Shown here: piece by piece, positions 1-56,649 of the stretch
Layout of the letters: every line of letters starts with the position of its first letter
How positions within the stretch are numbered: position 1 is the stretch's first letter
Origin: a virus
Direction: 5' to 3' (one strand)
IMG/VR virus record: IMGVR_UViG_3300015242_000022
Span: 1-56,649 of that record
Length of the DNA: 56,649 nt
Made by a program: the position numbers and the translations under genes
Notes under the pieces: generated by a model
Databases searched by the model: none
What the model saw: the letters and a program-made list of their open reading frames with translations, nothing else
Told to the model about the DNA's origin: nothing

Positions 1-1674
1 GTATCCAAGGGAATCAGCGAAGATGTCGTAAATGAACGCCGCTCTCCCTTGATCTGGCATGGAGTTCAGGAATGGCATAAGGCGCTCCATGGCAAGCAGG
101 CGAGCCGCCTCACTACCGGAACCAATGGCCTTGACGATATTCAGGCGATCAATGTCCAGATTCTTAAATGCTTCAAGGGCCTCTTGCCCTCCAGCTTGAA
201 GGATCCGCTTCTTCAGGCCGACGATATAGCTGCCCCCTGGATCGAGTGGGCCGTAGTCATTCCTGGCAGCATTGACCATCCGGCGAACCATCTCACGAAC
301 CAGATTTTGCCAAGGATCGTAGAAGAGATTCAGGGCGGAAGTTGACATCTTTGCGATGCTCCCCAACTCAGCCTGAACCTGGAACTTGGTCTTCTCTGTA
401 TTAGAGTCGATCAACTGTTGGGTATTGGCATTGCCTGTACGGTCACGAAGCATCTGCTGGAAGCTTCCCAGCAATGGCATAATACTCTGAGAGAGATTGC
501 CAATCTGTGGAGCGGTGACATTGATCCTTGGACTCAAGATATTGTAGGCTCCCTGTGGGACGAACTGCATTTCCTGCATGGCCTGCTCATCTTCTGGTTG
601 GAAGGTCGGAGCCGATGCGAACATGCACAACTCCAGAAAGGCATTCTGCGCGCGGTCTAGGGCAGAGGAAATCGGAGACACCTCGAACCCTTGACCGCGA
701 ATCCCTTGGTAGTAGCCATTGGTTCCAACCGCATATGGGAATACTGTGTAGGCTTGATACACATTCTCGAAGCGTCCGATCTTCTTATAAAGGAAGTCCT
801 CGGTTTGCTCTGAGTCGTTGATCATGAAATGGGACACTCGCCCATCGAACTCCTGAACCCACGCATGAACTACTCGGATGCGTTGAGGTTGGGCTGTTCC
901 ACTTGTCCAGTAGATGTCATTGTTCTTGATCAGAACTTCCCACTTCTCCCAATCATATCCGCCATAGCTGGCAAACTGATTCCCGCCATTAGCGCATTCC
1001 ATGATGGCTTTACGACAAGCTTCGACATTCCAGCCTGACTGTTCCGCTATCTCAGGATCTTTGATCAGTTGGTATAGTTGAGTGGGGGAGTAGAATCGAA
1101 GGCAGCACGCGATACCAAGGTTATCCTGACCAACCTCCTGATCTCGTTCCATCTTGAAATCCGACAAATTGGTTGCCTTGAACCTCCAGTCGAACTCATC
1201 CATGAAGTAGGTGATACCTACGCCATGTTTAATGAAGAATGTGCAGAGACGGAGATAAGTTGGGAAGAAGTCAGGCCATGATCGGATGCACTTCGTTACC
1301 TCCTGAGCAACGATCTTCTCTATCTTACGACGGTCGTTCGGATCACCAACCGTAGTGGGGCACTCGAAGATTAGTTCCGTGGCATTGAAAATGTCAGTGT
1401 AGCCGGACGTAGCTGCATCCAGTACGGACCGTGCCCATCCCCATGCCACATTGGCCCGATAAGATTGACCGTTAGCCGCCAGTGCTGCCGAGGAAAGCGG
1501 CTGCGCTCCATCATATACAGCGTCAATCTTAGCTCTGGATAGCGAACTCTGCGCGTCAGCAAGACGTAGCTGGTTCCAAATCTGCTGTAGTGCCCAAGCG
1601 TTACCAATCCTCGACTCAGGAGGAGATCCATCAGGGTTGAGTGTAGCTAACTTATCAAGGAGATTCGAGGTCAT
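1..1674 (-). CDS. Portal protein (head-tail connector), 3' end beyond the left edge
   Basis: The minus frame is open from ATG at 1674 to the window edge (558 codons, no stop). The protein begins MTSNLLDKLATL and carries portal-like features: an N-terminal helical region rich in N, Q and R, an aromatic segment around residues 135-165 (FFPTYLRLCTFFIKHGVG), and a long Q/N-rich C-terminal helix region (SFQQMLRDRTGNANTQQLID, then FQVQAELGSIAKM) typical of the portal stem and wing. Portals form the dodecameric DNA channel at the capsid vertex. Its start overlaps the upstream gene's stop (ATGA at 1671-1674), implying translational coupling. The call rests on overall character and on lying near TerL; a capsid-vertex protein of another class is possible but less likely. 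Confidence 0.8.
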   Translation of the reverse strand, partial: MTSNLLDKLATLNPDGSPPESRIGNAWALQQIWNQLRLADAQSSLSRAKIDAVYDGAQPLSSAALAANGQSYRANVAWGWARSVLDAATSGYTDIFNATELIFECPTTVGDPNDRRKIEKIVAQEVTKCIRSWPDFFPTYLRLCTFFIKHGVGITYFMDEFDWRFKATNLSDFKMERDQEVGQDNLGIACCLRFYSPTQLYQLIKDPEIAEQSGWNVEACRKAIMECANGGNQFASYGGYDWEKWEVLIKNNDIYWTSGTAQPQRIRVVHAWVQEFDGRVSHFMINDSEQTEDFLYKKIGRFENVYQAYTVFPYAVGTNGYYQGIRGQGFEVSPISSALDRAQNAFLELCMFASAPTFQPEDEQAMQEMQFVPQGAYNILSPRINVTAPQIGNLSQSIMPLLGSFQQMLRDRTGNANTQQLIDSNTEKTKFQVQAELGSIAKMSTSALNLFYDPWQNLVREMVRRMVNAARNDYGPLDPGGSYIVGLKKRILQAGGQEALEAFKNLDIDRLNIVKAIGSGSEAARLLAMERLMPFLNSMPDQGRAAFIYDIFADSLGY

Positions 1675-3017
1675 ACAGCTACAGCTTCAGAAGGTTTATT
1701 GTTCAACAAGCGTCGAGCGGCCTGAATCTTCCGCATGACTTCGGCCTGATGCGCTTTCCGTTCAGGAGTCCAACTAGATTTGCGTTTGATGGCTTGCTTC
1801 TCCTTGCGCTTTTCTTGGATGGTTTTAACGGAATGTTGCACAACTTGTTGCGTAGCGATGATCGGCTGAACGGTTGGCGTCAATGCCTTGGCCTGATTCT
1901 GCTCCCAGATCTGCCGCTCCAGCTTATCCTGAAAGGAAGTAGCTGTCGTCTCAGGAAGGATCTCAGGCTTTAGTCCTGCATCCTCAATGCGGCCTCTGGA
2001 ACTATTGCCAAACAGAATCAATGGCATGGGCGCGGTTGGACTTGTAAGGGCTGCTACAGGTGCAATAGGGGTCTGCCGTTGCTCAATAGGAATCAGCCCA
2101 GCATTACGAGGACTCGATACCTCTATGGGCTGCTGTTGGCCAAAGCTGGGGATGTTGGTCGGTACGGCAGGACGAGGGCTGAGCGTTGGTTGCGGTCGTG
2201 CAGAAACAGGGATTTTCTGGTAAGCTGGACGAGCTTTCTCCAGAACATCTACCAATGATCCATCCCGGCATCCGTGCAACAAAACAGAGTTGTTGCGTAC
2301 AGGATCATTGTACTTGGCGTCCCAAGCCCAATTCGCATCATCTTCACAGGCGATCTGACCATCCTTGATCTGATAGTTCTTGGTTTTCCAATTGTTCTGG
2401 ATGAGTTGCGTATCATGGAAGGATTTCGCTACCTGCCATTGAAGGAATTCGTAGAAAGGACGAGAGGTGGATACGACCCCTGGAAGGCTGGTGAGCCAGT
2501 CAATAGCACGAGCCGGATAGACTCCGCTCATGGCCATATGATATCCCGAGACATCTGCTCCCAACACCTCGCCATTCCGAGTTGCGTATGTCCGAGTTTT
2601 GGCTCCCATGAAGGCCCGATGAGTTGGGAACTTCTGGATAGGGCGATTGTAATCGGCGTAGTATTCGGACTGAAGCGCATCCATCCAGCCGTGCTGTAGC
2701 GGAACGCAGTCCATCTCCATCATCATCCATCCCTCAGTTGGGGCAATGATGGTACGGACGTAATGACAGATAGACTGAAAGGCGAAGTTGGGGGCAAGAG
2801 GCCAGCCCTGATTGTTCTGCTGGGGGTAGATGAAATGTCCCGTAGCTGCGAAATGATGGCCAAGTCTGGATGTCAACTCAGCCGCCATATCCGAATCATT
2901 GGGAGATGAACAGACTAGCAGAGAATGCCCTGCTCCGGGATTGGAGATGGTAAATGCGCGGACAAGAGGTTCAAGGAGATGCTTGTTGTTGGATGACGCT
3001 AGAAGGGCTAGGAGCAT
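1671..3017 (-). CDS. Glycosyltransferase-like protein with proline-rich and basic tail
   Basis: This 448-residue protein has a GT-A-like N-terminal half (about residues 1-250) with the acidic metal-site-like motif MMMEMDCVPL near residue 100 and a CEDDANWAWD stretch near 225. Residues about 265-400 are Pro/Gln/Thr-rich and probably disordered. The C-terminal 50 residues are strongly basic (RKEKQAIKRKSSWTPERK, then HQAEVMRKIQAARR), like short nucleic-acid-binding tails of phage proteins. It sits directly upstream of portal with an ATGA overlap. It may glycosylate a virion or host-surface molecule. The sugar and acceptor cannot be read from the sequence, and the fusion to a basic tail is unusual. 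A copy of the dispersed 15-bp motif lies in its 3' end (1696-1710). Confidence 0.55.
   Translation of the reverse strand: MLLALLASSNNKHLLEPLVRAFTISNPGAGHSLLVCSSPNDSDMAAELTSRLGHHFAATGHFIYPQQNNQGWPLAPNFAFQSICHYVRTIIAPTEGWMMMEMDCVPLQHGWMDALQSEYYADYNRPIQKFPTHRAFMGAKTRTYATRNGEVLGADVSGYHMAMSGVYPARAIDWLTSLPGVVSTSRPFYEFLQWQVAKSFHDTQLIQNNWKTKNYQIKDGQIACEDDANWAWDAKYNDPVRNNSVLLHGCRDGSLVDVLEKARPAYQKIPVSARPQPTLSPRPAVPTNIPSFGQQQPIEVSSPRNAGLIPIEQRQTPIAPVAALTSPTAPMPLILFGNSSRGRIEDAGLKPEILPETTATSFQDKLERQIWEQNQAKALTPTVQPIIATQQVVQHSVKTIQEKRKEKQAIKRKSSWTPERKAHQAEVMRKIQAARRLLNNKPSEAVAV
1696..1710 (-). repeat. Dispersed 15-bp motif copy
   Basis: Minus-strand sequence CTTGTTGAACAATAA, an exact match to CTYGTTSAACVATAA. 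It lies near the 3' end of the 1671-3017 gene and is co-oriented with it, but in a different reading frame from the copies that encode a protein C-terminus. Confidence 0.8.
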
Positions 3018-3047
3018 TTTTGGGATGTAATAAGGTTTCTACGCAAC

Positions 3048-3212
3048 TTACGCAACACTATCTTTAACCGTCTTGTCCATGTGCTCTCGAAGATCCTTTG
3101 ACGGATATGTCCTCTGTCTCTCGCAGGCAGTCTGATAAGCCTTCCAATCCTCAGTTGTGGTAAGGATGGTCAACCGATGATCCTTTGCTGGAGGCTTTGG
3201 ATTATCGTTCAA
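3048..3212 (-). CDS. Small hypothetical protein (TTG start)
   Basis: A 54-residue frame starts at TTG (3212) inside the last codons of the preceding gene and ends in TAA at 3048. The product begins MNDNPKPPAKDHRLTIL and continues with a charged helix containing TACERQRTYPSKDLREHMDK. The frame fills an otherwise empty gap between two minus genes, and its amphipathic composition looks protein-like. The unusual TTG start falls within a copy of the 15-bp junction motif. No family is recognised. The stop lies in a GTTGCGTAA sequence, the second recurrent junction motif. Confidence 0.45.
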   Translation of the reverse strand: MNDNPKPPAKDHRLTILTTTEDWKAYQTACERQRTYPSKDLREHMDKTVKDSVA

Positions 3213-3216
3213 CGAG
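3202..3216 (-). repeat. Dispersed 15-bp motif copy at gene junction
   Basis: Minus-strand CTCGTTGAACGATAA. It encodes the last residues LVER and the stop of the 107-residue gene, and contains the TTG start of the next small gene. Confidence 0.8.
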
Positions 3217-3525
3217 CGAGACTTTCTTGAATGGAAGAACCACGAAATGAGCGATATTACCCAAGGGGTTTACTCCGCTATCTCTGATGTTGAAGTACGA
3301 AATACGGACTTCTGTAGCCCCCTTTTTAATAGCCTCATTGATAAGTTCTTCAAGGGATTGCGCCTGAGAGTGAAGCACTTCGTTCGGTATGGAAAATTCC
3401 CACTTTGTTCTTGGATCAAGGTCATAAAGGCAGAATGAATCAGTTCTTCCTATTTGATCAGAAGAGATTGGAATCGTTTCGTATTCCCGCTCTCTCAAGT
3501 CGCCACTGTATTCGATTATCTCCAT
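3202..3525 (-). CDS. Hypothetical protein, 107 aa
   Basis: The protein begins MEIIEYSGDLREREYETIPI, is mixed alpha/beta in character, and has no recognisable catalytic motif. It starts within TAATG at the end of the preceding minus gene, so the two are coupled. A phrase near the C-terminus (YFNIRDSGVNPLGNIAHFVV) resembles one in the 104-residue gene at 12446-12760 (WRNIRSEANPLGTIGQFWLV), so the two are probably distant paralogs. Its final codons (LVER-stop) are formed by the dispersed 15-bp motif. Confidence 0.6.
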   Translation of the reverse strand: MEIIEYSGDLREREYETIPISSDQIGRTDSFCLYDLDPRTKWEFSIPNEVLHSQAQSLEELINEAIKKGATEVRISYFNIRDSGVNPLGNIAHFVVLPFKKVSLVER

Positions 3526-3755
3526 TATTCAAAAACAGGGCTAAGGCCATTCTTGACAGGCCAATCCTGACAATCAGCCAGACTCGTCATTGCCGGGGAA
3601 TAGGGTTCTCCAGTATTGGCTCTCCACTGGAATACCTCACGAGGAGGAGTCTCGATGGTCATATTTCGGAGAATGCTGATCGTATGGGGTTTCGAGTTGA
3701 TCTTTTCTCGGATGAGTCGATGTACTCCCTCTAGCTTGATGTCAGTCAGTTCCAT
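3525..3755 (-). CDS. Hypothetical protein, 76 aa
   Basis: First gene of the minus-strand run leading to portal. It begins MELTDIKLEGVHRLIREKI and contains a tryptophan- and proline-rich second half (FQWRANTGEPYSPAMT). No family is recognised. It diverges from the large terminase across a 70-bp gap and shares a TAATG junction with the next gene. Its position at the head of the run suggests a small head/packaging-associated or regulatory role, but this is inference from place only. Confidence 0.55.
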   Translation of the reverse strand: MELTDIKLEGVHRLIREKINSKPHTISILRNMTIETPPREVFQWRANTGEPYSPAMTSLADCQDWPVKNGLSPVFE

Positions 3756-3825
3756 GATGGCGTATGAATGTATTCATATAGAATTGTTGCGTAGCATCAA
3801 GAACTTTCGTACAACAGTTGCATAA
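3756..3825. promoter_or_regulatory. Divergent control region before terL
   Basis: This 70-bp gap separates minus-strand head genes from the plus-strand terminase. It holds GTATGAATGTATTCATATAG (an imperfect dyad), TTGTTGCGTAG and CAACAGTTGCATAAATG. The last overlaps the terL start and belongs to the GTTGCRTAA family also found before genes at 23.6, 30.3 and 32.8 kb. No consensus -35/-10 pair was found; a late-type promoter is possible. No Shine-Dalgarno precedes terL. Confidence 0.45.
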
Positions 3826-5664
3826 ATGGCGCGCTATTACTTCGTCGGCCCACCTGAGAAGGGCTATATCTCCAAGTATGGGATGCAATGGAAGAAGGGA
3901 TATCCTCTCCTATTTGTTGAACTGACTTGCTTCCGGTTGAAGCTGGCTAAGAAGATACCCGCTGATCTTGGAGGGGTTGAAGCATGGCAGCACTTCATTC
4001 AGGTTACCAAGATGCTATGGCCCGAGAAGGATGGAGTTGACGCACAAGGAAGACGGGTTCCTATTTCGGTGAAGTTCGTATGGCACCCTTGGGCGGTAAA
4101 GATCATACAGAAATTATGCGCCAATGAGGTTGTTGCAATCGCTGGTGGGGGCGGATTTGGCAAGAGCGAGGTGCTTGCAATCTGGCTGATTATTCAATTC
4201 CTCTGTGACCCAAAAAACACCCTTTGTTTCGCTACCTCAACGACCATTGCTTCATCCAAAAAGCGTATCTGGGGTAAAATCGTACGCTATTGGTCGGCTA
4301 TCGAGAAACAGATGAATTGCGGTAAGTTGGTGGACTCTGCCGGTATGATTCGGTATGTCGAGAATGGCGAGCCCGTGCAGGGTGATCTGGCAGGAATAAC
4401 ACTGGTTCCTGCTGAGAAGAAGAAGGAGAAAGATGCCCTTGCTCGGCTTCGCGGAATGCACCAAAAACGTATCATATTTTGCGCGGACGAACTCGGCTCA
4501 CTTTCTCCGTCTGTCCCTGAAGCGGCCTTTATGAACTTGAAGTTGTCGGCAGATTACTTCCAGTTTACGGGCATTGATAATCCAAGCTCTTACTCTGACG
4601 CCTTCGGGGAAATCTCGATTCCAATTGATGGATGGAACTCCATATCTGTTGAGGATGAGGAGTGGAAAACGCCACGCGGAATCTGCATCCACTTTGATCT
4701 CACAAAGAACCCTAATATTTTGGAAGGATCGAAGATTTACTCATGGATGCCCACTCAGGAAGATATCGACGCTGAAATGAAGGTGCATGGTGGAAACACT
4801 GCTGCATTCTGGCAGATGTACCGTGGGTTCTGGACTCCTGTTGAGGTATCCGATCAGATCTACACTGAGGTTGAGGTGATAAATACGAAGGGTATGGAGA
4901 AGGCTGTATGGTTGAATGATAATCTTGTTCGCATCAGCTTTCTTGATCCATCATTTACCAATGGCGGGGACAGATCTATGGCCTGCTTTGCTACGGTAGG
5001 ATTAAATCTGGATGGCTTCAAAACACTCCAGTTCGATGATTTTCTAACCTTCAAGGAAGATATTACAGACAAGACCCTTACCCGATCCCAGCAGATGATT
5101 ATATGGTGGCGCAAAGCTTGCCTTGATAGAAGAGTTGCTCCTCGATACGCGGGTTACGATGCCACTGGTGGAGGCGGCCCGTTCGGGGACTCTGTGGACA
5201 CGATATTCTCACGAGAAACATTGCGCGTCCAGTTTGGATCGAAAGCATCCGATTTACCTGTATCTGCCTACGATTCCACTCCTGCCTGTGAGCGGTATGT
5301 AAATGCCGTTACCGAAATTTGGATGTCAGGAAAAGAGTACCTTCGCAGCAATCAGATCAGAGGAATTACACGGGAACTTCTTCAGGAGATGTGCATGAGA
5401 AAATTGGATAGGTCTGGAGAGCGTAGTTTGAATATACGCATGAAGGTCATGCCTAAGTCCGAGATGAAGGCCAAGCATGGAATGTCTCCAGATCTGGCCG
5501 ATTGCGCATTTGGTGCATTATTTCTAGCCAGAAAGTTGCTGGCCCTTGATTCGTCTTCTGCTGTAAAGGCTCAGGATACGGTAAATAAGAAGCCAGATGT
5601 TGATAACAACAGCTTTAAGCAGATGTTCAGAAAACTCGCCTCGGTGTACGATCAGGCCGCATGA
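3826..5664 (+). CDS. terL: Terminase large subunit (packaging ATPase-nuclease)
   Basis: This 612-residue protein has the complete two-domain architecture. A Walker A-like loop (GGGGFGKSE, about residues 105-113) and a Walker B strand (IIFCADELG, about 216-224) form the ATPase that pumps DNA through the portal. An RNase H-fold nuclease follows, with first acidic motif FLDPSFTNGGDRS (about 372-384) and C-terminal DLADC (about 555-560) supplying metal-binding aspartates. The length is normal for the family. ATG 3826 is the first start after the divergent gap and has no SD. Its end overlaps the next gene by ATGA, so a glycosyltransferase-like gene is translationally coupled to the packaging motor, an unusual pairing. 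Confidence 0.96.
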   Translation: MARYYFVGPPEKGYISKYGMQWKKGYPLLFVELTCFRLKLAKKIPADLGGVEAWQHFIQVTKMLWPEKDGVDAQGRRVPISVKFVWHPWAVKIIQKLCANEVVAIAGGGGFGKSEVLAIWLIIQFLCDPKNTLCFATSTTIASSKKRIWGKIVRYWSAIEKQMNCGKLVDSAGMIRYVENGEPVQGDLAGITLVPAEKKKEKDALARLRGMHQKRIIFCADELGSLSPSVPEAAFMNLKLSADYFQFTGIDNPSSYSDAFGEISIPIDGWNSISVEDEEWKTPRGICIHFDLTKNPNILEGSKIYSWMPTQEDIDAEMKVHGGNTAAFWQMYRGFWTPVEVSDQIYTEVEVINTKGMEKAVWLNDNLVRISFLDPSFTNGGDRSMACFATVGLNLDGFKTLQFDDFLTFKEDITDKTLTRSQQMIIWWRKACLDRRVAPRYAGYDATGGGGPFGDSVDTIFSRETLRVQFGSKASDLPVSAYDSTPACERYVNAVTEIWMSGKEYLRSNQIRGITRELLQEMCMRKLDRSGERSLNIRMKVMPKSEMKAKHGMSPDLADCAFGALFLARKLLALDSSSAVKAQDTVNKKPDVDNNSFKQMFRKLASVYDQAA

Positions 5665-6473
5665 ACATATCCCACTCTGGAGAGCTTGGAGACGTTATCT
5701 GGTCGCTTCCGGCCATCAGAGCATTAGGTGGAGGCTCGCTATTTGGGGTTAACCGCCCATGGACGCGTCCTGAATTCACGAAAAGGATCGCAGTATTAAA
5801 GCGGCTTCTGGAATCGCAGGATTACGTTCATCACGTTGGACCGCATGAAGGACAACATATCGACCTAGACATCTCTCCATTTCGCCGATCAGGGTTAATT
5901 ACGGGTCAAAGCATACCTGAACGCATCGCCCGATTCTGCCGAGCAACCCCTGATCTGGCTAATCCGTGGATTATGGTTGAACCAGACTCTCGATCATCTG
6001 GACGAATCGTCATTAACCAATGTGAGCGATGGACTTCATGGTTCATGCCGTGGAAACAGATCGTTGATACCTTTAAGAAGGATATCCTATTCGTTGGTTT
6101 GAAGCAGGAGCACAATAAGTTCCAAGAGCAATTCGGGAAGGTTTCGTATCAGTCGACAAATGATCTGTACGAAGTCGCATCCCTGATAAAAGGAAGTGAG
6201 TTATTTATTGGCAATCAGTCATCAGCTAACTCAATCGCTGAAGCAATGAAGCATCGGAAGATCCTAGCTGCCTGCCTGTATGCCTCTGATTGCTTATTCA
6301 AGGGCGACCATGCGACATACTGCATAGACGGCTCCCTATCCTTCGAGGCTTGCGGGAAATCCTTTCATTCTGAAGCTGTGAAGTTCATGCCCAGAAATCA
6401 CTCAGGAAACGATTGGGATAAGCCTGCATTGCTTGCCCGAGTTCGACAACTCATGATAGACAATGGCATATGA
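5661..6473 (+). CDS. GT9-like (heptosyltransferase-fold) protein A
   Basis: A 270-residue protein beginning with the GT9/ADP-heptose transferase-type signature SGELGDVIWSLPAIRALGG (residues 5-23). A second-domain segment DLYEVASLIKGSELFIGNQS (about 168-187) corresponds to the nucleotide-sugar-site region in which GT9 enzymes recognise a guarded target. GT9 enzymes are GT-B glycosyltransferases that transfer heptose or related sugars to cell-surface glycans. It is shorter than cellular GT9 enzymes (about 340 residues), so activity may be altered. It is coupled to terL (ATGA) and to a tandem paralog. It may decorate virions or change host LPS; both are inference. Confidence 0.7.
   Translation: MNISHSGELGDVIWSLPAIRALGGGSLFGVNRPWTRPEFTKRIAVLKRLLESQDYVHHVGPHEGQHIDLDISPFRRSGLITGQSIPERIARFCRATPDLANPWIMVEPDSRSSGRIVINQCERWTSWFMPWKQIVDTFKKDILFVGLKQEHNKFQEQFGKVSYQSTNDLYEVASLIKGSELFIGNQSSANSIAEAMKHRKILAACLYASDCLFKGDHATYCIDGSLSFEACGKSFHSEAVKFMPRNHSGNDWDKPALLARVRQLMIDNGI
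5971..5985 (-). repeat. Dispersed 15-bp motif, near copy
   Basis: Minus-strand CTGGTTCAACCATAA, one mismatch to CTYGTTSAACVATAA. It lies inside the GT9-like gene, antisense to it. Confidence 0.5.
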
Positions 6474-7471
6474 ATGATTTGAGGATCGGCTTTGGGCCAG
6501 ATAGTGGTGATCTAATCCACTTACTCCCGACAATCCGGCATCTCGGCGGAGGAGATGTTCATTTCATGGATGTTAAGGGCCGACGTGCTTTCACGCCTAG
6601 AATCCCTCTCCTCAAACGACTGCTCGAACTCCAGACCTACATAGGCCAAGTTCTTCCTCATGCTGGCGAAAAGCTGGATTACGACTTCTCCGACTTCCGT
6701 AAAAACGGGATGCCATGGGGGGTTCAACTCGGGAAGATTCATTCCGACTACTTCAATATCCCAACGGACTTCTCCAAACCATGGCTGGACTGTCCGAAAT
6801 CTCCTTATACGGCTGGTCGGATTATCATTTCCAAGACTGCTCGATATGCCAACCCGTTATTCCCTTGGAAGGAGTTGGTAACCGCATTCAGAGATCAGAT
6901 TCTTTTCGTCGGATTGTCTGGAGAACATCGGGATTTCTGCGTCTCTTATGGACAGGTGGAGTATCTGCCTACTGTTGATCTCTACGAGGTAGCTACAGCC
7001 ATTGCTGGATCAGATCTATTCATAGGTTGCCAGAGCAGCCCTAATGCCATTGCCGAGGGGCTGAAGCATCCCATGATCCAGGAGGTCTGCTTATGGGCAC
7101 CCGATTGTTATTACAAGCGATCAAATGCGATACACTGCTACGATGGTGCCTTGGAGTTCTACTTCAAAGGGACACATTTCAGGCATGAACGAGGAGTCCA
7201 GCGTAAGAAGGTTACGAGAAATATCACTCCCCTTGGCGGTTGGAAGATGATAGTCGGCAACAACAAGCTGAATCATTACGACTTCCGTTCAATCATGATG
7301 CTGGCTCAACGGGAATACGAGGTTGCCAGAAAGCCTGTTCCCGATGATCTGGCTAGGTTGATCGAGGAGGCGACTTTTCCTGAACCTGAGATTCTGCCTG
7401 ATTCCCCACAACTGTTGAAGGTGAAGGCGTTGATCGAGGGTTCGGCTACTCCTGTTCCAATAAGCAGTTAA
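6470..7471 (+). CDS. GT9-like protein B, tandem paralog
   Basis: This 333-residue protein is clearly related to the preceding one: DSGDLIHLLPTIRHLGGG at the N-terminus, LLKRLLELQTYIGQVLPHAG matching LLKRLLESQDYVHHVGPHEG, and VDLYEVATAIAGSDLFIGCQ matching the paralog's second domain. It carries about 60 extra C-terminal residues ending in a Pro/Glu-rich helix. Start ATG overlaps the upstream stop (ATGA). Its end overlaps the convergent methyltransferase by 4 bp, so no room remains for a terminator between the two strands. Probable local gene duplication followed by divergence. Confidence 0.7.
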   Translation: MNDLRIGFGPDSGDLIHLLPTIRHLGGGDVHFMDVKGRRAFTPRIPLLKRLLELQTYIGQVLPHAGEKLDYDFSDFRKNGMPWGVQLGKIHSDYFNIPTDFSKPWLDCPKSPYTAGRIIISKTARYANPLFPWKELVTAFRDQILFVGLSGEHRDFCVSYGQVEYLPTVDLYEVATAIAGSDLFIGCQSSPNAIAEGLKHPMIQEVCLWAPDCYYKRSNAIHCYDGALEFYFKGTHFRHERGVQRKKVTRNITPLGGWKMIVGNNKLNHYDFRSIMMLAQREYEVARKPVPDDLARLIEEATFPEPEILPDSPQLLKVKALIEGSATPVPISS

Positions 7472-8025
7472 GCCTTCATTTCCGCAGAAAGTGATTCCGT
7501 GAAAAATCTGTCCCTGTTGCACAACTCGGGAATCGCGCTCACCCCAAATGGCATGATCTTGAAGTCGGTAAATCCAGCCTCATCTGCCAATGATCGGAGA
7601 AGCTGCTCATCGAACAAAATTGTATGGCTCCAGCCCCTACAGAACTCCATGAATCTGGTGGCAGGCTGATCCTGATACATCCAATATGGGCCGTCGTAGA
7701 TGTCCTTTAGATCTTCTCCATTGACATACTTGGTGGCGACTTTCTTTAGATCTGGAACGACGATTCGGAGAATGCCTCCTGGCTTCAGGACTTTCTTGGC
7801 TCCAGCAAAGAATTTTTGTACCCCTTCATGCCACGGAAGGTGTTCTAGCATATGGGTGCTGGTGATAAAGTCTAGTTCTTCTAGTTGGAAATTATTCTGA
7901 AGTTCCATAACAGAACCACAGATATCCGGTTTATGATCTTCCTGAATATCCATATTGTACCAAACCACGTCATCATGTGATTCATATCTGATAGGACCGC
8001 ATCCCGCGTGTAAGCCAATTCTCAT
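7468..8025 (-). CDS. Class I SAM-dependent methyltransferase
   Basis: A 185-residue protein with motif I variant LHAGCGPIRY (residues 5-14), post-I acidic strand NMDI, motif III-like DFITSTHMLEHLP (about 72-84), and VLKPGGILRIVVPDL (about 101-115), the standard signature of small-molecule/glycan methyltransferases. Last member of a minus-strand run of transferases with 4-bp overlaps. The context suggests O-methylation of a sugar or glycan made by its neighbours; the substrate is inference. Confidence 0.85.
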   Translation of the reverse strand: MRIGLHAGCGPIRYESHDDVVWYNMDIQEDHKPDICGSVMELQNNFQLEELDFITSTHMLEHLPWHEGVQKFFAGAKKVLKPGGILRIVVPDLKKVATKYVNGEDLKDIYDGPYWMYQDQPATRFMEFCRGWSHTILFDEQLLRSLADEAGFTDFKIMPFGVSAIPELCNRDRFFTESLSAEMKA

Positions 8026-8801
8026 ATTGCTGCTAGATCTGAGGCCCCATGGAGGCCCGCTTTATTGATGTATTCGATCACCTCATTATAGGGCAATCCA
8101 TTGAGATTCTTGATCAGCCCCTTTTTATATCTCACCCATGAAAAAATCACATGGTCATTCAGATCAAGCGGAGGATAGAAAACCTCCCCTTTACCGGCCA
8201 TGGCCCCAAGGATATGTTCCAAACAGGGCAAATGTTGCCCCGGAAATCTATCAGCCTTTGTGGCGTCATCCAGTAGCCGGTAAAGCTCATAGATGTTCAG
8301 GCTTTCCCGTTTGCAGATGAAAAAGCGAGTTGATGCATGATCCATCAGATGCTCCTCGTAACTCAATGGGGTTGGTTGACAGATGAATTTGTATTTACCA
8401 GAATCCAGCCACTCCAAGTATTGTTGAACGATATTCGAGTTTGGATCACGGAACAGAGAAACATCTCCGTCGATATGGCAGACATACTCTCCTTTAGCCA
8501 AGGCAACCGAGTCGATATAAAGGCGATCGTTATATCGGTGAATGTTCTTGGGAAATTGCCTGCGTGATACGGTATGACCATCAGCTATGGAAACATCGTC
8601 TGGTATTGGCTCAACCTCATCCATTACTGCTGTGATGTCGTATTCTGTTCCTGAGAAATAATTCTCAATAGACTTAATCCCATCGCTCCAGAAATCACTA
8701 CTCCTCACACCCTGTAAACTGCCTTGGCCATATTGTCCGATAAATGATTCGTCCGAATTCCACCCCGGCCTGCTATCGAAATTCACGATGATACTGATCA
8801 T
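8022..8801 (-). CDS. GT-A-type glycosyltransferase
   Basis: A 259-residue protein with an N-terminal strand MISIIVNFDSRPGW typical of GT-A enzymes and a DxD metal/nucleotide-sugar motif in YVCHIDGDVSLFRDP (about residues 106-120). The family transfers sugars from nucleotide-sugars. Starts and stops overlap its neighbours by ATGA (8022-8025 and 8798-8801), so it is in a translationally coupled block with methyltransferases and other transferases. The acceptor is unknown. Confidence 0.7.
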   Translation of the reverse strand: MISIIVNFDSRPGWNSDESFIGQYGQGSLQGVRSSDFWSDGIKSIENYFSGTEYDITAVMDEVEPIPDDVSIADGHTVSRRQFPKNIHRYNDRLYIDSVALAKGEYVCHIDGDVSLFRDPNSNIVQQYLEWLDSGKYKFICQPTPLSYEEHLMDHASTRFFICKRESLNIYELYRLLDDATKADRFPGQHLPCLEHILGAMAGKGEVFYPPLDLNDHVIFSWVRYKKGLIKNLNGLPYNEVIEYINKAGLHGASDLAAI

Positions 8802-9436
8802 CGGATTACCTGGGGAAGAAGTTCGGTAAAGATTTCTTCGCGGCTACGCGGGGTTCGTCCAGGTAGGTGGCAGATGAATTGCCCCGGCTCCCACTGACCT
8901 TCCTCCACAGACTTTCTACCCATAGACGGATAACGCTCCCATGGCGAGCTATTCAGCGATGGATGCGATAGTTCCTTGGTGGCATTTCGGAAGATCTTAT
9001 TTTCGCTCAACCTGATAATTGCGTCCTGTTCGCTAGTTGTCTCCTCACGAAGCCGCAGGATAGAATCCAGCCACGCTTTGGTGATGGTGCTATTGCGTAT
9101 GAGATAGGAGCCACAGTTCAAATTCCCAGATACATCCCTTGCCATAAAGATAGAATGTTCATCATCCAGCCATTGGCGAACATCTACTGTCATGTTGGTA
9201 CAAATCAGGTCGATATCCACCACCCAAAAGAAGTCTGATTTATTTTCCTCAATGACATCCCTCACCCATGCAGTCTTTTGAACAGGGTAATGCCATGATG
9301 CGTCCCGGTAGAATGTCTCCAGAATCATGAAGTCATATCCCCACCGCTTGGTATATTCCCGTAAATTGGGTTCAACAATGGACCTAAGAGCCTGCCAGTC
9401 AGCTCCTGTGCAGGCAGTGAGGACGGTGAGGATCAT
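8798..9436 (-). CDS. Galactosyltransferase-like (GT34/GMA12-type) glycosyltransferase
   Basis: A 212-residue protein when started at ATG 9436 (MILTVLTACTGADW), which overlaps the upstream stop as ATGA. A longer frame to 9478 exists but overlaps the upstream gene more. Recognisable features are RWGYDFMILE (about 35-44), the DxD strand FFWVVDIDLICTNM (about 70-83), and LNCGSYLIRNS (about 106-116), an arrangement seen in GMA12/MNN10-type galactosyl/mannosyltransferases. Coupled on both sides. It probably adds a hexose in the same glycan pathway as its neighbours. Confidence 0.65.
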   Translation of the reverse strand: MILTVLTACTGADWQALRSIVEPNLREYTKRWGYDFMILETFYRDASWHYPVQKTAWVRDVIEENKSDFFWVVDIDLICTNMTVDVRQWLDDEHSIFMARDVSGNLNCGSYLIRNSTITKAWLDSILRLREETTSEQDAIIRLSENKIFRNATKELSHPSLNSSPWERYPSMGRKSVEEGQWEPGQFICHLPGRTPRSREEIFTELLPQVIR

Positions 9437-10095
9437 TTGATTTTGGAAAGAACGAAAATGCCAAGTCCATTGTGCCATGTCGGAGAATCAGGAACTCCAT
9501 CCGTGAGAATCCATTCTCTCTCAATCTTCACTTTATCCTTTAGTTCATCTAACGCATCACGGGTAGCTTGGCTTGGCCCACTCCAATCAAAATCATCACA
9601 AATAAACACCCACGTATCATCCATGGCATCCAAGTAATAAGGGATGGCCTTCTTCTGGGATTCATACGAATGTTCCCCATCGTAGCAGTAAACTTGCAAT
9701 TTATGCTTAATGTCCTTCAGATCGACCTTGAATCCGTCTGAATTAATCACCGTTACTGATCGGGCATCTCCTTTGAATTTTTCAATATTCGATTCCAACT
9801 GTGTACGAACAGAAGGGTCACCAAAGTCTTGAGAAAAATCCTCCACTCCATATAGATTTAATGTAGGAGAGTTGTTCATACATGCGCAGAACGATTTTCC
9901 GCAATAAAGTCCGACTTCAAGGTATGCCGGATCTTCGATTGGAAGGTGAACGATGTTAGAAAATAGACGAATCATGACCCCACTCGTGAATCCCTTAACA
10001 TCTAGTGCCTCTGCGTGAATCCAGCTTTGATGGCGCATAGCTGCTGAGATGGACTGGTTTACATACTCGATAAGAATTTCAGGACTGATACTCAT
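9433..10095 (-). CDS. Class I SAM methyltransferase (methyltransferase_24-like)
   Basis: A 220-residue protein with PAYLEVGLYCGKSFCACM as motif I (about residues 56-73), strand LNLYGVEDFS, and the hallmark VYCYDGEHSYESQKKAI (about 136-152) followed by WVFICDDFDWSG. This D-G-x-H-x-Y pattern is typical of methyltransferase_24/CmcI-like enzymes that methylate sugars or small molecules. It lies in the ATGA-coupled transferase block, supporting a role in glycan tailoring. Confidence 0.8.
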   Translation of the reverse strand: MSISPEILIEYVNQSISAAMRHQSWIHAEALDVKGFTSGVMIRLFSNIVHLPIEDPAYLEVGLYCGKSFCACMNNSPTLNLYGVEDFSQDFGDPSVRTQLESNIEKFKGDARSVTVINSDGFKVDLKDIKHKLQVYCYDGEHSYESQKKAIPYYLDAMDDTWVFICDDFDWSGPSQATRDALDELKDKVKIEREWILTDGVPDSPTWHNGLGIFVLSKIK

Positions 10096-10343
10096 AGATT
10101 ATTTCTTTCTGCAAATCTAATTTTCATCATAAGATCCTTAATCTCTTTTACGAATGGAGCATACTTCACAAAGTAATCTTGTCCTTGAGATCCTCCATTC
10201 TCATATGTGGAAATAAAATAGTAATCCTTTTTTTGGCTTAATTCCAATGAACATACATGATATATCTCGCCAGTTCTAATTCCATCAGAATGATCACGAA
10301 CACAAACTATGCGCTCATCTATTGAAAATGGAGGATGGATCAT
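10092..10343 (-). CDS. Small hypothetical protein, SH3/KOW-like
   Basis: An 83-residue protein starting MIHPPFSIDERIVCVRDHSD, with the beta-rich phrase GIRTGEIYHVCSLE and a terminal amphipathic helix. The pattern (hydrophobic strand, charged turn, G-x-IYHV) resembles small SH3-like barrels common as phage accessory proteins. It is embedded between a glycosyltransferase-like gene and a methyltransferase with 4-bp overlaps on both sides. No enzymatic motif is seen. Confidence 0.6.
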   Translation of the reverse strand: MIHPPFSIDERIVCVRDHSDGIRTGEIYHVCSLELSQKKDYYFISTYENGGSQGQDYFVKYAPFVKEIKDLMMKIRFAERNNL

Positions 10344-11287
10344 AAATTGGGAAGAATGTAATTTGGAATATACTTATCAGTTCGGTAATTGTCGAGGTTC
10401 TCCTGGCCATTCAGATAGATCTCGTAAAGATCATCCCGGCGAGTAAAGGCTTCGATATCCTCGAATTCATGCCCGTTACGAAAGCGCAGACAGTTGACGC
10501 CGTGTATCCATGGATAGCTCCATGCTAGATCGTCCTCCGGCATGGCCATAATAGTTGAACGCATCTCTCCATTGCGGAAGTTTTTAACGCCATGGCCCCG
10601 ACAAGATACCCCTATCTTACTGCGCTCATTCATCCAAAGAACATCAGCCATCGGCTTCCTGGCGTACCAAGGGACATGACAGGTCGCCCAATTCCGGGTT
10701 GGCGGGTTGTGATCGAAGTGCGGGTGAAATTGATCCCATCCTGAGATGACGCCCAAACTATGCGTACTCATCCCCTTAAAGATATCCCCATGCAATCGAG
10801 GCCGAGATTCCCAAGAATATCCCCAAATAAAGCTCACCTCCAGGGGCCGAGCATTATACTCCTCCTGCGTCTGTGTGGGGTGACGGTCAAGATAACAGAG
10901 GAATTCGATAGGATTTATGGTTGAACAAGCATCCTTGGACAGGAGTTCCCGCTTAAATGTCATCTTGGGAGGGTTCGACCTAACCCAATCATCGAATCTA
11001 TTCCAATCCGGCGTCTGGATATTGGATGCCTTGTTACGACCGAAGATGTGGGTATCTACCTGATCCCATGCTGAGCCATATTCCATGAAATCCAATAACA
11101 CATAGGGCTTCCTGATATCGTTCAGTCGGTTGTTGAACTTGATGTCCGGGAAGAAGCTGACAGGGATGATAACTACATCAGCGTCATGGTGGCTACTGGT
11201 GACGTTGGGGAGATTATCAAGGATCTGATGCTGGATTGTGCCATCTATCTTTCCTGTGGCATCGGGGGACAGGATGGCGATCTTCAT
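10340..11287 (-). CDS. Putative glycosyltransferase (exostosin-like)
   Basis: A 315-residue protein with a Rossmann-like start (MKIAILSPDATGKIDGT), strand DADVVIIPVSFFP, a central RPLEVSFIWGYSWESRP segment and SKIGVSCRGHGVKNFRNGE (about 225-243), reminiscent of the GT-B donor-site region of exostosin/GT47-type proteins. Many histidines and tryptophans. Assignment is by overall pattern and location in a glycosyl/methyl-transferase cluster; a sulfo- or phosphotransferase is not excluded. It carries an internal copy of the 15-bp motif (10915-10929) in a different frame from that used at gene ends. Confidence 0.5.
   Translation of the reverse strand: MKIAILSPDATGKIDGTIQHQILDNLPNVTSSHHDADVVIIPVSFFPDIKFNNRLNDIRKPYVLLDFMEYGSAWDQVDTHIFGRNKASNIQTPDWNRFDDWVRSNPPKMTFKRELLSKDACSTINPIEFLCYLDRHPTQTQEEYNARPLEVSFIWGYSWESRPRLHGDIFKGMSTHSLGVISGWDQFHPHFDHNPPTRNWATCHVPWYARKPMADVLWMNERSKIGVSCRGHGVKNFRNGEMRSTIMAMPEDDLAWSYPWIHGVNCLRFRNGHEFEDIEAFTRRDDLYEIYLNGQENLDNYRTDKYIPNYILPNL
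10915..10929 (-). repeat. Dispersed 15-bp motif copy (intragenic)
   Basis: Minus-strand CTTGTTCAACCATAA, exact. Here it is read in another frame (A-C-S-T-I-N), showing that the DNA rather than a peptide is conserved. Confidence 0.75.
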
Positions 11288-11802
11288 CCGATCTTACGTA
11301 GGGCCAAGTGAAAGCTGTAGGCATCAATTAACGGGCACTCATAAACTATCTCCCATGACCCTGTTTTACTGATCACCTTGTCCTTGAAGGTCTGTAGATT
11401 CCAGTCTGCATTTTTGTGCGCAAGGTTGTAGACAGTAGGATCATTTGCCTGACAATGGGCGCGGTACACAGCCTCATCTGGATTACAGTTCACCAAGTAT
11501 CCACCCGGCTTGATAACCCTCCTCCATTCACTTATAATCGGTATAAGTCGTTGCCATTCAAAATCTTCTGCAAGATGTGATTGATATATAAAGTCCAATG
11601 AGTTGTCGCAGAACATCGAGAGATTGCAGCAATCGCCCTTCATGATCTGCTTGTCACCACCTACCCGCGTATATGGAGGATCTGTATCGAAGCTGATGGC
11701 ATTAGGAGTGATTTTATCTCCACCAAATCCGAGATCTAGGCCGATGCCTCCACAGTATTTAGCGAGATAGGGACGGGCTAATGCAGTTTCGGACATAGAC
11801 AA
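11284..11802 (-). CDS. Class I SAM-dependent methyltransferase
   Basis: A 172-residue protein: motif I GGIGLDLGFGGDK (about residues 18-30), acidic post-I SFDTDPPY, SLDFIYQSHLAEDF in the motif III position (about 68-81), and VIKPGGYLVNCNPDE (about 95-109). Short for the family but complete. First gene of the coupled block to its left (ATGA with the next gene). A GTATGAATGT element lies 5-20 nt upstream, also present before 3826 and 12760, and may be promoter-related. The substrate is unknown; glycan methylation fits the context. Confidence 0.8.
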   Translation of the reverse strand: MSMSETALARPYLAKYCGGIGLDLGFGGDKITPNAISFDTDPPYTRVGGDKQIMKGDCCNLSMFCDNSLDFIYQSHLAEDFEWQRLIPIISEWRRVIKPGGYLVNCNPDEAVYRAHCQANDPTVYNLAHKNADWNLQTFKDKVISKTGSWEIVYECPLIDAYSFHLALRKIG

Positions 11803-11813
11803 ACATTCATACG

Positions 11814-12446
11814 TTACAATTCTTTAGCCTTCCAGCAAAATCCACGAACGCCTTCAAAAGCAATCTTCTGCTCCTCGCTTAATCCGTCCTTCTGGGCCGA
11901 CACAGGAAACCAGATAGCTGCTCGTAAATTACATCCGCATAAATTACATGAGTTCAGCGTGTAATCTGCGGGTAGCGTTCTTTTTCCCATAAGCCAACCT
12001 AGCAGACTCATAATGGCTGATGCGCACGATCCGCAGCTAAAGTCTTGCGGTTGATTGTGGGGGCATCTGGCGCAAATCTCAGCCCTTTCTGCCGCTATGC
12101 TCTCATCCACGTAAACGCCTCCGCTCTTCACAAAGGATTGTAGGACACGAAGGAACCCGATGGCCTCCTTAAATCCCGGTCTTTTCTTAGGGCGAATCTT
12201 GGTATCCATGATCCTCTTGCAAACCGATTGCCCGTAATTCGGATTCTCCTTACAAGCCTGATCCAACAGTTCGGCCTCCCACTCCTCACCAAACGCATAT
12301 CCGTTAGCCTTTCTATGACTCAATATATCGGATGTCCATGTCCGGTAATCGTGGCTCTTAAAGACTGCTCCTGATTCCGGCTGAGTGTACTTCCATCCTC
12401 CTGGAGGCGTGATGCTTCGATTGGTTATCTCGAATTCTACGGACAT
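11814..12446 (-). CDS. Cysteine-rich zinc-ribbon-like protein
   Basis: A 210-residue protein starting at ATG 12446 (MSVEFEITNRSITPPGGW), which overlaps the upstream stop in TGATG. A longer frame to 12530 would intrude on the upstream gene. The C-terminal half has CARCPHN, CGSC and CNLCGC (about residues 126-176), consistent with one or two zinc-binding knuckles, beside a hydrophobic segment ASAIMSLLGWLMG. Similar Cys-rich proteins occur beside phage structural/glycan genes, but no function is known. Confidence 0.6.
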   Translation of the reverse strand: MSVEFEITNRSITPPGGWKYTQPESGAVFKSHDYRTWTSDILSHRKANGYAFGEEWEAELLDQACKENPNYGQSVCKRIMDTKIRPKKRPGFKEAIGFLRVLQSFVKSGGVYVDESIAAERAEICARCPHNQPQDFSCGSCASAIMSLLGWLMGKRTLPADYTLNSCNLCGCNLRAAIWFPVSAQKDGLSEEQKIAFEGVRGFCWKAKEL

Positions 12447-12760
12447 CACTCTTCCTTTTTCACCCACTCCACTAACCAGAACTGGCCAATAGTTCCTAGC
12501 GGATTCGCTTCGCTTCTGATATTGCGCCACTGGATTTGGAAATAACTTCCAGTGATGATGGATTTAGCCTTTTCGTAGGTATCTGACAGCATGTGAGAAA
12601 AAGTCTCAACACGCCTAATATCGTTAGTACAGATTTGACAAAGTGGCGTTTCCTTTTTCTGGAATAACTCGTTGAACAATAGATCGTGCATCCTCAAAGA
12701 TTCATCAAAAAGGCATGAATCTACCGTTGGATTTCTTTCATCTTCGAGACATATTGACAT
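12446..12760 (-). CDS. Hypothetical protein, 104 aa
   Basis: Begins MSICLEDERNPTVDSCLFDE, contains a CQIC pair (about residues 41-44), and ends VEWVKKEE. The phrase WRNIRSEANPLGTIGQFWLV resembles YFNIRDSGVNPLGNIAHFVV of the 3202-3525 protein, suggesting distant paralogy. It leads the minus-strand transfer/methylation block, just after two terminators of the giant gene, so it probably has its own promoter (extended -10 TGGTATGAT six nt before ATG). Confidence 0.6.
   Translation of the reverse strand: MSICLEDERNPTVDSCLFDESLRMHDLLFNELFQKKETPLCQICTNDIRRVETFSHMLSDTYEKAKSIITGSYFQIQWRNIRSEANPLGTIGQFWLVEWVKKEE
12668..12682 (+). repeat. Dispersed 15-bp motif copy (intragenic, antisense)
   Basis: Plus-strand CTCGTTGAACAATAG within the 12446-12760 gene, opposite to its transcription. 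Confidence 0.7.
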
Positions 12761-12766
12761 TCATAC

Positions 12767-12775
12767 ATCATACCA
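12767..12775 (-). promoter_or_regulatory. Candidate extended -10 promoter for 12760 gene
   Basis: On the minus strand TGGTATGAT (TGn plus TATGAT) ends 6 nt before the start codon at 12760. The -35 is weak (TTGTGG, 16-nt spacer). The spacing would give a leaderless mRNA, as at other promoters here. Confidence 0.4.
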
Positions 12776-12798
12776 GACTGCCTATTCCCCACAAGAAT

Positions 12799-12833
12799 AA
12801 AGGCCAGAGATCTCAGGCATCTACTGGCCTTTT
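12799..12833. terminator. Bidirectional intrinsic terminator
   Basis: The inverted repeat AAAGGCCA/TGGCCTTT (loop 18 nt) is followed by TTTT on plus and TTTATTCTT on minus. It lies downstream of the giant minus-strand gene and before the next minus gene. Confidence 0.65.
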
Positions 12834-12847
12834 CGCCAAATCAGTTT

Positions 12848-13003
12848 ATCCCGCGCAAGGATGTTGTGATAGGGGTCTATTACTCATTTCGAGGCGAACT
12901 ATATGAATGGATGCAGATTATGCAACAACTATCTTCTGTTGCATAAAGCAAAAGCCGTCCAGAGATCACTCCCTTGAACGGCTTTATCTCCCTTGCGCGG
13001 GAT
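12848..13003. repeat. Nested inverted repeats in the 12.8-13.0 kb gap
   Basis: Outer perfect 13-bp arms ATCCCGCGCAAGG (12848-12860) and its complement (12991-13003) enclose a 10-bp hairpin TTATGCAACA/TGTTGCATAA (12918-12946) and a terminator (12950-12985). The rest of the 247-bp gap shows no gene. Confidence 0.7.
12950..12985 (-). terminator. Terminator of the giant gene
   Basis: Arms AAAGCCGT/ACGGCTTT with a 19-nt loop. On the minus strand the stem is followed by CTTTTGCTTT. It lies about 20 nt beyond the stop of the 2808-residue gene. Confidence 0.75.
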
Positions 13004-13007
13004 GAAA

Positions 13008-16000
13008 TTACTTCATTTTGGCTTTATTTGACTCAGGGAATACTTCAGCACCAGCGTCTTTGGCGTACTTACTGTAAATATCCAGCTCATTCTTGAATCC
13101 TTGAAAGTCTTTCTTCTCAAGCGTCTTCAGGTTTTTCATCATCTGAAATGAAAGCTTATCCCCGTAAGCCTTGGCGTAGTTGTACCACTCACCATCTGAT
13201 ATCGGCCTCCCAACTGTCGCTTCAACGGTAGAGCGAACTGGCGTAGTAGGGCCTTGGCCATTCTTCAGGATCAGCTTGTAGAGAGCCTGCTTTGGCGAGT
13301 TCTCGGGAATATCTACCACAATAGGAGATCCCAGCTTCCAGAACTTCGCGCTCATGGTATTATCCCGGATAGGATCACCAAGGGCATTGATAGCTGGTTT
13401 TCCGAATATCGGGGCTGCAAAGGGGATATTGGACAGCAGAGATCCCTCCATGGACGTTCTGTCGGTTGGAGTGCTGAAGAAATCAGAGATGTTCTTTGTC
13501 AGCGAGTTCCCAAGAATCGGGATGAAGGTCTTCCCGGTAAAGGATACCTTGCTAGCCAGTTGTTCCAACGGAGGGACAGGTGATTTGTAGTCGTATATCC
13601 CTCGGGTGAAAGCTGAATACGGACCTCGCACCATACTTGCGCTGAAGATTGATCCGATAACCTCGGCTGCTCCATTCAAATCTTTTGGCGCTCTGCGGCC
13701 CTGATTCTTCTTGGACTTGAGTTTCCAGTCATCCAGGGCGGCAGCAAATGCCGTAGCCCACAAAATAGCCTCACCGCCTCTACCGACATTCAGGCCAAAT
13801 CTTACGCCATTGACCTTCAGGTAAATAGACCATGGCTGATACTTCTTTATCCATGCATCGTAATACGCCTTGTCGTTGATCTGAGATGGCCCGTTCCCGG
13901 TTACGACTAGGCTGTACTTCTTGTCGTCATCATCGCCAGATCCGCTTGCTCCCAGTCCTAGAAGTAGCGTAACAATCGTTCCCGCGATGGCGTCATTCAT
14001 CCTTGCTCTGGTTTGGATGTCGGTAGCAAGACTCCTGGCATAGGGGTTGTAATCTGAGTTCTTGAGGATTTTATTGATACCTAGACGAACGAATCCGTAA
14101 GGAGAATACCACGCTCCATTGTGAACAGTTCTGGCCGGGATCATGAAGAACCCGTACATGATGCGTGTAAAGATACTGGCGGCTGCTGGATCTTTATTGT
14201 CTCCAGCGATTTTCTTCATAATCCAAAATGCTGGAAAACTCGAAAACCCGAGATCCTCCTCCTTGTCTTTCCCTTTCCGGCCAACAACTCCCAGCCCGTC
14301 AAGTAATGCGGCTCGCTCGACATTGGTTCCCGAGATATTTTTGTCGGCTAAAGCTCCGCGCCATGCATCTCGTGCTGCATCATTAGAGGCTGCTCCTGCC
14401 TCGTTAGGAGCCATCCCTGCTGCTACGGCATTCTGGTAATATCTGTTCTTCACCTCGATCACATAGGACAAGGCTTGGTTGATTTCGGACTGAGGAATCC
14501 CGGCCCTCTTCATGGTGGATTGAGCGTACCTACTGAGATTATACTGCTCCACCACGGAAACTGAGCCCTGATCGAGTGCAGATAGAACTCGACGAGTATA
14601 GTCCGCAAGACCAAACACAATCTTCATCATAGCTTTTTTATAATCGCCCTTATCCCAATCTGAATAACCGCTCTCCAAAATAGCTTTCAGGTTCTTATTC
14701 CCAGCCAGGAATTCATTCGTCTCCTTGGTGTAGACATCATTCTTCAATGCAAAAGATACCTCGCTCACCCATCCATTCATAGCGTTTACGAAATTCCTAC
14801 CAACATTAGGAAGTTGGGCAGGATTAGCGGCAATCGCTGCTGCTCCATCCGTGATTACATCCCTCACTAGGAAAATGGCAGGAGAGCCTATATTTACCGC
14901 TGCTGTAGGAATACCGCCCAATGCCTGACCTGTGTAGTATTCGGAGATAGTAGCCTTCCACGATGGCTGGATCTTCGCCTTACGAACGATATCCATAATC
15001 TCATCCTGAGCCTTGGTCTTGGCCTGAAGGGTGGATGTCTCGCTGTTTATGATGTCGTCCAATTCCGCCAACCGCTTAAACTGTTCATCGCTAAAGCCAG
15101 TCCATCCGTTCTTCTTCGCAATCTCATCCGAGAATGAGGATGAAGGATCAAGAGCGCGGGATCGAACAGCTTGAAGTATCTTCTCCAGATCAGATTTTGC
15201 TTTAACGGGTTCAATCTTCTCACGATCTGCCCAGGGGGCATAGGTCTTGATGGATTTCTCGGCTGCTTTTATCTGGGCCTCCTCGAATCGCTTCTTGAGA
15301 ACCGGAGCCATGGCCTTTGCAATATTCGTGGCCTGCTCCGTGGATAACCCGGCACTCCGGAGATACTGCATGATCGCGTCATTGACCCATGTCGGACTGG
15401 ACTGCTGGCTAATCGGAGTAGCCAGTATTGCATCCACAATCGCCGCTAAAGGGCCTTTCTCGGCTGCATCCTGCTCTGCCTTGATCTGGTGGTTAGCCGA
15501 CTTTATCTGATGCTCTCTCCACGTAACGTCAGCCAATCTCTGGGCGGTTTCTTCCGATACTCCGGCATTGACGAGAGACGCAATAAGCTGACTCTGCCAT
15601 GGGCCTTTTCTTCCCATGTTCGGAGTGTTGGATAAATCGTCCTTGATGATCTTCTTGATGGCGTTTTGCTGGGGTTTGGACCATCCCTGTGTATCGCTCT
15701 GAGATTTAGCCATTCCCTCAATGATCCCTTCAGCGGTGGCGTCGGGGGTTTGGGCTGCGGCTTTCTTGGCGTCAGACTTCAGCTTTTGGGCAGCAATCTC
15801 TGTGGCCTTGGTCTGCATCATCCCATCAAAAGTCTTGTTTAACCATGATTCGAGAGCCTTGTATTCCATCTCCTTCCATGAAACAGCACCAAGCTTCCTT
15901 AGGATGGAATCTACGGCTGCTTTTTTGGCAGATACCTCATCTCCTTTGTTGCCTTTATGGAGATCACGCAACGTTGTGTTGGCCTCAGAAAGCTCTGTGC

Positions 16001-19000
16001 TGATAAGCCTGCGCATCATGGCGTCACTCACTGGCATATTCAGTTGTCGCTGCATGGAAGTATCCCATGCTGTCAACAGGGATGAGTAGTACGCCTTTGC
16101 CGCCAGCTTGGACTTCTCGTCAGAAGCGGATTCGATGGCCTTCTCCATATTATCCTTGATGGACTCACGTATCTTCTCATCAGCCAACTTCACTTTCTCC
16201 TTGGATAGTTCCTGCTTTCCGAGAATGGACGCCACTTTCTCGATATCCGTCAACTTGGTATTCGGAGGAGTTCCTTGAAGTCCCATGCCTTTAAGGGTCT
16301 GCTGGACGATAGCTGCTAGTTGTGCGGTCTGAGCCTGATCAATTTCAGCCAATGGGCCAATCTTGTTCTCGGTGGAGGCCAATGTTTTCCAGAATGTGCT
16401 ATTCAGTGCATTTGCTCCGCTCTCCTTCAAGGTGCCGGCATACGATTTCACTCCTGTTGCTACCAAGCTCTTAATGGTCTTCTCACTCGCATTCGGCCCA
16501 GCTTCCGGGTTGTAAGTGAAAGTGAATTCTCCTTTATCGTCATAGCCCATCTGAGCTAGTTGACGGATGGCCTCCAACATGTCGTTACCAATGGTAATTC
16601 CCTCACGCTGGAATGTCTTCTGAATGGTCTGCTCAATGCCTTCAAATCGCTTCTGAAGTCCTTCCAGGGCATCCTCGGGAGTCAGCTTCATGCGGGTAAG
16701 CTCTTGCTTGATCTCCTTGATTTTCGCCAAATCTCCCAATGTCGGCGTTCCTCCTGCCAATATCCTGGCCGTCTGCTCATCCGCTTGGTCGATAACTGCC
16801 TTGGCTCCAGTGATCAGATGGCTCTCGAATTCTGCTCTGGATCTCAGGAATTGAGCATTCGCGCTCTGGCCTGTACCAAGTTCCGAAGTCGGCATCAGGT
16901 TAACCGTCGCCAGCAGATGATTCAGCATCTTGGAATCACCTGTAGCTGCCAGTCTCACGGAGTAGCCGAGAAGTTCATTCTGAAGCAGAGCCGCGCCCAA
17001 GTCGGTTCCTGTGATTCGGTTGATCTCTCCAGCGGCTTCATTGGCTTCTCCGGTTTCCAGATCAGTTAGGCGACCGATATAATCCCATGCGTGGGCGGTT
17101 GATTCTTCCGATGGTTGCTGACTTCCGTTGAAAGCTTTCTCGCGAACCGCCTCCTTGGCTGGCTCCATTTTGACAGGGTTGTAGAGATGGCCAACTTCCT
17201 CCACTCCTCCAACTTGGCTGCGCCTTGCTTCTTCTCGTTTGGAGAATGTCCGTATCCCGTCATCCTCCTTCTTGGTGGCGGCCCGTAGATCCTGTATATA
17301 ATCATCACTGGCCAACTTGGCTTCAGTTGCTTGTTCAACAATACGAGTCTCATCCGTCTCTGCTCCATATTTGATGGGCAAGTATTGCGTCCGCTCTCTG
17401 GAGCCTGGGAAGATATCGTCAACCGAAGTAATCCCCTCTTTGGCGAGAGTTGATCGAAGTTGAGCGGTTACGCGCTTGATGACCTTATTTACCCCCTCAT
17501 GAGACATGCCGATAAGATCGCCAATGGTTCGCAAGTCGTAGCCTTCTGCTCGCATTTGCAAGGCTGTACGCTCACGTCCAGGAAGCTTCTTTACCGCATC
17601 ACGGATGATATCGAATCGTCCAACATCTGCACCTTCTGGAATTGGTTCAGAAGATACCGAATCAATCTTCTCCCCGCCTCCTTCATGGAGAGGTTCATTG
17701 AGGCTCTCGTATTGCTTGCGAAGCTGCTGCTCGTAGATCGTCTTGAACTGATTTCCGACCACTTGGTTCACGAACTTTCCGGAGTTACCTCTGCTCGGAT
17801 CGAACTTCTGGATGGCGTTAAACAGCTTGAGATGTCCCTCCTGTTGAAGATCGTTCACATCCATGCCTGAGACATTGCTGAACTTGTAGGCGAGGTTCTT
17901 AATGATCTTGGCCGTCTCTTCGCTTTTTATGATGTTCGCCTGTTCATCTGTAATTGGACCGAAGGTCTGAACTAGGTTTGTTGCTCCTAGCGGACGATCG
18001 CTTTCACTTTTTGCGAAGAGCTTATCCAGTTTCGACCGTTCAGAAGATTCTCCCTTGGGGATGAAGTTTTTCGATGGATATCCGCCATTGATGATCGCCT
18101 CGTAGTCATTGATAAACTTGGCAACCTGCGACTTGGAAAGAATTCCGTCATCACCAAATTCCTTTACGATCTGCTTGAGATCACCAAATGCCTTGTGGAA
18201 CCACTTCCCGATCTCATTGATGAACTGCTTAAAGAGCGATTCCGTGATCTGGCCATTCCGCTTTAGCTGATGTAGCTGTCGAGTCAGTTCTATGACGTAG
18301 CTGATATGATTCGGGGCACTCTTTGATGAGCTTTCTGCCCCATCATTAAGCTCATTAATCAATTCGCCAACTATCCGTATCTTGGATCGAGATTCCCAGA
18401 AGGGTTGGTAATAGAGGTTGTATGCGCCAACTAACGCTTTTTCTATAACATCCTTCTGCTTCTTATCCTTGATCTGATTCCACCGTTCAATGAGATCTCG
18501 CTGAAGTTCAACTCCCTTGTTGCGGATAAACGTGCTGTAATATCCCGGCTTTCCGGCCTCCTCCCATTGCTTACGAAGAGCCAGATGTTGCGCAACATGG
18601 ATCGCCTCCTCCTCAAATACCTTTGAAATCTTGGCAGGAGATTCGTTCGACTCAAACGAGTCCGGGTTGATATTTAGTACCAGATCGCCATTACCGAGAA
18701 ATCCTACATTGCTCTCTGTTCCATCTTTTTCAAAGGAAACCTGGATTCCGGCATCCTCAATTCCTTGCAGTTTGGAGAAATCGACATTCGCTAGGTCTTT
18801 TCCAAACGCACTCTCGGCACGACGTTTAAGATCCTTTGTCCTAGACGCTCGTTCATCTCCCAAATTCTTGTTGCTGACATTGGAAGCCTCAGTTCTCGAT
18901 CCTCCTTCAATGGGGGCTTTGGGAGCCACTTGTGTAACGGATTTTTCATTCGGTGTTGTTTTCTTTGGTTTCTGCTTTCCTTTAATCGGCCTGAAATCGG

Positions 19001-21434
19001 TTGACAGTACATTACGCTGAATTTCTCCAGTCTGCTCATTCTTTAAGTCGTAATATTGCTCGCCCTTGGATTTATCGGATTCGGTTTGCGGGACGATTGC
19101 TTCAACTGTGAAGGGCGTAAGCTGCTTCCCGAGCATAACCCTTTGTCCGACTGCTGGTTCTGGAATAGTTTCAGGAATGCTTTGACGTTCTGCTTCGACG
19201 GGTTGTGAAATTGTAGGTTCATTTACTTTCTCGGCTTCTGCGGCTGGCTGCTCAACTTCTGCTGGTGCCAACTCTGTAGTTGCTTGCTCACTCGGGATGG
19301 CGGTTTGGGCTGGGGCTTCTTCATTTACGACTGGACGAGTTTCGCTTCCTTCTGCTCCTTGGTTAACTTGAGGCTCCGGTTGTTCCAAAACTCTCGATGA
19401 GCCTTCACTATTTGCGGGAATTCCTTCTTCTCCCGCCTGTGGTACGACTTCAAGGTTCGTTGTATTATCTGTCGATCTGTCATTTGCTTGTTCAACAATA
19501 GGTTCTTCGGGAATTACTACTGAATTCCCATTTTGTGCAGAATTAGTAGTTAGCTCTTCTGTATTGGCCTCTTCCAGTTTACGAAAGGCTTCATCCGCCT
19601 CATCAAGCTCATCTGTCAGTTCAGGCGAAGCCACTGAAGCCGGGGTATTCGCCACATGCTCAGCAATCTTCGCAACTGTTGCACCAGTCAATGGGGCGTA
19701 ATTCTCATCGGCATTGGTAGCAGCCGCACCTAACCGTTCAACCTTTACATCCTTTGACGCCTGTTCGACTTCTTTCCTGATCTCAGGAGGAGTGGATGGC
19801 TCTTTGTGTAAAGCTTCGGCAACTTGATGCGCTCCACCAAACAGACCACCTGCTACGCCTCCAATAATACCAGCATAAACCGCTTCATTAATGATCTGCT
19901 CCTGGGATTTGTCTGGATTGGTGGTAGCTTTCTCGACAATCCCTTGAACGAGTTGATCTGTGAATTCCTCGGCAGCTTCAGCAGAGAAATCTATTCCGAG
20001 TTCCTTGGTTATCCCTAGAACGGTTTTCTTGGCTGCTTCCTTGGCCTCATTTCGGAATACCGACTCCACACCATACTTGCCTCCCAATGTGGTTATAATG
20101 GCCGTAGAAAGCCCTGTAGCGATGGCTGGGACAAAAGCAGCCTGTGCGGCCTCGTCTTCGGTTTTACCCTGTTTCTGATAATCCTCCATCGCTTGGAGAT
20201 AAGATGACCCGAATTGCTGGAATCCTGATCCAACTACTGATCCCGCGAATCCTGCTCCACCAGCCTTTTCTAGGAGGTTGGTTGCTCCGGCTAGGGCGCG
20301 AACTCCTGATAGTCCTTTAACTGCGATCCCTGCTGCTCCACCAGCTAGTAATGGAGCAACGGTACTGATGACTCCTGCTGTGATATCGGCTACGGGCTTG
20401 GCTCCTCCGAGAAGTTCGGATTGTTGGGAAAGCTTACTCGCCTCGGCATTGGTATCAGCAGCCACATCCTGAATGGCGTCCTGAGCGATTCCTTCTCCTG
20501 GGACGAGTTGTGCAACAGCCCGCGCAACACCGTATCCGCTTTGGGCGGTTTGCTGCCATCCGAGTTTAGCCCCTAGACCGATTTGTCCAACAGTAGCGCG
20601 GATGTTCTCAATGGTTCCAAGGTCTTTCGACTTCTTGAGATAATCTTGCAGGCGCGCTGTTGGATCATCTCCATAGTTGGCGAGAGGGTTGTCCCGTTTG
20701 AAGGTTTTATACTCATCCGTGCCTTCCAGTACTCCCAGCATTTGATCTGCGGTCTTCTGGCGAATCTGTGGATAATTGGCAAGAGTTTTGGCCTTCTCCT
20801 GTGGAGTGGCATCCGTTTCCTCAACTGCCTTTTTGTAGGCTTCGGGATCAAAAGTCAGTTCAGGCTGTACATAGATATTCCCCTCAAGGGCAAATGCTGG
20901 AATCTTTCCATCATTCCAGTCTTTAGCCAACTTAGCTCGCTCTAAATAATTATCCTGCTTTTCTTTCGGAATTCCTGTAAAATCAGTGTCTGCCGGAACA
21001 GCCGGAACCCCCTGTTTGGCTAGAAGTTCCTGATCCTTCAGTTGATTGGATAATCCTGTCACCATCTCCAGCGGCGTCTTAGGCTGGGCCGCTATGGCCT
21101 TCTGCTGGGCGTTATCGGCCTCTCTGGCTACTTTGGTTCCCTGCTCGTAGGTTACTGGCTCATCGCCGTATTCCTTGGCTTTGGTCTTAACGAAATCCGC
21201 GAAATTGGTTTTCCCATCATTGTCGTTCCAGAGATTGTTTCCCTTGAAATAACTGATCGCGCTGTCGCTCCAGTTCGTGAGCTTCGCCATCTTCTGCATG
21301 GGGTCGAGAGATTTGAACGAATCATCTTTCTCGATGGTTTGCCACGATTCCGGCTGCTTCTCGATCTCGAATCCTTCTGGTAGGGAAGATTCGGGAGTTT
21401 CTATTTCAAAACCAGCAGGAAGGGCGGATGGCAC
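13008..21434 (-). CDS. Giant polyvalent/ejection virion protein with embedded sigma-70-like domain
   Basis: A 2808-residue protein from GTG 21434 (in-frame TAA just upstream). The N-terminus has two LPxGFEIE repeats (residues 6-27), as in phage ejected proteins. Residues about 340-550 hold Gly/Ala-rich hydrophobic segments (TAGVISTVAPLLAGGAAG; AGIIGGVAGGLFGGA). Residues about 640-760 are an acidic Pro/Glu linker. Near 940 the motif VFEEEAIHVAQH resembles a degenerate metallopeptidase site. Residues about 1160-1330 match sigma regions 2 and 4: DVNDLQQEGHLKLFNAIQKF, FDPSRG, then LPGRERTALQMRAEGYDL and IGDLIGMSHEGVNKVIKR. The remainder is mostly helical, with SAIFLVRD-type and TIVTLLLGLG membrane-like segments near 2180 and 2490. 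It is probably packaged and injected; the sigma part may redirect host RNA polymerase. Family assignment is by pattern; the sigma call is strong. Confidence 0.9.
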   Translation of the reverse strand: MPSALPAGFEIETPESSLPEGFEIEKQPESWQTIEKDDSFKSLDPMQKMAKLTNWSDSAISYFKGNNLWNDNDGKTNFADFVKTKAKEYGDEPVTYEQGTKVAREADNAQQKAIAAQPKTPLEMVTGLSNQLKDQELLAKQGVPAVPADTDFTGIPKEKQDNYLERAKLAKDWNDGKIPAFALEGNIYVQPELTFDPEAYKKAVEETDATPQEKAKTLANYPQIRQKTADQMLGVLEGTDEYKTFKRDNPLANYGDDPTARLQDYLKKSKDLGTIENIRATVGQIGLGAKLGWQQTAQSGYGVARAVAQLVPGEGIAQDAIQDVAADTNAEASKLSQQSELLGGAKPVADITAGVISTVAPLLAGGAAGIAVKGLSGVRALAGATNLLEKAGGAGFAGSVVGSGFQQFGSSYLQAMEDYQKQGKTEDEAAQAAFVPAIATGLSTAIITTLGGKYGVESVFRNEAKEAAKKTVLGITKELGIDFSAEAAEEFTDQLVQGIVEKATTNPDKSQEQIINEAVYAGIIGGVAGGLFGGAHQVAEALHKEPSTPPEIRKEVEQASKDVKVERLGAAATNADENYAPLTGATVAKIAEHVANTPASVASPELTDELDEADEAFRKLEEANTEELTTNSAQNGNSVVIPEEPIVEQANDRSTDNTTNLEVVPQAGEEGIPANSEGSSRVLEQPEPQVNQGAEGSETRPVVNEEAPAQTAIPSEQATTELAPAEVEQPAAEAEKVNEPTISQPVEAERQSIPETIPEPAVGQRVMLGKQLTPFTVEAIVPQTESDKSKGEQYYDLKNEQTGEIQRNVLSTDFRPIKGKQKPKKTTPNEKSVTQVAPKAPIEGGSRTEASNVSNKNLGDERASRTKDLKRRAESAFGKDLANVDFSKLQGIEDAGIQVSFEKDGTESNVGFLGNGDLVLNINPDSFESNESPAKISKVFEEEAIHVAQHLALRKQWEEAGKPGYYSTFIRNKGVELQRDLIERWNQIKDKKQKDVIEKALVGAYNLYYQPFWESRSKIRIVGELINELNDGAESSSKSAPNHISYVIELTRQLHQLKRNGQITESLFKQFINEIGKWFHKAFGDLKQIVKEFGDDGILSKSQVAKFINDYEAIINGGYPSKNFIPKGESSERSKLDKLFAKSESDRPLGATNLVQTFGPITDEQANIIKSEETAKIIKNLAYKFSNVSGMDVNDLQQEGHLKLFNAIQKFDPSRGNSGKFVNQVVGNQFKTIYEQQLRKQYESLNEPLHEGGGEKIDSVSSEPIPEGADVGRFDIIRDAVKKLPGRERTALQMRAEGYDLRTIGDLIGMSHEGVNKVIKRVTAQLRSTLAKEGITSVDDIFPGSRERTQYLPIKYGAETDETRIVEQATEAKLASDDYIQDLRAATKKEDDGIRTFSKREEARRSQVGGVEEVGHLYNPVKMEPAKEAVREKAFNGSQQPSEESTAHAWDYIGRLTDLETGEANEAAGEINRITGTDLGAALLQNELLGYSVRLAATGDSKMLNHLLATVNLMPTSELGTGQSANAQFLRSRAEFESHLITGAKAVIDQADEQTARILAGGTPTLGDLAKIKEIKQELTRMKLTPEDALEGLQKRFEGIEQTIQKTFQREGITIGNDMLEAIRQLAQMGYDDKGEFTFTYNPEAGPNASEKTIKSLVATGVKSYAGTLKESGANALNSTFWKTLASTENKIGPLAEIDQAQTAQLAAIVQQTLKGMGLQGTPPNTKLTDIEKVASILGKQELSKEKVKLADEKIRESIKDNMEKAIESASDEKSKLAAKAYYSSLLTAWDTSMQRQLNMPVSDAMMRRLISTELSEANTTLRDLHKGNKGDEVSAKKAAVDSILRKLGAVSWKEMEYKALESWLNKTFDGMMQTKATEIAAQKLKSDAKKAAAQTPDATAEGIIEGMAKSQSDTQGWSKPQQNAIKKIIKDDLSNTPNMGRKGPWQSQLIASLVNAGVSEETAQRLADVTWREHQIKSANHQIKAEQDAAEKGPLAAIVDAILATPISQQSSPTWVNDAIMQYLRSAGLSTEQATNIAKAMAPVLKKRFEEAQIKAAEKSIKTYAPWADREKIEPVKAKSDLEKILQAVRSRALDPSSSFSDEIAKKNGWTGFSDEQFKRLAELDDIINSETSTLQAKTKAQDEIMDIVRKAKIQPSWKATISEYYTGQALGGIPTAAVNIGSPAIFLVRDVITDGAAAIAANPAQLPNVGRNFVNAMNGWVSEVSFALKNDVYTKETNEFLAGNKNLKAILESGYSDWDKGDYKKAMMKIVFGLADYTRRVLSALDQGSVSVVEQYNLSRYAQSTMKRAGIPQSEINQALSYVIEVKNRYYQNAVAAGMAPNEAGAASNDAARDAWRGALADKNISGTNVERAALLDGLGVVGRKGKDKEEDLGFSSFPAFWIMKKIAGDNKDPAAASIFTRIMYGFFMIPARTVHNGAWYSPYGFVRLGINKILKNSDYNPYARSLATDIQTRARMNDAIAGTIVTLLLGLGASGSGDDDDKKYSLVVTGNGPSQINDKAYYDAWIKKYQPWSIYLKVNGVRFGLNVGRGGEAILWATAFAAALDDWKLKSKKNQGRRAPKDLNGAAEVIGSIFSASMVRGPYSAFTRGIYDYKSPVPPLEQLASKVSFTGKTFIPILGNSLTKNISDFFSTPTDRTSMEGSLLSNIPFAAPIFGKPAINALGDPIRDNTMSAKFWKLGSPIVVDIPENSPKQALYKLILKNGQGPTTPVRSTVEATVGRPISDGEWYNYAKAYGDKLSFQMMKNLKTLEKKDFQGFKNELDIYSKYAKDAGAEVFPESNKAKMK
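17330..17344 (+). repeat. Dispersed 15-bp motif copy (antisense inside giant gene)
   Basis: Plus-strand CTTGTTCAACAATAC, 14 of 15. The coding strand reads IVEQA. Confidence 0.65.
19487..19501 (+). repeat. Dispersed 15-bp motif copy (antisense inside giant gene)
   Basis: Plus-strand CTTGTTCAACAATAG. The coding strand again reads IVEQA, in the disordered linker. Confidence 0.65.
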
Positions 21435-21454
21435 GGCCTTTAATTACTACCCCG

Positions 21455-21712
21455 TCAAAAAGTTGACAAGGATTTACATGCCTTCAGAATCGCTTCCTCC
21501 AGTCCCCTACCATCAAGAGACCACTCTATTCGTGGACAGCCTGCGCGTCGCCACCGGAACAGCACAGTTGCTGCTTTCAGATAGGATTGGAAAGTTCTAC
21601 CCCAAGTCACAAAACATATCGGGTCTGCCATATCCTCAAGCATATTTGATAGTAGAGGGAATATCCGAAGGGCTGATTGTACGAAACGTTCGTCAAAATG
21701 AGGTGAGTCCAT
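21455..21712 (-). CDS. Small hypothetical protein, 85 aa (strand uncertain)
   Basis: The frame from ATG 21712 fills the gap between two co-directional minus genes (7 nt after the upstream stop, 20 nt before the giant gene's start). It begins MDSPHFDERFVQSALRIF and ends in an amphipathic helix (GRGLEEAILKACKSLSTF). A plus-strand frame over the same bases (ATG 21478 to TAG 21750) also looks protein-like but would overlap the C-terminus of the neighbouring minus gene. Operon logic favours minus; base composition does not decide. Confidence 0.4.
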   Translation of the reverse strand: MDSPHFDERFVQSALRIFPLLSNMLEDMADPICFVTWGRTFQSYLKAATVLFRWRRAGCPRIEWSLDGRGLEEAILKACKSLSTF

Positions 21713-21719
21713 GCGAAGA

Positions 21720-22814
21720 TTATTGGGTCACCCAATTTCCGTCTCTGTAGATCTTGACCTCGCCAGTCTGCTTATTAACCGCCCTGGTTCCATTGGCGAT
21801 TGGTGTAGGGGTGGCGCTGGATGCTCCGGCTCCGACCAGTGATCCTGGAGTAACCTTGGAATTTACAGAACTCGATTGGTCGCTATGCAGAGATTCATAC
21901 TCCTGTAGCTGTTTATCGAGGAAATCGTATCGCTGTTTATCTCGTGAACTCAGGTCATCGTACTCCAGCTTTTCACCTTTTGGTCCTTTCAGAAAATTGT
22001 CATGACGCAGGGACATGGCATTGTAATCAGCGGGAGTGAACTGACGCGCTATAGCTTTCGCAGTTGTCGAATCTTCCTTGGCCCTGCTGATCTGCTTCTG
22101 GGATACCGCTAGGGCGTTAAATGGATCGCCGCCATTGGACGCCAATGCCTCATCATAGGCCGACAGCGCGTCTTCTCCGTACTTAGCCGCTTCTCCTCTT
22201 GTGCTGTTAACGGAGTGCTGCTTGAGTATTTCCTGCTGCGCTTGGGCTGCGGCTTGGCGTCCAATAAATGTGCGATCATCGGTTTCCTCAGAATGGACAT
22301 GCTGCTGTCTCGTGCTAAGAAGCCGTGAAGCTAGTTCACGAAATCCAGGGTTTTGAAAAGCCAAGGGATTTGCTTTCTGGAATTCGGTGAACTTGGCCTC
22401 AAAGTCTGGAGATTTCGGATCGAAGTCGCCTAGCTGTTGTGTCGCCGTTAGTGCCTGTTGATTTACTCTTGTGTCGTACAGATCCTTTTTCTGGGCCAAC
22501 ACCTGGTTGAGTTGTTGTCCACTGACCTCAAGCTGCTCCCGTTGCTGCTGAGTCTGCAACTGTTGCATAGCCAGTTGCTCTTGAATGGGGACAAGCGGTT
22601 GGCCATATCGGGTTGTACGTAGAGGATAGCCGTTGTTGGCGTCTGGGAACTCGTATTCACTTTTAACGGATGGGCTCATTACGGCCATGTTCTGCATCCG
22701 TTGAACCATGGGCGGAATTGTCTGAACAGGCATACTAGGGTAGATTGAGCCAATATAGGCGCCTCCGGGTAGTGGCGATATGAATATCGTTTGAGCGATC
22801 AGTAGGGAAAGCAT
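21720..22814 (-). CDS. Glutamine-rich coiled-coil virion-type protein
   Basis: A 364-residue protein: a short hydrophobic start (MLSLLIAQTIFISPLPGG), a long Q-rich helix (about residues 80-120, QEQLAMQQLQTQQQREQLEV), a charged middle, and a Ser/Pro/Thr linker ending in a GTRAVNKQTGEVKIYRDGNW beta-hairpin module. Such composition is typical of minor virion or internal proteins. It lies between the giant protein and another disordered protein in the same direction, so all three are probably co-packaged. A TTGACA-N17-TAAGTA promoter ends 5 nt before ATG, predicting a leaderless mRNA. Confidence 0.6.
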   Translation of the reverse strand: MLSLLIAQTIFISPLPGGAYIGSIYPSMPVQTIPPMVQRMQNMAVMSPSVKSEYEFPDANNGYPLRTTRYGQPLVPIQEQLAMQQLQTQQQREQLEVSGQQLNQVLAQKKDLYDTRVNQQALTATQQLGDFDPKSPDFEAKFTEFQKANPLAFQNPGFRELASRLLSTRQQHVHSEETDDRTFIGRQAAAQAQQEILKQHSVNSTRGEAAKYGEDALSAYDEALASNGGDPFNALAVSQKQISRAKEDSTTAKAIARQFTPADYNAMSLRHDNFLKGPKGEKLEYDDLSSRDKQRYDFLDKQLQEYESLHSDQSSSVNSKVTPGSLVGAGASSATPTPIANGTRAVNKQTGEVKIYRDGNWVTQ

Positions 22815-22819
22815 TCATA

Positions 22820-22848
22820 TACTTACTGTTCGTTTTTCGGGTTGTCAA
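22820..22848 (-). promoter_or_regulatory. Sigma-70-type promoter (minus), leaderless
   Basis: Minus strand TTGACA (22848-22843), 17-nt spacer, TAAGTA (22825-22820). Start codon at 22814 is only 5 nt beyond the -10, so transcription should begin at or in the ATG. Confidence 0.7.
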
Positions 22849-22849
22849 C

Positions 22850-23605
22850 TTACTGAGAATTTGATGCAAAGCCGTTGGACTGCTGGACCTGTTTCGTACT
22901 GCGAAGCTTGTTCAACCAGTATTGGAGATTGGCGGTCGAACTGCGGTTTGGAGTAGAATACGCATCATCGGCTTGTTGCTGGGCATTTAGGCCGTATAGG
23001 GGCTGCCCTTGGCGAGTAGCTCTATCTGCCGCTATCCTCGCCCGATTATGCTGGCCGCTGGCGTAATTCTGGAGACTTCTGGCATCCTGTTCCTCTTGTA
23101 GCGAAGGAACCTCAAGCTTTTGAGATATCAGGTTACCTCTATCGTCGTATTGCATCTCTCCCAATTGTGCTGTTCCGAGAGAATTTGGATCAACCCCGAT
23201 ATCAGTCAGAAATTGGTTGTACTTGTTGGTCTGGAGATTATCGGCCTGCGCTCTGGTTAGCGGGATATTGCGTCCCTTCTCGTCTTGAATCGTTGGTGCA
23301 CCAGATTTTCCACCAACTCCGTATTCTCGGATGTTTTCTGCCAAGGAGGCTGTTTTGGCTGGATCTGAGGCTACGGAGGCAGGAGAATCCTGTAACGGTC
23401 CGGTATAGGGTATCTGGGTTAAGCCGGAGTCTATCTGATCTCGTGTGCCTAGGGCGTCGTTGGCCGGGAGGCCGTTGATATAGGATGCGCCACCTCTCGC
23501 TGCACTGGATTGCCGATGCAACCTTTGGAATGTGGCGAAATCGTCCCTTGCAGCAGCTTCCTGCATCTGCCTGTCCAGTTCATCTTGGTCGTTCTTTTTG
23601 GCCAT
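22850..23605 (-). CDS. Disordered virion-associated protein
   Basis: A 252-residue protein from ATG 23605 (MAKKNDQDELDRQMQEAAAR). An upstream in-frame start at 23719 would place coding over a GCAACAGTTGC junction element, so the shorter form is preferred. Rich in Gln, Asn, Ser and Ala, with repeated short helices (EEQDARSLQNYASGQHNRAR) and a C-terminal NLQYWLNKLRS. No catalytic motif. Head of the minus-strand block that includes the giant protein. Probable minor structural/internal protein. Confidence 0.55.
   Translation of the reverse strand: MAKKNDQDELDRQMQEAAARDDFATFQRLHRQSSAARGGASYINGLPANDALGTRDQIDSGLTQIPYTGPLQDSPASVASDPAKTASLAENIREYGVGGKSGAPTIQDEKGRNIPLTRAQADNLQTNKYNQFLTDIGVDPNSLGTAQLGEMQYDDRGNLISQKLEVPSLQEEQDARSLQNYASGQHNRARIAADRATRQGQPLYGLNAQQQADDAYSTPNRSSTANLQYWLNKLRSTKQVQQSNGFASNSQ
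22907..22921 (+). repeat. Dispersed 15-bp motif, degenerate copy
   Basis: Plus-strand CTTGTTCAACCAGTA, matching the first twelve positions; antisense within the 22850-23605 gene. Confidence 0.35.
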
Positions 23606-23743
23606 AGCGGGTTGTTTTGTTGGGCGAGGGATAAGCTTTCTGCGCAACTGTTGCAAGAATATGTTGATCGGTTGCTCTGGTTCTGAAATAAAAGGGGTTG
23701 CAAAGAGGTGGTGACGCATCTAACGATTTCCTTGGTTCAGAAT

Positions 23744-23800
23744 AGATTGAACAAGGGCTCCAGGTCGCGTCACCGGCTTGGAGCCCTTATTTATTTCAAT
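23744..23800 (+). terminator. Extended hairpin/attenuator before replication gene
   Basis: Strong stem AAGGGCTCCA/TGGAGCCCTT (23753 to about 23788) followed by TATTTATTT, with outer arms AGATTGA/TCAATCT (23744-23750, 23794-23800). The outer arm ends 2 nt before the ATG at 23803. It can act as an intrinsic terminator on plus and could occlude the ribosome site. Confidence 0.6.
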
Positions 23801-23802
23801 CT

Positions 23803-24582
23803 ATGTCGCCAACCAGAATCGCAAAACCTTCTCGCATGAAGAAGATCAAGAGTGTCGTTATACGAGAGGATTACGTACTCATCACCGGAGATTTCCGAAA
23901 AGCCCTCATTCTCGGTCAGTTTCTGTACTGGACTGAAAAAGCTCGTGATGTCGATAAGGTCATCGAAGAGCATAACCAGCGTCGAACAGTTTCAGGAGAA
24001 GAGCCTATTCCGTATTGCGAGGGGTGGATTTACAAGAGCGCAAAGGAGCTTCGGGTCGAATTGATGCTGGATTGTTCCGAAGAGAAGATACGGAAGGAGG
24101 TGTCTCTTCTGAAGGATATGGGGTATCTCATAACCCGAAGCAACCCCCTTTATGGGTTTGATAGAACCATCCAATACCGCGTCGATTTTCTGTTCCTTTG
24201 TAGGAAATTGAAGGAGATCGGGTTCGGGTTAGATGGGTACTATTTCTCTGAACTTGGAGCGCATCCTGAGATTGACGCCATTCCACACTGTGTGGGATCG
24301 AGGCCACGCTATGTGGAAGCAATACCAGAGATTACAGGTTCAGAGATTAAAGAAAAAGAAAAGAAGGGGCTGTTCCATCCTTTATATCCTTATCCAAAGA
24401 CGGTGGAAGAGATGCAGGAGATTCTGGAATTCCATGGCATAGAGTATAATCCAAACCACGGAGATAAGTTCTTTTTCGAGATGGAAGCATGTGATTGGAT
24501 CGTTAAAGGACAACGGGTATTCGACTGGATATCGCTTTATCAGGCTAGGCTGAACTTTATAGATGAACAGAATAGCTGGTAG
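23803..24582 (+). CDS. Winged-helix replication-type protein
   Basis: A 259-residue protein. The N-terminal half (about residues 14-135) has the pattern seen in phage/plasmid replication and primosome-type proteins: VVIREDYVLITGDFRKALIL, QFLYWTEKA, WIYKSAKELRVELML, EEKIRKEVSLLKDMGYLIT and GFDRTIQYRVDF. A basic linker (KEKEKKG) leads to a C-terminal helical region. The family binds DNA and recruits helicase. Start ATG 23803 abuts a hairpin; ATG 23836 (MKKIKSVVIRED) is the alternative and would free the site. A second initiator-like gene lies at 54.3 kb, so this one may be a regulator instead. Confidence 0.6.
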   Translation: MSPTRIAKPSRMKKIKSVVIREDYVLITGDFRKALILGQFLYWTEKARDVDKVIEEHNQRRTVSGEEPIPYCEGWIYKSAKELRVELMLDCSEEKIRKEVSLLKDMGYLITRSNPLYGFDRTIQYRVDFLFLCRKLKEIGFGLDGYYFSELGAHPEIDAIPHCVGSRPRYVEAIPEITGSEIKEKEKKGLFHPLYPYPKTVEEMQEILEFHGIEYNPNHGDKFFFEMEACDWIVKGQRVFDWISLYQARLNFIDEQNSW

Positions 24583-24629
24583 ACAATCTCTTCACAACGG
24601 CAGCTTCTCCTTCAGCAACCCAACCACAG

Positions 24630-24710
24630 ATGACTTCTAATTCTCGTTCGACGATCAACTCAAAAACAAACCAAGTTACGCCCCGCCGCACAACCAGTTG
24701 CACAATATGA
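24630..24710 (+). CDS. Possible 26-aa leader peptide
   Basis: ATG 24630 to TGA 24710 encodes a Ser/Thr/Arg-rich peptide (MTSNSRSTINSKTNQVTPRR). Its stop overlaps the ATG of the next small gene (ATGA), the coupling seen throughout the genome. No other support. Confidence 0.25.
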   Translation: MTSNSRSTINSKTNQVTPRRTTSCTI

Positions 24711-24898
24711 ATAAATGGAAGATGAAGAAACTGAAGGCCAAGCTCAGGAAAACTGAGGAGGTCGAACGCAAGATAGGTGATCCTATTTTTGGACCAACTC
24801 CATACGGCTCCGTAGGCGGTCCTCACAATGTCTGCGGATTCGCTCCTCCTCGCCGCAAATGGGATAAGCAAGGGGATGATGAGGGTGTTGAGGTTTAA
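24707..24898 (+). CDS. Small basic/glycine-rich protein, 63 aa
   Basis: Starts MNKWKMKKLKAKLRKTEEVE, a strongly basic helix, then a Gly/Pro-rich half (GDPIFGPTPYGSVGGPHN) with one Cys and an acidic end. Probably expressed after the replication-type gene. No family is recognised. The N-terminal lysine-rich helix suggests nucleic-acid or membrane association; this is inference. Preceded by AGTTGCACAATATG, similar to the late-region junction element. Confidence 0.45.
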   Translation: MNKWKMKKLKAKLRKTEEVERKIGDPIFGPTPYGSVGGPHNVCGFAPPRRKWDKQGDDEGVEV

Positions 24899-24939
24899 AG
24901 CCCGCTACGGTCATTATAGACGCAGCAAATAGCCTCCCC

Positions 24940-25104
24940 ATGAATACACCGCCACCAACCCCAACCGAGCGAGCCGACAACTACCGAGAGCTCCAAAAGC
25001 TCAGCCGAGCCAACAGGTTCCTTTTGATGTTTGGACGGCCATTGATCCCGGAAACTGTTCTGATCATCATCGAGCCACACAATGAAAAACTCGTTGAACC
25101 ATAA
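24940..25104 (+). CDS. Small hypothetical protein, 54 aa
   Basis: ATG 24940 to TAA 25104. Begins MNTPPPTPTERADNYRELQK and has a hydrophobic strand/helix (PETVLIIIEPHNEK). Its last codons (LVEP-stop) are exactly the dispersed 15-bp motif. Overlaps the following plus gene by 23 nt. Proline-rich start and charged helix look genuine; no function recognised. Confidence 0.55.
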   Translation: MNTPPPTPTERADNYRELQKLSRANRFLLMFGRPLIPETVLIIIEPHNEKLVEP

Positions 25105-25291
25105 ACCAGTACTCACCGCAGCCCTGCTGAAGGAAATCTACAAAACCATCCGCGTGATAACTCCAGCCACTCAATACCGTATCGAACGAGTGGAGAACGG
25201 CGAAGGGGGATATCTGAATGTCGCCATCCCGGTTTACTCCTTGAAGGTAAAGAAAAAACGGGCACCCAGCGTAATTGCCGAATGCCCGTAG
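25082..25291 (+). CDS. Small hypothetical protein, 69 aa
   Basis: ATG 25082 overlaps the previous gene's end. It begins MKNSLNHKPVLTAALLKEIY and contains a beta-type stretch GGYLNVAIPVYSLKVKKKR. The C-terminal codons coincide with a minus-strand terminator stem, so the gene ends exactly where the convergent minus operon terminates. No family recognised. Confidence 0.5.
   Translation: MKNSLNHKPVLTAALLKEIYKTIRVITPATQYRIERVENGEGGYLNVAIPVYSLKVKKKRAPSVIAECP
25090..25104 (+). repeat. Dispersed 15-bp motif copy at gene junction
   Basis: CTCGTTGAACCATAA, exact. Forms the C-terminal LVEP-stop of one gene and lies just inside the start of the next. Confidence 0.8.
25252..25289 (-). terminator. Terminator of the 25.3-28.0 kb minus operon
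   Basis: Stem ACGGGCA/TGCCCGT (25258-25264, 25283-25289). On the minus strand it is followed by TTTTTTC. Embedded in the 3' end of the convergent plus gene. Confidence 0.7.
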
Positions 25292-25346
25292 CGGGTAACT
25301 ACTCCGCACTCACTGTAAGGGGTATTATGGTGGCAGGATCGGAAGA

Positions 25347-25607
25347 TCAGGACAAGAGCCATTTGTTGCTTACAATGAAATCCTCCAGCTTATCCAAAGA
25401 TTCATTCTGTCCGGGAAATCTGTCTCCACGCAAGGAGTGAAGAACTTCAATCGCTGTTGATGCACTTACAGCCATGCCGTCATTTATTTCTTTGCTTTCC
25501 AGCCTGAGCAGCTCTACAACTCGGTTGCAACTTGATGTTCCCCAGTTAAGAGGACCAATCCGTAAAATCTCAGGAATTATTTGGTGCCAGTATATTACGA
25601 ATTCCAT
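25347..25607 (-). CDS. Hypothetical protein, 86 aa
   Basis: Begins MEFVIYWHQIIPEILRIGPL, contains a helical middle (SASTAIEVLHSLRGDRF) and ends with an aromatic FIVSNKWLLS. Last gene of the small-gene operon, 5 nt after the upstream stop and before a minus-strand terminator. No recognised domain. Confidence 0.5.
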   Translation of the reverse strand: MEFVIYWHQIIPEILRIGPLNWGTSSCNRVVELLRLESKEINDGMAVSASTAIEVLHSLRGDRFPGQNESLDKLEDFIVSNKWLLS

Positions 25608-25612
25608 AATTG

Positions 25613-25822
25613 CTACTCTCTCCTCTGAAAAACCACCTCATAAGGCGCATACGTCCATACCGGATTCTCGATATACGAACGAACCCCAGATTTGATATAC
25701 CTCGGAATGACGTATTTCATTGGGTCATCGATTTTATGCCGAATCGCGTTAATGTAGGAATTGACATCTTCCATGGTTCGAAAACGGTTTCCTTCGGGGA
25801 ATTCGGGTTGTTTATTTTTCAT
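25613..25822 (-). CDS. Hypothetical protein, 69 aa
   Basis: Begins MKNKQPEFPEGNRFRTMEDV; rich in aromatic and basic residues (YIKSGVRSYIENPVWTYAPY). Three nt separate it from the upstream stop. No family recognised; typical early accessory protein by size and context. Confidence 0.5.
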   Translation of the reverse strand: MKNKQPEFPEGNRFRTMEDVNSYINAIRHKIDDPMKYVIPRYIKSGVRSYIENPVWTYAPYEVVFQRRE

Positions 25823-25825
25823 GGG

Positions 25826-26146
25826 TTAATCGAAATTATCCGGCATTTCTTGACCGATACTGTGATACCATGCCTGTGATTGTTTCCAGTAGAAAAGATC
25901 AACAACATCCTGCCTCCTACGCCTGTCCCTTCCACGAAGCTTCTTCCTACGGCTGCACTTGGCATGAATCCGGCTACGGTCCAACAGAATCGTGCTGATG
26001 GATGATCCTATGCTGGTAGGGAATGCATGTTTCTCCATCCATACCTCAAATACTTTTAGTCTACGAGCGTTATCCCCATAACGGAGATTCTTTACTGTTC
26101 TTCTCCTGGGGAATTCAGGTGGTCCGAATTTCTTCCAATGTTTCAT
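25826..26146 (-). CDS. Basic DNA-binding-type protein, 106 aa
   Basis: Begins MKHWKKFGPPEFPRRRTVKN. A helix (NARRLKVFEVWMEKH) is followed by an extremely basic segment CSRRKKLRGRDRRRRQD (about residues 63-79), suggesting nucleic-acid binding; spacing and a single central Cys rule out a zinc ribbon. Coupled to the upstream gene by ATGA. Function unknown. Confidence 0.5.
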   Translation of the reverse strand: MKHWKKFGPPEFPRRRTVKNLRYGDNARRLKVFEVWMEKHAFPTSIGSSISTILLDRSRIHAKCSRRKKLRGRDRRRRQDVVDLFYWKQSQAWYHSIGQEMPDNFD

Positions 26147-26562
26147 ATACTGTATTCCGGCTCCATCTTTCTCCGTGCTGCACAGATAATCGGAGGCTTG
26201 TTGTAATTTCCACCATTCTGAATTATCGACAACACCGGAACAAGTTCTTGGATGTCCTTCCGGTATAACGTCACAAGTTCATGGGTGGCCTTGAGGTATT
26301 TCAGATACTCGTAGGACGATTCCTGGATTCGGGTTCTGTCTACACTCCACCTATGCCCATACCATTTTATCCCGCATTCCAGGAGATAAGCTCTTCTCGG
26401 AGTGTCATCAAACATGATCTGAATGTTCTCTGTCGGTATGTCGAATTGTCGGCAGTAGCCATCAGCAACCCCTTCCAGCCAATCACTCTTGAACGCGTAA
26501 TACGGAATCTTGAGCCAATACTCCATGAACTCCGCTTTGGTCATATCGGATAACGGTTTCAT
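26143..26562 (-). CDS. Hypothetical protein, 139 aa
   Basis: Begins MKPLSDMTKAEFMEYWLKIP, mixed alpha/beta with many aromatics (ECGIKWYGHRWSVDRTRI) and a long helix (YLKYLKATHELVTLYRKDI). ATGA-coupled on both sides (26143-26146 and 26559-26562). No motif points to an enzyme. A copy of the 15-bp motif, in the less common opposite orientation, lies just upstream of its start. Confidence 0.5.
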   Translation of the reverse strand: MKPLSDMTKAEFMEYWLKIPYYAFKSDWLEGVADGYCRQFDIPTENIQIMFDDTPRRAYLLECGIKWYGHRWSVDRTRIQESSYEYLKYLKATHELVTLYRKDIQELVPVLSIIQNGGNYNKPPIICAARRKMEPEYSI

Positions 26563-26759
26563 ACTCGTTCAACAATAGGATTCCTCGCCAGATTCAGCAA
26601 TTCTGCCATTAACGACATTGTGCGGCTTGCGCCCTTTGCCATCATCTCACCCATTGAATCGACGACATAATGGTCGTAGCGATCAATTACGTGCGAATAC
26701 GGTCCTATGGGCGGAAGGGGTTTAGATTGTTTGCGTCGGTAGTAGCTGGAGGATTTCAT
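26559..26759 (-). CDS. Hypothetical protein, 66 aa
   Basis: Start ATG 26759 overlaps the upstream stop (ATGA); a longer frame to 26933 would run deep into the upstream gene. It begins MKSSSYYRRKQSKPLPPIGP and ends NPIVERV. The basic, tyrosine-rich start may bind nucleic acid or membrane; nothing more can be said. Confidence 0.5.
   Translation of the reverse strand: MKSSSYYRRKQSKPLPPIGPYSHVIDRYDHYVVDSMGEMMAKGASRTMSLMAELLNLARNPIVERV
26564..26578 (+). repeat. Dispersed 15-bp motif at junction, reversed orientation
   Basis: Plus-strand CTCGTTCAACAATAG at a junction of minus-strand genes; one of only two junction copies opposed to transcription. Confidence 0.65.
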
Positions 26760-27142
26760 GGAGCAATCTTTACCCATCCATGGCGACGAATGATTTTCCC
26801 AGATTTTGCGAGGAGTGTTAGACAATTTCCCATAGAGCATCCTGCGCCTGTTTCTATGATAAGATCTTTTATCCGCTTCTCTATTCCGTCTGACAAAGCC
26901 ATAAGAATCTTCTGTGAAGGCCCAATTACCCACGGTTGATATTTTGAATTATAGATTTTGCGCGCCCTAATTTTTTTTCGCCATCCGGTTCGTTTCTTTG
27001 AGTAACATATCAAGCATAATTCTCCATGAGTATTTGGAACAGTTCTACATGAACTACATAATCCTTCCTTAATATCTCGAAGTTGATTTTTCCTTTGCCT
27101 GGATATCGGGAGATCTGTGAATTCGTCTTGGATTGCGTTCAT
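26756..27142 (-). CDS. Zinc-ribbon protein, 128 aa
   Basis: Start ATG 27142 (MNAIQDEFTDLP) lies 2 nt beyond a junction motif; an upstream start at 27196 would overlap the DUF551 gene. A CSSC...CLIC pair (about residues 31-50, GLCSSCRT and GELCLICYSKKR) forms a treble-clef/zinc-ribbon knuckle followed by a basic helix. This pattern is common in small phage DNA-binding proteins and truncated HNH nucleases; no HNH histidines are evident. Coupled to the next gene by ATGA. A similar knuckle occurs at 33635-33973. Confidence 0.6.
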   Translation of the reverse strand: MNAIQDEFTDLPISRQRKNQLRDIKEGLCSSCRTVPNTHGELCLICYSKKRTGWRKKIRARKIYNSKYQPWVIGPSQKILMALSDGIEKRIKDLIIETGAGCSMGNCLTLLAKSGKIIRRHGWVKIAP

Positions 27143-27143
27143 A

Positions 27144-27158
27144 TTATTGTTCAACAAG
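27144..27158 (-). repeat. Dispersed 15-bp motif copy at gene junction
   Basis: Minus-strand CTTGTTGAACAATAA encodes LVEQ-stop of the DUF551 gene, then TATG starts the next gene; same arrangement as at 43458. Confidence 0.8.
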
Positions 27159-27353
27159 TGGAGGCTCAGGAAGGGGCATCCAATGAGTAACTTCATTCAT
27201 TTCTAGGCGAGAATCGTATGCGGTACTCCAGTGATTCGGTTTCCATCCTTGCTTCCATAACTTCTCAGCGGCAACAACTCCATAAGTCGGGCAGAAGATC
27301 AGCACTTCAATACCATTATCTGGTAGCCTGTTCTTTACAGGAATCCAGTTCAT
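27144..27353 (-). CDS. DUF551-family protein
   Basis: A 69-residue protein with the DUF551 layout: MNWIPVKNRLPDNGIEVLIF at the N-terminus and VTHWMPLPEPP at the C-terminus. Family members are small early phage proteins of unknown function. The terminal LVEQ is an addition created by the 15-bp motif. ATGA-coupled to the upstream gene (27350-27353). Confidence 0.75.
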   Translation of the reverse strand: MNWIPVKNRLPDNGIEVLIFCPTYGVVAAEKLWKQGWKPNHWSTAYDSRLEMNEVTHWMPLPEPPLVEQ

Positions 27354-27592
27354 TCTGGTACCTCTCTCAACCCATTGAGCCGATCAATCTCCACCTCGGC
27401 ATCCGCGATGATCTTCTGCTGGCGGCTTATCATATGGATGAGAAGTTCTTCTCGGGTGTCGGCGAAGTCCAAGAATGGTTCGATGTTTAGGTGGCTGCCA
27501 ACATTCCACTCATATTCCATTGGCCCTTCAAGAGATTCGTTCCACATCCAGATCTTCTGTCCGACATTGATCTCATAAGATCTGTAAATCAT
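27350..27592 (-). CDS. Hypothetical protein, 80 aa
   Basis: Start ATG 27592 (MIYRSYEINVGQKIWMW) is chosen because it has a rare strong Shine-Dalgarno (GGAGGAGG) and ATGA overlap with the upstream stop; the longer frame to 27712 has neither. The C-terminal half is a charged helix (RQQKIIADAEVEIDRLNGLR), perhaps a coiled coil. Function unknown. Confidence 0.6.
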   Translation of the reverse strand: MIYRSYEINVGQKIWMWNESLEGPMEYEWNVGSHLNIEPFLDFADTREELLIHMISRQQKIIADAEVEIDRLNGLREVPE

Positions 27593-27999
27593 TTCACCTC
27601 CTCCGTAGTAGCATTTATTGGCATGAGATCCGCGGGCCAGTTCTCGGACTTGATCAGCGAAATCCAGGGCGATGGGAGCTCCCGGAGATGCTTGATAATG
27701 CGTTCCTCGCATAGAAACATATCGTATTCGGGAGTTCCTAGTTCAGGTTCCTTGAATGAAGCGAACTTAACCGGATCAGGAATATCCTCCACATTGACGA
27801 TAGGAAGCTCGCCAAGGGGTTTCCAGTACAAAGGAGTATCCAGATAGCACTCCCACTCGTATCCCGAGATATAGGAAGGCCCGTTATATGTTCCTCCGCG
27901 CCATTCCACTTGGGCGATATACTTGCCATCGGATACCCGTATCTCCTCGCCTTCTGGTGGAGGGTTGTGCTTTATGGGGAGCCAGCCGTTGTTGTTCAT
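27589..27999 (-). CDS. DUF551-like protein, 136 aa
   Basis: Begins MNNNGWLPIKHNPPPEGEEI and contains LYWKPLGELPIVN (about residues 58-70), matching the WLPI...YWxPLPxLP frame of DUF551 proteins but with an extra C-terminal half (EERIIKHLRELPSPW). One of three members in the window (27144, 27589, 49776). First gene of its operon; the 745 bp upstream hold no coding gene. Confidence 0.6.
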   Translation of the reverse strand: MNNNGWLPIKHNPPPEGEEIRVSDGKYIAQVEWRGGTYNGPSYISGYEWECYLDTPLYWKPLGELPIVNVEDIPDPVKFASFKEPELGTPEYDMFLCEERIIKHLRELPSPWISLIKSENWPADLMPINATTEEVK

Positions 28000-28023
28000 G
28001 TTGAGTGGATATTGACTTATTAG

Positions 28024-28052
28024 TTGACAGGATTCAACTCTTTTTGTAGATA
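28024..28052 (+). promoter_or_regulatory. Consensus promoter pointing into gene-free region
   Basis: TTGACA (28024-28029), 17-nt spacer, TAGATA (28047-28052), identical in form to the early-gene promoters at 38.8-42.8 kb. No plus-strand gene follows, so it probably drives a non-coding RNA. Confidence 0.75.
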
Positions 28053-28289
28053 TCTTACATCAAGCCGTACCAGCGGCGTAATTTCTGGGGATGATGTTTG
28101 TTATGGGTTGAAATGATATGCAGCGTGGAAGGACATGCATGGCGACTAGCCCTGTAGTCAGAATAGGTGGACGTAAGGGCAAATCCCCATAAATTTAATA
28201 GGCCAATCGGGGCGATAAACGTAACGGCACTATTCAGCGGGCATCAATTCCCGCCATATCACTTCAGCCCATACAGCGATATTTGATAA

Positions 28290-28304
28290 TTATGGTTGAA
28301 CGAG
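28290..28304 (-). repeat. Dispersed 15-bp motif copy (intergenic)
   Basis: Minus-strand CTCGTTCAACCATAA, exact, in the gene-free region just before the tRNA-like element. Confidence 0.75.
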
Positions 28305-28312
28305 TAATTTAC

Positions 28313-28398
28313 CGGGGAAATGGTGTAACGGTAGCACGGGAACGCTAGCTTAAAACAGAACCAGTTCTTGAAGCAGTTCAATTCTGCAACCCCGACCA
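28313..28398 (+). other. Degenerate tRNA-like element
   Basis: CGGGG...CCCCG-ACCA ends, a perfect D-arm consensus (TGGTGTAACGGTAGCAC) and a T-arm (GCAG-TTCAATT-CTGC) are in tRNA order. The 34 nt between D and T arms do not form an anticodon stem, and the acceptor has two A-A mismatches. Probably a decayed tRNA or tRNA mimic, not a working tRNA. Confidence 0.35.
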
Positions 28399-28659
28399 AT
28401 TTCACCAAGTATACGTATGTTCCCAAGGCATATCCAGAACGGTTGAACGGAGTCGCCAGTCCCGACAGACAACAACTGGCCCAATTTGCATGAAGATTGC
28501 GGGATTGGCGGTCCCGACAATGGCATTAGCTGACCTGAAGCATGTGATGCCACTAGATGAAAATAGAAGTAGCAGGGATGCATAAACGACTTCTAGCCGC
28601 CTCATCGTCATGCAACCTCTTTTCTCGACATCTCTGCCTCTTCAACCATAATCCCCGAA

Positions 28660-28760
28660 TACCCCTCAAAAGAGGCTCTGTGGCTGTGGTGCGTAGAGAG
28701 ATTCTACGACGGGCTTGTTGATTTGCCTCATGAAGCACCAGGAGCTTCTTTTGAGGGGTA
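28660..28760. repeat. 19-bp inverted repeat with structured interior
   Basis: Arms TACCCCTCAAAAGARGCTC (28660-28678) and complement (28742-28760), one mismatch. Inside are TGGTGC/GCACCA and the hairpin CGTAGA-GAGAT-TCTACG. It ends 1 nt before the stop of the adjacent minus gene. TA at both ends would suit a small mariner-type MITE; a 3' RNA structure is the alternative. Confidence 0.55.
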
Positions 28761-28761
28761 A

Positions 28762-29781
28762 CTATATCCCAACCCCAATAGAGCCTAACTGGAAGGCTTG
28801 AGGGTCTATCTGAAGGCGAAAAACCGCCCCTCCCATTGACTCCTTCAATTCCTGATTGAGCAACGTATAAGCTGTAGCAAAAGCTTCATCCCGACGACCC
28901 GGATCACTGTTCTTCTCGTAAAGGATACCAGCCAAAGCATTCCGAAGAGCACCAAGATTCGCGGGAAATATTTCATCTTCATCCGTCCTAGCTGCGACAT
29001 AACGGATCTTCGCTATAGCCTGAATGCCGACTGAATCCCAGCCCGAATAAGCCTGATAACGGCGTAGCGAGATGGAAGTTTCTCCCGGTTCGTAAAATCC
29101 GACCCGATAGGATAATCCGGTTTCTAGGCCATCCACTACTTCAAGGACATCCAGCAGCAGGTATCCGCTTGTAAGTTCTTTGGTGACAAACTGAATCTGT
29201 CCAGAGAGGATCTCAACTCCCGTTGTAGAAGGGCTGGCACAGGTTAGTCTGATGGCTTCTGAGACTTCACCATCAATGGTCGAATAGAGTGGCTGTCCAT
29301 TGATCCCATTGGCTTTGTAGGTCAGCTTTTTCCCGACATCGGCTGAATTCGTGATGACGACGCGGACCTTGTAGTTGGTATAGGGCGAGTCGTAGGTTGT
29401 CGGATACCCATCTCCAAGATCATCAAAATTGCTCTGACCAAACCCCCAGCAGCCCCATTGTGATCTATCCTGTAGATTTTGGGTATACGGGAGGTAGCTG
29501 TACCAGATGTTCTGGATGCGTCCCGGCCATACCCAACCGGATTTCTCGAACTTAACGGCCAGAACGGATACAAGACGCCGAGGTAGAGTGAAGGTCTGAG
29601 CTTGAACATCTTGGAGGAAGCGAACTGGCTGAAGAGTTCCTTGCCATTTCCCGCCGTTGATCAACCGTTCCTGGGCAAAGTTGATGTATTGCGTAAATTT
29701 GTCGATATTCTCCTGAGAATCCAGATTCGGAACAACTGCATCAAATAGGGCCTCTCGGGCCTGCTGAAGTGTAAGACGCAT
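28762..29781 (-). CDS. Head-tail adaptor / tail tubular A-like protein
   Basis: A 339-residue protein. The start MRLTLQQAREALFDAVVPNL and INFAQERLINGGKWQGTLQP (about residues 33-52) match the N-terminal helices of podovirus adaptor/tail-tube-A-type proteins, followed by a long beta-rich domain (RLVSVLAVKFEKSGWVWPG onward) and a helical end (YEKNSDPGRRDEAFATAYTL), as in proteins that bind beneath the portal. Translationally coupled to the upstream gene (TAATG). Supports a podovirus-like neck, though family identity is by pattern only. Confidence 0.65.
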   Translation of the reverse strand: MRLTLQQAREALFDAVVPNLDSQENIDKFTQYINFAQERLINGGKWQGTLQPVRFLQDVQAQTFTLPRRLVSVLAVKFEKSGWVWPGRIQNIWYSYLPYTQNLQDRSQWGCWGFGQSNFDDLGDGYPTTYDSPYTNYKVRVVITNSADVGKKLTYKANGINGQPLYSTIDGEVSEAIRLTCASPSTTGVEILSGQIQFVTKELTSGYLLLDVLEVVDGLETGLSYRVGFYEPGETSISLRRYQAYSGWDSVGIQAIAKIRYVAARTDEDEIFPANLGALRNALAGILYEKNSDPGRRDEAFATAYTLLNQELKESMGGAVFRLQIDPQAFQLGSIGVGI

Positions 29782-30311
29782 TAATAATATCTTCCCATTA
29801 GATTGTTATAAGCCTGAGTAATTGAATCTGAATTAACTCCATGGAAGGCAAGATTCTGCCGATTGACGGCTCCTATAGTGGCGTTGTTTTGACTGGCGTA
29901 CTTCGCCTCCAGAGAACCTGGCTTTGGGCCATTTCCCCCTTGCCAGATGTTGTTGCCCGGAGCAGCGGGAAGCAGTCCGGCATTTCGCCATGAGTCGAAA
30001 ATGACATTACGATCAGCAACGGATGCAGAGTTGAGATTATTCAGGCTTGTCTTCCAGTTATGTTGGTAAAACTGATCCCCAGCTTGCTGGGCAGCAGCAA
30101 TCTTCTCATACTGATTATTGGCCAATTTGTCGATTCGCTGACCTTGGGTAAGATTACCGAGAGTATTGATCGTGGTCGTATCTCCATTCCTGCGGAGGGC
30201 TGATGTTGGGAGCTGATATCCCAATAAGCCAGAGCTTGAACCAGAACTAGTGGCTCCTGAAGTAATCGGCTGACTCTTCATGTTGCCGTAAATGGTGGAA
30301 AGGGTAGCCAT
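29781..30311 (-). CDS. Virion-associated protein, 176 aa
   Basis: Start ATG 30311 (MATLSTIYGNMKSQPITSG) or GTG 30323. Low-complexity Ser/Gly N-terminus, Asn/Gln-rich helices (ANNQYEKIAAAQQAGDQFYQ) and many aromatic/asparagine residues at the end, typical of minor phage structural proteins. Preceded by GCAACAGTTGCGTAA, the late-region junction element. Sits next to the neck protein and shares TAATG with it. Confidence 0.5.
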   Translation of the reverse strand: MATLSTIYGNMKSQPITSGATSSGSSSGLLGYQLPTSALRRNGDTTTINTLGNLTQGQRIDKLANNQYEKIAAAQQAGDQFYQHNWKTSLNNLNSASVADRNVIFDSWRNAGLLPAAPGNNIWQGGNGPKPGSLEAKYASQNNATIGAVNRQNLAFHGVNSDSITQAYNNLMGRYY

Positions 30312-30353
30312 ATTTTGATTCACTGATAAATGAGTTACGCAACTGTTGCAAGG

Positions 30354-30605
30354 CTATTTCAAAGGCAGCGCAGAATTCAGTTTATCCCTTCTATTCTGGC
30401 ACCCGCCGCATTTTTTAATACTTGTTCCCAGTATCCGATCAGAAATAACCGCAATAGGATGGGCCATTAAAGCAATTATGTCGCCAGCTCCCTTGATAAA
30501 GGGACATTCTTCAGGCGCGCCAACATTGCTTCTCCAGGAAGCATCGGATCGACAGGTTTTGCAGTGGACTCGACTTCTGCAATGAATTGAATCAACCCAG
30601 TTCAT
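30354..30605 (-). CDS. Small cysteine-knuckle protein of the tail cluster
   Basis: An 83-residue protein, start overlapping the upstream stop (ATGA). CRSRVHCKTC near the N-terminus and KKCGGCQNRRDKLN near the C-terminus (about residues 64-77) recall small phage proteins with a CGxCxxRRxxLN motif found near virion genes. A central segment (DIIALMAHPIAVISDRILG) is hydrophobic. Role unknown; possibly a zinc-bound assembly factor. Confidence 0.55.
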   Translation of the reverse strand: MNWVDSIHCRSRVHCKTCRSDASWRSNVGAPEECPFIKGAGDIIALMAHPIAVISDRILGTSIKKCGGCQNRRDKLNSALPLK

Positions 30606-31096
30606 CCGATGCTCCCTTCTCCATTTTTTGAGACCAAACTGAAGTAATCAAAGGAAAATGCCCCTGTATTTGGACAATCAAGGATGCTTGCAGGAGGATT
30701 AACCGGATCATCCATAAAGATGGTAAACTGTATACTTCCAGATACTCCTAAAGCTCCGCAATTCACTTGAAGGATAATATCTCCCGTTTGTTCTGTAAAA
30801 GGCCCGCTGCAATCGGATGTGTCATAAGTCTTTAAACTCCATTCACCTATGACCAATGTTCCAAAAACAGAACAAGATATCTGACCGCTTCCGGTATAGA
30901 TAACAGGAACAATCCATGAACCATTTAAACCAGTAAAACTCCCGAATGACGAAGAGGATGGAGAGTTCGTAGTGCAGTCAGCATCCTCAAATCCACTCAA
31001 AACAATCGTAAGCGTCTCAGTAAATGATGAGTTGAGATATCCCTCGCAACAACAACAACAACAGAGAGAGCTTCCCGATGCCCATGGTACATTCAT
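30602..31096 (-). CDS. Tail-associated protein with Cys6 tract
   Basis: A 164-residue protein from ATG 31096 (MNVPWASGSSLCCCCCCEGY), which overlaps the upstream stop (TAATG). Six consecutive cysteines (residues 12-17), encoded by TGT repeats, are followed by a beta-rich domain with six further cysteines and many Ser/Gly/Thr, resembling a jelly-roll or Ig-like fold. It has the same character as the next upstream protein and may be a fibre or decoration module. Simple-repeat origin of the Cys tract means copy number could vary. Confidence 0.5.
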   Translation of the reverse strand: MNVPWASGSSLCCCCCCEGYLNSSFTETLTIVLSGFEDADCTTNSPSSSSFGSFTGLNGSWIVPVIYTGSGQISCSVFGTLVIGEWSLKTYDTSDCSGPFTEQTGDIILQVNCGALGVSGSIQFTIFMDDPVNPPASILDCPNTGAFSFDYFSLVSKNGEGSIG

Positions 31097-31578
31097 TATG
31101 TGGAAGCTGTCGCCAAGGCAAAGAATGTTTTTCCTGCACAGTCGGTAAAGGATCGGAATTGGGCCACCGCTCCATTTGGAAGACCAGTTACATCTATTGT
31201 GCAAGTCTTTCCGCCATTTACGATTTCTACCACTCCATTATATCCAATCGTAGCGGTATTTCCTGATCCATCATCGAAAGAAGCTCCAGATACCTGGATG
31301 GTTGAGGTCGAGCTTTCGCACGGAAATGATACAGCAGATGTTGAGAGCGTGTTGGCCTGAATATCATCCGCACAAGTCAACGGCGGCGGAGCTGGGGTTC
31401 CTCCACCGCCCACCCCATCACTAAATGGAGATGGCACCGAAGAATAAGCGGCTGTGGAAATATTGGGATCGGAAGAAGATCCCATGGACGTTGAAAGAGC
31501 ATTGTTCAGTGCATTACCCCCAAATGGTGGAACTTGAGGTATCGGGATGCTTTGGTAGATATAGTCGTCTTGCGCCAT
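31096..31578 (-). CDS. Tail-region beta-rich protein, 160 aa
   Basis: Begins MAQDDYIYQSIPIPQVPPFG. The first 65 residues are Ser/Pro/Gly-rich (GVGGGGTPAPPPLTC), then a beta-sandwich-like domain (STIQVSGASFDDGSGNTATI) with paired cysteines. Structural by composition and by position between two virion-type genes. A weak 15-bp motif copy overlaps its start. Confidence 0.45.
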   Translation of the reverse strand: MAQDDYIYQSIPIPQVPPFGGNALNNALSTSMGSSSDPNISTAAYSSVPSPFSDGVGGGGTPAPPPLTCADDIQANTLSTSAVSFPCESSTSTIQVSGASFDDGSGNTATIGYNGVVEIVNGGKTCTIDVTGLPNGAVAQFRSFTDCAGKTFFALATAST

Positions 31579-31593
31579 ATCGTTAAACCATAA
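31579..31593 (+). repeat. Dispersed 15-bp motif, weak copy at junction
   Basis: Plus-strand ATCGTTAAACCATAA, two mismatches, opposed to the flanking minus genes. Confidence 0.35.
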
Positions 31594-32785
31594 AACAGGT
31601 GGTAATGCGCTTCACAAATAAGTTTCCCCTGTACCGCTTAATATCGCATCCAATGATCTGATATGTGCCGCGAATAGATGAAATATATTCATTTGCCGTA
31701 ATAGCGGACGCAGAAAATGTATGAACTTCAGAAAGATCGCCATATCTTGTATCTGCCGTGAATGCCACCGCTGTGGTTATTGCATCATTGAGGACATTAG
31801 AAATAGTGATCTGATAAGATACGCCTCGATAGAATAGTGTCTGTACCGGAAGCACAAAGATCGTCTCGCCAGTTGGCTCTCCGTCACTGAAGGATGTCTC
31901 AGTTTTAAGTAATGCCGGAACCTGCGGAGCATCTTCTTTATCAAAATACCAATATACCTCTGATCTATCGGGATCAGTTGTTAATTGGTATTTGTCTATT
32001 GGTATGTCAAATACCAGCGTTGGGAAGGCGTATGTTCCCGTTGATTCCTCCTCGAAGGTGGCGGGGAGGGCGAGGAGATACGACAACACGCGCATCTTAA
32101 TATAAGCTGTTTGGGGGTCTTCCTTCGCAGCGAGGAGCAGGGGAACGGTTGTCGGGTCGAATGTATTAGTTGACAGAACCATCTGCCTGCTAGTGCTCAC
32201 CATGCAGTTCAAATTCTCATCAAAATCTGCCGATACAACCAGAGGCCCCGGAATTACGCTGTAAACCCTTGCTACCTTCACGTATTTGCTTTGGATCTGT
32301 TCAGGGGTAGCCTCATTAAGCATCTGTTCCTGCACCAATAGAGCGTTGCTGTACTGAGGATCAGGCGTAAGTGGAGCGAGAGGACCATTCGGGCCTACGG
32401 GATCAGTGTTGTAGGAATCTCTGGGATAGACGTATACCCTTGTGATCTGTGGGTATGCCGTATTTCCGTCTTGAAAGGTAATCCCGGATGTGTTGTACGA
32501 ATCCTGATCAACACGATCATTGACGTAGATTCGCTCGTAGTGCCATCCGTTGGCATCTAGGGCTGGAGCTTGGAAAACAAGCTGATATCCAGGGTGGGAA
32601 ATAGGATATGCCCCATGGTCGATATCGTCCCATAACGTACCATACGTATAGACCTGATATTTCCCAATCTCAGCAGAAACATATTCCGTTATGACCTGGT
32701 CCGTTACGATTGGTGTCGGGAACGACGCAACTCCCTTGGCTAAAAGAGGGTTACCAATAGGCTTTTGTTGCTGTTGCGGAGGCAT
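31583..32785 (-). CDS. Structural protein, beta-rich, 400 aa
   Basis: Begins MPPQQQQKPIGNPLLAKGVA and is then almost wholly beta-rich, with many Tyr/Val/Thr and Asp-Pro turns (TRVYVYPRDSYNTDPVG; EVYWYFDKEDAPQVPALL). No enzymatic motif. The pattern is typical of tail-sheath-less neck/tail or receptor-contact proteins. It lies at the head of the neck/tail operon; upstream are GTTGCATAA and GCAACG elements of the late junction family. Confidence 0.55.
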   Translation of the reverse strand: MPPQQQQKPIGNPLLAKGVASFPTPIVTDQVITEYVSAEIGKYQVYTYGTLWDDIDHGAYPISHPGYQLVFQAPALDANGWHYERIYVNDRVDQDSYNTSGITFQDGNTAYPQITRVYVYPRDSYNTDPVGPNGPLAPLTPDPQYSNALLVQEQMLNEATPEQIQSKYVKVARVYSVIPGPLVVSADFDENLNCMVSTSRQMVLSTNTFDPTTVPLLLAAKEDPQTAYIKMRVLSYLLALPATFEEESTGTYAFPTLVFDIPIDKYQLTTDPDRSEVYWYFDKEDAPQVPALLKTETSFSDGEPTGETIFVLPVQTLFYRGVSYQITISNVLNDAITTAVAFTADTRYGDLSEVHTFSASAITANEYISSIRGTYQIIGCDIKRYRGNLFVKRITTCFMV

Positions 32786-32837
32786 CGTTGCGGGCTGTTA
32801 TGCAACACTCAGCGCAACAGATCAAGCTTGAACTCTA

Positions 32838-32963
32838 CTACTCACCATCAGAATCATCTTCTTCCTCGTCCCGAATTCTCCTCATAGCCCTAGCTTCATC
32901 ATCCCGTTCCAAGCGTTCATCTGAGTCCAGCTTATGGCATAGGTCATCGTATCGGTCAGTCAT
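32838..32963 (-). CDS. Small acidic protein, 41 aa
   Basis: ATG 32963 to TAG 32838: MTDRYDDLCHKLDSDERLER followed by a helix ending EEEDDSDGE. Highly charged, with a net acidic tail, possibly a DNA mimic or chaperone-like peptide (inference). Its start overlaps the preceding gene's stop (ATGA), strongly supporting it as a real gene. Confidence 0.6.
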   Translation of the reverse strand: MTDRYDDLCHKLDSDERLERDDEARAMRRIRDEEEDDSDGE

Positions 32964-33130
32964 GGCTGTGGATCTTGAATGACCAGCCTGAACCCCTTGT
33001 CGTTATGGTCAAAGCCCACCTGCATATAGCCGTCGCATAAGGACTGCATTAGGGAATAGATTGATATAGGAGGCATATCGATCATCTTATCGGGCAATTG
33101 GTCGATCAGGGACTGAGTTTCACTGTCCAT
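32960..33130 (-). CDS. Small hypothetical protein, 56 aa
   Basis: ATG 33130 to TGA 32960: MDSETQSLIDQLPDKMIDMP, then SIYSLMQSLCDGYMQVGFDH and a beta-hairpin end FRLVIQDPQP. Overlaps neighbours at both ends (TGATG and ATGA), so it is firmly in the coupled array. No family recognised. Confidence 0.6.
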   Translation of the reverse strand: MDSETQSLIDQLPDKMIDMPPISIYSLMQSLCDGYMQVGFDHNDKGFRLVIQDPQP

Positions 33131-33393
33131 CACGCAATCCTCCAGACCCGAGTTCCCTTGATACCGTTCTCCTCAACTGTGCGGCAGCGGAATTTACGAT
33201 TCCTCCTACGTCCCATTTTCGCGCTTGCTGATGAGATGATACTTATCGGACCCTCAATAAAAACGCTATCTCTTATCTTCATAGTGGCGAATGGATATTT
33301 CGATTTGCGGCCACGCTGCTTGATTCCGGGATATGGTTTATCCTGATCATCAATGAGGGATTTCAGGATGCGGATTAGTAGCTGTTTTAGCAT
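33130..33393 (-). CDS. Small DNA-binding-like phage protein, 87 aa
   Basis: Begins MLKQLLIRILKSLIDDQDKP. Contains KYPFATMKIRDSVFIEG (about residues 32-48), ASAKMGRRRNRKFRCRTVE and a terminal GIKGTRVWRI, the arrangement of a widespread small phage family with a YPF..M..GDS core and a basic C-terminal strand, suspected to bind DNA. Start codon lies 3 nt after an exact 15-bp junction motif. Confidence 0.6.
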   Translation of the reverse strand: MLKQLLIRILKSLIDDQDKPYPGIKQRGRKSKYPFATMKIRDSVFIEGPISIISSASAKMGRRRNRKFRCRTVEENGIKGTRVWRIA

Positions 33394-33395
33394 AT

Positions 33396-33410
33396 TTATG
33401 GTTGAACGAG
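33396..33410 (-). repeat. Dispersed 15-bp motif copy before a start codon
   Basis: Minus-strand CTCGTTCAACCATAA, then ATATG: the motif ends 2 nt before the 33393 start. Confidence 0.85.
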
Positions 33411-33414
33411 TTGA

Positions 33415-33630
33415 TCAATATGAACTCCATGCGCTGAGTACAATATGAGCAGGGCCGTCAATGGATATTTCGTCGCAGGAAGAATGGCTCGGATCAGTCC
33501 ATTGCGCTGAAGGGCATCCTCCATAAGTAACAGCCATGGATCTAGCTTCCTTTTCAGAGAAAGCGCGGATTACGTGAGAATAAGGCTCGTCTGGGCTGGC
33601 AGTAATTCTGGTGATGCGAAAGAGTTTCAT
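33415..33630 (-). CDS. Hypothetical protein (paralog of 35150 gene)
   Basis: A 71-residue protein, MKLFRITRITASPDEPYSHV, with RAFSEKEARSMAV and SAQWTDPSHSSCDEISIDGP. The 35150-35368 protein matches these positions (RADSEENARIEAS; SSKWIDPKLSVCTVVSMDGP), so the two are duplicates within the small-gene array. Similar short proteins with an S-E-E-A-R helix and W-x-DP turn are common in phages; function unknown. Start chosen after the 15-bp motif. Confidence 0.6.
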   Translation of the reverse strand: MKLFRITRITASPDEPYSHVIRAFSEKEARSMAVTYGGCPSAQWTDPSHSSCDEISIDGPAHIVLSAWSSY

Positions 33631-33634
33631 GATT

Positions 33635-33649
33635 TTATGGTTGAACAAG
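33635..33649 (-). repeat. Dispersed 15-bp motif copy at gene junction
   Basis: Minus-strand CTTGTTCAACCATAA forms the LVQP-stop end of the 112-residue gene and lies 4 nt before the next start. Confidence 0.85.
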
Positions 33650-33973
33650 TTTCTTCCTGACAGGGCTATGGAGCCACGCTTCGTGCATTGCGCAGTGTTT
33701 AGTTCCCGGCACAACGGGCTCAGGACATAACCTGCAAAGCCCTCTGGCATTTTGTTGGAACTGCCAAGCCTCCTGTCGATTCATTCCGAGAGACCGATAA
33801 GCTGAGGTATATTCGCGTCTGGATGCCTCTACCTGCCCCTTGAGTATCAAAACTGAGACTTTATTGTCCCTGTGCTGTTGAAGGGCTGTGGCGTAGGTCT
33901 GACGCTTGAGTCGGGCTTCATCTGCCAATATTATGAGATTGGCGATGGCTTCTTGGGAAAGGGCTTTTGACAT
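33635..33973 (-). CDS. Zinc-knuckle DNA-binding-type protein, 112 aa
   Basis: Begins MSKALSQEAIANLIILADEA, a long helical region, then GLCRLCPEPVVPGTKHCAMH (about residues 78-97), a CxxC...CxxH zinc knuckle like that of the 26756-27142 protein, and ends VRKKLVQP, the tail being created by the 15-bp motif. Own promoter (TTGACA-N17-TATATA) 13 nt upstream. Possible early regulator. Confidence 0.6.
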   Translation of the reverse strand: MSKALSQEAIANLIILADEARLKRQTYATALQQHRDNKVSVLILKGQVEASRREYTSAYRSLGMNRQEAWQFQQNARGLCRLCPEPVVPGTKHCAMHEAWLHSPVRKKLVQP

Positions 33974-33986
33974 GTCGTAGTGTGGA

Positions 33987-34015
33987 TATATACGACATCA
34001 GGTGATGGGTGTCAA
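33987..34015 (-). promoter_or_regulatory. Sigma-70-type promoter (minus)
   Basis: TTGACA (34015-34010), 17-nt spacer, TATATA (33992-33987). Start codon at 33973 is 13 nt further, giving a leader of about 6 nt. The -35 overlaps the 3' end of the upstream gene. Confidence 0.75.
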
Positions 34016-34215
34016 CTTACTTGCCGAAGGATATCCTCTGCCTGCTCAACTATCTCCCGACAATCTGCGGAGTTGTGGACGTACATTCCGTCCCTGATAA
34101 CAGGTTTGCACCAGCAGGTTTCTGGATAATCCAGTTCATGCTCCTCCTCGTCATACAGGGGATAGACGTTTATGATGGTAGGTTGATCAATGTTCGGTCC
34201 CCAAGGCTTATTCAT
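34012..34215 (-). CDS. Hypothetical protein, 67 aa
   Basis: Begins MNKPWGPNIDQPTIINVYPL. YPETCWCKPVIRDGMYVHNS (about residues 30-49) followed by DCREIVEQAEDIL. The CxC...H...C set could bind a metal; similar short W-C-x-P phage proteins are of unknown function. ATGA-coupled to the upstream gene. Confidence 0.55.
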   Translation of the reverse strand: MNKPWGPNIDQPTIINVYPLYDEEEHELDYPETCWCKPVIRDGMYVHNSADCREIVEQAEDILRQVS

Positions 34216-34388
34216 AATTCACGAGGACGCACGGATGGTTTATCCACAAATGGAGCATCGCTCGCCCCAACCGGTGCCCCTGAGAGCATCCGAAACAGCC
34301 CAGCATACTCCTTGTTGATATTATCCATGGCAGGCTTCAGCTTAGATGGGTCGGCATAGATGATCTTACGATCTTTGAGGGGTTTCAT
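34212..34388 (-). CDS. Small hypothetical protein, 58 aa
   Basis: ATG 34388 to TGA 34212: MKPLKDRKIIYADPSKLKPA, then a helix NINKEYAGLFRMLSG and a Pro/Arg end. Overlaps both neighbours by ATGA, which supports it. No recognised family. Confidence 0.6.
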   Translation of the reverse strand: MKPLKDRKIIYADPSKLKPAMDNINKEYAGLFRMLSGAPVGASDAPFVDKPSVRPREL

Positions 34389-34639
34389 TCTGTGATGGTG
34401 AGGGTTTCGCCGGGGGCGAGCTTTCGGACTTTGAGCGTATTATTATCTGATGGAATCCAGTAGGCGTCGTTATTCAACCCGTAGCAGCCAATCTCATCAT
34501 CAACACTCAAGCAACAGATGATGTTGCCCAGGTATTTCCCTTCGCAGTAGTTTTCCACAATCTCAGCAAAATCCCCTGGTCGGAGATCTGCCATGGTGAG
34601 TTGCTTTTGGGCTGGGGCGGTGGTGAGGGTGAGTTTCAT
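34385..34639 (-). CDS. Small barrel-type hypothetical protein, 84 aa
   Basis: Begins MKLTLTTAPAQKQLTMADLR, with PGDFAEIVENYCEGKYLGNI (about 21-40), a PGD-type turn typical of SH3-like barrels in phage accessory proteins, and a KVRKLAPGETLTITE end. Adjoins its upstream gene and is ATGA-coupled downstream. Confidence 0.55.
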   Translation of the reverse strand: MKLTLTTAPAQKQLTMADLRPGDFAEIVENYCEGKYLGNIICCLSVDDEIGCYGLNNDAYWIPSDNNTLKVRKLAPGETLTITE

Positions 34640-34990
34640 TTATTCTTTCCAGAGATTGAGGGCGCGAAGATATGCCTCGGCCTTTTGGGCGGCTGTAGCG
34701 TGAACCATTGCCCACATGGAATCCACGGAAGCAACGGTTCCGCGAACAAGGATGGTGTATTTGTGGCGTTGATAGGCGTTGAGAGATTTCTCTGCAATAG
34801 CGCAGGCATCCAGTGAGCCGTGGAAGTTGGGGAGATCGAAAACCCTTTCATGCGTTATCTCGTTAACCCATCGGAACAGGAGCATGATGCCTCCACGCTT
34901 GATTTCGGGATGTGTATCTGAGTCAGCAGGGAACGCCTCCCTCCATCCAAGGGATTCAGCTATAGTGATGTTCTGTTCTTCTGGTTTCAT
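34640..34990 (-). CDS. Phage ABA-sandwich-like protein, 116 aa
   Basis: Begins MKPEEQNITIAESLGWREAF. DLPNFHGSLDACAIAEKSLN (about residues 52-71) and a closing VHATAAQKAEAYLRALNLWK (about 95-114) match the Phage_ABA_S-type pattern, in which an N-terminal GW element, a P-x-F...S-x-DA helix and an A-x-Q-R-x-EA-F-L-x-A C-terminal helix form a small sandwich. Function of the family is unknown; frequent among early phage genes. ATGA-coupled upstream. Confidence 0.65.
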   Translation of the reverse strand: MKPEEQNITIAESLGWREAFPADSDTHPEIKRGGIMLLFRWVNEITHERVFDLPNFHGSLDACAIAEKSLNAYQRHKYTILVRGTVASVDSMWAMVHATAAQKAEAYLRALNLWKE

Positions 34991-35133
34991 TGATCTTCCT
35001 TTGCCGCTAGTTCACGGAGCATAGCCAGCAGTTTATTGTAGTTATCCACTGCCTCTGTGCAGCCCGAACAGGTGCAGGTGTGGCAGTTGGGGTCAAGGTC
35101 TTCTAGGAGGGTTATGGCGGGTTGTAGGTTCAT
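34987..35133 (-). CDS. Small cysteine-containing protein, 48 aa
   Basis: ATG 35133 to TGA 34987: MNLQPAITLLEDLDPNCHTC followed by TCSGCTEAVDN and a terminal helix. Four cysteines in a C-x-H-x-C...CxGC arrangement may hold zinc. ATGA overlap with the next gene. Confidence 0.55.
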   Translation of the reverse strand: MNLQPAITLLEDLDPNCHTCTCSGCTEAVDNYNKLLAMLRELAAKEDQ

Positions 35134-35149
35134 ATCGTTAGGCGATGGG

Positions 35150-35368
35150 TTATTCTGCGTTAAAGGAACTTAAGATCGTCTCGATAGGTCCATCCATAGA
35201 CACTACTGTGCAAACAGATAGCTTGGGGTCAATCCATTTGCTAGACGGCTCATCGCCTGTGGTTTTGGAGGCTTCGATGCGAGCATTCTCCTCAGAGTCG
35301 GCCCGGACAATGTGGGCGTCATATTCGTAATATCTGAAGCGAAGGCGACGGATTAGGTATAGTTTCAT
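35150..35368 (-). CDS. Hypothetical protein (paralog of 33415 gene)
   Basis: A 72-residue protein, MKLYLIRRLRFRYYEYDAHI, with ADSEENARIEASKTTGDEPS and KWIDPKLSVCTVVSMDGP; see the 33415-33630 gene, with which it aligns along its whole length. Tandem-type duplication separated by seven small genes. Function unknown. Confidence 0.6.
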   Translation of the reverse strand: MKLYLIRRLRFRYYEYDAHIVRADSEENARIEASKTTGDEPSSKWIDPKLSVCTVVSMDGPIETILSSFNAE

Positions 35369-35372
35369 TTTA

Positions 35373-35558
35373 TTATTGAGAGATGAACTTCCTAGCCGAA
35401 TCCTCCAGATCAGCCTTCTCTTCTGGAGAGAGCTTGGAGCATTCCTCGCGAAGGAGATCAGCGGCATTCTCGATATCAGCCGAGGTGAAGCTGATGTGCT
35501 TTAGCCCTAGATCCAGCTTCTTCTGGAGATTGGCCATGTAGATTTCTTTTTGGGTCAT
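35373..35558 (-). CDS. Small helical protein, 61 aa
   Basis: Start ATG 35558 (MTQKEIYMANLQKKLDLGLK) falls inside a variant of the 15-bp motif; an internal ATG (MANLQ) is possible, while a longer frame to 35615 overlaps the upstream gene. Mostly charged helices (ENAADLLREECSKLSPEEKA). Function unknown. Confidence 0.5.
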   Translation of the reverse strand: MTQKEIYMANLQKKLDLGLKHISFTSADIENAADLLREECSKLSPEEKADLEDSARKFISQ

Positions 35559-35569
35559 GGTTGAACGAT
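35555..35569 (-). repeat. Dispersed 15-bp motif, variant containing a start codon
   Basis: Minus-strand ATCGTTCAACCATGA; two mismatches, and the ATG is the start of the 61-residue gene. Confidence 0.5.
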
Positions 35570-35724
35570 TATTCGAAATCAATGCGAGTCGCCAGTCCGT
35601 ACCCAACCCTTTCAAGACCTGCGAGCATAGCTGCCCACATGAAGTATGTCGGATCAGAAGTTACGATGGATGGGATGACCCCGAGAAGGAGTGTGCCTAG
35701 GATTAGTTGGACGATGGGTTTCAT
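35569..35724 (-). CDS. Small membrane protein, 51 aa
   Basis: ATG 35724 to TAA 35569: MKPIVQLILGTLLLGVIPSI is one hydrophobic membrane segment or signal anchor, followed by a second weaker one (YFMWAAMLAGL) and a charged end. Overlaps the upstream gene by ATGA. Inner-membrane accessory protein by appearance; a lysis or superinfection-exclusion role cannot be shown. Confidence 0.55.
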   Translation of the reverse strand: MKPIVQLILGTLLLGVIPSIVTSDPTYFMWAAMLAGLERVGYGLATRIDFE

Positions 35725-35927
35725 AGGATATATTTCTCAGGAACGTCCTGATAACTAGTTATGGAGACATCTCGGCCAAGCGGTCCAAGGACGACATGCG
35801 GCTGATCTACCGCTACCGTAACTACAGGCTTTCCGGTTATTGGACACAGACCGCGCCACATCTCAACTCCAGTGATTTTGGATTTACCATCCCGAGCCAT
35901 AAAGGAAACCGTGGGCATTTTGGTCAT
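35721..35927 (-). CDS. Hypothetical protein, 68 aa
   Basis: Start ATG 35927 (MTKMPTVSFMARDGKSKITG); a GTG-started extension to 36005 also exists. Beta-rich with a CPITGKPVVTVAVDQPH strand pair and a GPLGRDVSITSYQDVPE end. ATGA-coupled to the membrane protein. No family recognised. Confidence 0.5.
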   Translation of the reverse strand: MTKMPTVSFMARDGKSKITGVEMWRGLCPITGKPVVTVAVDQPHVVLGPLGRDVSITSYQDVPEKYIL

Positions 35928-35946
35928 ATGAGGACGCAGGATCGGT

Positions 35947-36018
35947 CTATTCACAAGTGCAGCACGGCACGCCAGGAGACGCTCCCAGGGCGGCGATGGC
36001 TTCACGGATGAGTTTCAT
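35947..36018 (-). CDS. Possible 23-aa peptide
   Basis: ATG 36018 overlaps the Dam-type gene's stop (ATGA) and reads MKLIREAIAALGASPGVPCC plus three residues to TAG. Coupling is the only support; it may be a remnant. Confidence 0.25.
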   Translation of the reverse strand: MKLIREAIAALGASPGVPCCTCE

Positions 36019-36491
36019 AGGATGATCAGTTTCCCGAGGTTGGATTTTTGGAGGGCGGAGATTTCATTCACCCCATATCCGGCTAGAACAATGGCTGTCC
36101 CGCAGTTGGCCTTTGCCCGTGTGCCGTCGATGTAGTGGAAATGTGGTCGTCCTTTGACGAATAGAACACAAGACGCCTTGTTCCAGACGTGATCATGGAA
36201 GGCCTTGGTTTCGGTGGCTGCTGGGATAAGCATGATGCCGCTGTTGTGTTGAGCCATTTTCGCCATCCATTGTGGGCGTTCATATCGGTTAAAAGGCGGG
36301 TTACAGAATGCTCTGCCGTGCCAGCATTTCTCTAGGCCATTGGTGGAATAGTGGTGGAAGGCGGTGTTCCATGGTCGTTTGTCAATATCAGGAGCACAAG
36401 GGTCGAGGTCGAATGGGCCTAGAGCAGAAAGGATATCAGGCGGAGTGAGCCATTCATCGTTTAAGCCTTCGGTGCATTGGTGCTGTTTCAT
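36015..36491 (-). CDS. Phage DNA N6-adenine methyltransferase (Dam-type)
   Basis: A 158-residue protein that fits the phage Dam family (DNMT Dam-type domain): WLTPPDILSALGPFDLDPCA (about residues 14-33), catalytic motif IV as NPPF in RAFCNPPFNRYERPQW (about 60-75), PAATETKAFHDHVW and FVKGRPHFHYIDG. Such enzymes methylate adenine in phage DNA, giving protection from restriction or acting in regulation. Length is normal. It lies in a run of small accessory genes. Confidence 0.92.
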   Translation of the reverse strand: MKQHQCTEGLNDEWLTPPDILSALGPFDLDPCAPDIDKRPWNTAFHHYSTNGLEKCWHGRAFCNPPFNRYERPQWMAKMAQHNSGIMLIPAATETKAFHDHVWNKASCVLFVKGRPHFHYIDGTRAKANCGTAIVLAGYGVNEISALQKSNLGKLIIL

Positions 36492-36552
36492 TATGAGGAC
36501 GTATGTTTCAGGAAACTATTCGAGTGGAGTAAGCTGCCGCCAGTGCCAACGA

Positions 36553-36774
36553 TCAAAGGACTCCTGCACGGATAAGCTTCGGCTTTACGGACACCTTCTT
36601 GGCGGCACCTGTTGATTTACGTGAAGGCTTGGAGTTCTTGAGCTTCGCCACAATCTCAATGGCTTGGTTTACCTGCTGTTTGGTTACATGCCCTCCAAAA
36701 ACAAGGAGTTCGATAACCAGCTGGTATCGCTCCTCGGTTCTGACGAGTTCTTCGGCTACTTGGTGTTTGGTCAT
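36553..36774 (-). CDS. Hypothetical protein, 73 aa
   Basis: Begins MTKHQVAEELVRTEERYQLV; two helices followed by a lysine/serine-rich basic tail (NSKPSRKSTGAAKKVSVKPK), which suggests nucleic-acid binding. No family recognised. Separate from its neighbours by 33-60 bp. Confidence 0.5.
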   Translation of the reverse strand: MTKHQVAEELVRTEERYQLVIELLVFGGHVTKQQVNQAIEIVAKLKNSKPSRKSTGAAKKVSVKPKLIRAGVL

Positions 36775-36807
36775 AAAATCGTTATGGGATTGCCATTTTG
36801 GGGCTGT

Positions 36808-37119
36808 TCATGGCTGTTTATTTGCTCTCCAAGCCCTGAGATACTGACGCTCCTTAACCCGAGCAATCTCGCCATGCTTCTCCCGCCACTTCTTCTTTCT
36901 CTCGGCATTGGAGGCTGGAGCGGTACGAAGTATCCCCTTTGAGTTCAGACTAGCGAAGGGCAATTCAGGATTAACCCCGAATAGAACAGCTTCCAGCTTT
37001 GAGCATCGGAGAACAAGCTCCAGAATAACCCGCTGAAGTTCCGGGATGGCGGCTGATCCAGATAGTTTGTCGAACATCTCCTTGTTGTCTTCTCCGCTGA
37101 ATAGGTATTTATGATCCAT
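36808..37119 (-). CDS. Basic-tailed hypothetical protein, 103 aa
   Basis: Begins MDHKYLFSGEDNKEMFDKLS. The N-terminal 60 residues are helical (LQRVILELVLRCSKLEAVLF); the C-terminus is a basic NAERKKKWREKHGEIARVKE module resembling that of the next gene upstream (NTERQAKWRAANRDVALARQ), so the two share a C-terminal DNA-binding-type motif. Preceded by operator-like palindromes (37127-37156). Confidence 0.5.
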   Translation of the reverse strand: MDHKYLFSGEDNKEMFDKLSGSAAIPELQRVILELVLRCSKLEAVLFGVNPELPFASLNSKGILRTAPASNAERKKKWREKHGEIARVKERQYLRAWRANKQP

Positions 37120-37126
37120 AGTGAAT

Positions 37127-37156
37127 ATCGTTATACACTGTGATTAACATTATTCA
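37127..37156. promoter_or_regulatory. Operator-like palindromes, left site
   Basis: ATATCGTTATAC followed by GATTAACATTATTCA. The 15-mer recurs inverted and perfectly at 37528-37542, so the pair brackets the 37154-37510 gene. It lies in the promoter zone of the 36808-37119 gene. Confidence 0.5.
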
Positions 37157-37510
37157 AGAAGATTTACGGATCTTTTTCATAGCCTCCCGCTGACGAGCTA
37201 AAGCAACATCCCGATTAGCCGCCCTCCATTTGGCCTGACGCTCGGTATTCGTCATAGCGCGGCCTGTAGGTTTGCGCCCTACCTTTGAATGGATAACGGG
37301 GCTGTCCTTTTGTTGAGCTACAGGAGTGGCCTTATTTGCAGTAGAGATGGGGCTAGCTGACCTCGGAGGAGCAATCTCCTTGATCTCTATGTCCTTGGTG
37401 TCGTCAGGCGGTTCTACGGCTCCCTGTGGATTAAGATCATCTGCGTGGTAAACCTCTCCATCGTAATCTGGGAATTCCTGGGCATGTTCCTTGGTGATTC
37501 TGGTGGCCAT
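37154..37510 (-). CDS. Candidate DNA-binding regulator, 118 aa
   Basis: Begins MATRITKEHAQEFPDYDGEV; a disordered acidic/Pro middle; C-terminal VGRKPTGRAMTNTERQAKWR plus a basic helix with KKIRKSS. The G-R-P/K-T-G-R-x-M-T-x-x-E-R-Q pattern is seen in small phage regulatory-looking proteins. The gene is bracketed by a perfect 15-bp inverted repeat and flanked by AT-rich palindromes, as expected for an autoregulated DNA-binding protein (inference). Confidence 0.5.
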   Translation of the reverse strand: MATRITKEHAQEFPDYDGEVYHADDLNPQGAVEPPDDTKDIEIKEIAPPRSASPISTANKATPVAQQKDSPVIHSKVGRKPTGRAMTNTERQAKWRAANRDVALARQREAMKKIRKSS

Positions 37511-37527
37511 AATAGATCACGGATAGG

Positions 37528-37565
37528 TGAATAATGTTAATCAGTCAATAGGGAATAACGTTATT
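37528..37565. promoter_or_regulatory. Operator-like palindromes, right site
   Basis: TGAATAATGTTAATC (perfect inverse of 37142-37156) and the perfect 12-bp palindrome AATAACGTTATT (37554-37565), 18-40 bp upstream of the 37510 start. Confidence 0.5.
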
Positions 37566-38109
37566 TGGAGATGTGCGTAACGATGTGAGTAACATAAAAA
37601 GAAAATAAACTTTTATCTCGGAAAAACTTTATCCGGTAATATACAGAAATACTTTATTTACAGGGACTTATGTAATGATGTTGCTCGTCCCTATTAGCGG
37701 GGTGGCATCTGGACCGGTGCCGTACCCCTTCACAAGCAATGGCACAGCCTCACCCAGCGGCCCGTCCTCACGCCCTACACGGCCATAGCAGACCACAACA
37801 CAAGAATGCTTGGCATAGGCAGGCTTGAGGGGATCAAGGGCTTCTACGGGTATTCTGGAGCGATATCGGGATTACGATGTCGGGACAGCTACGCAACATC
37901 CATTATATATGACCATTCATATCTGAACCTATGGGCCATTTCACCTACGTACAGAGCGTTGCACGACATCTCCGTGGAACATCATTCCGGTCATTTCGGG
38001 TAATCCTGCAACAGGTTGTTCCCTTATGTGGAACATTTGAGCCGATATTGCCGGTTTATCCAATAATCAGCCATAACTATACGATTTTTCGGAATATCTT
38101 GGCTCTAGG
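37566..38109. other. Non-coding gap with AT-rich block and hairpin
   Basis: No convincing gene in 544 bp. Bases 37590-37680 are strongly AT-rich with three ACTTTATC-like repeats. A hairpin with arms GGGGTGGCA and TGCCGTACCCC lies at 37699-37728. A 65-codon plus frame at 37806 lacks protein-like features. Possible origin or regulatory region; evidence is weak. Confidence 0.4.
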
Positions 38110-38178
38110 ATGACCGCCATGACCTCAGAACAACACGAACTTACCTCTGCTATTGCCGACAACTACGAGGTCAGCTAG
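38110..38178 (+). CDS. Possible 22-aa peptide
   Basis: ATG 38110 with an AGGA-like SD reads MTAMTSEQHELTSAIADNYE to TAG 38178, converging on the small terminase. Too short to judge. Confidence 0.2.
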   Translation: MTAMTSEQHELTSAIADNYEVS

Positions 38179-38179
38179 G

Positions 38180-38716
38180 CTATTCCAGAGCCTCAGAACC
38201 GCCAGATACCGATATTTCCTGTATCTCGTCTGCTGAGTCGCCCAGCATTGCGAAGTTGAAGGTGTTGTTAACCTTCGTGGAGTCGTCATTATCGAGTCCT
38301 GCGGCTCTCCTGGCCATCTTATCGACTCGTTCGAGGTCTGCCCAGTCTTTGATCTCTGGAGGACTGATAGCGGCTTCCTTGAGCGCATCGTTGGCTACCT
38401 GAAAAGCCAGAATCTTGTGCATTTCGCCCTTTTCGGCCCAGTTTTCAGCCGAATTCAGGGCTATTGCGGTGTTGTGTGACCTCTTCTGTGACAGCTCAGT
38501 AACAAGCTTTCGCACTCTTTCGGGTGCAGGCCATGCTTCTCTCGAACACCTCTGGCGAAGGGCATCGTAGGATAATCCGTATCTCTCGGATGCTTCTCGC
38601 TGGGATAATCCGAGATTACATACTGCTTCTCGGGCTAGGGTCCATCTGAGAGACTCGGGATAGCTCTTTGGGTTTTCTGGCTCTGGCTCCTCTGAGGCTG
38701 CTACTGCACTGCTCAT
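38180..38716 (-). CDS. Terminase small subunit-like protein
   Basis: A 178-residue protein. After an acidic start, WTLAREAVCNLGLSQREASE and RYGLSYDALRQRCSREAWPA form an N-terminal helix-turn-helix (about residues 25-64) as in small terminases, which recognise the packaging site. Then come an oligomerisation-type helical core (NSAENWAEKGEMHKILAF; PPEIKDWADLERVDKMARRA) and an acidic C-terminus expected to contact TerL. It is oddly placed: about 33 kb from terL, on the other strand, at the edge of the early region. A regulator of another type is possible. Confidence 0.65.
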   Translation of the reverse strand: MSSAVAASEEPEPENPKSYPESLRWTLAREAVCNLGLSQREASERYGLSYDALRQRCSREAWPAPERVRKLVTELSQKRSHNTAIALNSAENWAEKGEMHKILAFQVANDALKEAAISPPEIKDWADLERVDKMARRAAGLDNDDSTKVNNTFNFAMLGDSADEIQEISVSGGSEALE

Positions 38717-38789
38717 ATATGGGGATTATTCTTATCTCTCTGCTGAGTGTAGAGCAAGCCTCATGTTCGCTCCCGCTGGCGGCAGGAAT

Positions 38790-38830
38790 GCTGCGCTTGT
38801 GTAGTTTCCTTTGGGGGACGTCCTCAAGTC
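38790..38830 (+). repeat. Leader element, copy A
   Basis: Begins GCTGCGCTTGTGTAGTTTCC and ends with ACGTCCTCAAG. Related 40-nt copies at 40308 and 42770. Ends 10 nt before a promoter. Confidence 0.5.
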
Positions 38831-38840
38831 TTTTGTGTAG

Positions 38841-38869
38841 TTGACAGACACAACCTTGCGCAGTAGATA
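38841..38869 (+). promoter_or_regulatory. Early promoter P1 (leaderless)
   Basis: TTGACA (38841-38846), N17, TAGATA (38864-38869), then 5 nt to the ATG at 38875. The expected start site falls on the start codon. Confidence 0.85.
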
Positions 38870-38874
38870 CTAGC

Positions 38875-39141
38875 ATGACCGCTATCACACTCACTGACTC
38901 CTCTCTTACTCTCTTCACTGCTCTCGTCAAAGACGCTGGCAACTGGTCCGGCACTCCTCTTTGGGGCGGCAATGTCGGCGGATCTGCTGCTGACAATGGC
39001 AACCTGACTGATCTGAAGATCAAAGGGCTGGTAACAACCTTCGAGGACGAGGGCCTTGATTACGTCGAATTCACTCCTCTCGCCAAAGAATACGCCGCAG
39101 AACTCGGCCTCTCGACGGCTTACATGGATTTCAACTACTAG
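38875..39141 (+). CDS. Winged-helix-like early protein, 88 aa
   Basis: Begins MTAITLTDSSLTLFTALVKD. NGNLTDLKIKGLVTTFEDEG and YVEFTPLAKEYAAELG (about residues 41-78) match the recognition helix and wing of small winged-helix proteins found in phage early regions. First gene after a consensus promoter, with virtually no 5' leader. Likely transcriptional regulator or host-directed protein. Confidence 0.6.
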   Translation: MTAITLTDSSLTLFTALVKDAGNWSGTPLWGGNVGGSAADNGNLTDLKIKGLVTTFEDEGLDYVEFTPLAKEYAAELGLSTAYMDFNY

Positions 39142-39161
39142 CCTAACAATCCGATCACACC

Positions 39162-39482
39162 ATGAAAGCTACTCACTCACAAGGCCCTTGGAAGATTGCC
39201 GCCAGATTTCCTAACGACAATGGCCGTATCCAAGTCGTCTCTCCATCATCTGCCAAGGTCATCTGCGACATCTGGAAAAGCGATTCAGCAGAGGCAAATG
39301 CAACCCTGATCGCCAGCGCACCAGGTATGGCCGACTTCATCAAACGCGTATCCACCTTCACCGGATATCTAGCCTATAACGAATCTATGCCTGAAGACTC
39401 CACGGCTGATGCTGAGCGCTTCCTAGCCCTATTGGCTGAAGGTCGCGCTCTGTATGCCAAGGCAACTCAGAATACCCTTTAA
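39162..39482 (+). CDS. GPW-type early phage protein (family copy 1)
   Basis: A 106-residue protein, MKATHSQGPWKIAARFPNDN, with the recurring H-S-x-GPWK start and ANATLIASAPGMADFIKRVS (about residues 46-65), the pattern T-P-G-P-W ... A-N-A-x-L-I-A-x-A-P-E-M-L seen in many phages. Two further family members occur at 41569 and in the C-terminal part of 41976. Function unknown. Confidence 0.65.
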   Translation: MKATHSQGPWKIAARFPNDNGRIQVVSPSSAKVICDIWKSDSAEANATLIASAPGMADFIKRVSTFTGYLAYNESMPEDSTADAERFLALLAEGRALYAKATQNTL

Positions 39483-39486
39483 GCTC

Positions 39487-39630
39487 ATGACCCCGCACCC
39501 CTTCTTCACGGCAGTCGGCAATCTCCTTCTCCTCATCGCCACCCTGGCAGCTTTCTCCGCTATGATTGCTCTTGCTGTGGATACCTATAAAGCAGAGGTG
39601 AAGATTCAAAAACTCGTTGAATCCCGGTAA
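39487..39630 (+). CDS. Small membrane protein, 47 aa
   Basis: ATG 39487 to TAA 39630: MTPHPFFTAVGNLLLLIATL and AAFSAMIALAVDTYK form one long membrane helix; the end is KLVESR, near to the LVE tail made by the 15-bp motif elsewhere. Four nt after the upstream stop. Probable inner-membrane protein of unknown role. Confidence 0.55.
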   Translation: MTPHPFFTAVGNLLLLIATLAAFSAMIALAVDTYKAEVKIQKLVESR

Positions 39631-39631
39631 G

Positions 39632-39660
39632 TTGACAGAGGCATTTCTCGCTAGTAGATA
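39632..39660 (+). promoter_or_regulatory. Early promoter P2
   Basis: TTGACA (39632-39637), N17, TAGATA (39655-39660). Start codon at 39681, leader about 13 nt. Begins 1 nt after the preceding stop codon. Confidence 0.85.
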
Positions 39661-39680
39661 TAAGCTCACACACTATACTT

Positions 39681-40202
39681 ATGAACATTACTCAAATTGG
39701 AATTATACACACCGAACTTGTTTGCAATCAGGACCAAACCAACGAAGCTGCTCGCTTTGTCCTGGACTGGAACGGTGACAGTGAAGGCGATAGTCCGCTT
39801 GAATTCTACTATGCTGATGCTGATGTAGACGATATTAAATTCTATGTTTTTCCTCGCTGGGGCCATAGGGCCAGCCGTTCTTCTGATTTTGATCCAATCG
39901 AAGTCTTTACTGATGAATATACAGCCGCCGCCTGGGTCAACGAAGCAAATGATAAAGCCTTGGCGGACATGGAGGAGGTCGAATGGATTGAGCTCCCCAA
40001 ACCGGTTGACTTCATTTACTTCGGCGGATGCTCGGAGGGTCAATATCCACAATCCCGGATAGCGAAGATCACGGCGGTTTCGAATGGAACAGAACTAACG
40101 GGCATTGGTTACGGGCATGTTACTTACATCCGTGACCGGCACAGCGCAGAAGCGCTCAACAATGCCATCAAGGACTTGATTGCAAAACTTGATGAACTTT
40201 AA
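39681..40202 (+). CDS. Acidic early protein, 173 aa
   Basis: Begins MNITQIGIIHTELVCNQDQT. Strongly acidic (DWNGDSEGDSPLEFYYADAD) with an aromatic core (VDFIYFGGCSEGQYPQSRIA) and a C-terminal helix. No known motif. The acidity recalls host-targeting or DNA-mimic proteins, which is speculation. Driven by P2. Confidence 0.5.
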   Translation: MNITQIGIIHTELVCNQDQTNEAARFVLDWNGDSEGDSPLEFYYADADVDDIKFYVFPRWGHRASRSSDFDPIEVFTDEYTAAAWVNEANDKALADMEEVEWIELPKPVDFIYFGGCSEGQYPQSRIAKITAVSNGTELTGIGYGHVTYIRDRHSAEALNNAIKDLIAKLDEL

Positions 40203-40214
40203 TCACTCAATCAA

Positions 40215-40304
40215 ATGAAGCTCTTCGTTATTCTCTTTATGCTGGCTTTGGCTTCTCCTATTTACTTGCTACTGGTTATCCTTGGATTCGCCAAGCTGGC
40301 GTAG
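40215..40304 (+). CDS. Membrane micropeptide, 29 aa
   Basis: ATG 40215 to TAG 40304: MKLFVILFMLALASPIYLLL plus VILGFAKLA, a single membrane helix. Twelve nt after the previ­ous stop and no competing frame. Holin-like or membrane regulator by appearance only. Confidence 0.45.
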   Translation: MKLFVILFMLALASPIYLLLVILGFAKLA

Positions 40305-40307
40305 TTT

Positions 40308-40347
40308 GCTGCACTCGATAAGTTTCCTTTCCTTACGTCCTAAAGCC
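40308..40347 (+). repeat. Leader element, copy B
   Basis: Begins GCTGCACTCGATAAGTTTCC, with TACGTCCTAAAG at its end, running directly into the ATG at 40348. Not followed by its own promoter. Confidence 0.5.
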
Positions 40348-40536
40348 ATGAGCACCCCATACACCACCGAAACCCCGCTTGCCGACATCCTGGCCCATTC
40401 GTTCTACCCTCGCGATTCATCCGATATTCGGGCCTTCTATAAGCTCCGTGGCTGGTACGGGCAAAGCTGGATCAACGAATCGACATTGGTTGAAGCCTAC
40501 AATCTGGCGATGGATCCATCTCGCGAATCTCAGTAA
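40348..40536 (+). CDS. Small early protein, 62 aa
   Basis: MSTPYTTETPLADILAHSFY, then RDSSDIRAFYKLRGWYGQSW and a final helix. Lies between P2 and P3. No family recognised; tyrosine- and tryptophan-rich. Confidence 0.5.
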   Translation: MSTPYTTETPLADILAHSFYPRDSSDIRAFYKLRGWYGQSWINESTLVEAYNLAMDPSRESQ

Positions 40537-40538
40537 CG

Positions 40539-40553
40539 CTTGTTCAACCATAC
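40539..40553 (+). repeat. Dispersed 15-bp motif copy upstream of P3
   Basis: CTTGTTCAACCATAC, 14 of 15, ending 7 nt before the -35 box. Confidence 0.7.
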
Positions 40554-40560
40554 ACCCTAG

Positions 40561-40589
40561 TTGACAAGCTCGACATCTCGAAGTAGATA
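40561..40589 (+). promoter_or_regulatory. Early promoter P3
   Basis: TTGACA (40561-40566), N17, TAGATA (40584-40589). ATG at 40625, leader about 28 nt rich in CACA and lacking SD. Confidence 0.85.
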
Positions 40590-40624
40590 CTAATCGTTAA
40601 CTAACCATTCACACACCAACTCAC

Positions 40625-41521
40625 ATGAAAACACTCACGAACACCACTTCAGACCTACGCTACACCGAAACCCGCTCCAAAGGCAAAACACGATGCACCA
40701 TCAACATCCATCTAAACGACAAGTGCAAAAACGGGCATGAGGATTTCAGCATAACCGGGAGCACCCTCGAACTTCAAAACGGTAAATGGCGGGAAGGCTC
40801 CTGCGGTTGCATCCACGATATTCTGGAGAAGTTCTTTCCCGAGCTGTCCGCTATCTTCGTCCCTCTGCACCTCTGCGACTGGGAAGGCTCTGCAATGCAC
40901 TGCGTCTCGAATGCCCGATATCACCTCTTTGGAACCGATCCAAAGGGACGCCAGTATGCCAGGGACACCATCCGCGCCACGGAGGAGGAACTTGACGCCA
41001 TTGTTGCCAAGAATCCCCAGACCAACGACGAATTGTCCTATATCCTAGAAGAAATGGGGTTTCGTACTCGCTGGCAGGCTGAAGCCAAGGCAGCAACCGC
41101 CAAGCTAGAAGAACTCACCGGGAAAACCTTCAAGAGCACGGCAACCTGCCAGCAATGGCCCAAATTAAGCGATGAGGAGGCCGCTGTGATTGAGGAGCGC
41201 GAGAAGTCAGGGTTCTACCTTCCTGAGAACGTCGCCAAGCGCGAAGAAGCGAAACGGCTAGCCCTTATTGCCAAGCGCAAGACTGAGATCGAGACGGAGT
41301 ATTCCAAGAAAGTGTCGGAGGCCGAATTGCGCCGGAAGGCTTCCCATTGGCTCCTCGATAACGGAATCGACGAAGGGAATGCGATTTTCTACACCCACAC
41401 TGGCCGCTGGTGCTTCGGATGGAGGAAGAAATACAGCGAGAAGGATCGGAGTCATCTCTTGGATGTCATCAGCGAATTTCCCTTCCTCTACGACATCGAG
41501 GAGAACCCGAAGCAATACTAG
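40625..41521 (+). CDS. Early protein, 298 aa
   Basis: Begins MKTLTNTTSDLRYTETRSKG. The N-terminal third has a DKCKNGHEDFSITG segment and SCGCIHDILEKFFPEL; a middle containing HLFGTDPKGRQYARDTIRAT; and a long charged helix (AKREEAKRLALIAKRKTEIE) leading to HWLLDNGIDEGNAIFYTHTG. Cysteine/histidine content could bind metal. No recognised catalytic motif. Largest early gene on the plus strand, transcribed from P3. Confidence 0.5.
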   Translation: MKTLTNTTSDLRYTETRSKGKTRCTINIHLNDKCKNGHEDFSITGSTLELQNGKWREGSCGCIHDILEKFFPELSAIFVPLHLCDWEGSAMHCVSNARYHLFGTDPKGRQYARDTIRATEEELDAIVAKNPQTNDELSYILEEMGFRTRWQAEAKAATAKLEELTGKTFKSTATCQQWPKLSDEEAAVIEEREKSGFYLPENVAKREEAKRLALIAKRKTEIETEYSKKVSEAELRRKASHWLLDNGIDEGNAIFYTHTGRWCFGWRKKYSEKDRSHLLDVISEFPFLYDIEENPKQY

Positions 41522-41539
41522 CCCCCGATAATCCACCCA

Positions 41540-41554
41540 CTCGTTCAACCATAA
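41540..41554 (+). repeat. Dispersed 15-bp motif copy before a start codon
   Basis: CTCGTTCAACCATAA, exact, 14 nt before the ATG at 41569. Confidence 0.85.
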
Positions 41555-41568
41555 CTACCCGCTCACCC

Positions 41569-41928
41569 ATGAAAAATACTCCTGTTAGTTCTCACGGCGT
41601 ACCCGCTGCATTCGAAAACAAGCCCTCCGTGCGTCATTCGCCGGGAACGTGGCACGTACTGAAAAATGATGGCTGGCACAGTTCTCCAATTCATATTGAA
41701 AATGAAGAAGGACCGGTAGCTGTCGCCTCACCAATCGGCGGTGTTGACGAACAAAGGTCAAACGCCAAACTGATAGCGGCTGCTCCTGATATGCTGAATG
41801 CCCTTCAAGCTATGGATTTTGCCATTAAACAGGCTGTAGAAACTTACGGCGAAAACTCTCCAATGACTTCCTCTATGGTTTCGGCTGCCATCATGGTTCG
41901 TGCAGTCATCGCCAAAGCAACCCCATAA
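41569..41928 (+). CDS. GPW-type early phage protein (family copy 2)
   Basis: A 119-residue protein. After a 20-residue extension, VRHSPGTWHVLKNDGWHSSP and QRSNAKLIAAAPDMLNALQA (about residues 61-80) repeat the H-x-PGxW ... NAxLIAAAPxML signature also present at 39162 and 41976. A C-terminal helix ends AVIAKATP. Function unknown; such proteins are frequent neighbours of recombination/early genes. Confidence 0.65.
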   Translation: MKNTPVSSHGVPAAFENKPSVRHSPGTWHVLKNDGWHSSPIHIENEEGPVAVASPIGGVDEQRSNAKLIAAAPDMLNALQAMDFAIKQAVETYGENSPMTSSMVSAAIMVRAVIAKATP

Positions 41929-41975
41929 TCCCTCACAATCGCCCCTGTGCGCCACTTTAACTGCAAATCAATATC

Positions 41976-42695
41976 ATGACTACGCTCGACAAAACGTCTC
42001 CAGCCTACCAGCGAAAGCTTGTTAAGGAGATCAAAAAGGAACTCAACAGTGGATTCGTTGTGTTTGCAGCCACGAAACACGAGCACGACCTGCATGTAAA
42101 ATCAGTCCTTTTCGCGAAGGGAATCGACTGCATTGTCGTCACGTTAAGCGACGGAAGGCAGATAACCGGAAGGCCGCATGACCGAGTAGCTGAATTCGAC
42201 TTTCTCCGGTTTCATGATGCAACTTGGCAGACCATTACCGCCAGCCCTGCTCCTATTCAGGAAACTCTCGTGGCAGATGACGCTGCAAGCGAGAAGCAGA
42301 CCTCTCCTGCGTCCTTTACTGCTGGGCCGTGGAAGTTTCATCGTCCACATCCTGATCCCATAACCTCGGCCATGTATGGCGAAATCACTGGAATAGCGCA
42401 TGGCGTCTATGTCGAACACTCCACGACTCCGATTGCCTGCATATTCTGCTGTGAAGCTGGCGGGATTCAGGAGATGAATACAAGGCTCCTCACCGCCTCC
42501 GCAAACTCCTACATGGCGAACGCTGTAGACCCGATAGAAGCAGCTGAACAAGATCTCTTGTCGGAAGCTCTGACCGCCTTGCGAGGCATGGTTGAACACC
42601 ATACACCGGGACATTGGATAAGCCTCACACACGAGAAACATCATCATCTTCTGGATGCAATGGCTGTCCTCGCTAAAGCCAAACCTCTTCCGTGA
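41976..42695 (+). CDS. Two-part early protein with GPW-type C-terminal domain
   Basis: A 239-residue protein. Residues 1-85 form a separate domain (TSPAYQRKLVKEIKKELNSG; FAKGIDCIVVTLSDGRQITG). From about residue 105, FTAGPWKFHRPHPDPI, MNTRLLTASANSYMANAV and a final helix follow the GPW-type layout of 39162 and 41569. A natural fusion of an unknown alpha/beta module to that family. Followed by a strong hairpin. Confidence 0.55.
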   Translation: MTTLDKTSPAYQRKLVKEIKKELNSGFVVFAATKHEHDLHVKSVLFAKGIDCIVVTLSDGRQITGRPHDRVAEFDFLRFHDATWQTITASPAPIQETLVADDAASEKQTSPASFTAGPWKFHRPHPDPITSAMYGEITGIAHGVYVEHSTTPIACIFCCEAGGIQEMNTRLLTASANSYMANAVDPIEAAEQDLLSEALTALRGMVEHHTPGHWISLTHEKHHHLLDAMAVLAKAKPLP

Positions 42696-42703
42696 GTGGA
42701 AAG

Positions 42704-42737
42704 GCCAGGAGATTCTCGTGAGTGGGGATCTCCTGGC
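42704..42737 (+). terminator. Hairpin after the 41976 gene
   Basis: GCCAGGAGAT (42704-42713) and ATCTCCTGGC (42728-42737) form a perfect 10-bp stem. The following T content is weak (CTCCTTTGTT), so termination may be partial. Confidence 0.55.
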
Positions 42738-42769
42738 TGCACTCCTTTGTTAGCTCTTGCGGTGTACTA

Positions 42770-42808
42770 GCTGCGCTTGTGATCTCGCTTTATTTGCGTC
42801 CTTTAGCT
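42770..42808 (+). repeat. Leader element, copy C
   Basis: Begins GCTGCGCTTGTGATCTCGCT and ends GCGTCCTTTAG; 5 nt before P4. See copies A and B. Confidence 0.45.
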
Positions 42809-42813
42809 GTCAG

Positions 42814-42842
42814 TTGACAGAACCTCAGTATATCAGTAAATA
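42814..42842 (+). promoter_or_regulatory. Early promoter P4 (near-leaderless)
   Basis: TTGACA (42814-42819), N17, TAAATA (42837-42842), then 8 nt to the ATG at 42851. Confidence 0.85.
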
Positions 42843-42850
42843 CCTACAAC

Positions 42851-43102
42851 ATGAAAACACCGTCTCAACACATCCAACACCTCATCACTCTTTCCAAGCC
42901 TCTGCTTCCTGAAGAGGATGTCGCGCAAGCTCAATTATCGTTGAACAAGCTTGCGCTCGAACGTCGTGCCAATCTAACTGGCTTCCGTGAGGCTCTGCTT
43001 TCGCTCGAATTAGCTCATAGGGAGAATATCAAGAATGGCCACACGCCAGCAATCATTGACTGGATCAAAGGGCGCATCTCAAAGCTGGAGGCCAACCGAT
43101 GA
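42851..43102 (+). CDS. Helical early protein, 83 aa
   Basis: MKTPSQHIQHLITLSKPLLP, then helices with LALERRANLTGFREALLSLE and IDWIKGRISKLEANR. All-helical, possibly coiled-coil. Its stop (TGA) sits in the same frame as the downstream zinc-ribbon sequence at 43103-43231, so readthrough would fuse the two. It carries an internal antisense copy of the 15-bp motif (42935-42949). Confidence 0.5.
   Translation: MKTPSQHIQHLITLSKPLLPEEDVAQAQLSLNKLALERRANLTGFREALLSLELAHRENIKNGHTPAIIDWIKGRISKLEANR
42935..42949 (-). repeat. Dispersed 15-bp motif copy (antisense, intragenic)
   Basis: Minus-strand CTTGTTCAACGATAA, exact, inside the 42851 gene. Confidence 0.65.
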
Positions 43103-43231
43103 AGCTCAAGCCATTCGGGGAAGGCTCTATGTCCGACAATCTATCCATGTGCGAAATGCGGGTATCCTGTCGTGAGCGGATATTGCTGCGGATTTTGCAG
43201 AACAGGAAACCCTAGAGATCAGGAGGACTAA
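43099..43231 (+). pseudogene. Zinc-ribbon ORF with apparent frameshift
   Basis: ATG 43099 (ATGA-coupled) opens MKLKPFGEGSMSDNL but soon runs to an early TAG in that frame. One frame over, bases 43133-43231 encode YPCAKCGYPVVSGYCCGFCR followed by TGNPRDQED and a TAA placed exactly before the next gene's SD. That frame has a perfect CxxC...CxxC ribbon but no ATG, GTG or TTG start. Either a single-base indel near 43145, a programmed frameshift, or readthrough from the previous gene. Confidence 0.55.
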
Positions 43232-43232
43232 A

Positions 43233-43472
43233 ATGAAACTCCTCTCCCGCCTCCGCGCCATCCTGGCCACCCGCAAAGCCCGAATGATCCGACGTGACGC
43301 CATCCATGATTACCGGCAAGCCATGCGCCTATCCCTTAATCTGGAACGCACCGCATTGCGCTTTAAACGGCTGTCAGGGCCTCCGCTATTGTCCGGTAAG
43401 CGCGCAGAACGGCTCCAGTGGATTCCTTTGGAGCGTCAGCACTTCACCACTCATCAACTTGTTCAACAATAA
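43233..43472 (+). CDS. Basic early protein, 79 aa
   Basis: One of the few genes with a strong SD (AGGAGG, 6 nt before ATG). MKLLSRLRAILATRKARMIR is an arginine-rich helix, followed by RQAMRLSLNLERTALRFKRL and an aromatic end; the final HQLVQQ-stop is formed by the 15-bp motif. Likely nucleic-acid binding by charge. No family recognised. Confidence 0.5.
   Translation: MKLLSRLRAILATRKARMIRRDAIHDYRQAMRLSLNLERTALRFKRLSGPPLLSGKRAERLQWIPLERQHFTTHQLVQQ
43458..43472 (+). repeat. Dispersed 15-bp motif copy at gene junction
   Basis: CTTGTTCAACAATAA encodes LVQQ-stop, then T and the ATG at 43474. Identical in layout to the junction at 27144. Confidence 0.85.
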
Positions 43473-43473
43473 T

Positions 43474-43869
43474 ATGGGAACCAACTACTACCTACACAAG
43501 AAAGTCTGTAAATGCTGCAAGCGTTCACAGGAGATTATCCACATTGGGAAATCGTCGGGAGGCTGGTGTTTTAGCCTGCGCGTCTACCCCGGAGATTATC
43601 CGCTTACTCTGGAGGACTGGAAGATCCTTATTGAGGAACCGGAGAATATCGTTTTAGACGAATATGATGGTCTTATTGAGCCTGACGACATGCTTTCCAC
43701 GATCACCGAAAGAAATTGGCCCCGTAAGAGCACCATGACAGCAATCGGCCTTTCCCGAAATCACGCCATAGAGGGACCGAATAATCTCCTGCGTCATCGG
43801 GTTGACGGTTTCCATTGTATTGGGAATGGCGAGGGCACATGGGATTATATTGTTGGGGACTTTAGCTGA
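43474..43869 (+). CDS. Conserved phage protein (MGTNYYLHK family)
   Basis: Start ATG 43474 directly follows the junction motif. A 131-residue protein: MGTNYYLHKKVCKCCKRSQE, HIGKSSGGWCFSLRVYPGDY (about residues 22-41) and a closing GEGTWDYIVGDFS. The MGTNYYL start with a CxxC knuckle and HIGKSSxGWCFSLxVYP core is a recognisable phage family of unknown function. Confidence 0.7.
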   Translation: MGTNYYLHKKVCKCCKRSQEIIHIGKSSGGWCFSLRVYPGDYPLTLEDWKILIEEPENIVLDEYDGLIEPDDMLSTITERNWPRKSTMTAIGLSRNHAIEGPNNLLRHRVDGFHCIGNGEGTWDYIVGDFS

Positions 43870-43872
43870 TCT

Positions 43873-44196
43873 ATGAAAACCCGATACACTGGAGAATTCC
43901 TCCTAGATGGCGACAGTAGACTTTTTAACGTCGAGACCCTTGAAAAGCGGCTTAACGATTTGAAGATACAAATTGGATTTACCGAGGCCGGGATTAAAAT
44001 GGCTACATTTGCAACCAAGAATTCTCTGCAAAGAAGCCTCGATAATGAGCAAACCGAACTTCGCGACAAAATAAACCTTCTTATCACGCTTAGGGCTTTG
44101 GAGGAAATATTCATGAGATGTGAAAGCATCACTGGGACGAGCCTTTGTGCGGATGAAGCTCTTAACGCAATCAACTCCAACCTCGAATCCAAATAG
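43873..44196 (+). CDS. Coiled-coil early protein, 107 aa
   Basis: MKTRYTGEFLLDGDSRLFNV, then long amphipathic helices (VETLEKRLNDLKIQIGFTEA; LQRSLDNEQTELRDKINLLI). Three nt after the previous stop. No catalytic motif; probable helical bundle or coiled coil. Confidence 0.5.
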   Translation: MKTRYTGEFLLDGDSRLFNVETLEKRLNDLKIQIGFTEAGIKMATFATKNSLQRSLDNEQTELRDKINLLITLRALEEIFMRCESITGTSLCADEALNAINSNLESK

Positions 44197-44198
44197 AT

Positions 44199-44519
44199 AT
44201 GAAACAAAATCACACTATCGCCGAATATCTCGACGAGTCGAATACGGAGTCGCGGGAGGAGTTGCGACGATTCGCGGTTTCGCATCTACGTCACACGGGG
44301 CATCTATTTTCCGAATCCCCAAAGCTCGACCACAACCTAGCGGCTAAGGTTCGGGAGACGCTATTTGATACAGAGGAGGATATATTTATGCAGCATCTCA
44401 GGGATTGTGTAGGGAATCCAATAATCCGTCATGATTATACCACTGAGTGGAAATTAATAAGCGCCTCCGCAGCCCAGCAAATCGTAGCCACACTCATCGC
44501 GAAGGGAATTTTGAAATGA
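44199..44519 (+). CDS. Hypothetical early protein, 106 aa
   Basis: MKQNHTIAEYLDESNTESRE, mostly helical with HLRHTGHLFSESPKLDHNLA and a closing AAQQIVATLIAKGILK. Preceded by AATAGAT ATG without SD. Overlaps the next gene by ATGA. Confidence 0.5.
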   Translation: MKQNHTIAEYLDESNTESREELRRFAVSHLRHTGHLFSESPKLDHNLAAKVRETLFDTEEDIFMQHLRDCVGNPIIRHDYTTEWKLISASAAQQIVATLIAKGILK

Positions 44520-44809
44520 AAATGGAAACAGTTAATAAATTAAATGACCGCATCAATAGCGCCAATACCACCATGCGAATCTATCGTGATGGCGGAACCT
44601 CGGAAGACAACAGTTTATTGGAACAAAGCAAAGATCTTTCTTTGACATGGAAACTTGTTAAAACTCTTATGAAGGTCCTAAAGGATAACGCAGATACTTT
44701 TAAATCTCAAGGAGATGATCATACTTCGGGATGCCGCCTGATGTATGCGTCGGCTAAAATAAATAAACGGGTACTAATCGAGAGCGAGGAGGCTATCAAT
44801 AAGCTATGA
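44516..44809 (+). CDS. Coiled-coil early protein, 97 aa
   Basis: Start ATG 44516 (MKMETVNKLNDRINSANTTM) overlaps the upstream stop; a longer frame from 44447 lies within the previous gene. Heptad-like helices (LLEQSKDLSLTWKLVKTLMK) and a lysine-rich end. ATGA-coupled downstream. Confidence 0.5.
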   Translation: MKMETVNKLNDRINSANTTMRIYRDGGTSEDNSLLEQSKDLSLTWKLVKTLMKVLKDNADTFKSQGDDHTSGCRLMYASAKINKRVLIESEEAINKL

Positions 44810-45534
44810 GCGAATCAATCCATCCCGAACCCGCCGCTACTCCTGATGCTGTGAGCGGCAAGACTCCGATCTGTGATGGATTTGAAAAGTTTTGGATAAA
44901 TCACAAGGTTTATGCTTCTTTTGAAGCTGTATCGCTGGAGGCAGCAAAAGGATTAGAGCGAAAACTATCTTCCGAAAAGCCCAAGTCGGATGAACTTGCG
45001 GCGAGCATAGAAATCATTTTGAGCGAGTGTCAAAAAGCGCAGACAATGGTGGGGGAGTTACTCGATGAGAAAGAGCAACTCGCCTACGAAAATCAGCAGG
45101 CTCGCGCCCGGCTTGATTTAGAGGTCAAGAAGTCGACTGAGCTTGAAGCAAAACTCGCCGCCATGACTCATCAACGCGATGTCACCTCCAACTACAACGA
45201 TAAGATCGAAGCGGAGAACACAGAGCTTTCGGAAGCGATCAGCACTCCAGAAGCCCTGTGCGCCAATATACTTCGCGGGACCATTCCTAAGCCGGATATC
45301 AGATCATTACTTCATCTGCACGGCGAGGAGGCTTTGAGGCGGTGGGATAGCGTTGAGGAACTCACCGCCCGAAACCATAAGCTTGTTGAGGCTTTTAGAA
45401 AAATAAACGGCAGAATTCGTGAAGCAAAATACGATGACATAAGCCAGGATGAATGCCTTATTAAGGTTGCTATTATCTCCGAAAATGCCCTCTCCGAGAC
45501 AGCGGACGCCAAGGAAGGGGAGGCGCAGTCATGA
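44806..45534 (+). CDS. Long coiled-coil early protein, 242 aa
   Basis: MSESIHPEPAATPDAVSGKT, then SFEAVSLEAAKGLERKLSSE and a heptad region of about 120 residues (GELLDEKEQLAYENQQARAR; AMTHQRDVTSNYNDKIEAEN). No enzymatic motif. The phrase E-x-A-R-x-L-E-R is typical of helical phage early proteins. ATGA-coupled at both ends. Confidence 0.5.
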   Translation: MSESIHPEPAATPDAVSGKTPICDGFEKFWINHKVYASFEAVSLEAAKGLERKLSSEKPKSDELAASIEIILSECQKAQTMVGELLDEKEQLAYENQQARARLDLEVKKSTELEAKLAAMTHQRDVTSNYNDKIEAENTELSEAISTPEALCANILRGTIPKPDIRSLLHLHGEEALRRWDSVEELTARNHKLVEAFRKINGRIREAKYDDISQDECLIKVAIISENALSETADAKEGEAQS

Positions 45535-45827
45535 GTGGAGAACTGAATGAGGGACTATTGCCGTGTCCTTTTTGTGGATCAATTCCGGAAGATAATGAAT
45601 TTGGAACAAAGGTGATTCACCTTTCAAATGAGTGCTTCCTGCGGGACCATGAATATTCCATTGAAGATTGGAACGTCCGAGCCCCTTCAGTTTCGAGCGA
45701 GGCTGCTGATCGGGCTGCAAGGAGAATTCTGGAAGCTCACAGCCTTATTAAACCAACATTGTCGCTTTGGGAGGAACGCCACATGGAAATTATTGCGATC
45801 CTCACCGAGGAACTTGGCCAAAAATAA
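45531..45827 (+). CDS. Lar-like restriction alleviation protein
   Basis: A 98-residue protein. LLPCPFCGSIPEDNEFGT (residues 9-26), ECFLRD and EYSIEDWNVRAP (about 42-53) match the N-terminal Lar-type layout (LxPCPFCG ... C ... AIxxWNxR). Lar of Rac prophage modulates type I restriction-modification; phages often carry such zinc-ribbon proteins. The second Cys pair is reduced to one Cys, so zinc binding may be incomplete. An extra helical C-terminus follows. Confidence 0.65.
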   Translation: MSGELNEGLLPCPFCGSIPEDNEFGTKVIHLSNECFLRDHEYSIEDWNVRAPSVSSEAADRAARRILEAHSLIKPTLSLWEERHMEIIAILTEELGQK

Positions 45828-45829
45828 CC

Positions 45830-46012
45830 ATGAACATAACAGAATTAGAGGCGATGAAACCAGGAGACCGGATTACGAGATACGGGTTTTTCGTAAACCT
45901 TGTATTCGTGAATTACGACCAGAACAACAGTACCGTTGTCATGAAAGATAAATCAGGGAATAACAAGGAAGTGTATCTTTCGCTATTTCTCAAGCACGCA
46001 TCCGCCAAATAA
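45830..46012 (+). CDS. Small barrel-type protein, 60 aa
   Basis: MNITELEAMKPGDRITRYGF, then VNLVFVNYDQNNSTVVMKDK and an NKEVYLSLFLKHASAK end. The MKPGDRI opening and beta alternation suggest an SH3-like fold. Last gene of the plus early block before a bidirectional terminator. Confidence 0.55.
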   Translation: MNITELEAMKPGDRITRYGFFVNLVFVNYDQNNSTVVMKDKSGNNKEVYLSLFLKHASAK

Positions 46013-46029
46013 TCTTACATCTTCCCACG

Positions 46030-46068
46030 AAAAAGCCCTGTTAGACTTAACATCCAGCAGGGCTTTTT
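46030..46068. terminator. Bidirectional intrinsic terminator
   Basis: AAAAAGCCCTG (46030-46040) and CAGGGCTTTTT (46058-46068), loop 17 nt, U-run on both strands, placed between convergent genes. Confidence 0.9.
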
Positions 46069-46083
46069 GCTACGTCTTGATGG

Positions 46084-47193
46084 TTAGATCGGCTTAGCCG
46101 TCAATCCTAGAACACGCATGGATGCCATAACTTCAGGCTCAGTCAGCACGGTTTCATCCCATGACTGATCTTCTTTGGCCTGCGCGAAATACCGATTCAG
46201 AAGACTCTGTAGCACGTCCTGGCATTCCTTCAATTTAACTTTTACTGTCTGCTTGTTCTGTCCTTCCTCAATAGGGTCATTGCAGCCCAGCTTCATCCGC
46301 TTATAGCTCCTGGCCTCTGCGCAGGAGAATTGCTTATCTCGGGCTTCCTGGATGGCCTCCTCGATCACCCGCTGATTCTCCTCCTTGTCATCCGAGTAAT
46401 GGGCGTTCGATAGTTCGACAGCGACCGTAGGGATGATGCCAACCCGAAGTTCTGGCCTTACCCTCTGGGCTGTTCTAGCGAGGTTATAGGTGTAACCGGG
46501 ACTCATCCCGAAGGCATCTGCAATACCCACAACGGAATGCTCGTGCCCGATTACGAGCAAGTGGTTCACAGCCTCCGCCATCAACCAAACGGCCCTGCGG
46601 CCCAAATCGAATCCGAATCCTGCCAGCTTCCCATAATCTGCTGGTGTGGGAATAGCTCCATCCTTGGCCTTGACCGTCAACATCGAGTCGTCGAAATCGA
46701 AGACATCCCGCAATTCAGAATAACAGTTATCCAGCCGTGCGGCTTTGGCGGCTTCGATGATCTCATGCTCCTGGCTGTTGTATTGCTTCCCCGGCAACAC
46801 CGTAAGCTGTGTTTCTTGCACCACGCGAGCCTCCTGCTGCCCCTCTGATTCAGGAATAGCCACAATAGGCACAACCTCGATCAGATGTTGCGCCATCTCA
46901 GCTTTCTCGATATCGGCTTCCCGAGTCATCGCGTTGGCGTATTCCTCGATCTCCCGGCTACGGGTCAGCAGCTTGCAGATCTCCTTTGCTACCATGATTT
47001 CTTCCTCTATCATTGGCTCCTTCAACTCTCCGTCACCTGTACAGGCGTGGATCAGATCAAGGATTCCGTTGGAGGTGTAAAATAACGGGAGTCCAGAATG
47101 CAATTTGGTGAAGTGCTCTGCCTGCATGGTGCAGAATTCATGCAGAGAGAGTGACTCGGTTTCTGAGATGTGGATTTTAACGGGTGCTACCAT
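46084..47193 (-). CDS. DNA-binding protein with HTH, candidate regulator
   Basis: A 369-residue protein. The first 150 residues are acidic/helical. A central segment (about residues 190-265) has GFGFDLGRRAVWLMAEAVNH and an HTH-like HEHSVVGIADAFGMSPGYTY, followed by NLARTAQRVRPELRVGI, reminiscent of ParB/KorB-type or sigma-adaptor HTH domains. A glutamate-rich helix (NQRVIEEAIQEARDKQF) and a C-terminal SLLNRYFAQAKEDQ follow. It lies at the end of the recombination operon. Candidate binder of the dispersed 15-bp motif; no direct evidence. Confidence 0.5.
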   Translation of the reverse strand: MVAPVKIHISETESLSLHEFCTMQAEHFTKLHSGLPLFYTSNGILDLIHACTGDGELKEPMIEEEIMVAKEICKLLTRSREIEEYANAMTREADIEKAEMAQHLIEVVPIVAIPESEGQQEARVVQETQLTVLPGKQYNSQEHEIIEAAKAARLDNCYSELRDVFDFDDSMLTVKAKDGAIPTPADYGKLAGFGFDLGRRAVWLMAEAVNHLLVIGHEHSVVGIADAFGMSPGYTYNLARTAQRVRPELRVGIIPTVAVELSNAHYSDDKEENQRVIEEAIQEARDKQFSCAEARSYKRMKLGCNDPIEEGQNKQTVKVKLKECQDVLQSLLNRYFAQAKEDQSWDETVLTEPEVMASMRVLGLTAKPI

Positions 47194-47208
47194 ATATTCG
47201 TTGTGCGG

Positions 47209-47223
47209 TTATGATTGAACAAA
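47209..47223 (-). repeat. Dispersed 15-bp motif, near copy before a start
   Basis: Minus-strand TTTGTTCAATCATAA (two mismatches), 15 nt before the 47193 start. Confidence 0.5.
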
Positions 47224-47227
47224 TGGA

Positions 47228-47803
47228 TTACAGGTAATTAGCGGCAAAGGGAATATCTTCGTCTTCAGGAGTTCCGACACCCCCATTTCCTTTCACACCG
47301 GCAGAAAGATCCTCGAATTCATCCTCAACCGAAAACGGTTTTTCTCCGAAACTCTCGCCATCACGGACGAACTGTACCCCGCACAACTGGGCATTCACGC
47401 GCTTCCCGAATTGGTTATCCTGAGCCCAAAGACGGACAACCGCATTGACGAAGCAGCCAGCATAGGGTTTGCCATCCGCTTCTGCCAAAGGGGTTCGGTC
47501 GATATCCACAATTGGAACACGGTTATTAGATGATGCGCTGACGAACATGATCGTCTCATCGTATCCGTCATAATCCTTCTCTGATCCCTCATGGATGCAG
47601 TTCTTCACGGATTTAGGGATACCAGTTGGCCATTGTGCGATTGCTACTTCTTTTGCAGCTGCACGGAATGCGGTAATCTGTGCTGCATCGGATTCCTTAT
47701 TAAGGAGAAGAGAGCAACTGAATTTAGCGGCTCCATCATTAATCGCTTTGGCTTTCCATAGAGCAGGGAAGGATAAACGGACGTCTTTAAGTGTGATCTT
47801 CAT
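47228..47803 (-). CDS. DUF2815-type single-stranded DNA-binding protein
   Basis: A 191-residue protein. MKITLKDVRLSFPALWKAKA, NDGAAKFSCSLLLNKESDAA (about residues 22-41), then EKDYDGYDETIMFVSASSNN, KPYAGCFVNAVVRLWAQDNQ (about 112-131) and NAQLCGVQFVRDGESFGE, ending in an acidic tail (PEDEDIPF). This is the layout of DUF2815 phage ssDNA-binding proteins, with the acidic C-terminus typical of SSBs. Encoded beside a nuclease, as in phage recombination operons. Has its own promoter with the 15-bp motif at the predicted start site. Confidence 0.8.
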   Translation of the reverse strand: MKITLKDVRLSFPALWKAKAINDGAAKFSCSLLLNKESDAAQITAFRAAAKEVAIAQWPTGIPKSVKNCIHEGSEKDYDGYDETIMFVSASSNNRVPIVDIDRTPLAEADGKPYAGCFVNAVVRLWAQDNQFGKRVNAQLCGVQFVRDGESFGEKPFSVEDEFEDLSAGVKGNGGVGTPEDEDIPFAANYL

Positions 47804-47817
47804 TTGATATTAGGTTT

Positions 47818-47832
47818 TTATGGTTGAACGAG
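47818..47832 (-). repeat. Dispersed 15-bp motif copy at predicted transcription start
   Basis: Minus-strand CTCGTTCAACCATAA, exact, beginning 4 nt after the -10 of the 47837-47865 promoter and 14 nt before the start codon. Confidence 0.85.
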
Positions 47833-47836
47833 TTGA

Positions 47837-47865
47837 TGTTTAACTGAAATTGTGAGGATAGTCAA
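47837..47865 (-). promoter_or_regulatory. Sigma-70-type promoter (minus)
   Basis: TTGACT (47865-47860), N17, TAAACA (47842-47837). A copy of the 15-bp motif covers the expected +1. Confidence 0.65.
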
Positions 47866-47866
47866 C

Positions 47867-48727
47867 TTAGAACTCATCGTTGAATCCAGATTGATCTTTT
47901 TGAATGTCCTGAAACTGCTGGCAGAACTTAGATACTGAGCAATATAGCTCACAACGGATAGATTCCGATTTGCGCTCCTCGACATAAAGGGTTGATTCTG
48001 CTGCGGCTTCTTTATCAGCGGCATCCCGACTATCGTGGAGCTTGACTGCCCTTTTCCGGCCCTTTTTCATCACGGCAAACTTAGCCCCTCTCGACCAACG
48101 CTCTTCATCCGAGCATAACGGAAGTTTGGTTAGCGCGGATTCATGGCTGCGGATTCTCTCCTTTATCCATGTCTCCGTTTTCTCCATAGACCAAAGTTCT
48201 ACGGGAAATACCTGGACTTGATATTGCGGGTAGGTCCAGTCCCGCTTTGCCGCAGATTTCGACCAATCCCTAAAAATCGCGACATACCTTGCTCCAGTAA
48301 TGCGTAATCCGTTCTTCTCACAAAGATAGCGATTTACGGAAGCTTGGGATATCCATTCCGGTTTAACGCCATCCTTGGCCGTGTAGATCGAACAGAACTT
48401 CCAATCTTCGATAATAGATCCTTCCACGACATCCAATTGACCGGATAAAGTTTTCCCGTCAATCTCCCAGAAAAACCGTTTCTCGATAATATCGGCTGTG
48501 CCAGAATGCTCTAATATCGAATGGCCCAGCTTGCCCACGAGCGAATAAATCCTGTCGGCGGCTTCATCCGTTATCTCGTCAGCGTGTAGCTTCTCTAAAG
48601 CGACGATTCGAGATGGCTTGCTAAGTTCAGTTGTTGAGTAGTCGCTTCCGCCTTTTGAGTATCCGTCATTCTCGACGGCTTTTACAAGGGCTTCGGGCAA
48701 TCCTGCGTTATTCGTGATACGGGGCAT
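47867..48727 (-). CDS. PD-(D/E)XK nuclease (RecB/Cas4-type exonuclease)
   Basis: A 286-residue protein. GKLGHSILEHSG (about residues 66-77) is the conserved G-x-x-x-H element; LSGQLDVVEGSIIEDWKF (about 94-111) supplies the D and ExK-type catalytic residues (D...EDWK); ISQASVNRYLCEKNG matches the downstream Q-x-x-x-Y motif. The C-terminal CELYCSVSKFCQQF could ligand an Fe-S or zinc site. Such exonucleases partner with ssDNA-annealing proteins in phage recombination and replication; the DUF2815 gene follows at once. Confidence 0.8.
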   Translation of the reverse strand: MPRITNNAGLPEALVKAVENDGYSKGGSDYSTTELSKPSRIVALEKLHADEITDEAADRIYSLVGKLGHSILEHSGTADIIEKRFFWEIDGKTLSGQLDVVEGSIIEDWKFCSIYTAKDGVKPEWISQASVNRYLCEKNGLRITGARYVAIFRDWSKSAAKRDWTYPQYQVQVFPVELWSMEKTETWIKERIRSHESALTKLPLCSDEERWSRGAKFAVMKKGRKRAVKLHDSRDAADKEAAAESTLYVEERKSESIRCELYCSVSKFCQQFQDIQKDQSGFNDEF

Positions 48728-48732
48728 AAAGT

Positions 48733-48747
48733 TTATGGTTCAACAAG
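48733..48747 (-). repeat. Dispersed 15-bp motif copy before a start codon
   Basis: Minus-strand CTTGTTGAACCATAA, exact, 5 nt before the 48727 start. Confidence 0.8.
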
Positions 48748-49117
48748 CTTTTGGCTGCTGTCTTCTAGCATTAATTGTATCTGCGACGACTTGATGCATC
48801 TCAAGATGGGGGAGTCCTTCAATACGGTCGTGACAACTATTACATCCCAGGATGCAGACCAACAATTCTTGCTCATCGCAGAACCGCCTTTTACGGGCAT
48901 GACAGAAGCCAAGTCCGTTGTCTCGCCAGCATCCACTAAAACGAAGTTCACAGCTTGTAATCCCGACATCCTGGAATGCGACTTTAAGCTTGGATCTTAT
49001 CAGGTTCCATTGCTTGGGCCGGGGCCTCGGCCCAAGCCGCTTCGATTTCCGACGAGGCTTGATCAACGCTCCTCCAGAATTCAGCTTCAGGAAATGCTCT
49101 CGCGACTTCTGATCCAT
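48740..49117 (-). CDS. HNH-like zinc-binding nuclease, 125 aa
   Basis: Begins MDQKSREHFLKLNSGGALIK; a basic RPRPKQWNLIRSKLKVAF; then CELRFSGCW, GFCHARKRRF, VCILGCNSCHDRIEGLP (about residues 86-102) and a closing helix. Cysteine pairs with CxxCH and an internal H-A-x-K-RR suit an HNH/treble-clef phage nuclease placed in recombination operons. Its start lies in TAATG with the upstream gene. Confidence 0.6.
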   Translation of the reverse strand: MDQKSREHFLKLNSGGALIKPRRKSKRLGPRPRPKQWNLIRSKLKVAFQDVGITSCELRFSGCWRDNGLGFCHARKRRFCDEQELLVCILGCNSCHDRIEGLPHLEMHQVVADTINARRQQPKAC

Positions 49118-49449
49118 TAGACGCCTTCAAGGATTTCTCCTATCATGGAAACGGCTAGTATCCTAATCCTCTCCGCATCCTGGCAATCCAGATCCTCGCC
49201 CTTATATGCTGATTCAACGATGGTTCGCTCGTATCCGGTCCCCTGCTTCTGAAAGATCTCGTGTAATCGACCTAGCTGAGATTTGTCTATATCTGGAAGA
49301 TTGTCCATCAATCCACGGATGCTCTTGATCTCATAAATGTTGATTTTGATCGTCTCTTGAGCGTCTGAGATATCATTCTGTAGCTCCTCGTTTTGTTCCT
49401 GAAGATTCCTGATCATCTCCAACGCCCGCTCATGAGTTCTGGGGATCAT
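49117..49449 (-). CDS. Coiled-coil protein, 110 aa
   Basis: ATG 49449 (MIPRTHERALEMIRNLQEQN) overlaps the upstream stop (ATGA). A long coiled coil (NEELQNDISDAQETIKINIY) is followed by a helical domain (QLGRLHEIFQKQGTGYERTI) ending IGEILEGV. Function unknown. Confidence 0.55.
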   Translation of the reverse strand: MIPRTHERALEMIRNLQEQNEELQNDISDAQETIKINIYEIKSIRGLMDNLPDIDKSQLGRLHEIFQKQGTGYERTIVESAYKGEDLDCQDAERIRILAVSMIGEILEGV

Positions 49450-49772
49450 GCTTTGTGCCAGGATTCGGAACGGTTCTTCGACCAAGCCGGGACAAGCTTA
49501 ATCCCCATCAACCGCCTGACCTTATCCGGCTTCTTCTCGGTTGGCGTAGGAATAACCTTTCTCGTCCTCTCGGCAAAACCCTTCCGCACAAGGGTCTTTA
49601 CGGCTGAGTAAACGACGTTAGCTTTTACTGAGCATTTCTCCGCCAATTCGGACAACAGGAACTCTGTAGATGGCTCCTTGGTCAATATGGCGTAGATGGA
49701 TTGGCGAAGAGTTGAAGCCCTGCTATGAGGCTTAAACAGGGCTTTTGCTTGGATGTATTCTGTATGGTTCAT
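49446..49772 (-). CDS. Winged-helix regulator, 108 aa
   Basis: MNHTEYIQAKALFKPHSRAS, then SIYAILTKEPSTEFLLSELA and EKCSVKANVVYSAVKTLVRK (about residues 44-63): a clear helix-turn-helix with a recognition helix, followed by a GFAERTRKVIPT wing. Typical small winged-helix DNA-binding protein controlling early genes. ATGA-coupled downstream. Confidence 0.65.
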   Translation of the reverse strand: MNHTEYIQAKALFKPHSRASTLRQSIYAILTKEPSTEFLLSELAEKCSVKANVVYSAVKTLVRKGFAERTRKVIPTPTEKKPDKVRRLMGIKLVPAWSKNRSESWHKA

Positions 49773-49775
49773 GGG

Positions 49776-49964
49776 TTAGCTGATTTGGCTCCAGTGGGTA
49801 GGTTGGTAATAGACGTACATACTCACGTCGGGATAAAACCAGAGGTTGCCCTGACGCTTCAGATTCGTCTCATTCCGACATCCATTTTTGTCATCAATCT
49901 TGGTTCTAACTTCGGCTCCATCTTGAGGAAGCCGATCGCTGCATCTGATCCATGTGTAGTTCAT
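49776..49964 (-). CDS. DUF551-like protein, 62 aa
   Basis: MNYTWIRCSDRLPQDGAEVR opens like DUF551 (W-I-x-x-x-D-R-L-P-x-D-G) and closes YVYYQPTHWSQIS, with PTHW in place of VTHW. The internal RNETNLKRQGNLWFYPD is distinctive. Third family member in the window. TAATG junction with the upstream gene. Confidence 0.6.
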   Translation of the reverse strand: MNYTWIRCSDRLPQDGAEVRTKIDDKNGCRNETNLKRQGNLWFYPDVSMYVYYQPTHWSQIS

Positions 49965-50233
49965 TATTTGCGCTTTCCGGTTAAACTGCTTTCTCCAAAT
50001 ACGAGATTACCCCCTCCACTCCCCGACTCCTTGCCATCCAGGAACATCTGGGCACTCCTGAGAGCCTGCACGGCTACGTCCTGATCTCCTTGGCAGAACT
50101 GATATACGATATCCGGGAATTCCTTTCCTCGTTTTAACCTTGGTCCGAATAGGTTGATGGGATAGGGACTGGCGTAGAGGGCGAGGGAGTTATTTTCGTC
50201 TAGGCCGATGAAGGCTTTGAAGTTGTCGCTCAT
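49964..50233 (-). CDS. Hypothetical protein, 89 aa
   Basis: Start ATG 50233 (MSDNFKAFIGLDENNSLALY); an upstream frame to 50284 overlaps the previous gene. Beta-rich start, then PRLKRGKEFPDIVYQFCQGD and a Gly/Ser tail. Seven nt after the preceding stop. No recognised family. Confidence 0.5.
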   Translation of the reverse strand: MSDNFKAFIGLDENNSLALYASPYPINLFGPRLKRGKEFPDIVYQFCQGDQDVAVQALRSAQMFLDGKESGSGGGNLVFGESSLTGKRK

Positions 50234-50240
50234 GGTTAGA

Positions 50241-51071
50241 CTATGCTTCCAAGAGCTTATTGTATTCAGCCTGACGTTGCTCAAGTTCTTTAAGGAATCG
50301 TGCGATCTGTTCGTTTGCGGACTTCAGCGCGAATTCCTTCTTGAGTGTTAGGATATCTTCAGGAATGGCTATTCCATATTTTGTGGCGATCTCAATCCAG
50401 CTGGAGGGAGACGGATGATCGCTAGATCGAAGCTCGTCCCATGCATCGCTGCACAATTTCCCAATAACTACTAGAGCCTCCTCGTATGAACGGCAGAGAT
50501 GAACTCTTTCGCTGCTATCCCAGAAGTATTTGCTGTGAGAGCTGAGCGTCCATTGAGCTTGATCTCCGTGGAGTTTTCCTGTGAAGGCCAATAGCTTAAT
50601 TCGTTTATAGTATCGGGCATCATGATCATCTCTATCAGTAGGTACAGATTTCGTGACCTCCATGATAGATGGCTTTCCCCCATATTCCGATTTCAGGACA
50701 TAATGAGTAATCCGCCCTTCCATGAAATCCTCCAAAAGCTGGAGGGATTCATGCTTCTTCAGCAATTCCAGACGAACCCTGTATTGCTGTTCGGTATCCC
50801 TGATTTCCTTCTGGCGCTCATCCAGCTTCGCCTGAATCTCTGCCAGTTGAGCCTCCTTCATGGAGATCCGCCCATCAATCAACTCCACCGGAGCACGATC
50901 GAATATCTCTGTCCATTCTTGGAGATGGCCTAAATCGGTATATGACCTATCCTCGTTGTAGCATTCCAGAATTGGACGGACGAGATATGGGCCATTCTCG
51001 ATCTTGCCGACATATTCTCCTTCGTGGCCCGAAAGGTTATAAACCCTGTCTCCTTGCGTGTGTATTTTCAT
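50241..51071 (-). CDS. Coiled-coil early protein, 276 aa
   Basis: MKIHTQGDRVYNLSGHEGEY, then a heptad helix (SMKEAQLAEIQAKLDERQKE; QQYRVRLELLKKHESLQLLE), an alpha/beta middle (RYYKRIKLLAFTGKLHGDQA; HSKYFWDSSERVHLCRSYEE) and a second coil at the C-terminus. First gene of the minus operon running to 46.1 kb, behind a consensus promoter. Function unknown. Confidence 0.55.
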   Translation of the reverse strand: MKIHTQGDRVYNLSGHEGEYVGKIENGPYLVRPILECYNEDRSYTDLGHLQEWTEIFDRAPVELIDGRISMKEAQLAEIQAKLDERQKEIRDTEQQYRVRLELLKKHESLQLLEDFMEGRITHYVLKSEYGGKPSIMEVTKSVPTDRDDHDARYYKRIKLLAFTGKLHGDQAQWTLSSHSKYFWDSSERVHLCRSYEEALVVIGKLCSDAWDELRSSDHPSPSSWIEIATKYGIAIPEDILTLKKEFALKSANEQIARFLKELEQRQAEYNKLLEA

Positions 51072-51082
51072 GTGAAGGCTGG

Positions 51083-51111
51083 TATTTAGTACGATTTTGT
51101 GCTACTGTCAA
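51083..51111 (-). promoter_or_regulatory. Promoter of the recombination/regulator operon (minus)
   Basis: TTGACA (51111-51106), N17, TAAATA (51088-51083), 11 nt before the ATG at 51071. Confidence 0.85.
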
Positions 51112-51121
51112 CTGAAACAAA

Positions 51122-51150
51122 TAGACATTCCACGAAATACCGCATATTCT
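51122..51150 (+). promoter_or_regulatory. Divergent promoter for the 51161 operon
   Basis: TAGACA (51122-51127), N17, TATTCT (51145-51150), 10 nt before ATG 51161. Weaker than the others but same geometry, back to back with the minus promoter. Confidence 0.5.
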
Positions 51151-51160
51151 GCCGGTTCAC

Positions 51161-51376
51161 ATGAAAACTACCACACCAAAACACGAATCAGATCCAGCTT
51201 TCCCTTACTCCACCGCTTCATTTGAAGCTTCTGGCTTATCGAAGCGAGAGCTTTTCGCCGGAATGGCGATGATGGGCATATTATCTGGAGACATTGACGC
51301 CACTTCTACCGAAGCAGAGGTTGCTGAGATCTCCTGTGACCACGCCGACGCTCTCCTGAAGGAACTCTCCAAATGA
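51161..51376 (+). CDS. Early phage protein (KRELFAGMAMMG family), 71 aa
   Basis: MKTTTPKHESDPAFPYSTAS, then GLSKRELFAGMAMMGILSGD (about residues 25-44), close to the G-L-T-K-R-E-x-F-A-A-M-A-M-Q-G-L signature of a very common small phage protein of unknown function. ATGA-coupled to the next gene. Confidence 0.65.
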   Translation: MKTTTPKHESDPAFPYSTASFEASGLSKRELFAGMAMMGILSGDIDATSTEAEVAEISCDHADALLKELSK

Positions 51377-51525
51377 GCAACCCTTGGAAAATCCAGATCA
51401 ACCCGCCCATAATCACCTACATCCACCCCAGCGAGACAATTACGGTAGAAGCTCATCCCGTCAATTCTGATACGCTGGACTACTCGAAATTCGCTCAGGA
51501 GTTGTTGGAGATTCTGGATAAATGA
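51373..51525 (+). CDS. Small hypothetical protein, 50 aa
   Basis: ATG 51373 to TGA 51525: MSNPWKIQINPPIITYIHPS, beta-rich, then a helix DYSKFAQELLEILDK. Overlaps neighbours by ATGA on both sides, so it is well supported although unrecognised. Confidence 0.6.
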   Translation: MSNPWKIQINPPIITYIHPSETITVEAHPVNSDTLDYSKFAQELLEILDK

Positions 51526-51791
51526 CCTCCCCCTGCTGCCAATCGCGCGCATCCTGTGTCGATTCTCGCCCATCCGCCAGAGGCACCAGACGTCGCTATT
51601 CCTGTCAATCCTGTGGAAAGCGTTACTCCTCAATCGAGACGCTGGTACAGTTCATGCGTGAAAAGCATGATCCCCGACCTTCATGGAAGATGAGGGCGGT
51701 TGAGGCTGATTATCCTGTGCCGCTGAAAATTACGGTTAAGGCCAAGGTGAGTAGCCTGTTGAGCAGATTACGGGCTAAGGGGATTTTGTAA
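51522..51791 (+). CDS. NrdR-like zinc-ribbon protein, 89 aa
   Basis: CVDSRPSARGTRRRYSCQSC (about residues 12-31) with GKRYSSIETLVQFMREKH is the NrdR zinc-ribbon layout (VDSRPS...RRR..C..CGKR..T.E). NrdR represses ribonucleotide reductase genes by sensing dNTPs; here the ATP-cone domain is missing, replaced by a short basic tail. Likely a DNA-binding protein derived from, or converging on, NrdR ribbons. Confidence 0.65.
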   Translation: MTSPCCQSRASCVDSRPSARGTRRRYSCQSCGKRYSSIETLVQFMREKHDPRPSWKMRAVEADYPVPLKITVKAKVSSLLSRLRAKGIL

Positions 51792-51792
51792 A

Positions 51793-51807
51793 CTTGTTGA
51801 ACGATAA
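51793..51807 (+). repeat. Dispersed 15-bp motif copy before a start codon
   Basis: CTTGTTGAACGATAA, exact, 5 nt before ATG 51813. Confidence 0.85.
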
Positions 51808-51812
51808 AAAAT

Positions 51813-52391
51813 ATGAAAATCATCAAACCTGTTCCCGAAGAAGAGTCCTGCATAATGCCTACGTATTTTCCTGGAGATGTCGTTTTAACGAAAATGGGAG
51901 GAGTTGGGATTATCGTTAAAGCTCAAGTGGTCGTGAATGGCCGAACCATTGAATGGAATTCCAGAGAGGGATTGCCGCCAAATATCGAGCATGGATGGAA
52001 GCCTTCATACGCCGTTGACTCCATCCCTAGATTCAAAAGACCTGAAAAACATGCGTGGTACTACGCCGATGAGTTTGAGGCTGTAGCTTTAGGTGCTCTG
52101 CACAGCATCCCGTTTCCTGAAATTCATCAGGAGTTGGAGGAAAATCTAGCAAAAGCTACTCAGATTACCGGGAAATACCTGTTCCGCTTCCATCGTGGTT
52201 CTTTGGAGAAGTCCATGAAAACGGTTGTGTCGTTTAACGATATAGAGGAGCTAAGAAAGATCTTGTGGAAGGTTTATGGCTCAAGTGACATGGCGATGGA
52301 GAAGCAGGGATACGATGATCGCACCGATTGGCATACCTGGATTGTCACCCTCAACGGGAATGCTGTGGGATTCAGCAATGGGAAGCCATGA
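51813..52391 (+). CDS. Hypothetical protein, 192 aa
   Basis: MKIIKPVPEEESCIMPTYFP, then GDVVLTKMGGVGIIVKAQVV (small barrel, about residues 21-40) and an alpha/beta C-terminal part (SFNDIEELRKILWKVYGSSD; DWHTWIVTLNGNAVGFSNG). No enzymatic signature. Start follows a junction motif. ATGA-coupled downstream. Confidence 0.5.
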   Translation: MKIIKPVPEEESCIMPTYFPGDVVLTKMGGVGIIVKAQVVVNGRTIEWNSREGLPPNIEHGWKPSYAVDSIPRFKRPEKHAWYYADEFEAVALGALHSIPFPEIHQELEENLAKATQITGKYLFRFHRGSLEKSMKTVVSFNDIEELRKILWKVYGSSDMAMEKQGYDDRTDWHTWIVTLNGNAVGFSNGKP

Positions 52392-52600
52392 AGCTATTCA
52401 ATATCGAATGCACTCCAGATCAGATGGAGCACTACAAGCAATGGGCGCTAGTCCATTGTATGCCTGATTGCCCTATGCCGAAGTGGATTCCGGCGTTAGA
52501 AGCCCTTCCAGATACATCCAAGCTCCAAGAATGTGCCATTGAGTGGCAGGAGTTGATCAGAGCTTCTTGGGGGTTGTGGATGGAGGAAAGGAAGCCATGA
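52388..52600 (+). CDS. Small hypothetical protein, 70 aa
   Basis: ATG 52388: MKLFNIECTPDQMEHYKQWA, with an HCMPDCPMPKW turn (possible metal site) and a helix ending SWGLWMEERKP. Coupled at both ends by ATGA. Confidence 0.55.
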   Translation: MKLFNIECTPDQMEHYKQWALVHCMPDCPMPKWIPALEALPDTSKLQECAIEWQELIRASWGLWMEERKP

Positions 52601-52797
52601 GCGACACCTCGTTCACCATTGATGTTGAAGAATGGCTCAAGAATCCTCCAGCGTACCTCAGTAAGCCAGAAGCCTTTGCCGCTATGGCTGAGGCTGTGTG
52701 GACAGCAAAACGGAATGGGCAGAAGGCCTTGGAGGTCAGGATCTCAACCGAGATTTCGCCCTGCAAGAACTGCGGGCTTACTTTTAAGGATCATTAG
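52597..52797 (+). CDS. Small hypothetical protein, 66 aa
   Basis: ATG 52597: MSDTSFTIDVEEWLKNPPAY, a helix KPEAFAAMAEAVWTAKRNGQ and an end with CKNCGLTFKDH, half of a zinc ribbon. Five nt before the IS1595-type gene; the two may cooperate. ATGA-coupled upstream. Confidence 0.55.
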   Translation: MSDTSFTIDVEEWLKNPPAYLSKPEAFAAMAEAVWTAKRNGQKALEVRISTEISPCKNCGLTFKDH

Positions 52798-52802
52798 AGG
52801 GC

Positions 52803-53222
52803 ATGAAGGAATATGATGAAGAATGGCTTGCTCGCGACATCCTTCAGGAGTGGCGTTGGCCGGATGGTGTTATATGCCCGCATTGCGAAAACTCTGATAT
52901 GGCGCGCATGGGATTCCGAAAATCCAACGCGAAAGCCAGTATTCGAGAAGGCCTTTGGTATTGCTATGAGTGCGATAATCAATTCACAATTACCGTTGGC
53001 ACAGCTTTCGAGGGGACTCACCTTTCTATGATAACCATTCTCAAAGCCTTCGACCTAATGGCCGCTAGTGAATGTCAGATTTCGGCACGCAAGATTCAGA
53101 TGTCCCTCCATATTGGGTCATATCGATCAGCTTGGAATCTGAAGAAGCGAATCATGGCCGATAAGGTATTTTGGCCAAAATATGAACCGCCAAACCTGCT
53201 CTCCCGAAGGACGCAGCCATGA
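52803..53222 (+). CDS. IS1595-type transposase zinc-ribbon protein without catalytic domain
   Basis: A 139-residue protein. WPDGVICPHCENSDMARMGF (about residues 19-38), EGLWYCYECDNQFTITVGTA (about 49-68) and FEGTHLSMITILKAFDLMAA, then SARKIQMSLHIGSYRSAWNL, reproduce the N-terminal zinc ribbon and following helix-turn-helix of IS1595/ISXO2-like transposases. The DDE nuclease that should follow is absent, replaced by a short tail; no terminal repeats are seen. A domesticated DNA-binding domain, ATGA-coupled to phage genes on its right. Confidence 0.75.
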   Translation: MKEYDEEWLARDILQEWRWPDGVICPHCENSDMARMGFRKSNAKASIREGLWYCYECDNQFTITVGTAFEGTHLSMITILKAFDLMAASECQISARKIQMSLHIGSYRSAWNLKKRIMADKVFWPKYEPPNLLSRRTQP

Positions 53223-53524
53223 GATACCGCCAAATCCCTGTAACCCTGGGAATGCAGAGCCGCGCCATCCGGCTAAGCTTCTTCATCCTTGGAAAGTATT
53301 ACCTCCGCCTATCCCGGCACTCGGATGAGCTATTCCGGGTTGAGCTCCATCCGCTCACCATGATCAACGGTCGTGCAATGGCCTCTGGTGACCTGTATAT
53401 CGTCTGGTGTGATCAGGAGGATAGACAGGGCCTGGTTGACTCGATTAAGCCGCTACGGGGCGTTGTGCGAGTGAAGAAGTATATCTCATTTCTGATCGAT
53501 GAGATGGGCGAGTTGGCTTTGTGA
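53219..53524 (+). CDS. Hypothetical protein, 101 aa
   Basis: MRYRQIPVTLGMQSRAIRLS, beta-rich (FFILGKYYLRLSRHSDELFR) with GDLYIVWCDQEDRQGLVDSI and a VRVKKYISFLIDEMGELAL end. Last gene before a strong terminator. No recognised domain. Confidence 0.5.
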   Translation: MRYRQIPVTLGMQSRAIRLSFFILGKYYLRLSRHSDELFRVELHPLTMINGRAMASGDLYIVWCDQEDRQGLVDSIKPLRGVVRVKKYISFLIDEMGELAL

Positions 53525-53634
53525 TTCGTCAATTCTCGCCTACCTTTTTACCCTTTTGCGAGATTTCTCGTAGTTCGTGTTATTTGGTGCTTGCCGGGAT
53601 GGCGGGTTGTCGGGTATTCCGTTTCGCGTTCACA
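53525..53634. other. Gene-free stretch before terminator
   Basis: T-rich start (ACCTTTTTACCCTTTT) and GC-rich middle; nothing recognisable. The whole gap 53525-53790 holds only the terminator hairpin. Confidence 0.5.
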
Positions 53635-53725
53635 AGAGATTGCACCTCAAGAACGCTAGTTTCTCCGGGATAGGTTATTCCGGCTAACCCTCGGGAGGTG
53701 CAATCTCTCGGGGGTTTTCTTTTTG
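53635..53725 (+). terminator. Long-stem intrinsic terminator
   Basis: Perfect 14-bp arms AGAGATTGCACCTC (53635-53648) and complement (53695-53708), with an inner CCGG-type hairpin, followed by GGGGGTTTTCTTTTT. Ends the 51.1-53.5 kb operon. Confidence 0.85.
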
Positions 53726-53790
53726 GTAGATGCGCTATTCGTTAGTGCGTATTTCCGATAGGTTGACTCCATTGAGTATTGTTACCTTAT

Positions 53791-54291
53791 ATGTCTAATT
53801 ATTCGGAATTATTGAAGCACCCAAAATGGCAGCGCAGAAGGATGAATGTCCTGGAGGGAAACGGATATAGCTGCGCTTGGTGTGGAAATGAGGAGAAACA
53901 GCTTCATGCGCATCATAAGATGTACCTAAAAGGAAAGGAGCCGTGGGATTACAGTGATCTGCAACTGGAATGTCTCTGCTTCGAATGCCACAAAACAGCC
54001 CATGCGCTGCAAGACGGAATAAAGGAGCAGATTTCAGTGATGTCGATGTTCCAGTCCTTCGAGCTTTACGGCCTAATCGCTGCTGACAATATTTGGCATG
54101 GGCGATCCACGGCCAATGTGAATTCCGTTCGCGGGAAGCTTGGTGATGAAGGGTTCAAGCTCTGGTGGGGAGGATTCGCGGCGAGATTCAATATCGGCCC
54201 TGATTTTGCCATTGATCGCATCCATCCGGAGGTTGTGGATTACGAATATATGGATGGGATTCGTGAGGAGTACAAGGGGTCTACGGAATGA
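53791..54291 (+). CDS. HNH endonuclease
   Basis: A 166-residue protein from ATG 53791 (MSNYSELLKHPKWQRRRMNV); a TTG 12 nt upstream is less likely. GYSCAWCGNEEKQLHAHHKM (about residues 26-45) gives the first Cys pair and the HH of the HNH core, followed by DYSDLQLECLCFECHKTAH with the second Cys pair and final His. Metal-dependent DNA nicking or cutting is expected; near a replication module it may aid packaging, homing or host-DNA attack. The C-terminal 90 residues are a separate alpha/beta region. ATGA-coupled to the initiator. Confidence 0.88.
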   Translation: MSNYSELLKHPKWQRRRMNVLEGNGYSCAWCGNEEKQLHAHHKMYLKGKEPWDYSDLQLECLCFECHKTAHALQDGIKEQISVMSMFQSFELYGLIAADNIWHGRSTANVNSVRGKLGDEGFKLWWGGFAARFNIGPDFAIDRIHPEVVDYEYMDGIREEYKGSTE

Positions 54292-55112
54292 AGACTTTTA
54301 TCCTCCCCTCATTTTGGTCTGATCGCGACGTTGAGGGGCTGTCCCCTGAGCAGAAGCTAACCCTGCTGTGGATTTTCACGAATCCTCAGATGAACGTATG
54401 CGGATATTTCGAGACATCCCCCAAGAGATTCTCCTTTGATACTGGCCTAGATCCACGGCATCTAAAAGAAACCGTTGAAGCCCTTCCAAGGGCTTTGAAG
54501 CCCTTCCAAGGGGATACGATTATTTACGCCCGTCGATTCATACGGCATCAGTTCGGAGGCGGCGAGCAACTCACCAAGAACAATATATTCAAGTCGATTG
54601 TCACGCGCTTTGGGGGCATTCAAATCCCCGGACTGAAGGCCGCTATCCTTGAGGATTATCCCGAGATAGACAAAGAATCCCAGGAAAACGAAAGCCCTTC
54701 CAAGCCCTTCCAAGGGCTTATAGAGGGGAAAGGTAAAGGTAAGGGTAAGGTAAGGGTAAAGGAAAGAGAAGGGAATGCAGAGCCGACAATTCCAGAAGCA
54801 TTGGATACACCGGAATTCATGGATGCGTGGGCGAGGTGGGGAAGATACCGTACCGAGAAGGGCGGAAAATTCACGCCTTCGACCAAAGAAGCACAGATAA
54901 AGAGGCTGAACCTCGCTGGCCCATCCACCGCTATAGCCATGATCGAAAGAAGTATCCAAAATGGATGGACTGGACTTTTTGAACTCGACGGTAAAAACGT
55001 AATTCCTATCCCCTCATCCCAACTCCGATCCACGATGACAAACGTTCCTGGCAGCGATGAAGACTCAACGGCTGACTTCAGGAACCGCCTACTTGCCGCT
55101 ACCAATGATTAG
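54288..55112 (+). CDS. Replication initiator / O-like protein with internal origin repeats
   Basis: A 274-residue protein. The N-terminal winged-helix (about residues 1-110) reads LPSFWSDRDVEGLSPEQKLT, GYFETSPKRFSFDTGLDPRH and ARRFIRHQFGGGEQLTKNNI, the layout of phage replication-organiser proteins. A low-complexity Lys/Gly linker (EGKGKGKGKVRVKEREGN) leads to a C-terminal helicase-loading-type domain (FMDAWARWGRYRTEKGGKFT). As in lambda O, the gene itself carries iterons (54475-54720) and a purine-rich repeat tract. It overlaps the primase-helicase by 8 nt. Confidence 0.75.
   Translation: MKTFILPSFWSDRDVEGLSPEQKLTLLWIFTNPQMNVCGYFETSPKRFSFDTGLDPRHLKETVEALPRALKPFQGDTIIYARRFIRHQFGGGEQLTKNNIFKSIVTRFGGIQIPGLKAAILEDYPEIDKESQENESPSKPFQGLIEGKGKGKGKVRVKEREGNAEPTIPEALDTPEFMDAWARWGRYRTEKGGKFTPSTKEAQIKRLNLAGPSTAIAMIERSIQNGWTGLFELDGKNVIPIPSSQLRSTMTNVPGSDEDSTADFRNRLLAATND
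54475..54770 (+). repeat. Iterons and purine-rich tract: candidate replication origin
   Basis: Four copies of AAGCCCTTCCAAG: two as TTGAAGCCCTTCCAAGGG 20 bp apart (54475, 54495), then two overlapping (54692, 54702). Two copies form the dyad AGCCCTT-CC-AAGGGCT. A run of GGTAAG/GGTAAAG repeats follows (54728-54762), suitable as an unwinding element. Confidence 0.6.
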
Positions 55113-56649
55113 CGTATCCGAAATCTCGTCACGGCTTGCAGATCGAGCCGAAGAAGTCTGCCAGCTTATTTTGTCGGGAGGCAAGATGGAATCCGGCCAA
55201 TGGATATCTGGCGATGTCGGCGGAGGATCTGGAAAAAGCTTGAAGGTTCATCTCACAGGGCCGCATATCGGACACTGGAAGGACTGGAGCAATGATGACG
55301 ACAAGGGGGATCTGATTGATCTCTGGCGAACATCCAAAGGAATATCGCTCCACGATGCTTTGAAGGAGATTAAGGAGTTCCTCGGCATTCGAGGTTCCCA
55401 GATTGCCTACTCGGAGCGTCAGTACATGAAGCCATCCAGCAATGGAGTTTCTGCGCTGGCTCCAGAAGGCGCAGCCATCAAGTATCTCCGAGAAGAGCGA
55501 AAGCTCAACCCATCCATCATCAACCGATTCGAGATCCAGGGAGATCCCAAGAATAAGACCATCGTATTCCCAGGCTACTCGCCATCAGGAGAACTGATCA
55601 ACCGTTCCTACCGTACCCTCGATGCCGAAAAGAAGGTATGGCAGGACAAGGGGTGCGCTCCATGTCTTTTCGGGTGGAAGGCATTGGCTGATTCGGCCTA
55701 CCAGAAACGAACCGTTCTCCTTTGCGAAGGCCAGATTGACTGTATGACATGGACGCAATGGGGCGTCCCGGCTCTCAGTATTCCTAACGGCTCCGGTCGC
55801 TCGTGGATCGAGTACGAATGGGAGAACTTGTCGGCTTTTGATCACATCTATATCGCGTTCGATATGGACGAGTCCGGAAAGAAGAATCTGGAGGAAACAA
55901 TTCAACGGCTAGGTAAGCACAGGTGCCTTATTGTGCAGATTCCCGATAAAGACGCCAATGATGCGCTGAAGGCCGGAAGAACCGCCTTTGAGGCTCAAGA
56001 ATGGGTATCCAAGGCGAAGCTTCCGAAAATCTCCGGTTTAGTGGTGGCTACCGACATGCGAGATCGGGTCCTAGAGGAAATTCGCCACAAGCCAGAGGTT
56101 TACACGCTTTCATTCTTTCGCGGGTATACCTCCAATTGCGGATATTATCCGCGACCAGGAGAGATTACGCTTTGGACTGGGCATACCTCCCAAGGGAAGA
56201 GCACAATGCTCAACACGGTTATCCTTGGATATCTCACACAGCCAGTACCACGGCCAACGTTTGTGGCGTCCTTGGAAATGATGCCCGAGATCCTTATCCG
56301 GCAAATCATGGCCAACGCTTTCGAGACATCCGGGCTTATGCCTAGGCACGTGGATGGCTTTATGCGCGAGATTGGGCCAAGCCTTCTGTTCGCTGATGTA
56401 ATTGGATTCATAGACCCCGCTACCCTTTTGGAGATGATGTGGTTCGCGTTCCAGAGGTACGGGGTTAAGGAGCACTTCATTGACTCCATCATGAGGGTAT
56501 CGGGCCTAGAGGAGGACTATCCAAAGCAGGGCGAGTTTCTCAATCAATTACAACAGTTCGCCAAACTTACCGGATCACATATTCACTTGGTCGCGCATCC
56601 CCGAAAGCCAGCTAAGAAGGGCGATAGGGCGAGCGCATTGGACGTTAAG
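55105..56649 (+). CDS. Primase-helicase (TOPRIM plus DnaB-like), 3' end beyond the right edge
   Basis: 515 codons open to the window end. Residues about 40-75 (GHWKDWSNDDDKGDLIDLW) resemble the CHC2-type primase zinc-domain fold without its cysteines. TOPRIM motifs: VLLCEGQIDCMTW (about 204-216) with the catalytic Glu, and IYIAFDMDESGKK (about 249-261) with DxD. The helicase Walker A is TGHTSQGKST (about 357-366), followed by ASLEMMPEILIRQ, the conserved S-L-E-M motif of DnaB/gp4 helicases, and IHLVAHPRKP (motif III region). T7 gp4/Twinkle-like replicative primase-helicase. Start ATG 55105 overlaps the initiator gene. Confidence 0.93.
   Translation, partial: MISVSEISSRLADRAEEVCQLILSGGKMESGQWISGDVGGGSGKSLKVHLTGPHIGHWKDWSNDDDKGDLIDLWRTSKGISLHDALKEIKEFLGIRGSQIAYSERQYMKPSSNGVSALAPEGAAIKYLREERKLNPSIINRFEIQGDPKNKTIVFPGYSPSGELINRSYRTLDAEKKVWQDKGCAPCLFGWKALADSAYQKRTVLLCEGQIDCMTWTQWGVPALSIPNGSGRSWIEYEWENLSAFDHIYIAFDMDESGKKNLEETIQRLGKHRCLIVQIPDKDANDALKAGRTAFEAQEWVSKAKLPKISGLVVATDMRDRVLEEIRHKPEVYTLSFFRGYTSNCGYYPRPGEITLWTGHTSQGKSTMLNTVILGYLTQPVPRPTFVASLEMMPEILIRQIMANAFETSGLMPRHVDGFMREIGPSLLFADVIGFIDPATLLEMMWFAFQRYGVKEHFIDSIMRVSGLEEDYPKQGEFLNQLQQFAKLTGSHIHLVAHPRKPAKKGDRASALDVK

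Follow-up and report, generated by a model that had tools for sequence, protein, structure and literature searches.

A protein of 2808 amino acids encoded by a phage genome contains a complete σ unit, consisting of σ region 2, a linker and σ region 4, and this assignment is well supported. The best reading of our data is that the giant protein would serve as the carrier of an injected σ factor, i.e., as a new cargo in the known class of polyvalent phage proteins. The window, by which we mean the whole stretch of 56,649 nt that was analysed, is part of a virus record of 71,048 bases. The gene of a portal-like protein is split across the ends of this record: its first 558 residues are encoded at 1–1674 (minus strand) and a later part at 70394–71047 (L002:13745–14399), and both parts match a single 793-aa protein of relatives. 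Since this gene runs across the record ends, the record is circularly permuted and close to complete, though it is classed as linear.

The σ unit of the giant protein

The gene of the giant occupies positions 13008–21434 on the minus strand and starts with GTG, and its 2808-codon frame is uninterrupted from end to end. The whole σ unit corresponds to residues ~1175–1338. Region 2 (residues 1177–1230; 17745–17906, minus strand) was detected with Pfam PF04542 and with PHROG profiles, the linker (SLNEPL...; residues 1231–1280; 17595–17744, minus strand) was delimited by alignment with E. coli σ factors, and the helix-turn-helix (HTH) region 4 (residues 1281–1327; 17454–17594, minus strand) was detected with PF04545. 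A preliminary description made from the DNA letters had placed a σ70-like factor with regions 2 and 4 in correct order and spacing at 17440–17960, which is correct within ~50 bases; the observation was confirmed by Pfam, PHROG, a σ profile compared with shuffled sequences, and structure matches.

For PF04542, the whole protein gave E = 1.1e-5 and a 215-aa piece 8.8e-7, the score of 29.1 bits in the piece being above the cut-off of 24; the giant thus contains the region 2 domain of the σ70 family. PF04545 matched with 5.8e-6 in a search of the phage's own genome and 4.3e-4 in the piece, where its 20.2 bits, taken alone, are below the cut-off of 24.1. The identity of region 4 as an HTH following region 2 is given by its order and spacing together with the PHROG, FliA and structure matches. 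Two PHROG σ families cover regions 2 and 4 in order (2.4e-14 and 3.1e-13, whole protein), and the closest solved structures by sequence are FliA (4.6e-8) and RpoS (2.2e-5). A profile built from four E. coli σ factors gave 41.3 bits for the segment versus 4.6 bits for the best of 2000 shuffles. The only σ region 4 match in the 71-kb genome is that of the giant itself.

Structure prediction, which the preliminary description had proposed as a check against σ folds, agreed with this assignment. A single-sequence AlphaFold model had a mean pLDDT of 70.5, with the σ4 helices at 81–92, and a pTM of 0.39. Nearly all top Foldseek matches in the PDB and in the viral BFVD collection were σ factors, with a probability of ~1.0 and with ECF types leading. 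TM-scores were low (~0.3) and the rmsd was high, as would follow from misplaced relative positions of the two domains, given the pTM value. The model therefore supports the σ fold rather than a detailed domain arrangement.

The alignment with E. coli σ factors shows the compact layout of ECF (group 4) σ factors, that is, σ2 and σ4 joined by a short linker, with no σ3 domain. In region 2.2, the core-binding helix retains its D, Q and E (DLQQEGHLKLFNAIQKFDP here versus DLIQEGNIGLMKAVDKFEY in RpoD); Q and E of this region, which match Q406 and E407 of RpoD, touch the β′ coiled coil. In the σ70 family, binding of the RNA polymerase (RNAP) core goes with initiation at specific promoters; the retained letters make such core binding plausible here. 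The σ4 recognition helix is changed and reads SHEGVNKVIKR in place of the TRERIRQIEAK of RpoD.

A family of giant proteins with an interchangeable cargo slot

Relatives in IMG/VR were reached via the large terminase subunit (3826–5664, plus strand; phrog_2, 4.4e-6, and matches in relatives) and more were found with a two-sequence alignment of the C-terminal half of the giant as the query. A tblastn search with the whole giant against phages and plasmids gave no match, and neither did the terminase against phages; the σ piece retrieved three weak matches from phages, and none of the direct peptide scans of viral contigs, whether run with the giant, its σ piece or its C-terminus, uncovered a relative. 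The C-terminal alignment query likewise had no relative in 84,980 bacterial and archaeal genomes, so that neither a prophage nor a host could be assigned.

The homologous giants are 1960–3497 residues long. They share with the protein studied here a conserved C-terminal half of ~1,400 residues (residues 1402–2790; 13065–17231, minus strand) at 33–41% identity, and many of them share a small conserved domain (residues ~740–830; 18945–19217, minus strand) at 29–48% identity. An N-terminal domain (residues ~26–89; 21168–21359, minus strand) is common to giants of the terminase relatives, extending to more distant ones, with ~30% identity to the N-termini of L069–L072. The LPxGF repeats noted in the preliminary description are indeed present, as two copies at the very N-terminus (LPAGFEIE and LPEGFEIE, residues 5–12 and 18–25; 21360–21422, minus strand). 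So are its glycine-rich hydrophobic segments, which hydropathy places at residues 354–372 and 432–450 (glycine/alanine-rich; 20085–20375, minus strand), and its linker, which is rich in E, P, Q, A, S and T (residues ~560–760).

Doubled N-terminal tags that are short, aromatic and acidic also occur in the giants of L053, L060, L062, L065, L068, L078, L085, L090, L095, L102, L104 and L105. The two copies within a protein are alike and the sequence differs between phages; examples are GLFDDLLEED, ITFLDEEED, EFEFLGEV and LPxGFEIE, among others. The doubled tag may mark the protein for packaging and evolve together with a partner.

As can be seen from these comparisons, the family has a common architecture: a doubled N-terminal tag, usually a zincin peptidase with an HExxH motif, a variable cargo slot and the conserved C-terminal half. 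A HELGH-type metallopeptidase motif (HExxH) was found in most relatives in which the region is covered. The corresponding region of our giant (18030–18857, minus strand) carries, by motif scan, EEAIH (residues 942–946; 18597–18611), which is without the first His. The E-for-H form is also found in the more distant giants L069, L070 and L073, and the EEAIH region is 22.6% identical to the EELIH region of L073 (residues 880–1121). A low-confidence model of the region shows a helix, three strands and the motif helix, in the order known from the zincin core of polyvalent proteins (PMC5512222); a structure search with this model gave no match. We consider the region a candidate zincin-like peptidase, possibly degenerate.

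The slot that follows is at least partly covered in ~35 giants. An ADP-ribosyltransferase domain, ART-PolyVal, is present in 12 of 46 records, in 10 of these over the cut-off. In eight of the 10 giants measured, 30–40 residues separate its end from the conserved C-terminal block; in the other two the distance is 65 (a partial match) and 281 residues. The σ domain ends 64 residues before the same block. C5 cytosine methylase, phosphoribosyltransferase (PRTase)-like and ParB domains lie in the neighbouring stretch of relatives' giants. By comparison, this is one slot with interchangeable cargo, occupied by σ here where many relatives have ART. Region 2 of σ was found in the giants of none of the 116 relative records, many of which are fragments with the slot outside their span; the single sub-threshold match lay within a 49-aa frame. 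The σ domain is present in one genome only, so that selection for its function cannot be read from conservation. The E. coli σ profile was also run on the genes upstream of the giants in L106 and L112, where 10–14 bits were obtained and judged too weak.

Polyvalent proteins are defined by unrelated domains in one large polypeptide and by variable cargo, and both are seen across the homologous set, whose cargo comprises ART, C5-methylase, PRTase, ParB and σ; in our giant, σ is the only firmly assigned cargo. The zincin-like metallopeptidase is the commonest polyvalent domain and not an obligatory one; most relatives with this region covered have HExxH in this place, and our giant has EEAIH and a poor model.

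Possible route of the σ unit into the host transcription machinery

The gene order around the giant runs from a candidate ejection gene through the giant and a 210-aa gene to terminase, portal and capsid-type genes, the last three within ~10 kb. The candidate ejection protein is encoded directly upstream of the giant (21720–22814, minus strand) and has homologues directly upstream of the giants in L053, L068, L095 and L105; homologues of the 210-aa gene (11814–12446, minus strand) lie directly downstream of relatives' giants. A block of this kind is where tailed phages keep internal and ejection proteins. PHROGs named none of these block genes in the relatives. The preliminary description had taken the giant for an ejected, polyvalent-type protein: the polyvalent part is borne out by ART-PolyVal, methylase and HExxH in the homologues, and the location in the virion is suggested by the head/ejection block. 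Injection together with the DNA would be in keeping with gene order and homology.

We favor, with modest confidence, the view that a tailed phage of ~71 kb packages the giant in its virion and ejects it as a polyvalent protein, and that the ECF-like σ in the slot of this protein recruits the host polymerase. Every step of the following course is inferred. The giant would be packaged and would enter the cell together with the DNA; the σ unit would perhaps be cut free by the preceding zincin-like region or by a host protease; σ2 and σ4 would bind the host RNAP core; and the host polymerase would be steered to phage promoters prior to any phage gene expression.

The usual occupant of the slot offers another way to read the same cargo. 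Host proteins are the presumed targets of polyvalent ARTs, RNAP is modified by T4 Alt (PMC5512222), and the σ4 recognition helix of our giant is unusual; the ejected σ domain might then merely occupy the RNAP core or displace the host σ factor, shutting off host transcription with no selection of phage promoters. We consider this unlikely, as both DNA-facing domains (σ2 and the σ4 HTH) are kept and modelled, which is superfluous for such a task, and the genome has its own promoter series. Some other function in DNA delivery is also conceivable, with the giant ejected or structural and the σ-like domain no more than a binder of DNA or polymerase that, for example, anchors the incoming DNA or lets a transcribing polymerase pull it in. 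Sigma domains do bind DNA. A part in DNA entry, or in the steps right after it, has been suggested for giants of this class (PMC5512222). The retained core-binding letters and the nature of the slot, which in relatives carries enzymes and not DNA tethers, make this account improbable.

We give as little credence to an action late in infection, in which the giant would be absent from the virion and its σ unit would work once made in the cell, as in SPO1, T4 and phiEco32. Phage σ factors known so far do act after their synthesis in the cell (PMC4496689), and a promoter-like copy with one mismatch (TAAGTA; 22820–22849, minus strand) precedes the gene upstream of the giant; the polyvalent domains of relatives and the position in the head/ejection block are against it, and a late-gene σ factor needs no fusion to 2600 further residues. 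Finally, a vestigial or chimeric segment with no function, which its occurrence in one metagenomic record might suggest, is very improbable in view of the open frame, the G+C content of 0.489 for the σ segment versus 0.494 for the giant gene, and the intact core-binding letters.

The ejected σ carrier that we favor can be compared with several known systems. Polyvalent proteins are likewise giant and multidomain, and members of the class that are homologous in other respects differ in their cargo (Iyer et al. 2017, PMC5512222); the giants of the relatives studied here carry ART-PolyVal, methylase, PRTase and a zincin-like peptidase. A σ domain is not among the domains described for the class, and the word “sigma” is absent from the main text of that survey, which names N4-like polymerase and enzymes that modify proteins as the ways in which phages deal with early transcription (PMC5512222). 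For polyvalent ARTs, an action on the host comparable to that of T4 Alt on RNAP has been proposed (PMC5512222, PMC7824862), and σ and ART may therefore solve one problem in two ways. The virion RNAP of N4 (~3,500 residues; PMC12633501, PMC4496689) is likewise giant and ejected, and it delivers transcription machinery to the infected cell. N4, however, injects a whole polymerase, whereas the giant described here would supply the host enzyme with a specificity factor alone; an N4-like polymerase reading was rejected, as Pfam and PHROGs searches of the whole protein and of its pieces found no polymerase domain. T4 Alt, an ADP-ribosyltransferase, is also injected, as our giant presumably is, and redirects host RNAP; in contrast, it does so by covalent modification and not as a σ subunit, and it is no sequence relative of the giant.

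Phage σ factors SPO1 gp28/gp34 and phiEco32 gp36 have the same σ2/σ4 fold and redirect the host polymerase but, unlike the giant, they are small proteins in their own right, synthesised once infection is under way. One peptide of a phiEco32-type σ factor was detected in a concentrated preparation of phage SU10, alongside DNA polymerase and other non-structural proteins (PMC4281155), and is probably carry-over. The ECF σ factors SigE, SigH and RpoE, which gave the best structural matches, have the same two-domain layout with no σ3; they differ in that our domain is embedded in a 2808-aa protein and in that its linker resembles region 3.2 of other σ factors. The openly accessible journal papers searched yielded no account of a σ factor that is injected, packaged, encapsidated or part of the virion. 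Each part of the arrangement is known, and the combination, as read from the genome, appears to be new.

Known takeovers at DNA entry use either an injected polymerase (N4, crAss-like and phiKZ-like phages) or a modified host polymerase (T4 Alt). An injected σ factor, if true, would be a third and cheaper route: it would not depend on early genes being expressed from promoters that the host recognises, and the first phage genes might escape host control. The interchangeable slot cargo also provides a natural series (ART, methylase, σ) for comparing the effects of cargo on early transcription.

Promoter-like series, repeats and other genes

Upstream regions were defined with a home-made gene caller. 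The bipartite element GTTGACA-N17-TARATA occurs at nine sites in the genome, seven of them exact and two with one mismatch, mostly 5–35 bases before a start codon. Exact TAGATA copies are found on the plus strand at 38840–38869 (5 nt before the start codon), 39631–39660, 40560–40589 and 28023–28052, the last with no gene start assigned downstream; exact TAAATA copies lie at 42813–42842 (plus strand) and 51083–51112 (minus strand). In addition to the one-mismatch copy before the gene upstream of the giant, another (TATATA) is located at 33987–34016 (minus strand). The short distance to start codons suggests that messages from this series may be leaderless or nearly so. The TAGATA and TAAATA variants were observed 8 and 9 times versus ~1 expected, whereas canonical TTGACA/TATAAT pairs were at chance level. 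The same search in 21 relative records retrieved none or one site each. PDB sequence searches with the genes behind the series found no function.

A series of this kind is what a dedicated σ factor would leave behind, and in this single genome it weakly supports such a factor. The vegetative σ factor of the host would account for the series just as well, and a different host would be an equally simple cause of its restriction to this phage; the relatives probably differ in host. The link between the σ domain and these promoters is weak, since ordinary primary σ factors use the same −35 box and the σ4 recognition helix differs from that of RpoD. The proposal that the virion-delivered σ, bound to the host RNAP core, starts the earliest phage transcription at the GTTGACA-N17-TARATA series, taking the place of the ART-based covalent hijack of sister phages, is tentative, and we would sooner doubt it than rely on it.

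A 15-base element, CTYGTTSAACMATAA, with the palindromic core GTTSAAC is present in 28 copies genome-wide with at most one mismatch, for example at 33396–33410 (minus strand), 41540–41554 (plus strand), 47818–47832 (minus strand) and, outside the window, 56996–57010. A similar 15-mer gave 27 matches at up to two mismatches versus 0.1 expected. An ATG-started frame begins within 25 bases after 10 of 23 copies of the GTTSAAC element (random rate, 0.16). A weaker form is present in 3–7 copies in seven sister genomes and in none of 14 more distant records. The element could act as an operator; alternatively, it could be a sequence associated with starts.

An unbiased dyad count in the relatives yielded mainly dyads of GGAGC/GTAGC and ACTGG words. 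Many dyad copies are found in the sister genomes G057, G058, G029 and G019, for example GGAGC-N19-ACTGG (up to 27 copies); these dyads are possibly coding repeats.

No tRNA genes were found in the window. A gene for a T7 gp4/Twinkle-type helicase is located at 55057–56667 (record coordinates, partly beyond the window), and a DnaD/O-like initiator gene lies far from it, at 23803–24582. Two neighbouring genes at 5661–7471 (plus strand), coding for 270 and 333 aa, both match one single gene of relatives and look like a tandem duplication.

Follow-up and report, generated by a model that had tools for sequence, protein, structure and literature searches.

A probable iteron-type replication origin within the initiator gene of an uncultivated virus, with two half-site arrays and a purine tract

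The window analysed here, the whole stretch of DNA comprising bases 1–56649 of a virus record 71,048 bases long, contains at 54478–54775 what is very probably an iteron-type replication origin located within the gene of its own initiator. The gene (54288–55112, plus strand) encodes a protein of 274 aa, recognized by profile matches to phrog_1701, phrog_678 and phrog_6251 together with a structure model. The first-pass annotation had proposed a lambda-like origin inside the initiator gene; conservation of the DNA across reading frames and among divergent homologues gives good support to the in-gene iteron type, whereas kinship with lambda did not hold.

The four iterons reported earlier were recovered as exact copies of the 13-mer AAGCCCTTCCAAG (54478, 54498, 54692 and 54702), and no other exact copy was observed in the 56,649-base window. 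This 13-mer is refined here to an underlying unit, the 8-bp half-site AAGCCCTT, of which six exact copies on either strand are present in the gene, at 54478 (+), 54488 (-), 54498 (+), 54692 (+), 54702 (+) and 54712 (-); outside the gene the window has four further copies, and the remaining 14.7 kb of the record has one. The half-sites are arranged in two arrays about 210 bp apart, each with a 10-bp pitch: array 1 (54478–54505) is composed of half-sites at 54478–54485 (+), 54488–54495 (-) and 54498–54505 (+), followed by a degenerate fourth site, AAGGGGAT, at 54508, and array 2 (54692–54719), located in the linker codons, is composed of half-sites at 54692–54699 (+), 54702–54709 (+) and 54712–54719 (-). 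Two dyads had also been described, as imperfect; both pairs are present, but they are perfect, reading AAGCCCTT-CC-AAGGGCTT at 54478–54495 and 54702–54719 and sharing the same 2-nt centre. Array 1 is located some 190 bp into the gene, at a distance from the purine tract, in the codons of about residues 64–73, which correspond to the end of a predicted helix (57–65) and a strand (70–73) of the DNA-binding domain.

Initiator-sized repeats are present within the initiator gene beyond what chance and codon constraint produce. In synonymous-codon shuffles, which leave the encoded protein and the codon usage unchanged, six copies of AAGCCCTT were reached in 0 of 2000 (mean 0.64, maximum 3), in a test for which the motif was picked after the gene was seen; in a motif-free test, no 8-mer lying outside the purine tract reached six copies in any of 300 shuffles. 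The six half-sites are split 2:2:2 over the three reading frames, and the peptides encoded at their starts are, in order, EALP, PRAL, KPFQ, ESPS, KPFQ and QGLI; the spacing therefore tracks the DNA helix and not the codons. In each of the eight genes mapped, the half-sites are spaced 10 or 11 bp apart and all three frames are represented, each copy shifting to the next frame because neither 10 nor 11 is a multiple of three, and the protein sequence therefore cannot be the cause of this arrangement.

The GGTAAG-type purine tract said to follow the repeats is present as a series of GGTAAN units (about 54726–54775, plus strand), with 88% purine at 54728–54767, and the coding frame changes within it, the tract running on through the change from GKGKGKGK to VRVKE. 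Among the initiator genes compared, the GGNAAN tract is translated as GKGKGK (window, L038 and L002), VMVMVK (L036, L037 and L039) or KEKEKE (L027 and L034). As a candidate unwinding region it gave mixed indications: the gene's least stable 50-mer begins at 54717, but the 40% G+C of 54728–54767 is not AT-rich as in lambda; 5 to 14% of all 50-mers in the window have lower stability than the ones at 54728 and 54725, and at 53770, outside the gene, there is a stretch less stable than the tract. The GC skew, suggested previously as a check on the origin, is positive from near 52 kb, but it is noisy, with no clear minimum at 54.5 kb, and may simply follow the gene strand.

The gene after the tract was correctly described as a primase-helicase gene (55105–56649, plus strand, continuing past the window; phrog_239, E 2.9e-81); it overlaps the initiator end by 8 bp if the start is the ATG at 55105, and a second in-frame ATG is located upstream at 55057. 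A short run of undetermined bases occurs in this gene just past 56649 (about 350–365 of L046; XXXX in the translation). An HNH endonuclease gene (53797–54291, plus strand; phrog_119, E 1.1e-13) lies directly 5' of the initiator gene, the two sharing 4 bp (ATGA) at the initiator start, and the same order was observed in L038, where the corresponding neighbours are 37% identical over 68 aa. Among the loci looked at, an HNH gene directly 5' of the initiator was observed in five (window 53797–54291; L038 5521–5964; L028 2345–2977; L045 2140–2520; and L054 661–1164), all five matching HNH profiles. Since phage ICP1 provides a known case of origin-directed nucleases bearing initiator-type DNA-binding domains (excerpt of PMC10448857), a link between HNH nuclease and origin is worth testing. 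Slightly upstream of the replication genes, a protein of 139 aa encoded by window 52803–53222 has a zinc ribbon of the transposase type (Zn_ribbon_IS1595, E 8e-9).

The N-terminal part of the initiator matches phrog_1701, DnaD-like (E 7.1e-8), and phrog_6251, replisome organizer (E 9e-7), over residues 5–66 only, and the match to phrog_678, O-like (E 1.5e-7), covers the linker and C-terminal part; the N-terminal domain would thus belong, by profile, with the DnaD-like/replisome organizer phage initiators, and its closest relative, in L038, has comparable scores (phrog_1701, 1e-9; phrog_6251, 7.5e-8). In the Pfam search of the window protein no family passed its cut-off, with no match to DnaB_2, the DnaD-like C-terminal domain that Geobacillus E2 does have, and with neither RepA_N nor Phage_rep_O (PF04492) at E up to 1, the latter scoring 5.7e-36 in lambda O. 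The predicted layout comprises a winged-helix N-terminal domain, a disordered Gly/Lys linker and a C-terminal part. The AlphaFold2 model, built from a nine-row alignment, is confident for about residues 6–134 only, residues 136–217 being below pLDDT 50 and the linker and C-terminal part together being mostly modelled at pLDDT under 50. Helices were modelled at 20–31, 45–52 and 57–65, followed by a two-stranded wing (70–73 and 78–81), an order that predicts a winged helix for the N-terminal domain.

In this model the DNA-binding domain weakly resembles those of CodY and of plasmid initiators. The top Foldseek match was 4pql_B, with a weak score (E 0.086, prob 0.96); the first three PDB matches (4pql twice and 4pta; E 0.086 to 0.22) are titled as DNA-binding or initiator N-terminal domains, 5kbj, a Rep-DNA complex, ranked 12, and no match for the N-terminal fold reached E 0.001 or below. 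We take 4pql, 4pta and 5kbj to be RepA of the pSK41 type. The VIA fold comparison gave Z 6.8 for the plasmid initiator (rmsd 3.2, 83 aligned) and 7.8 for CodY, so that the plasmid initiator is tied with CodY and CRP-type wHTH domains, and there was no match at Z 8 or more. No meaningful match to the protein or its profile was found by sequence among solved structures, and no close relatives of the window protein were found by single-sequence protein search of viral_contigs or by protein search of genome_contigs; one weak phage protein match was observed, to Tenacibaculum JQ.

Conservation of the repeats at the DNA level was observed in the homologous initiators L002, L027 and L034–L039. L002, found by a scan of the viral contigs for the 18-bp dyad, encodes a 280-aa product 32% identical to that of the window and contains two dyads, the same as those of the window, with a further degenerate copy beside the tract; its next gene encodes a DnaC-like loader and not a primase-helicase, and the loading step therefore differs between relatives. 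Allowing any centre, the dyad was found at 23 loci in viral_contigs, of which L002 alone is in an initiator gene (1/23), and the dyad alone is therefore not diagnostic. On the other hand, a combined linker-array-plus-tract pattern (AAGCCC-N4,5-AAGGG, then three GGNAA units within 30 bases) was found at seven loci in the viral contigs (L002, L034, L035, L036, L037, L038 and L039), all seven in initiator-type (wHTH-type) genes; a scrambled pattern of the same form gave 0 matches in the scan, and in genome_contigs the pattern was found at four loci, 0/4 in an initiator gene. L038 is the closest relative (43% over 145 residues); L034 had no PHROG match at E 0.01, so that its status as an initiator rests on its likeness to L036–L039 and its linker; and L035 and L027 are one and the same gene, which had originally turned up, as L027, through protein similarity and not through the DNA motif, and which contains four direct 11-bp AAGCCCCTTCA copies with a purine tract.

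Because L034–L039 were selected with the pattern, their conservation of array 2 and the tract is in part built in; gene context, frame use and the presence of the upstream array in five of the seven pattern genes (L002, L036, L037, L038 and L039), which the pattern did not require, are free of this selection. The upstream array occupies residues 64–73 in the window, 60–77 in L038, 57–66 in L002 and 16–26 in L036 and L039, its position shifting among the genes as the DNA motif stays. Homologues retaining the amino acids without the DNA repeats, which the first-pass annotation had named as counting against its reading, were not seen among the homologues examined, the weaker protein relatives L028, L029 and Pan5 being without the peptide as well as without AAGCCCTT repeats.

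Repeat lags were also surveyed in 26 initiator genes, which came from search matches and are not a random sample, with ten of the 73 matched phage records taken and lambda O as a positive control. The best non-tract lag was 10, 11, 20 or 23 in 15 of the 26 genes, and for 13 of these at most 1 in 100 synonymous shuffles was as good, those not significant being L038 (26/100 shuffles) and Exiguobacterium (7/100). A multiple of three (12, 18 or 24) was the best lag in 10 of the 26, including lag 18 in L037, which came from the unmasked tract, with 11 in second place; the lag-12 genes could represent protein repeats, and the remaining gene, JQ, had lag 26 (28/100, not significant). With such mixed lags, the helical pitch is therefore common and not universal.

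Other repeat families were also observed. Repeats of 11 bp of the ATCGATAC type occur in Geobacillus E2, Psychrobacillus PVJ1 and Exiguobacterium, the last being matched by 7/100 shuffles, and 11-bp repeats of the ATCGATAC/TATCCATAC type occur in the linker codons of the L030, L033, L050, L051 and L057 initiator genes, which belong to several phages of Gram-positive bacteria and one faecal phage scaffold and display a like design with another iteron. The initiator of Oenococcus phage Krappator27 (L032 2986–3019) contains three TGGACGAATCG-type repeats with 11-bp spacing.

These observations bear on three other explanations, of which the one we would still give some small weight holds that the half-sites are operators for the initiator or another phage regulator (autoregulation), with the origin elsewhere, or that array 1 is an operator and array 2 the origin. 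The dyad symmetry of the sites would suit an operator, as would the distance of array 1 from the tract, but a plain operator needs no tract, and array 2 and the tract occur together in initiator genes in 7/7 pattern matches, as in known in-gene origins, a count in which only the gene location is independent evidence because the coupling of array and tract was part of the pattern; we consider this explanation unlikely.

Selection on the mRNA, in which AAGCCC-UUCCAA-GGGCUU hairpins would regulate translation or decay, agrees with the folding of both arrays, which is better than that of dinucleotide shuffles (z -2.63 and -2.28), yet L027 with four direct copies and L034 with three have little or no inverted partner and cannot form the hairpin, and a helical pitch is meaningless for RNA, which leaves this explanation very improbable. 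Selection on a Lys/Pro/Gly linker (KPFQG, GKGKGK) as protein, with the DNA repeats following from it, would account for the recurrence of Lys/Pro/Gly-rich linker peptides across relatives; it is nevertheless hardly credible for copies that use all three frames and encode differing peptides (EALP, PRAL, KPFQ, ESPS and QGLI), that synonymous shuffles fail to reproduce, and whose adjoining tract encodes GKGK or VMVM depending on the gene.

If the region acts as an in-gene origin, the winged-helix N-terminal domains would bind successive AAGCCCTT half-sites, a helical turn from one another, on a single face of the DNA, and arrays 1 and 2 would be brought together or would nucleate one nucleoprotein complex. 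This complex may then open the adjoining purine tract, which contains the gene's 50-mer of lowest stability, and the phage primase-helicase encoded by the next gene would be recruited. For the second array, looping, autoregulation and simple strengthening all fit. A fuller reading, which we regard as possible but put forward tentatively, is that of a two-part in-gene origin, in which AAGCCC(C)TT arrays at helical pitch, one in the codons of the DNA-binding domain and one beside the melting tract, would be bridged by the initiator into one looped complex; the half-site and tract would then be a code written in the DNA and preserved among subfamilies of phage initiators whose DNA-binding domains have little recognisable sequence in common, with the peptides encoded there free to drift. 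The half-site and tract are shared by divergent initiators of uncultivated viruses, the 10–11 bp pitch stepping the copies through all frames, and a test from sequence alone (a repeat lag not divisible by three, with all frames used) could locate origins in many phage genomes.

A few model replicons are already known to have their origin within the initiator gene; the window fits this functional class, and the closest comparisons are with lambda, SPP1 and pSK41. Among the titles and abstract starts returned by searches of open-licence PubMed Central, neither AAGCCC(C)TT in-gene iterons nor frame-cycling iterons in phage initiators were found. In lambda, the origin occupies the central part of O and comprises iterons and an AT-rich tract (excerpt of PMC7466680), and the lambda record has four annotated 18-bp iterons in O, 20–24 bp apart. 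The arrangement proposed as lambda-like is indeed shared, with repeated, partly dyadic initiator sites mid-gene, an adjoining tract and replication genes downstream. On the other hand, the window protein lacks Phage_rep_O; its gene has 8-bp half-sites at 10-bp pitch in place of 18-bp iterons, in two arrays about 210 bp apart; its tract is purine with 40% G+C, whereas that of lambda is AT-rich; and it is adjoined by a primase-helicase, whereas lambda O is adjoined by P, a helicase loader. By domain content the window protein is not a lambda O relative.

In SPP1, oriL is within gene 38, the product of which binds its direct repeats (excerpt of PMC6316719), and the likeness consists of in-gene repeats, known for SPP1 by description, and of the matches of the window N-terminus to phrog_6251, "replisome organizer", and phrog_1701; SPP1 differs in using a separate helicase loader and a second origin, oriR, as given in the same excerpt (PMC6316719). 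The pSK41 origin is central in rep and is bound by the N-terminal domain, the encoded linker being dispensable (excerpt of PMC5703833), so that pSK41 rep, of the RepA_N family, shares with the predicted layout of the window, as far as that excerpt goes, an N-terminal DNA-binding domain, a mid-gene origin and an origin-encoded linker. Membership of the window protein in the RepA_N initiators is not shown by these comparisons, as RepA_N was not found by sequence and the weak fold match does not stand out from those to CodY and CRP-type wHTH domains. A further difference from pSK41 is that one window array sits in the codons of the DNA-binding domain, where a single stretch would serve as protein code and likely binding site at once, and this placement makes the role of the second array directly testable.
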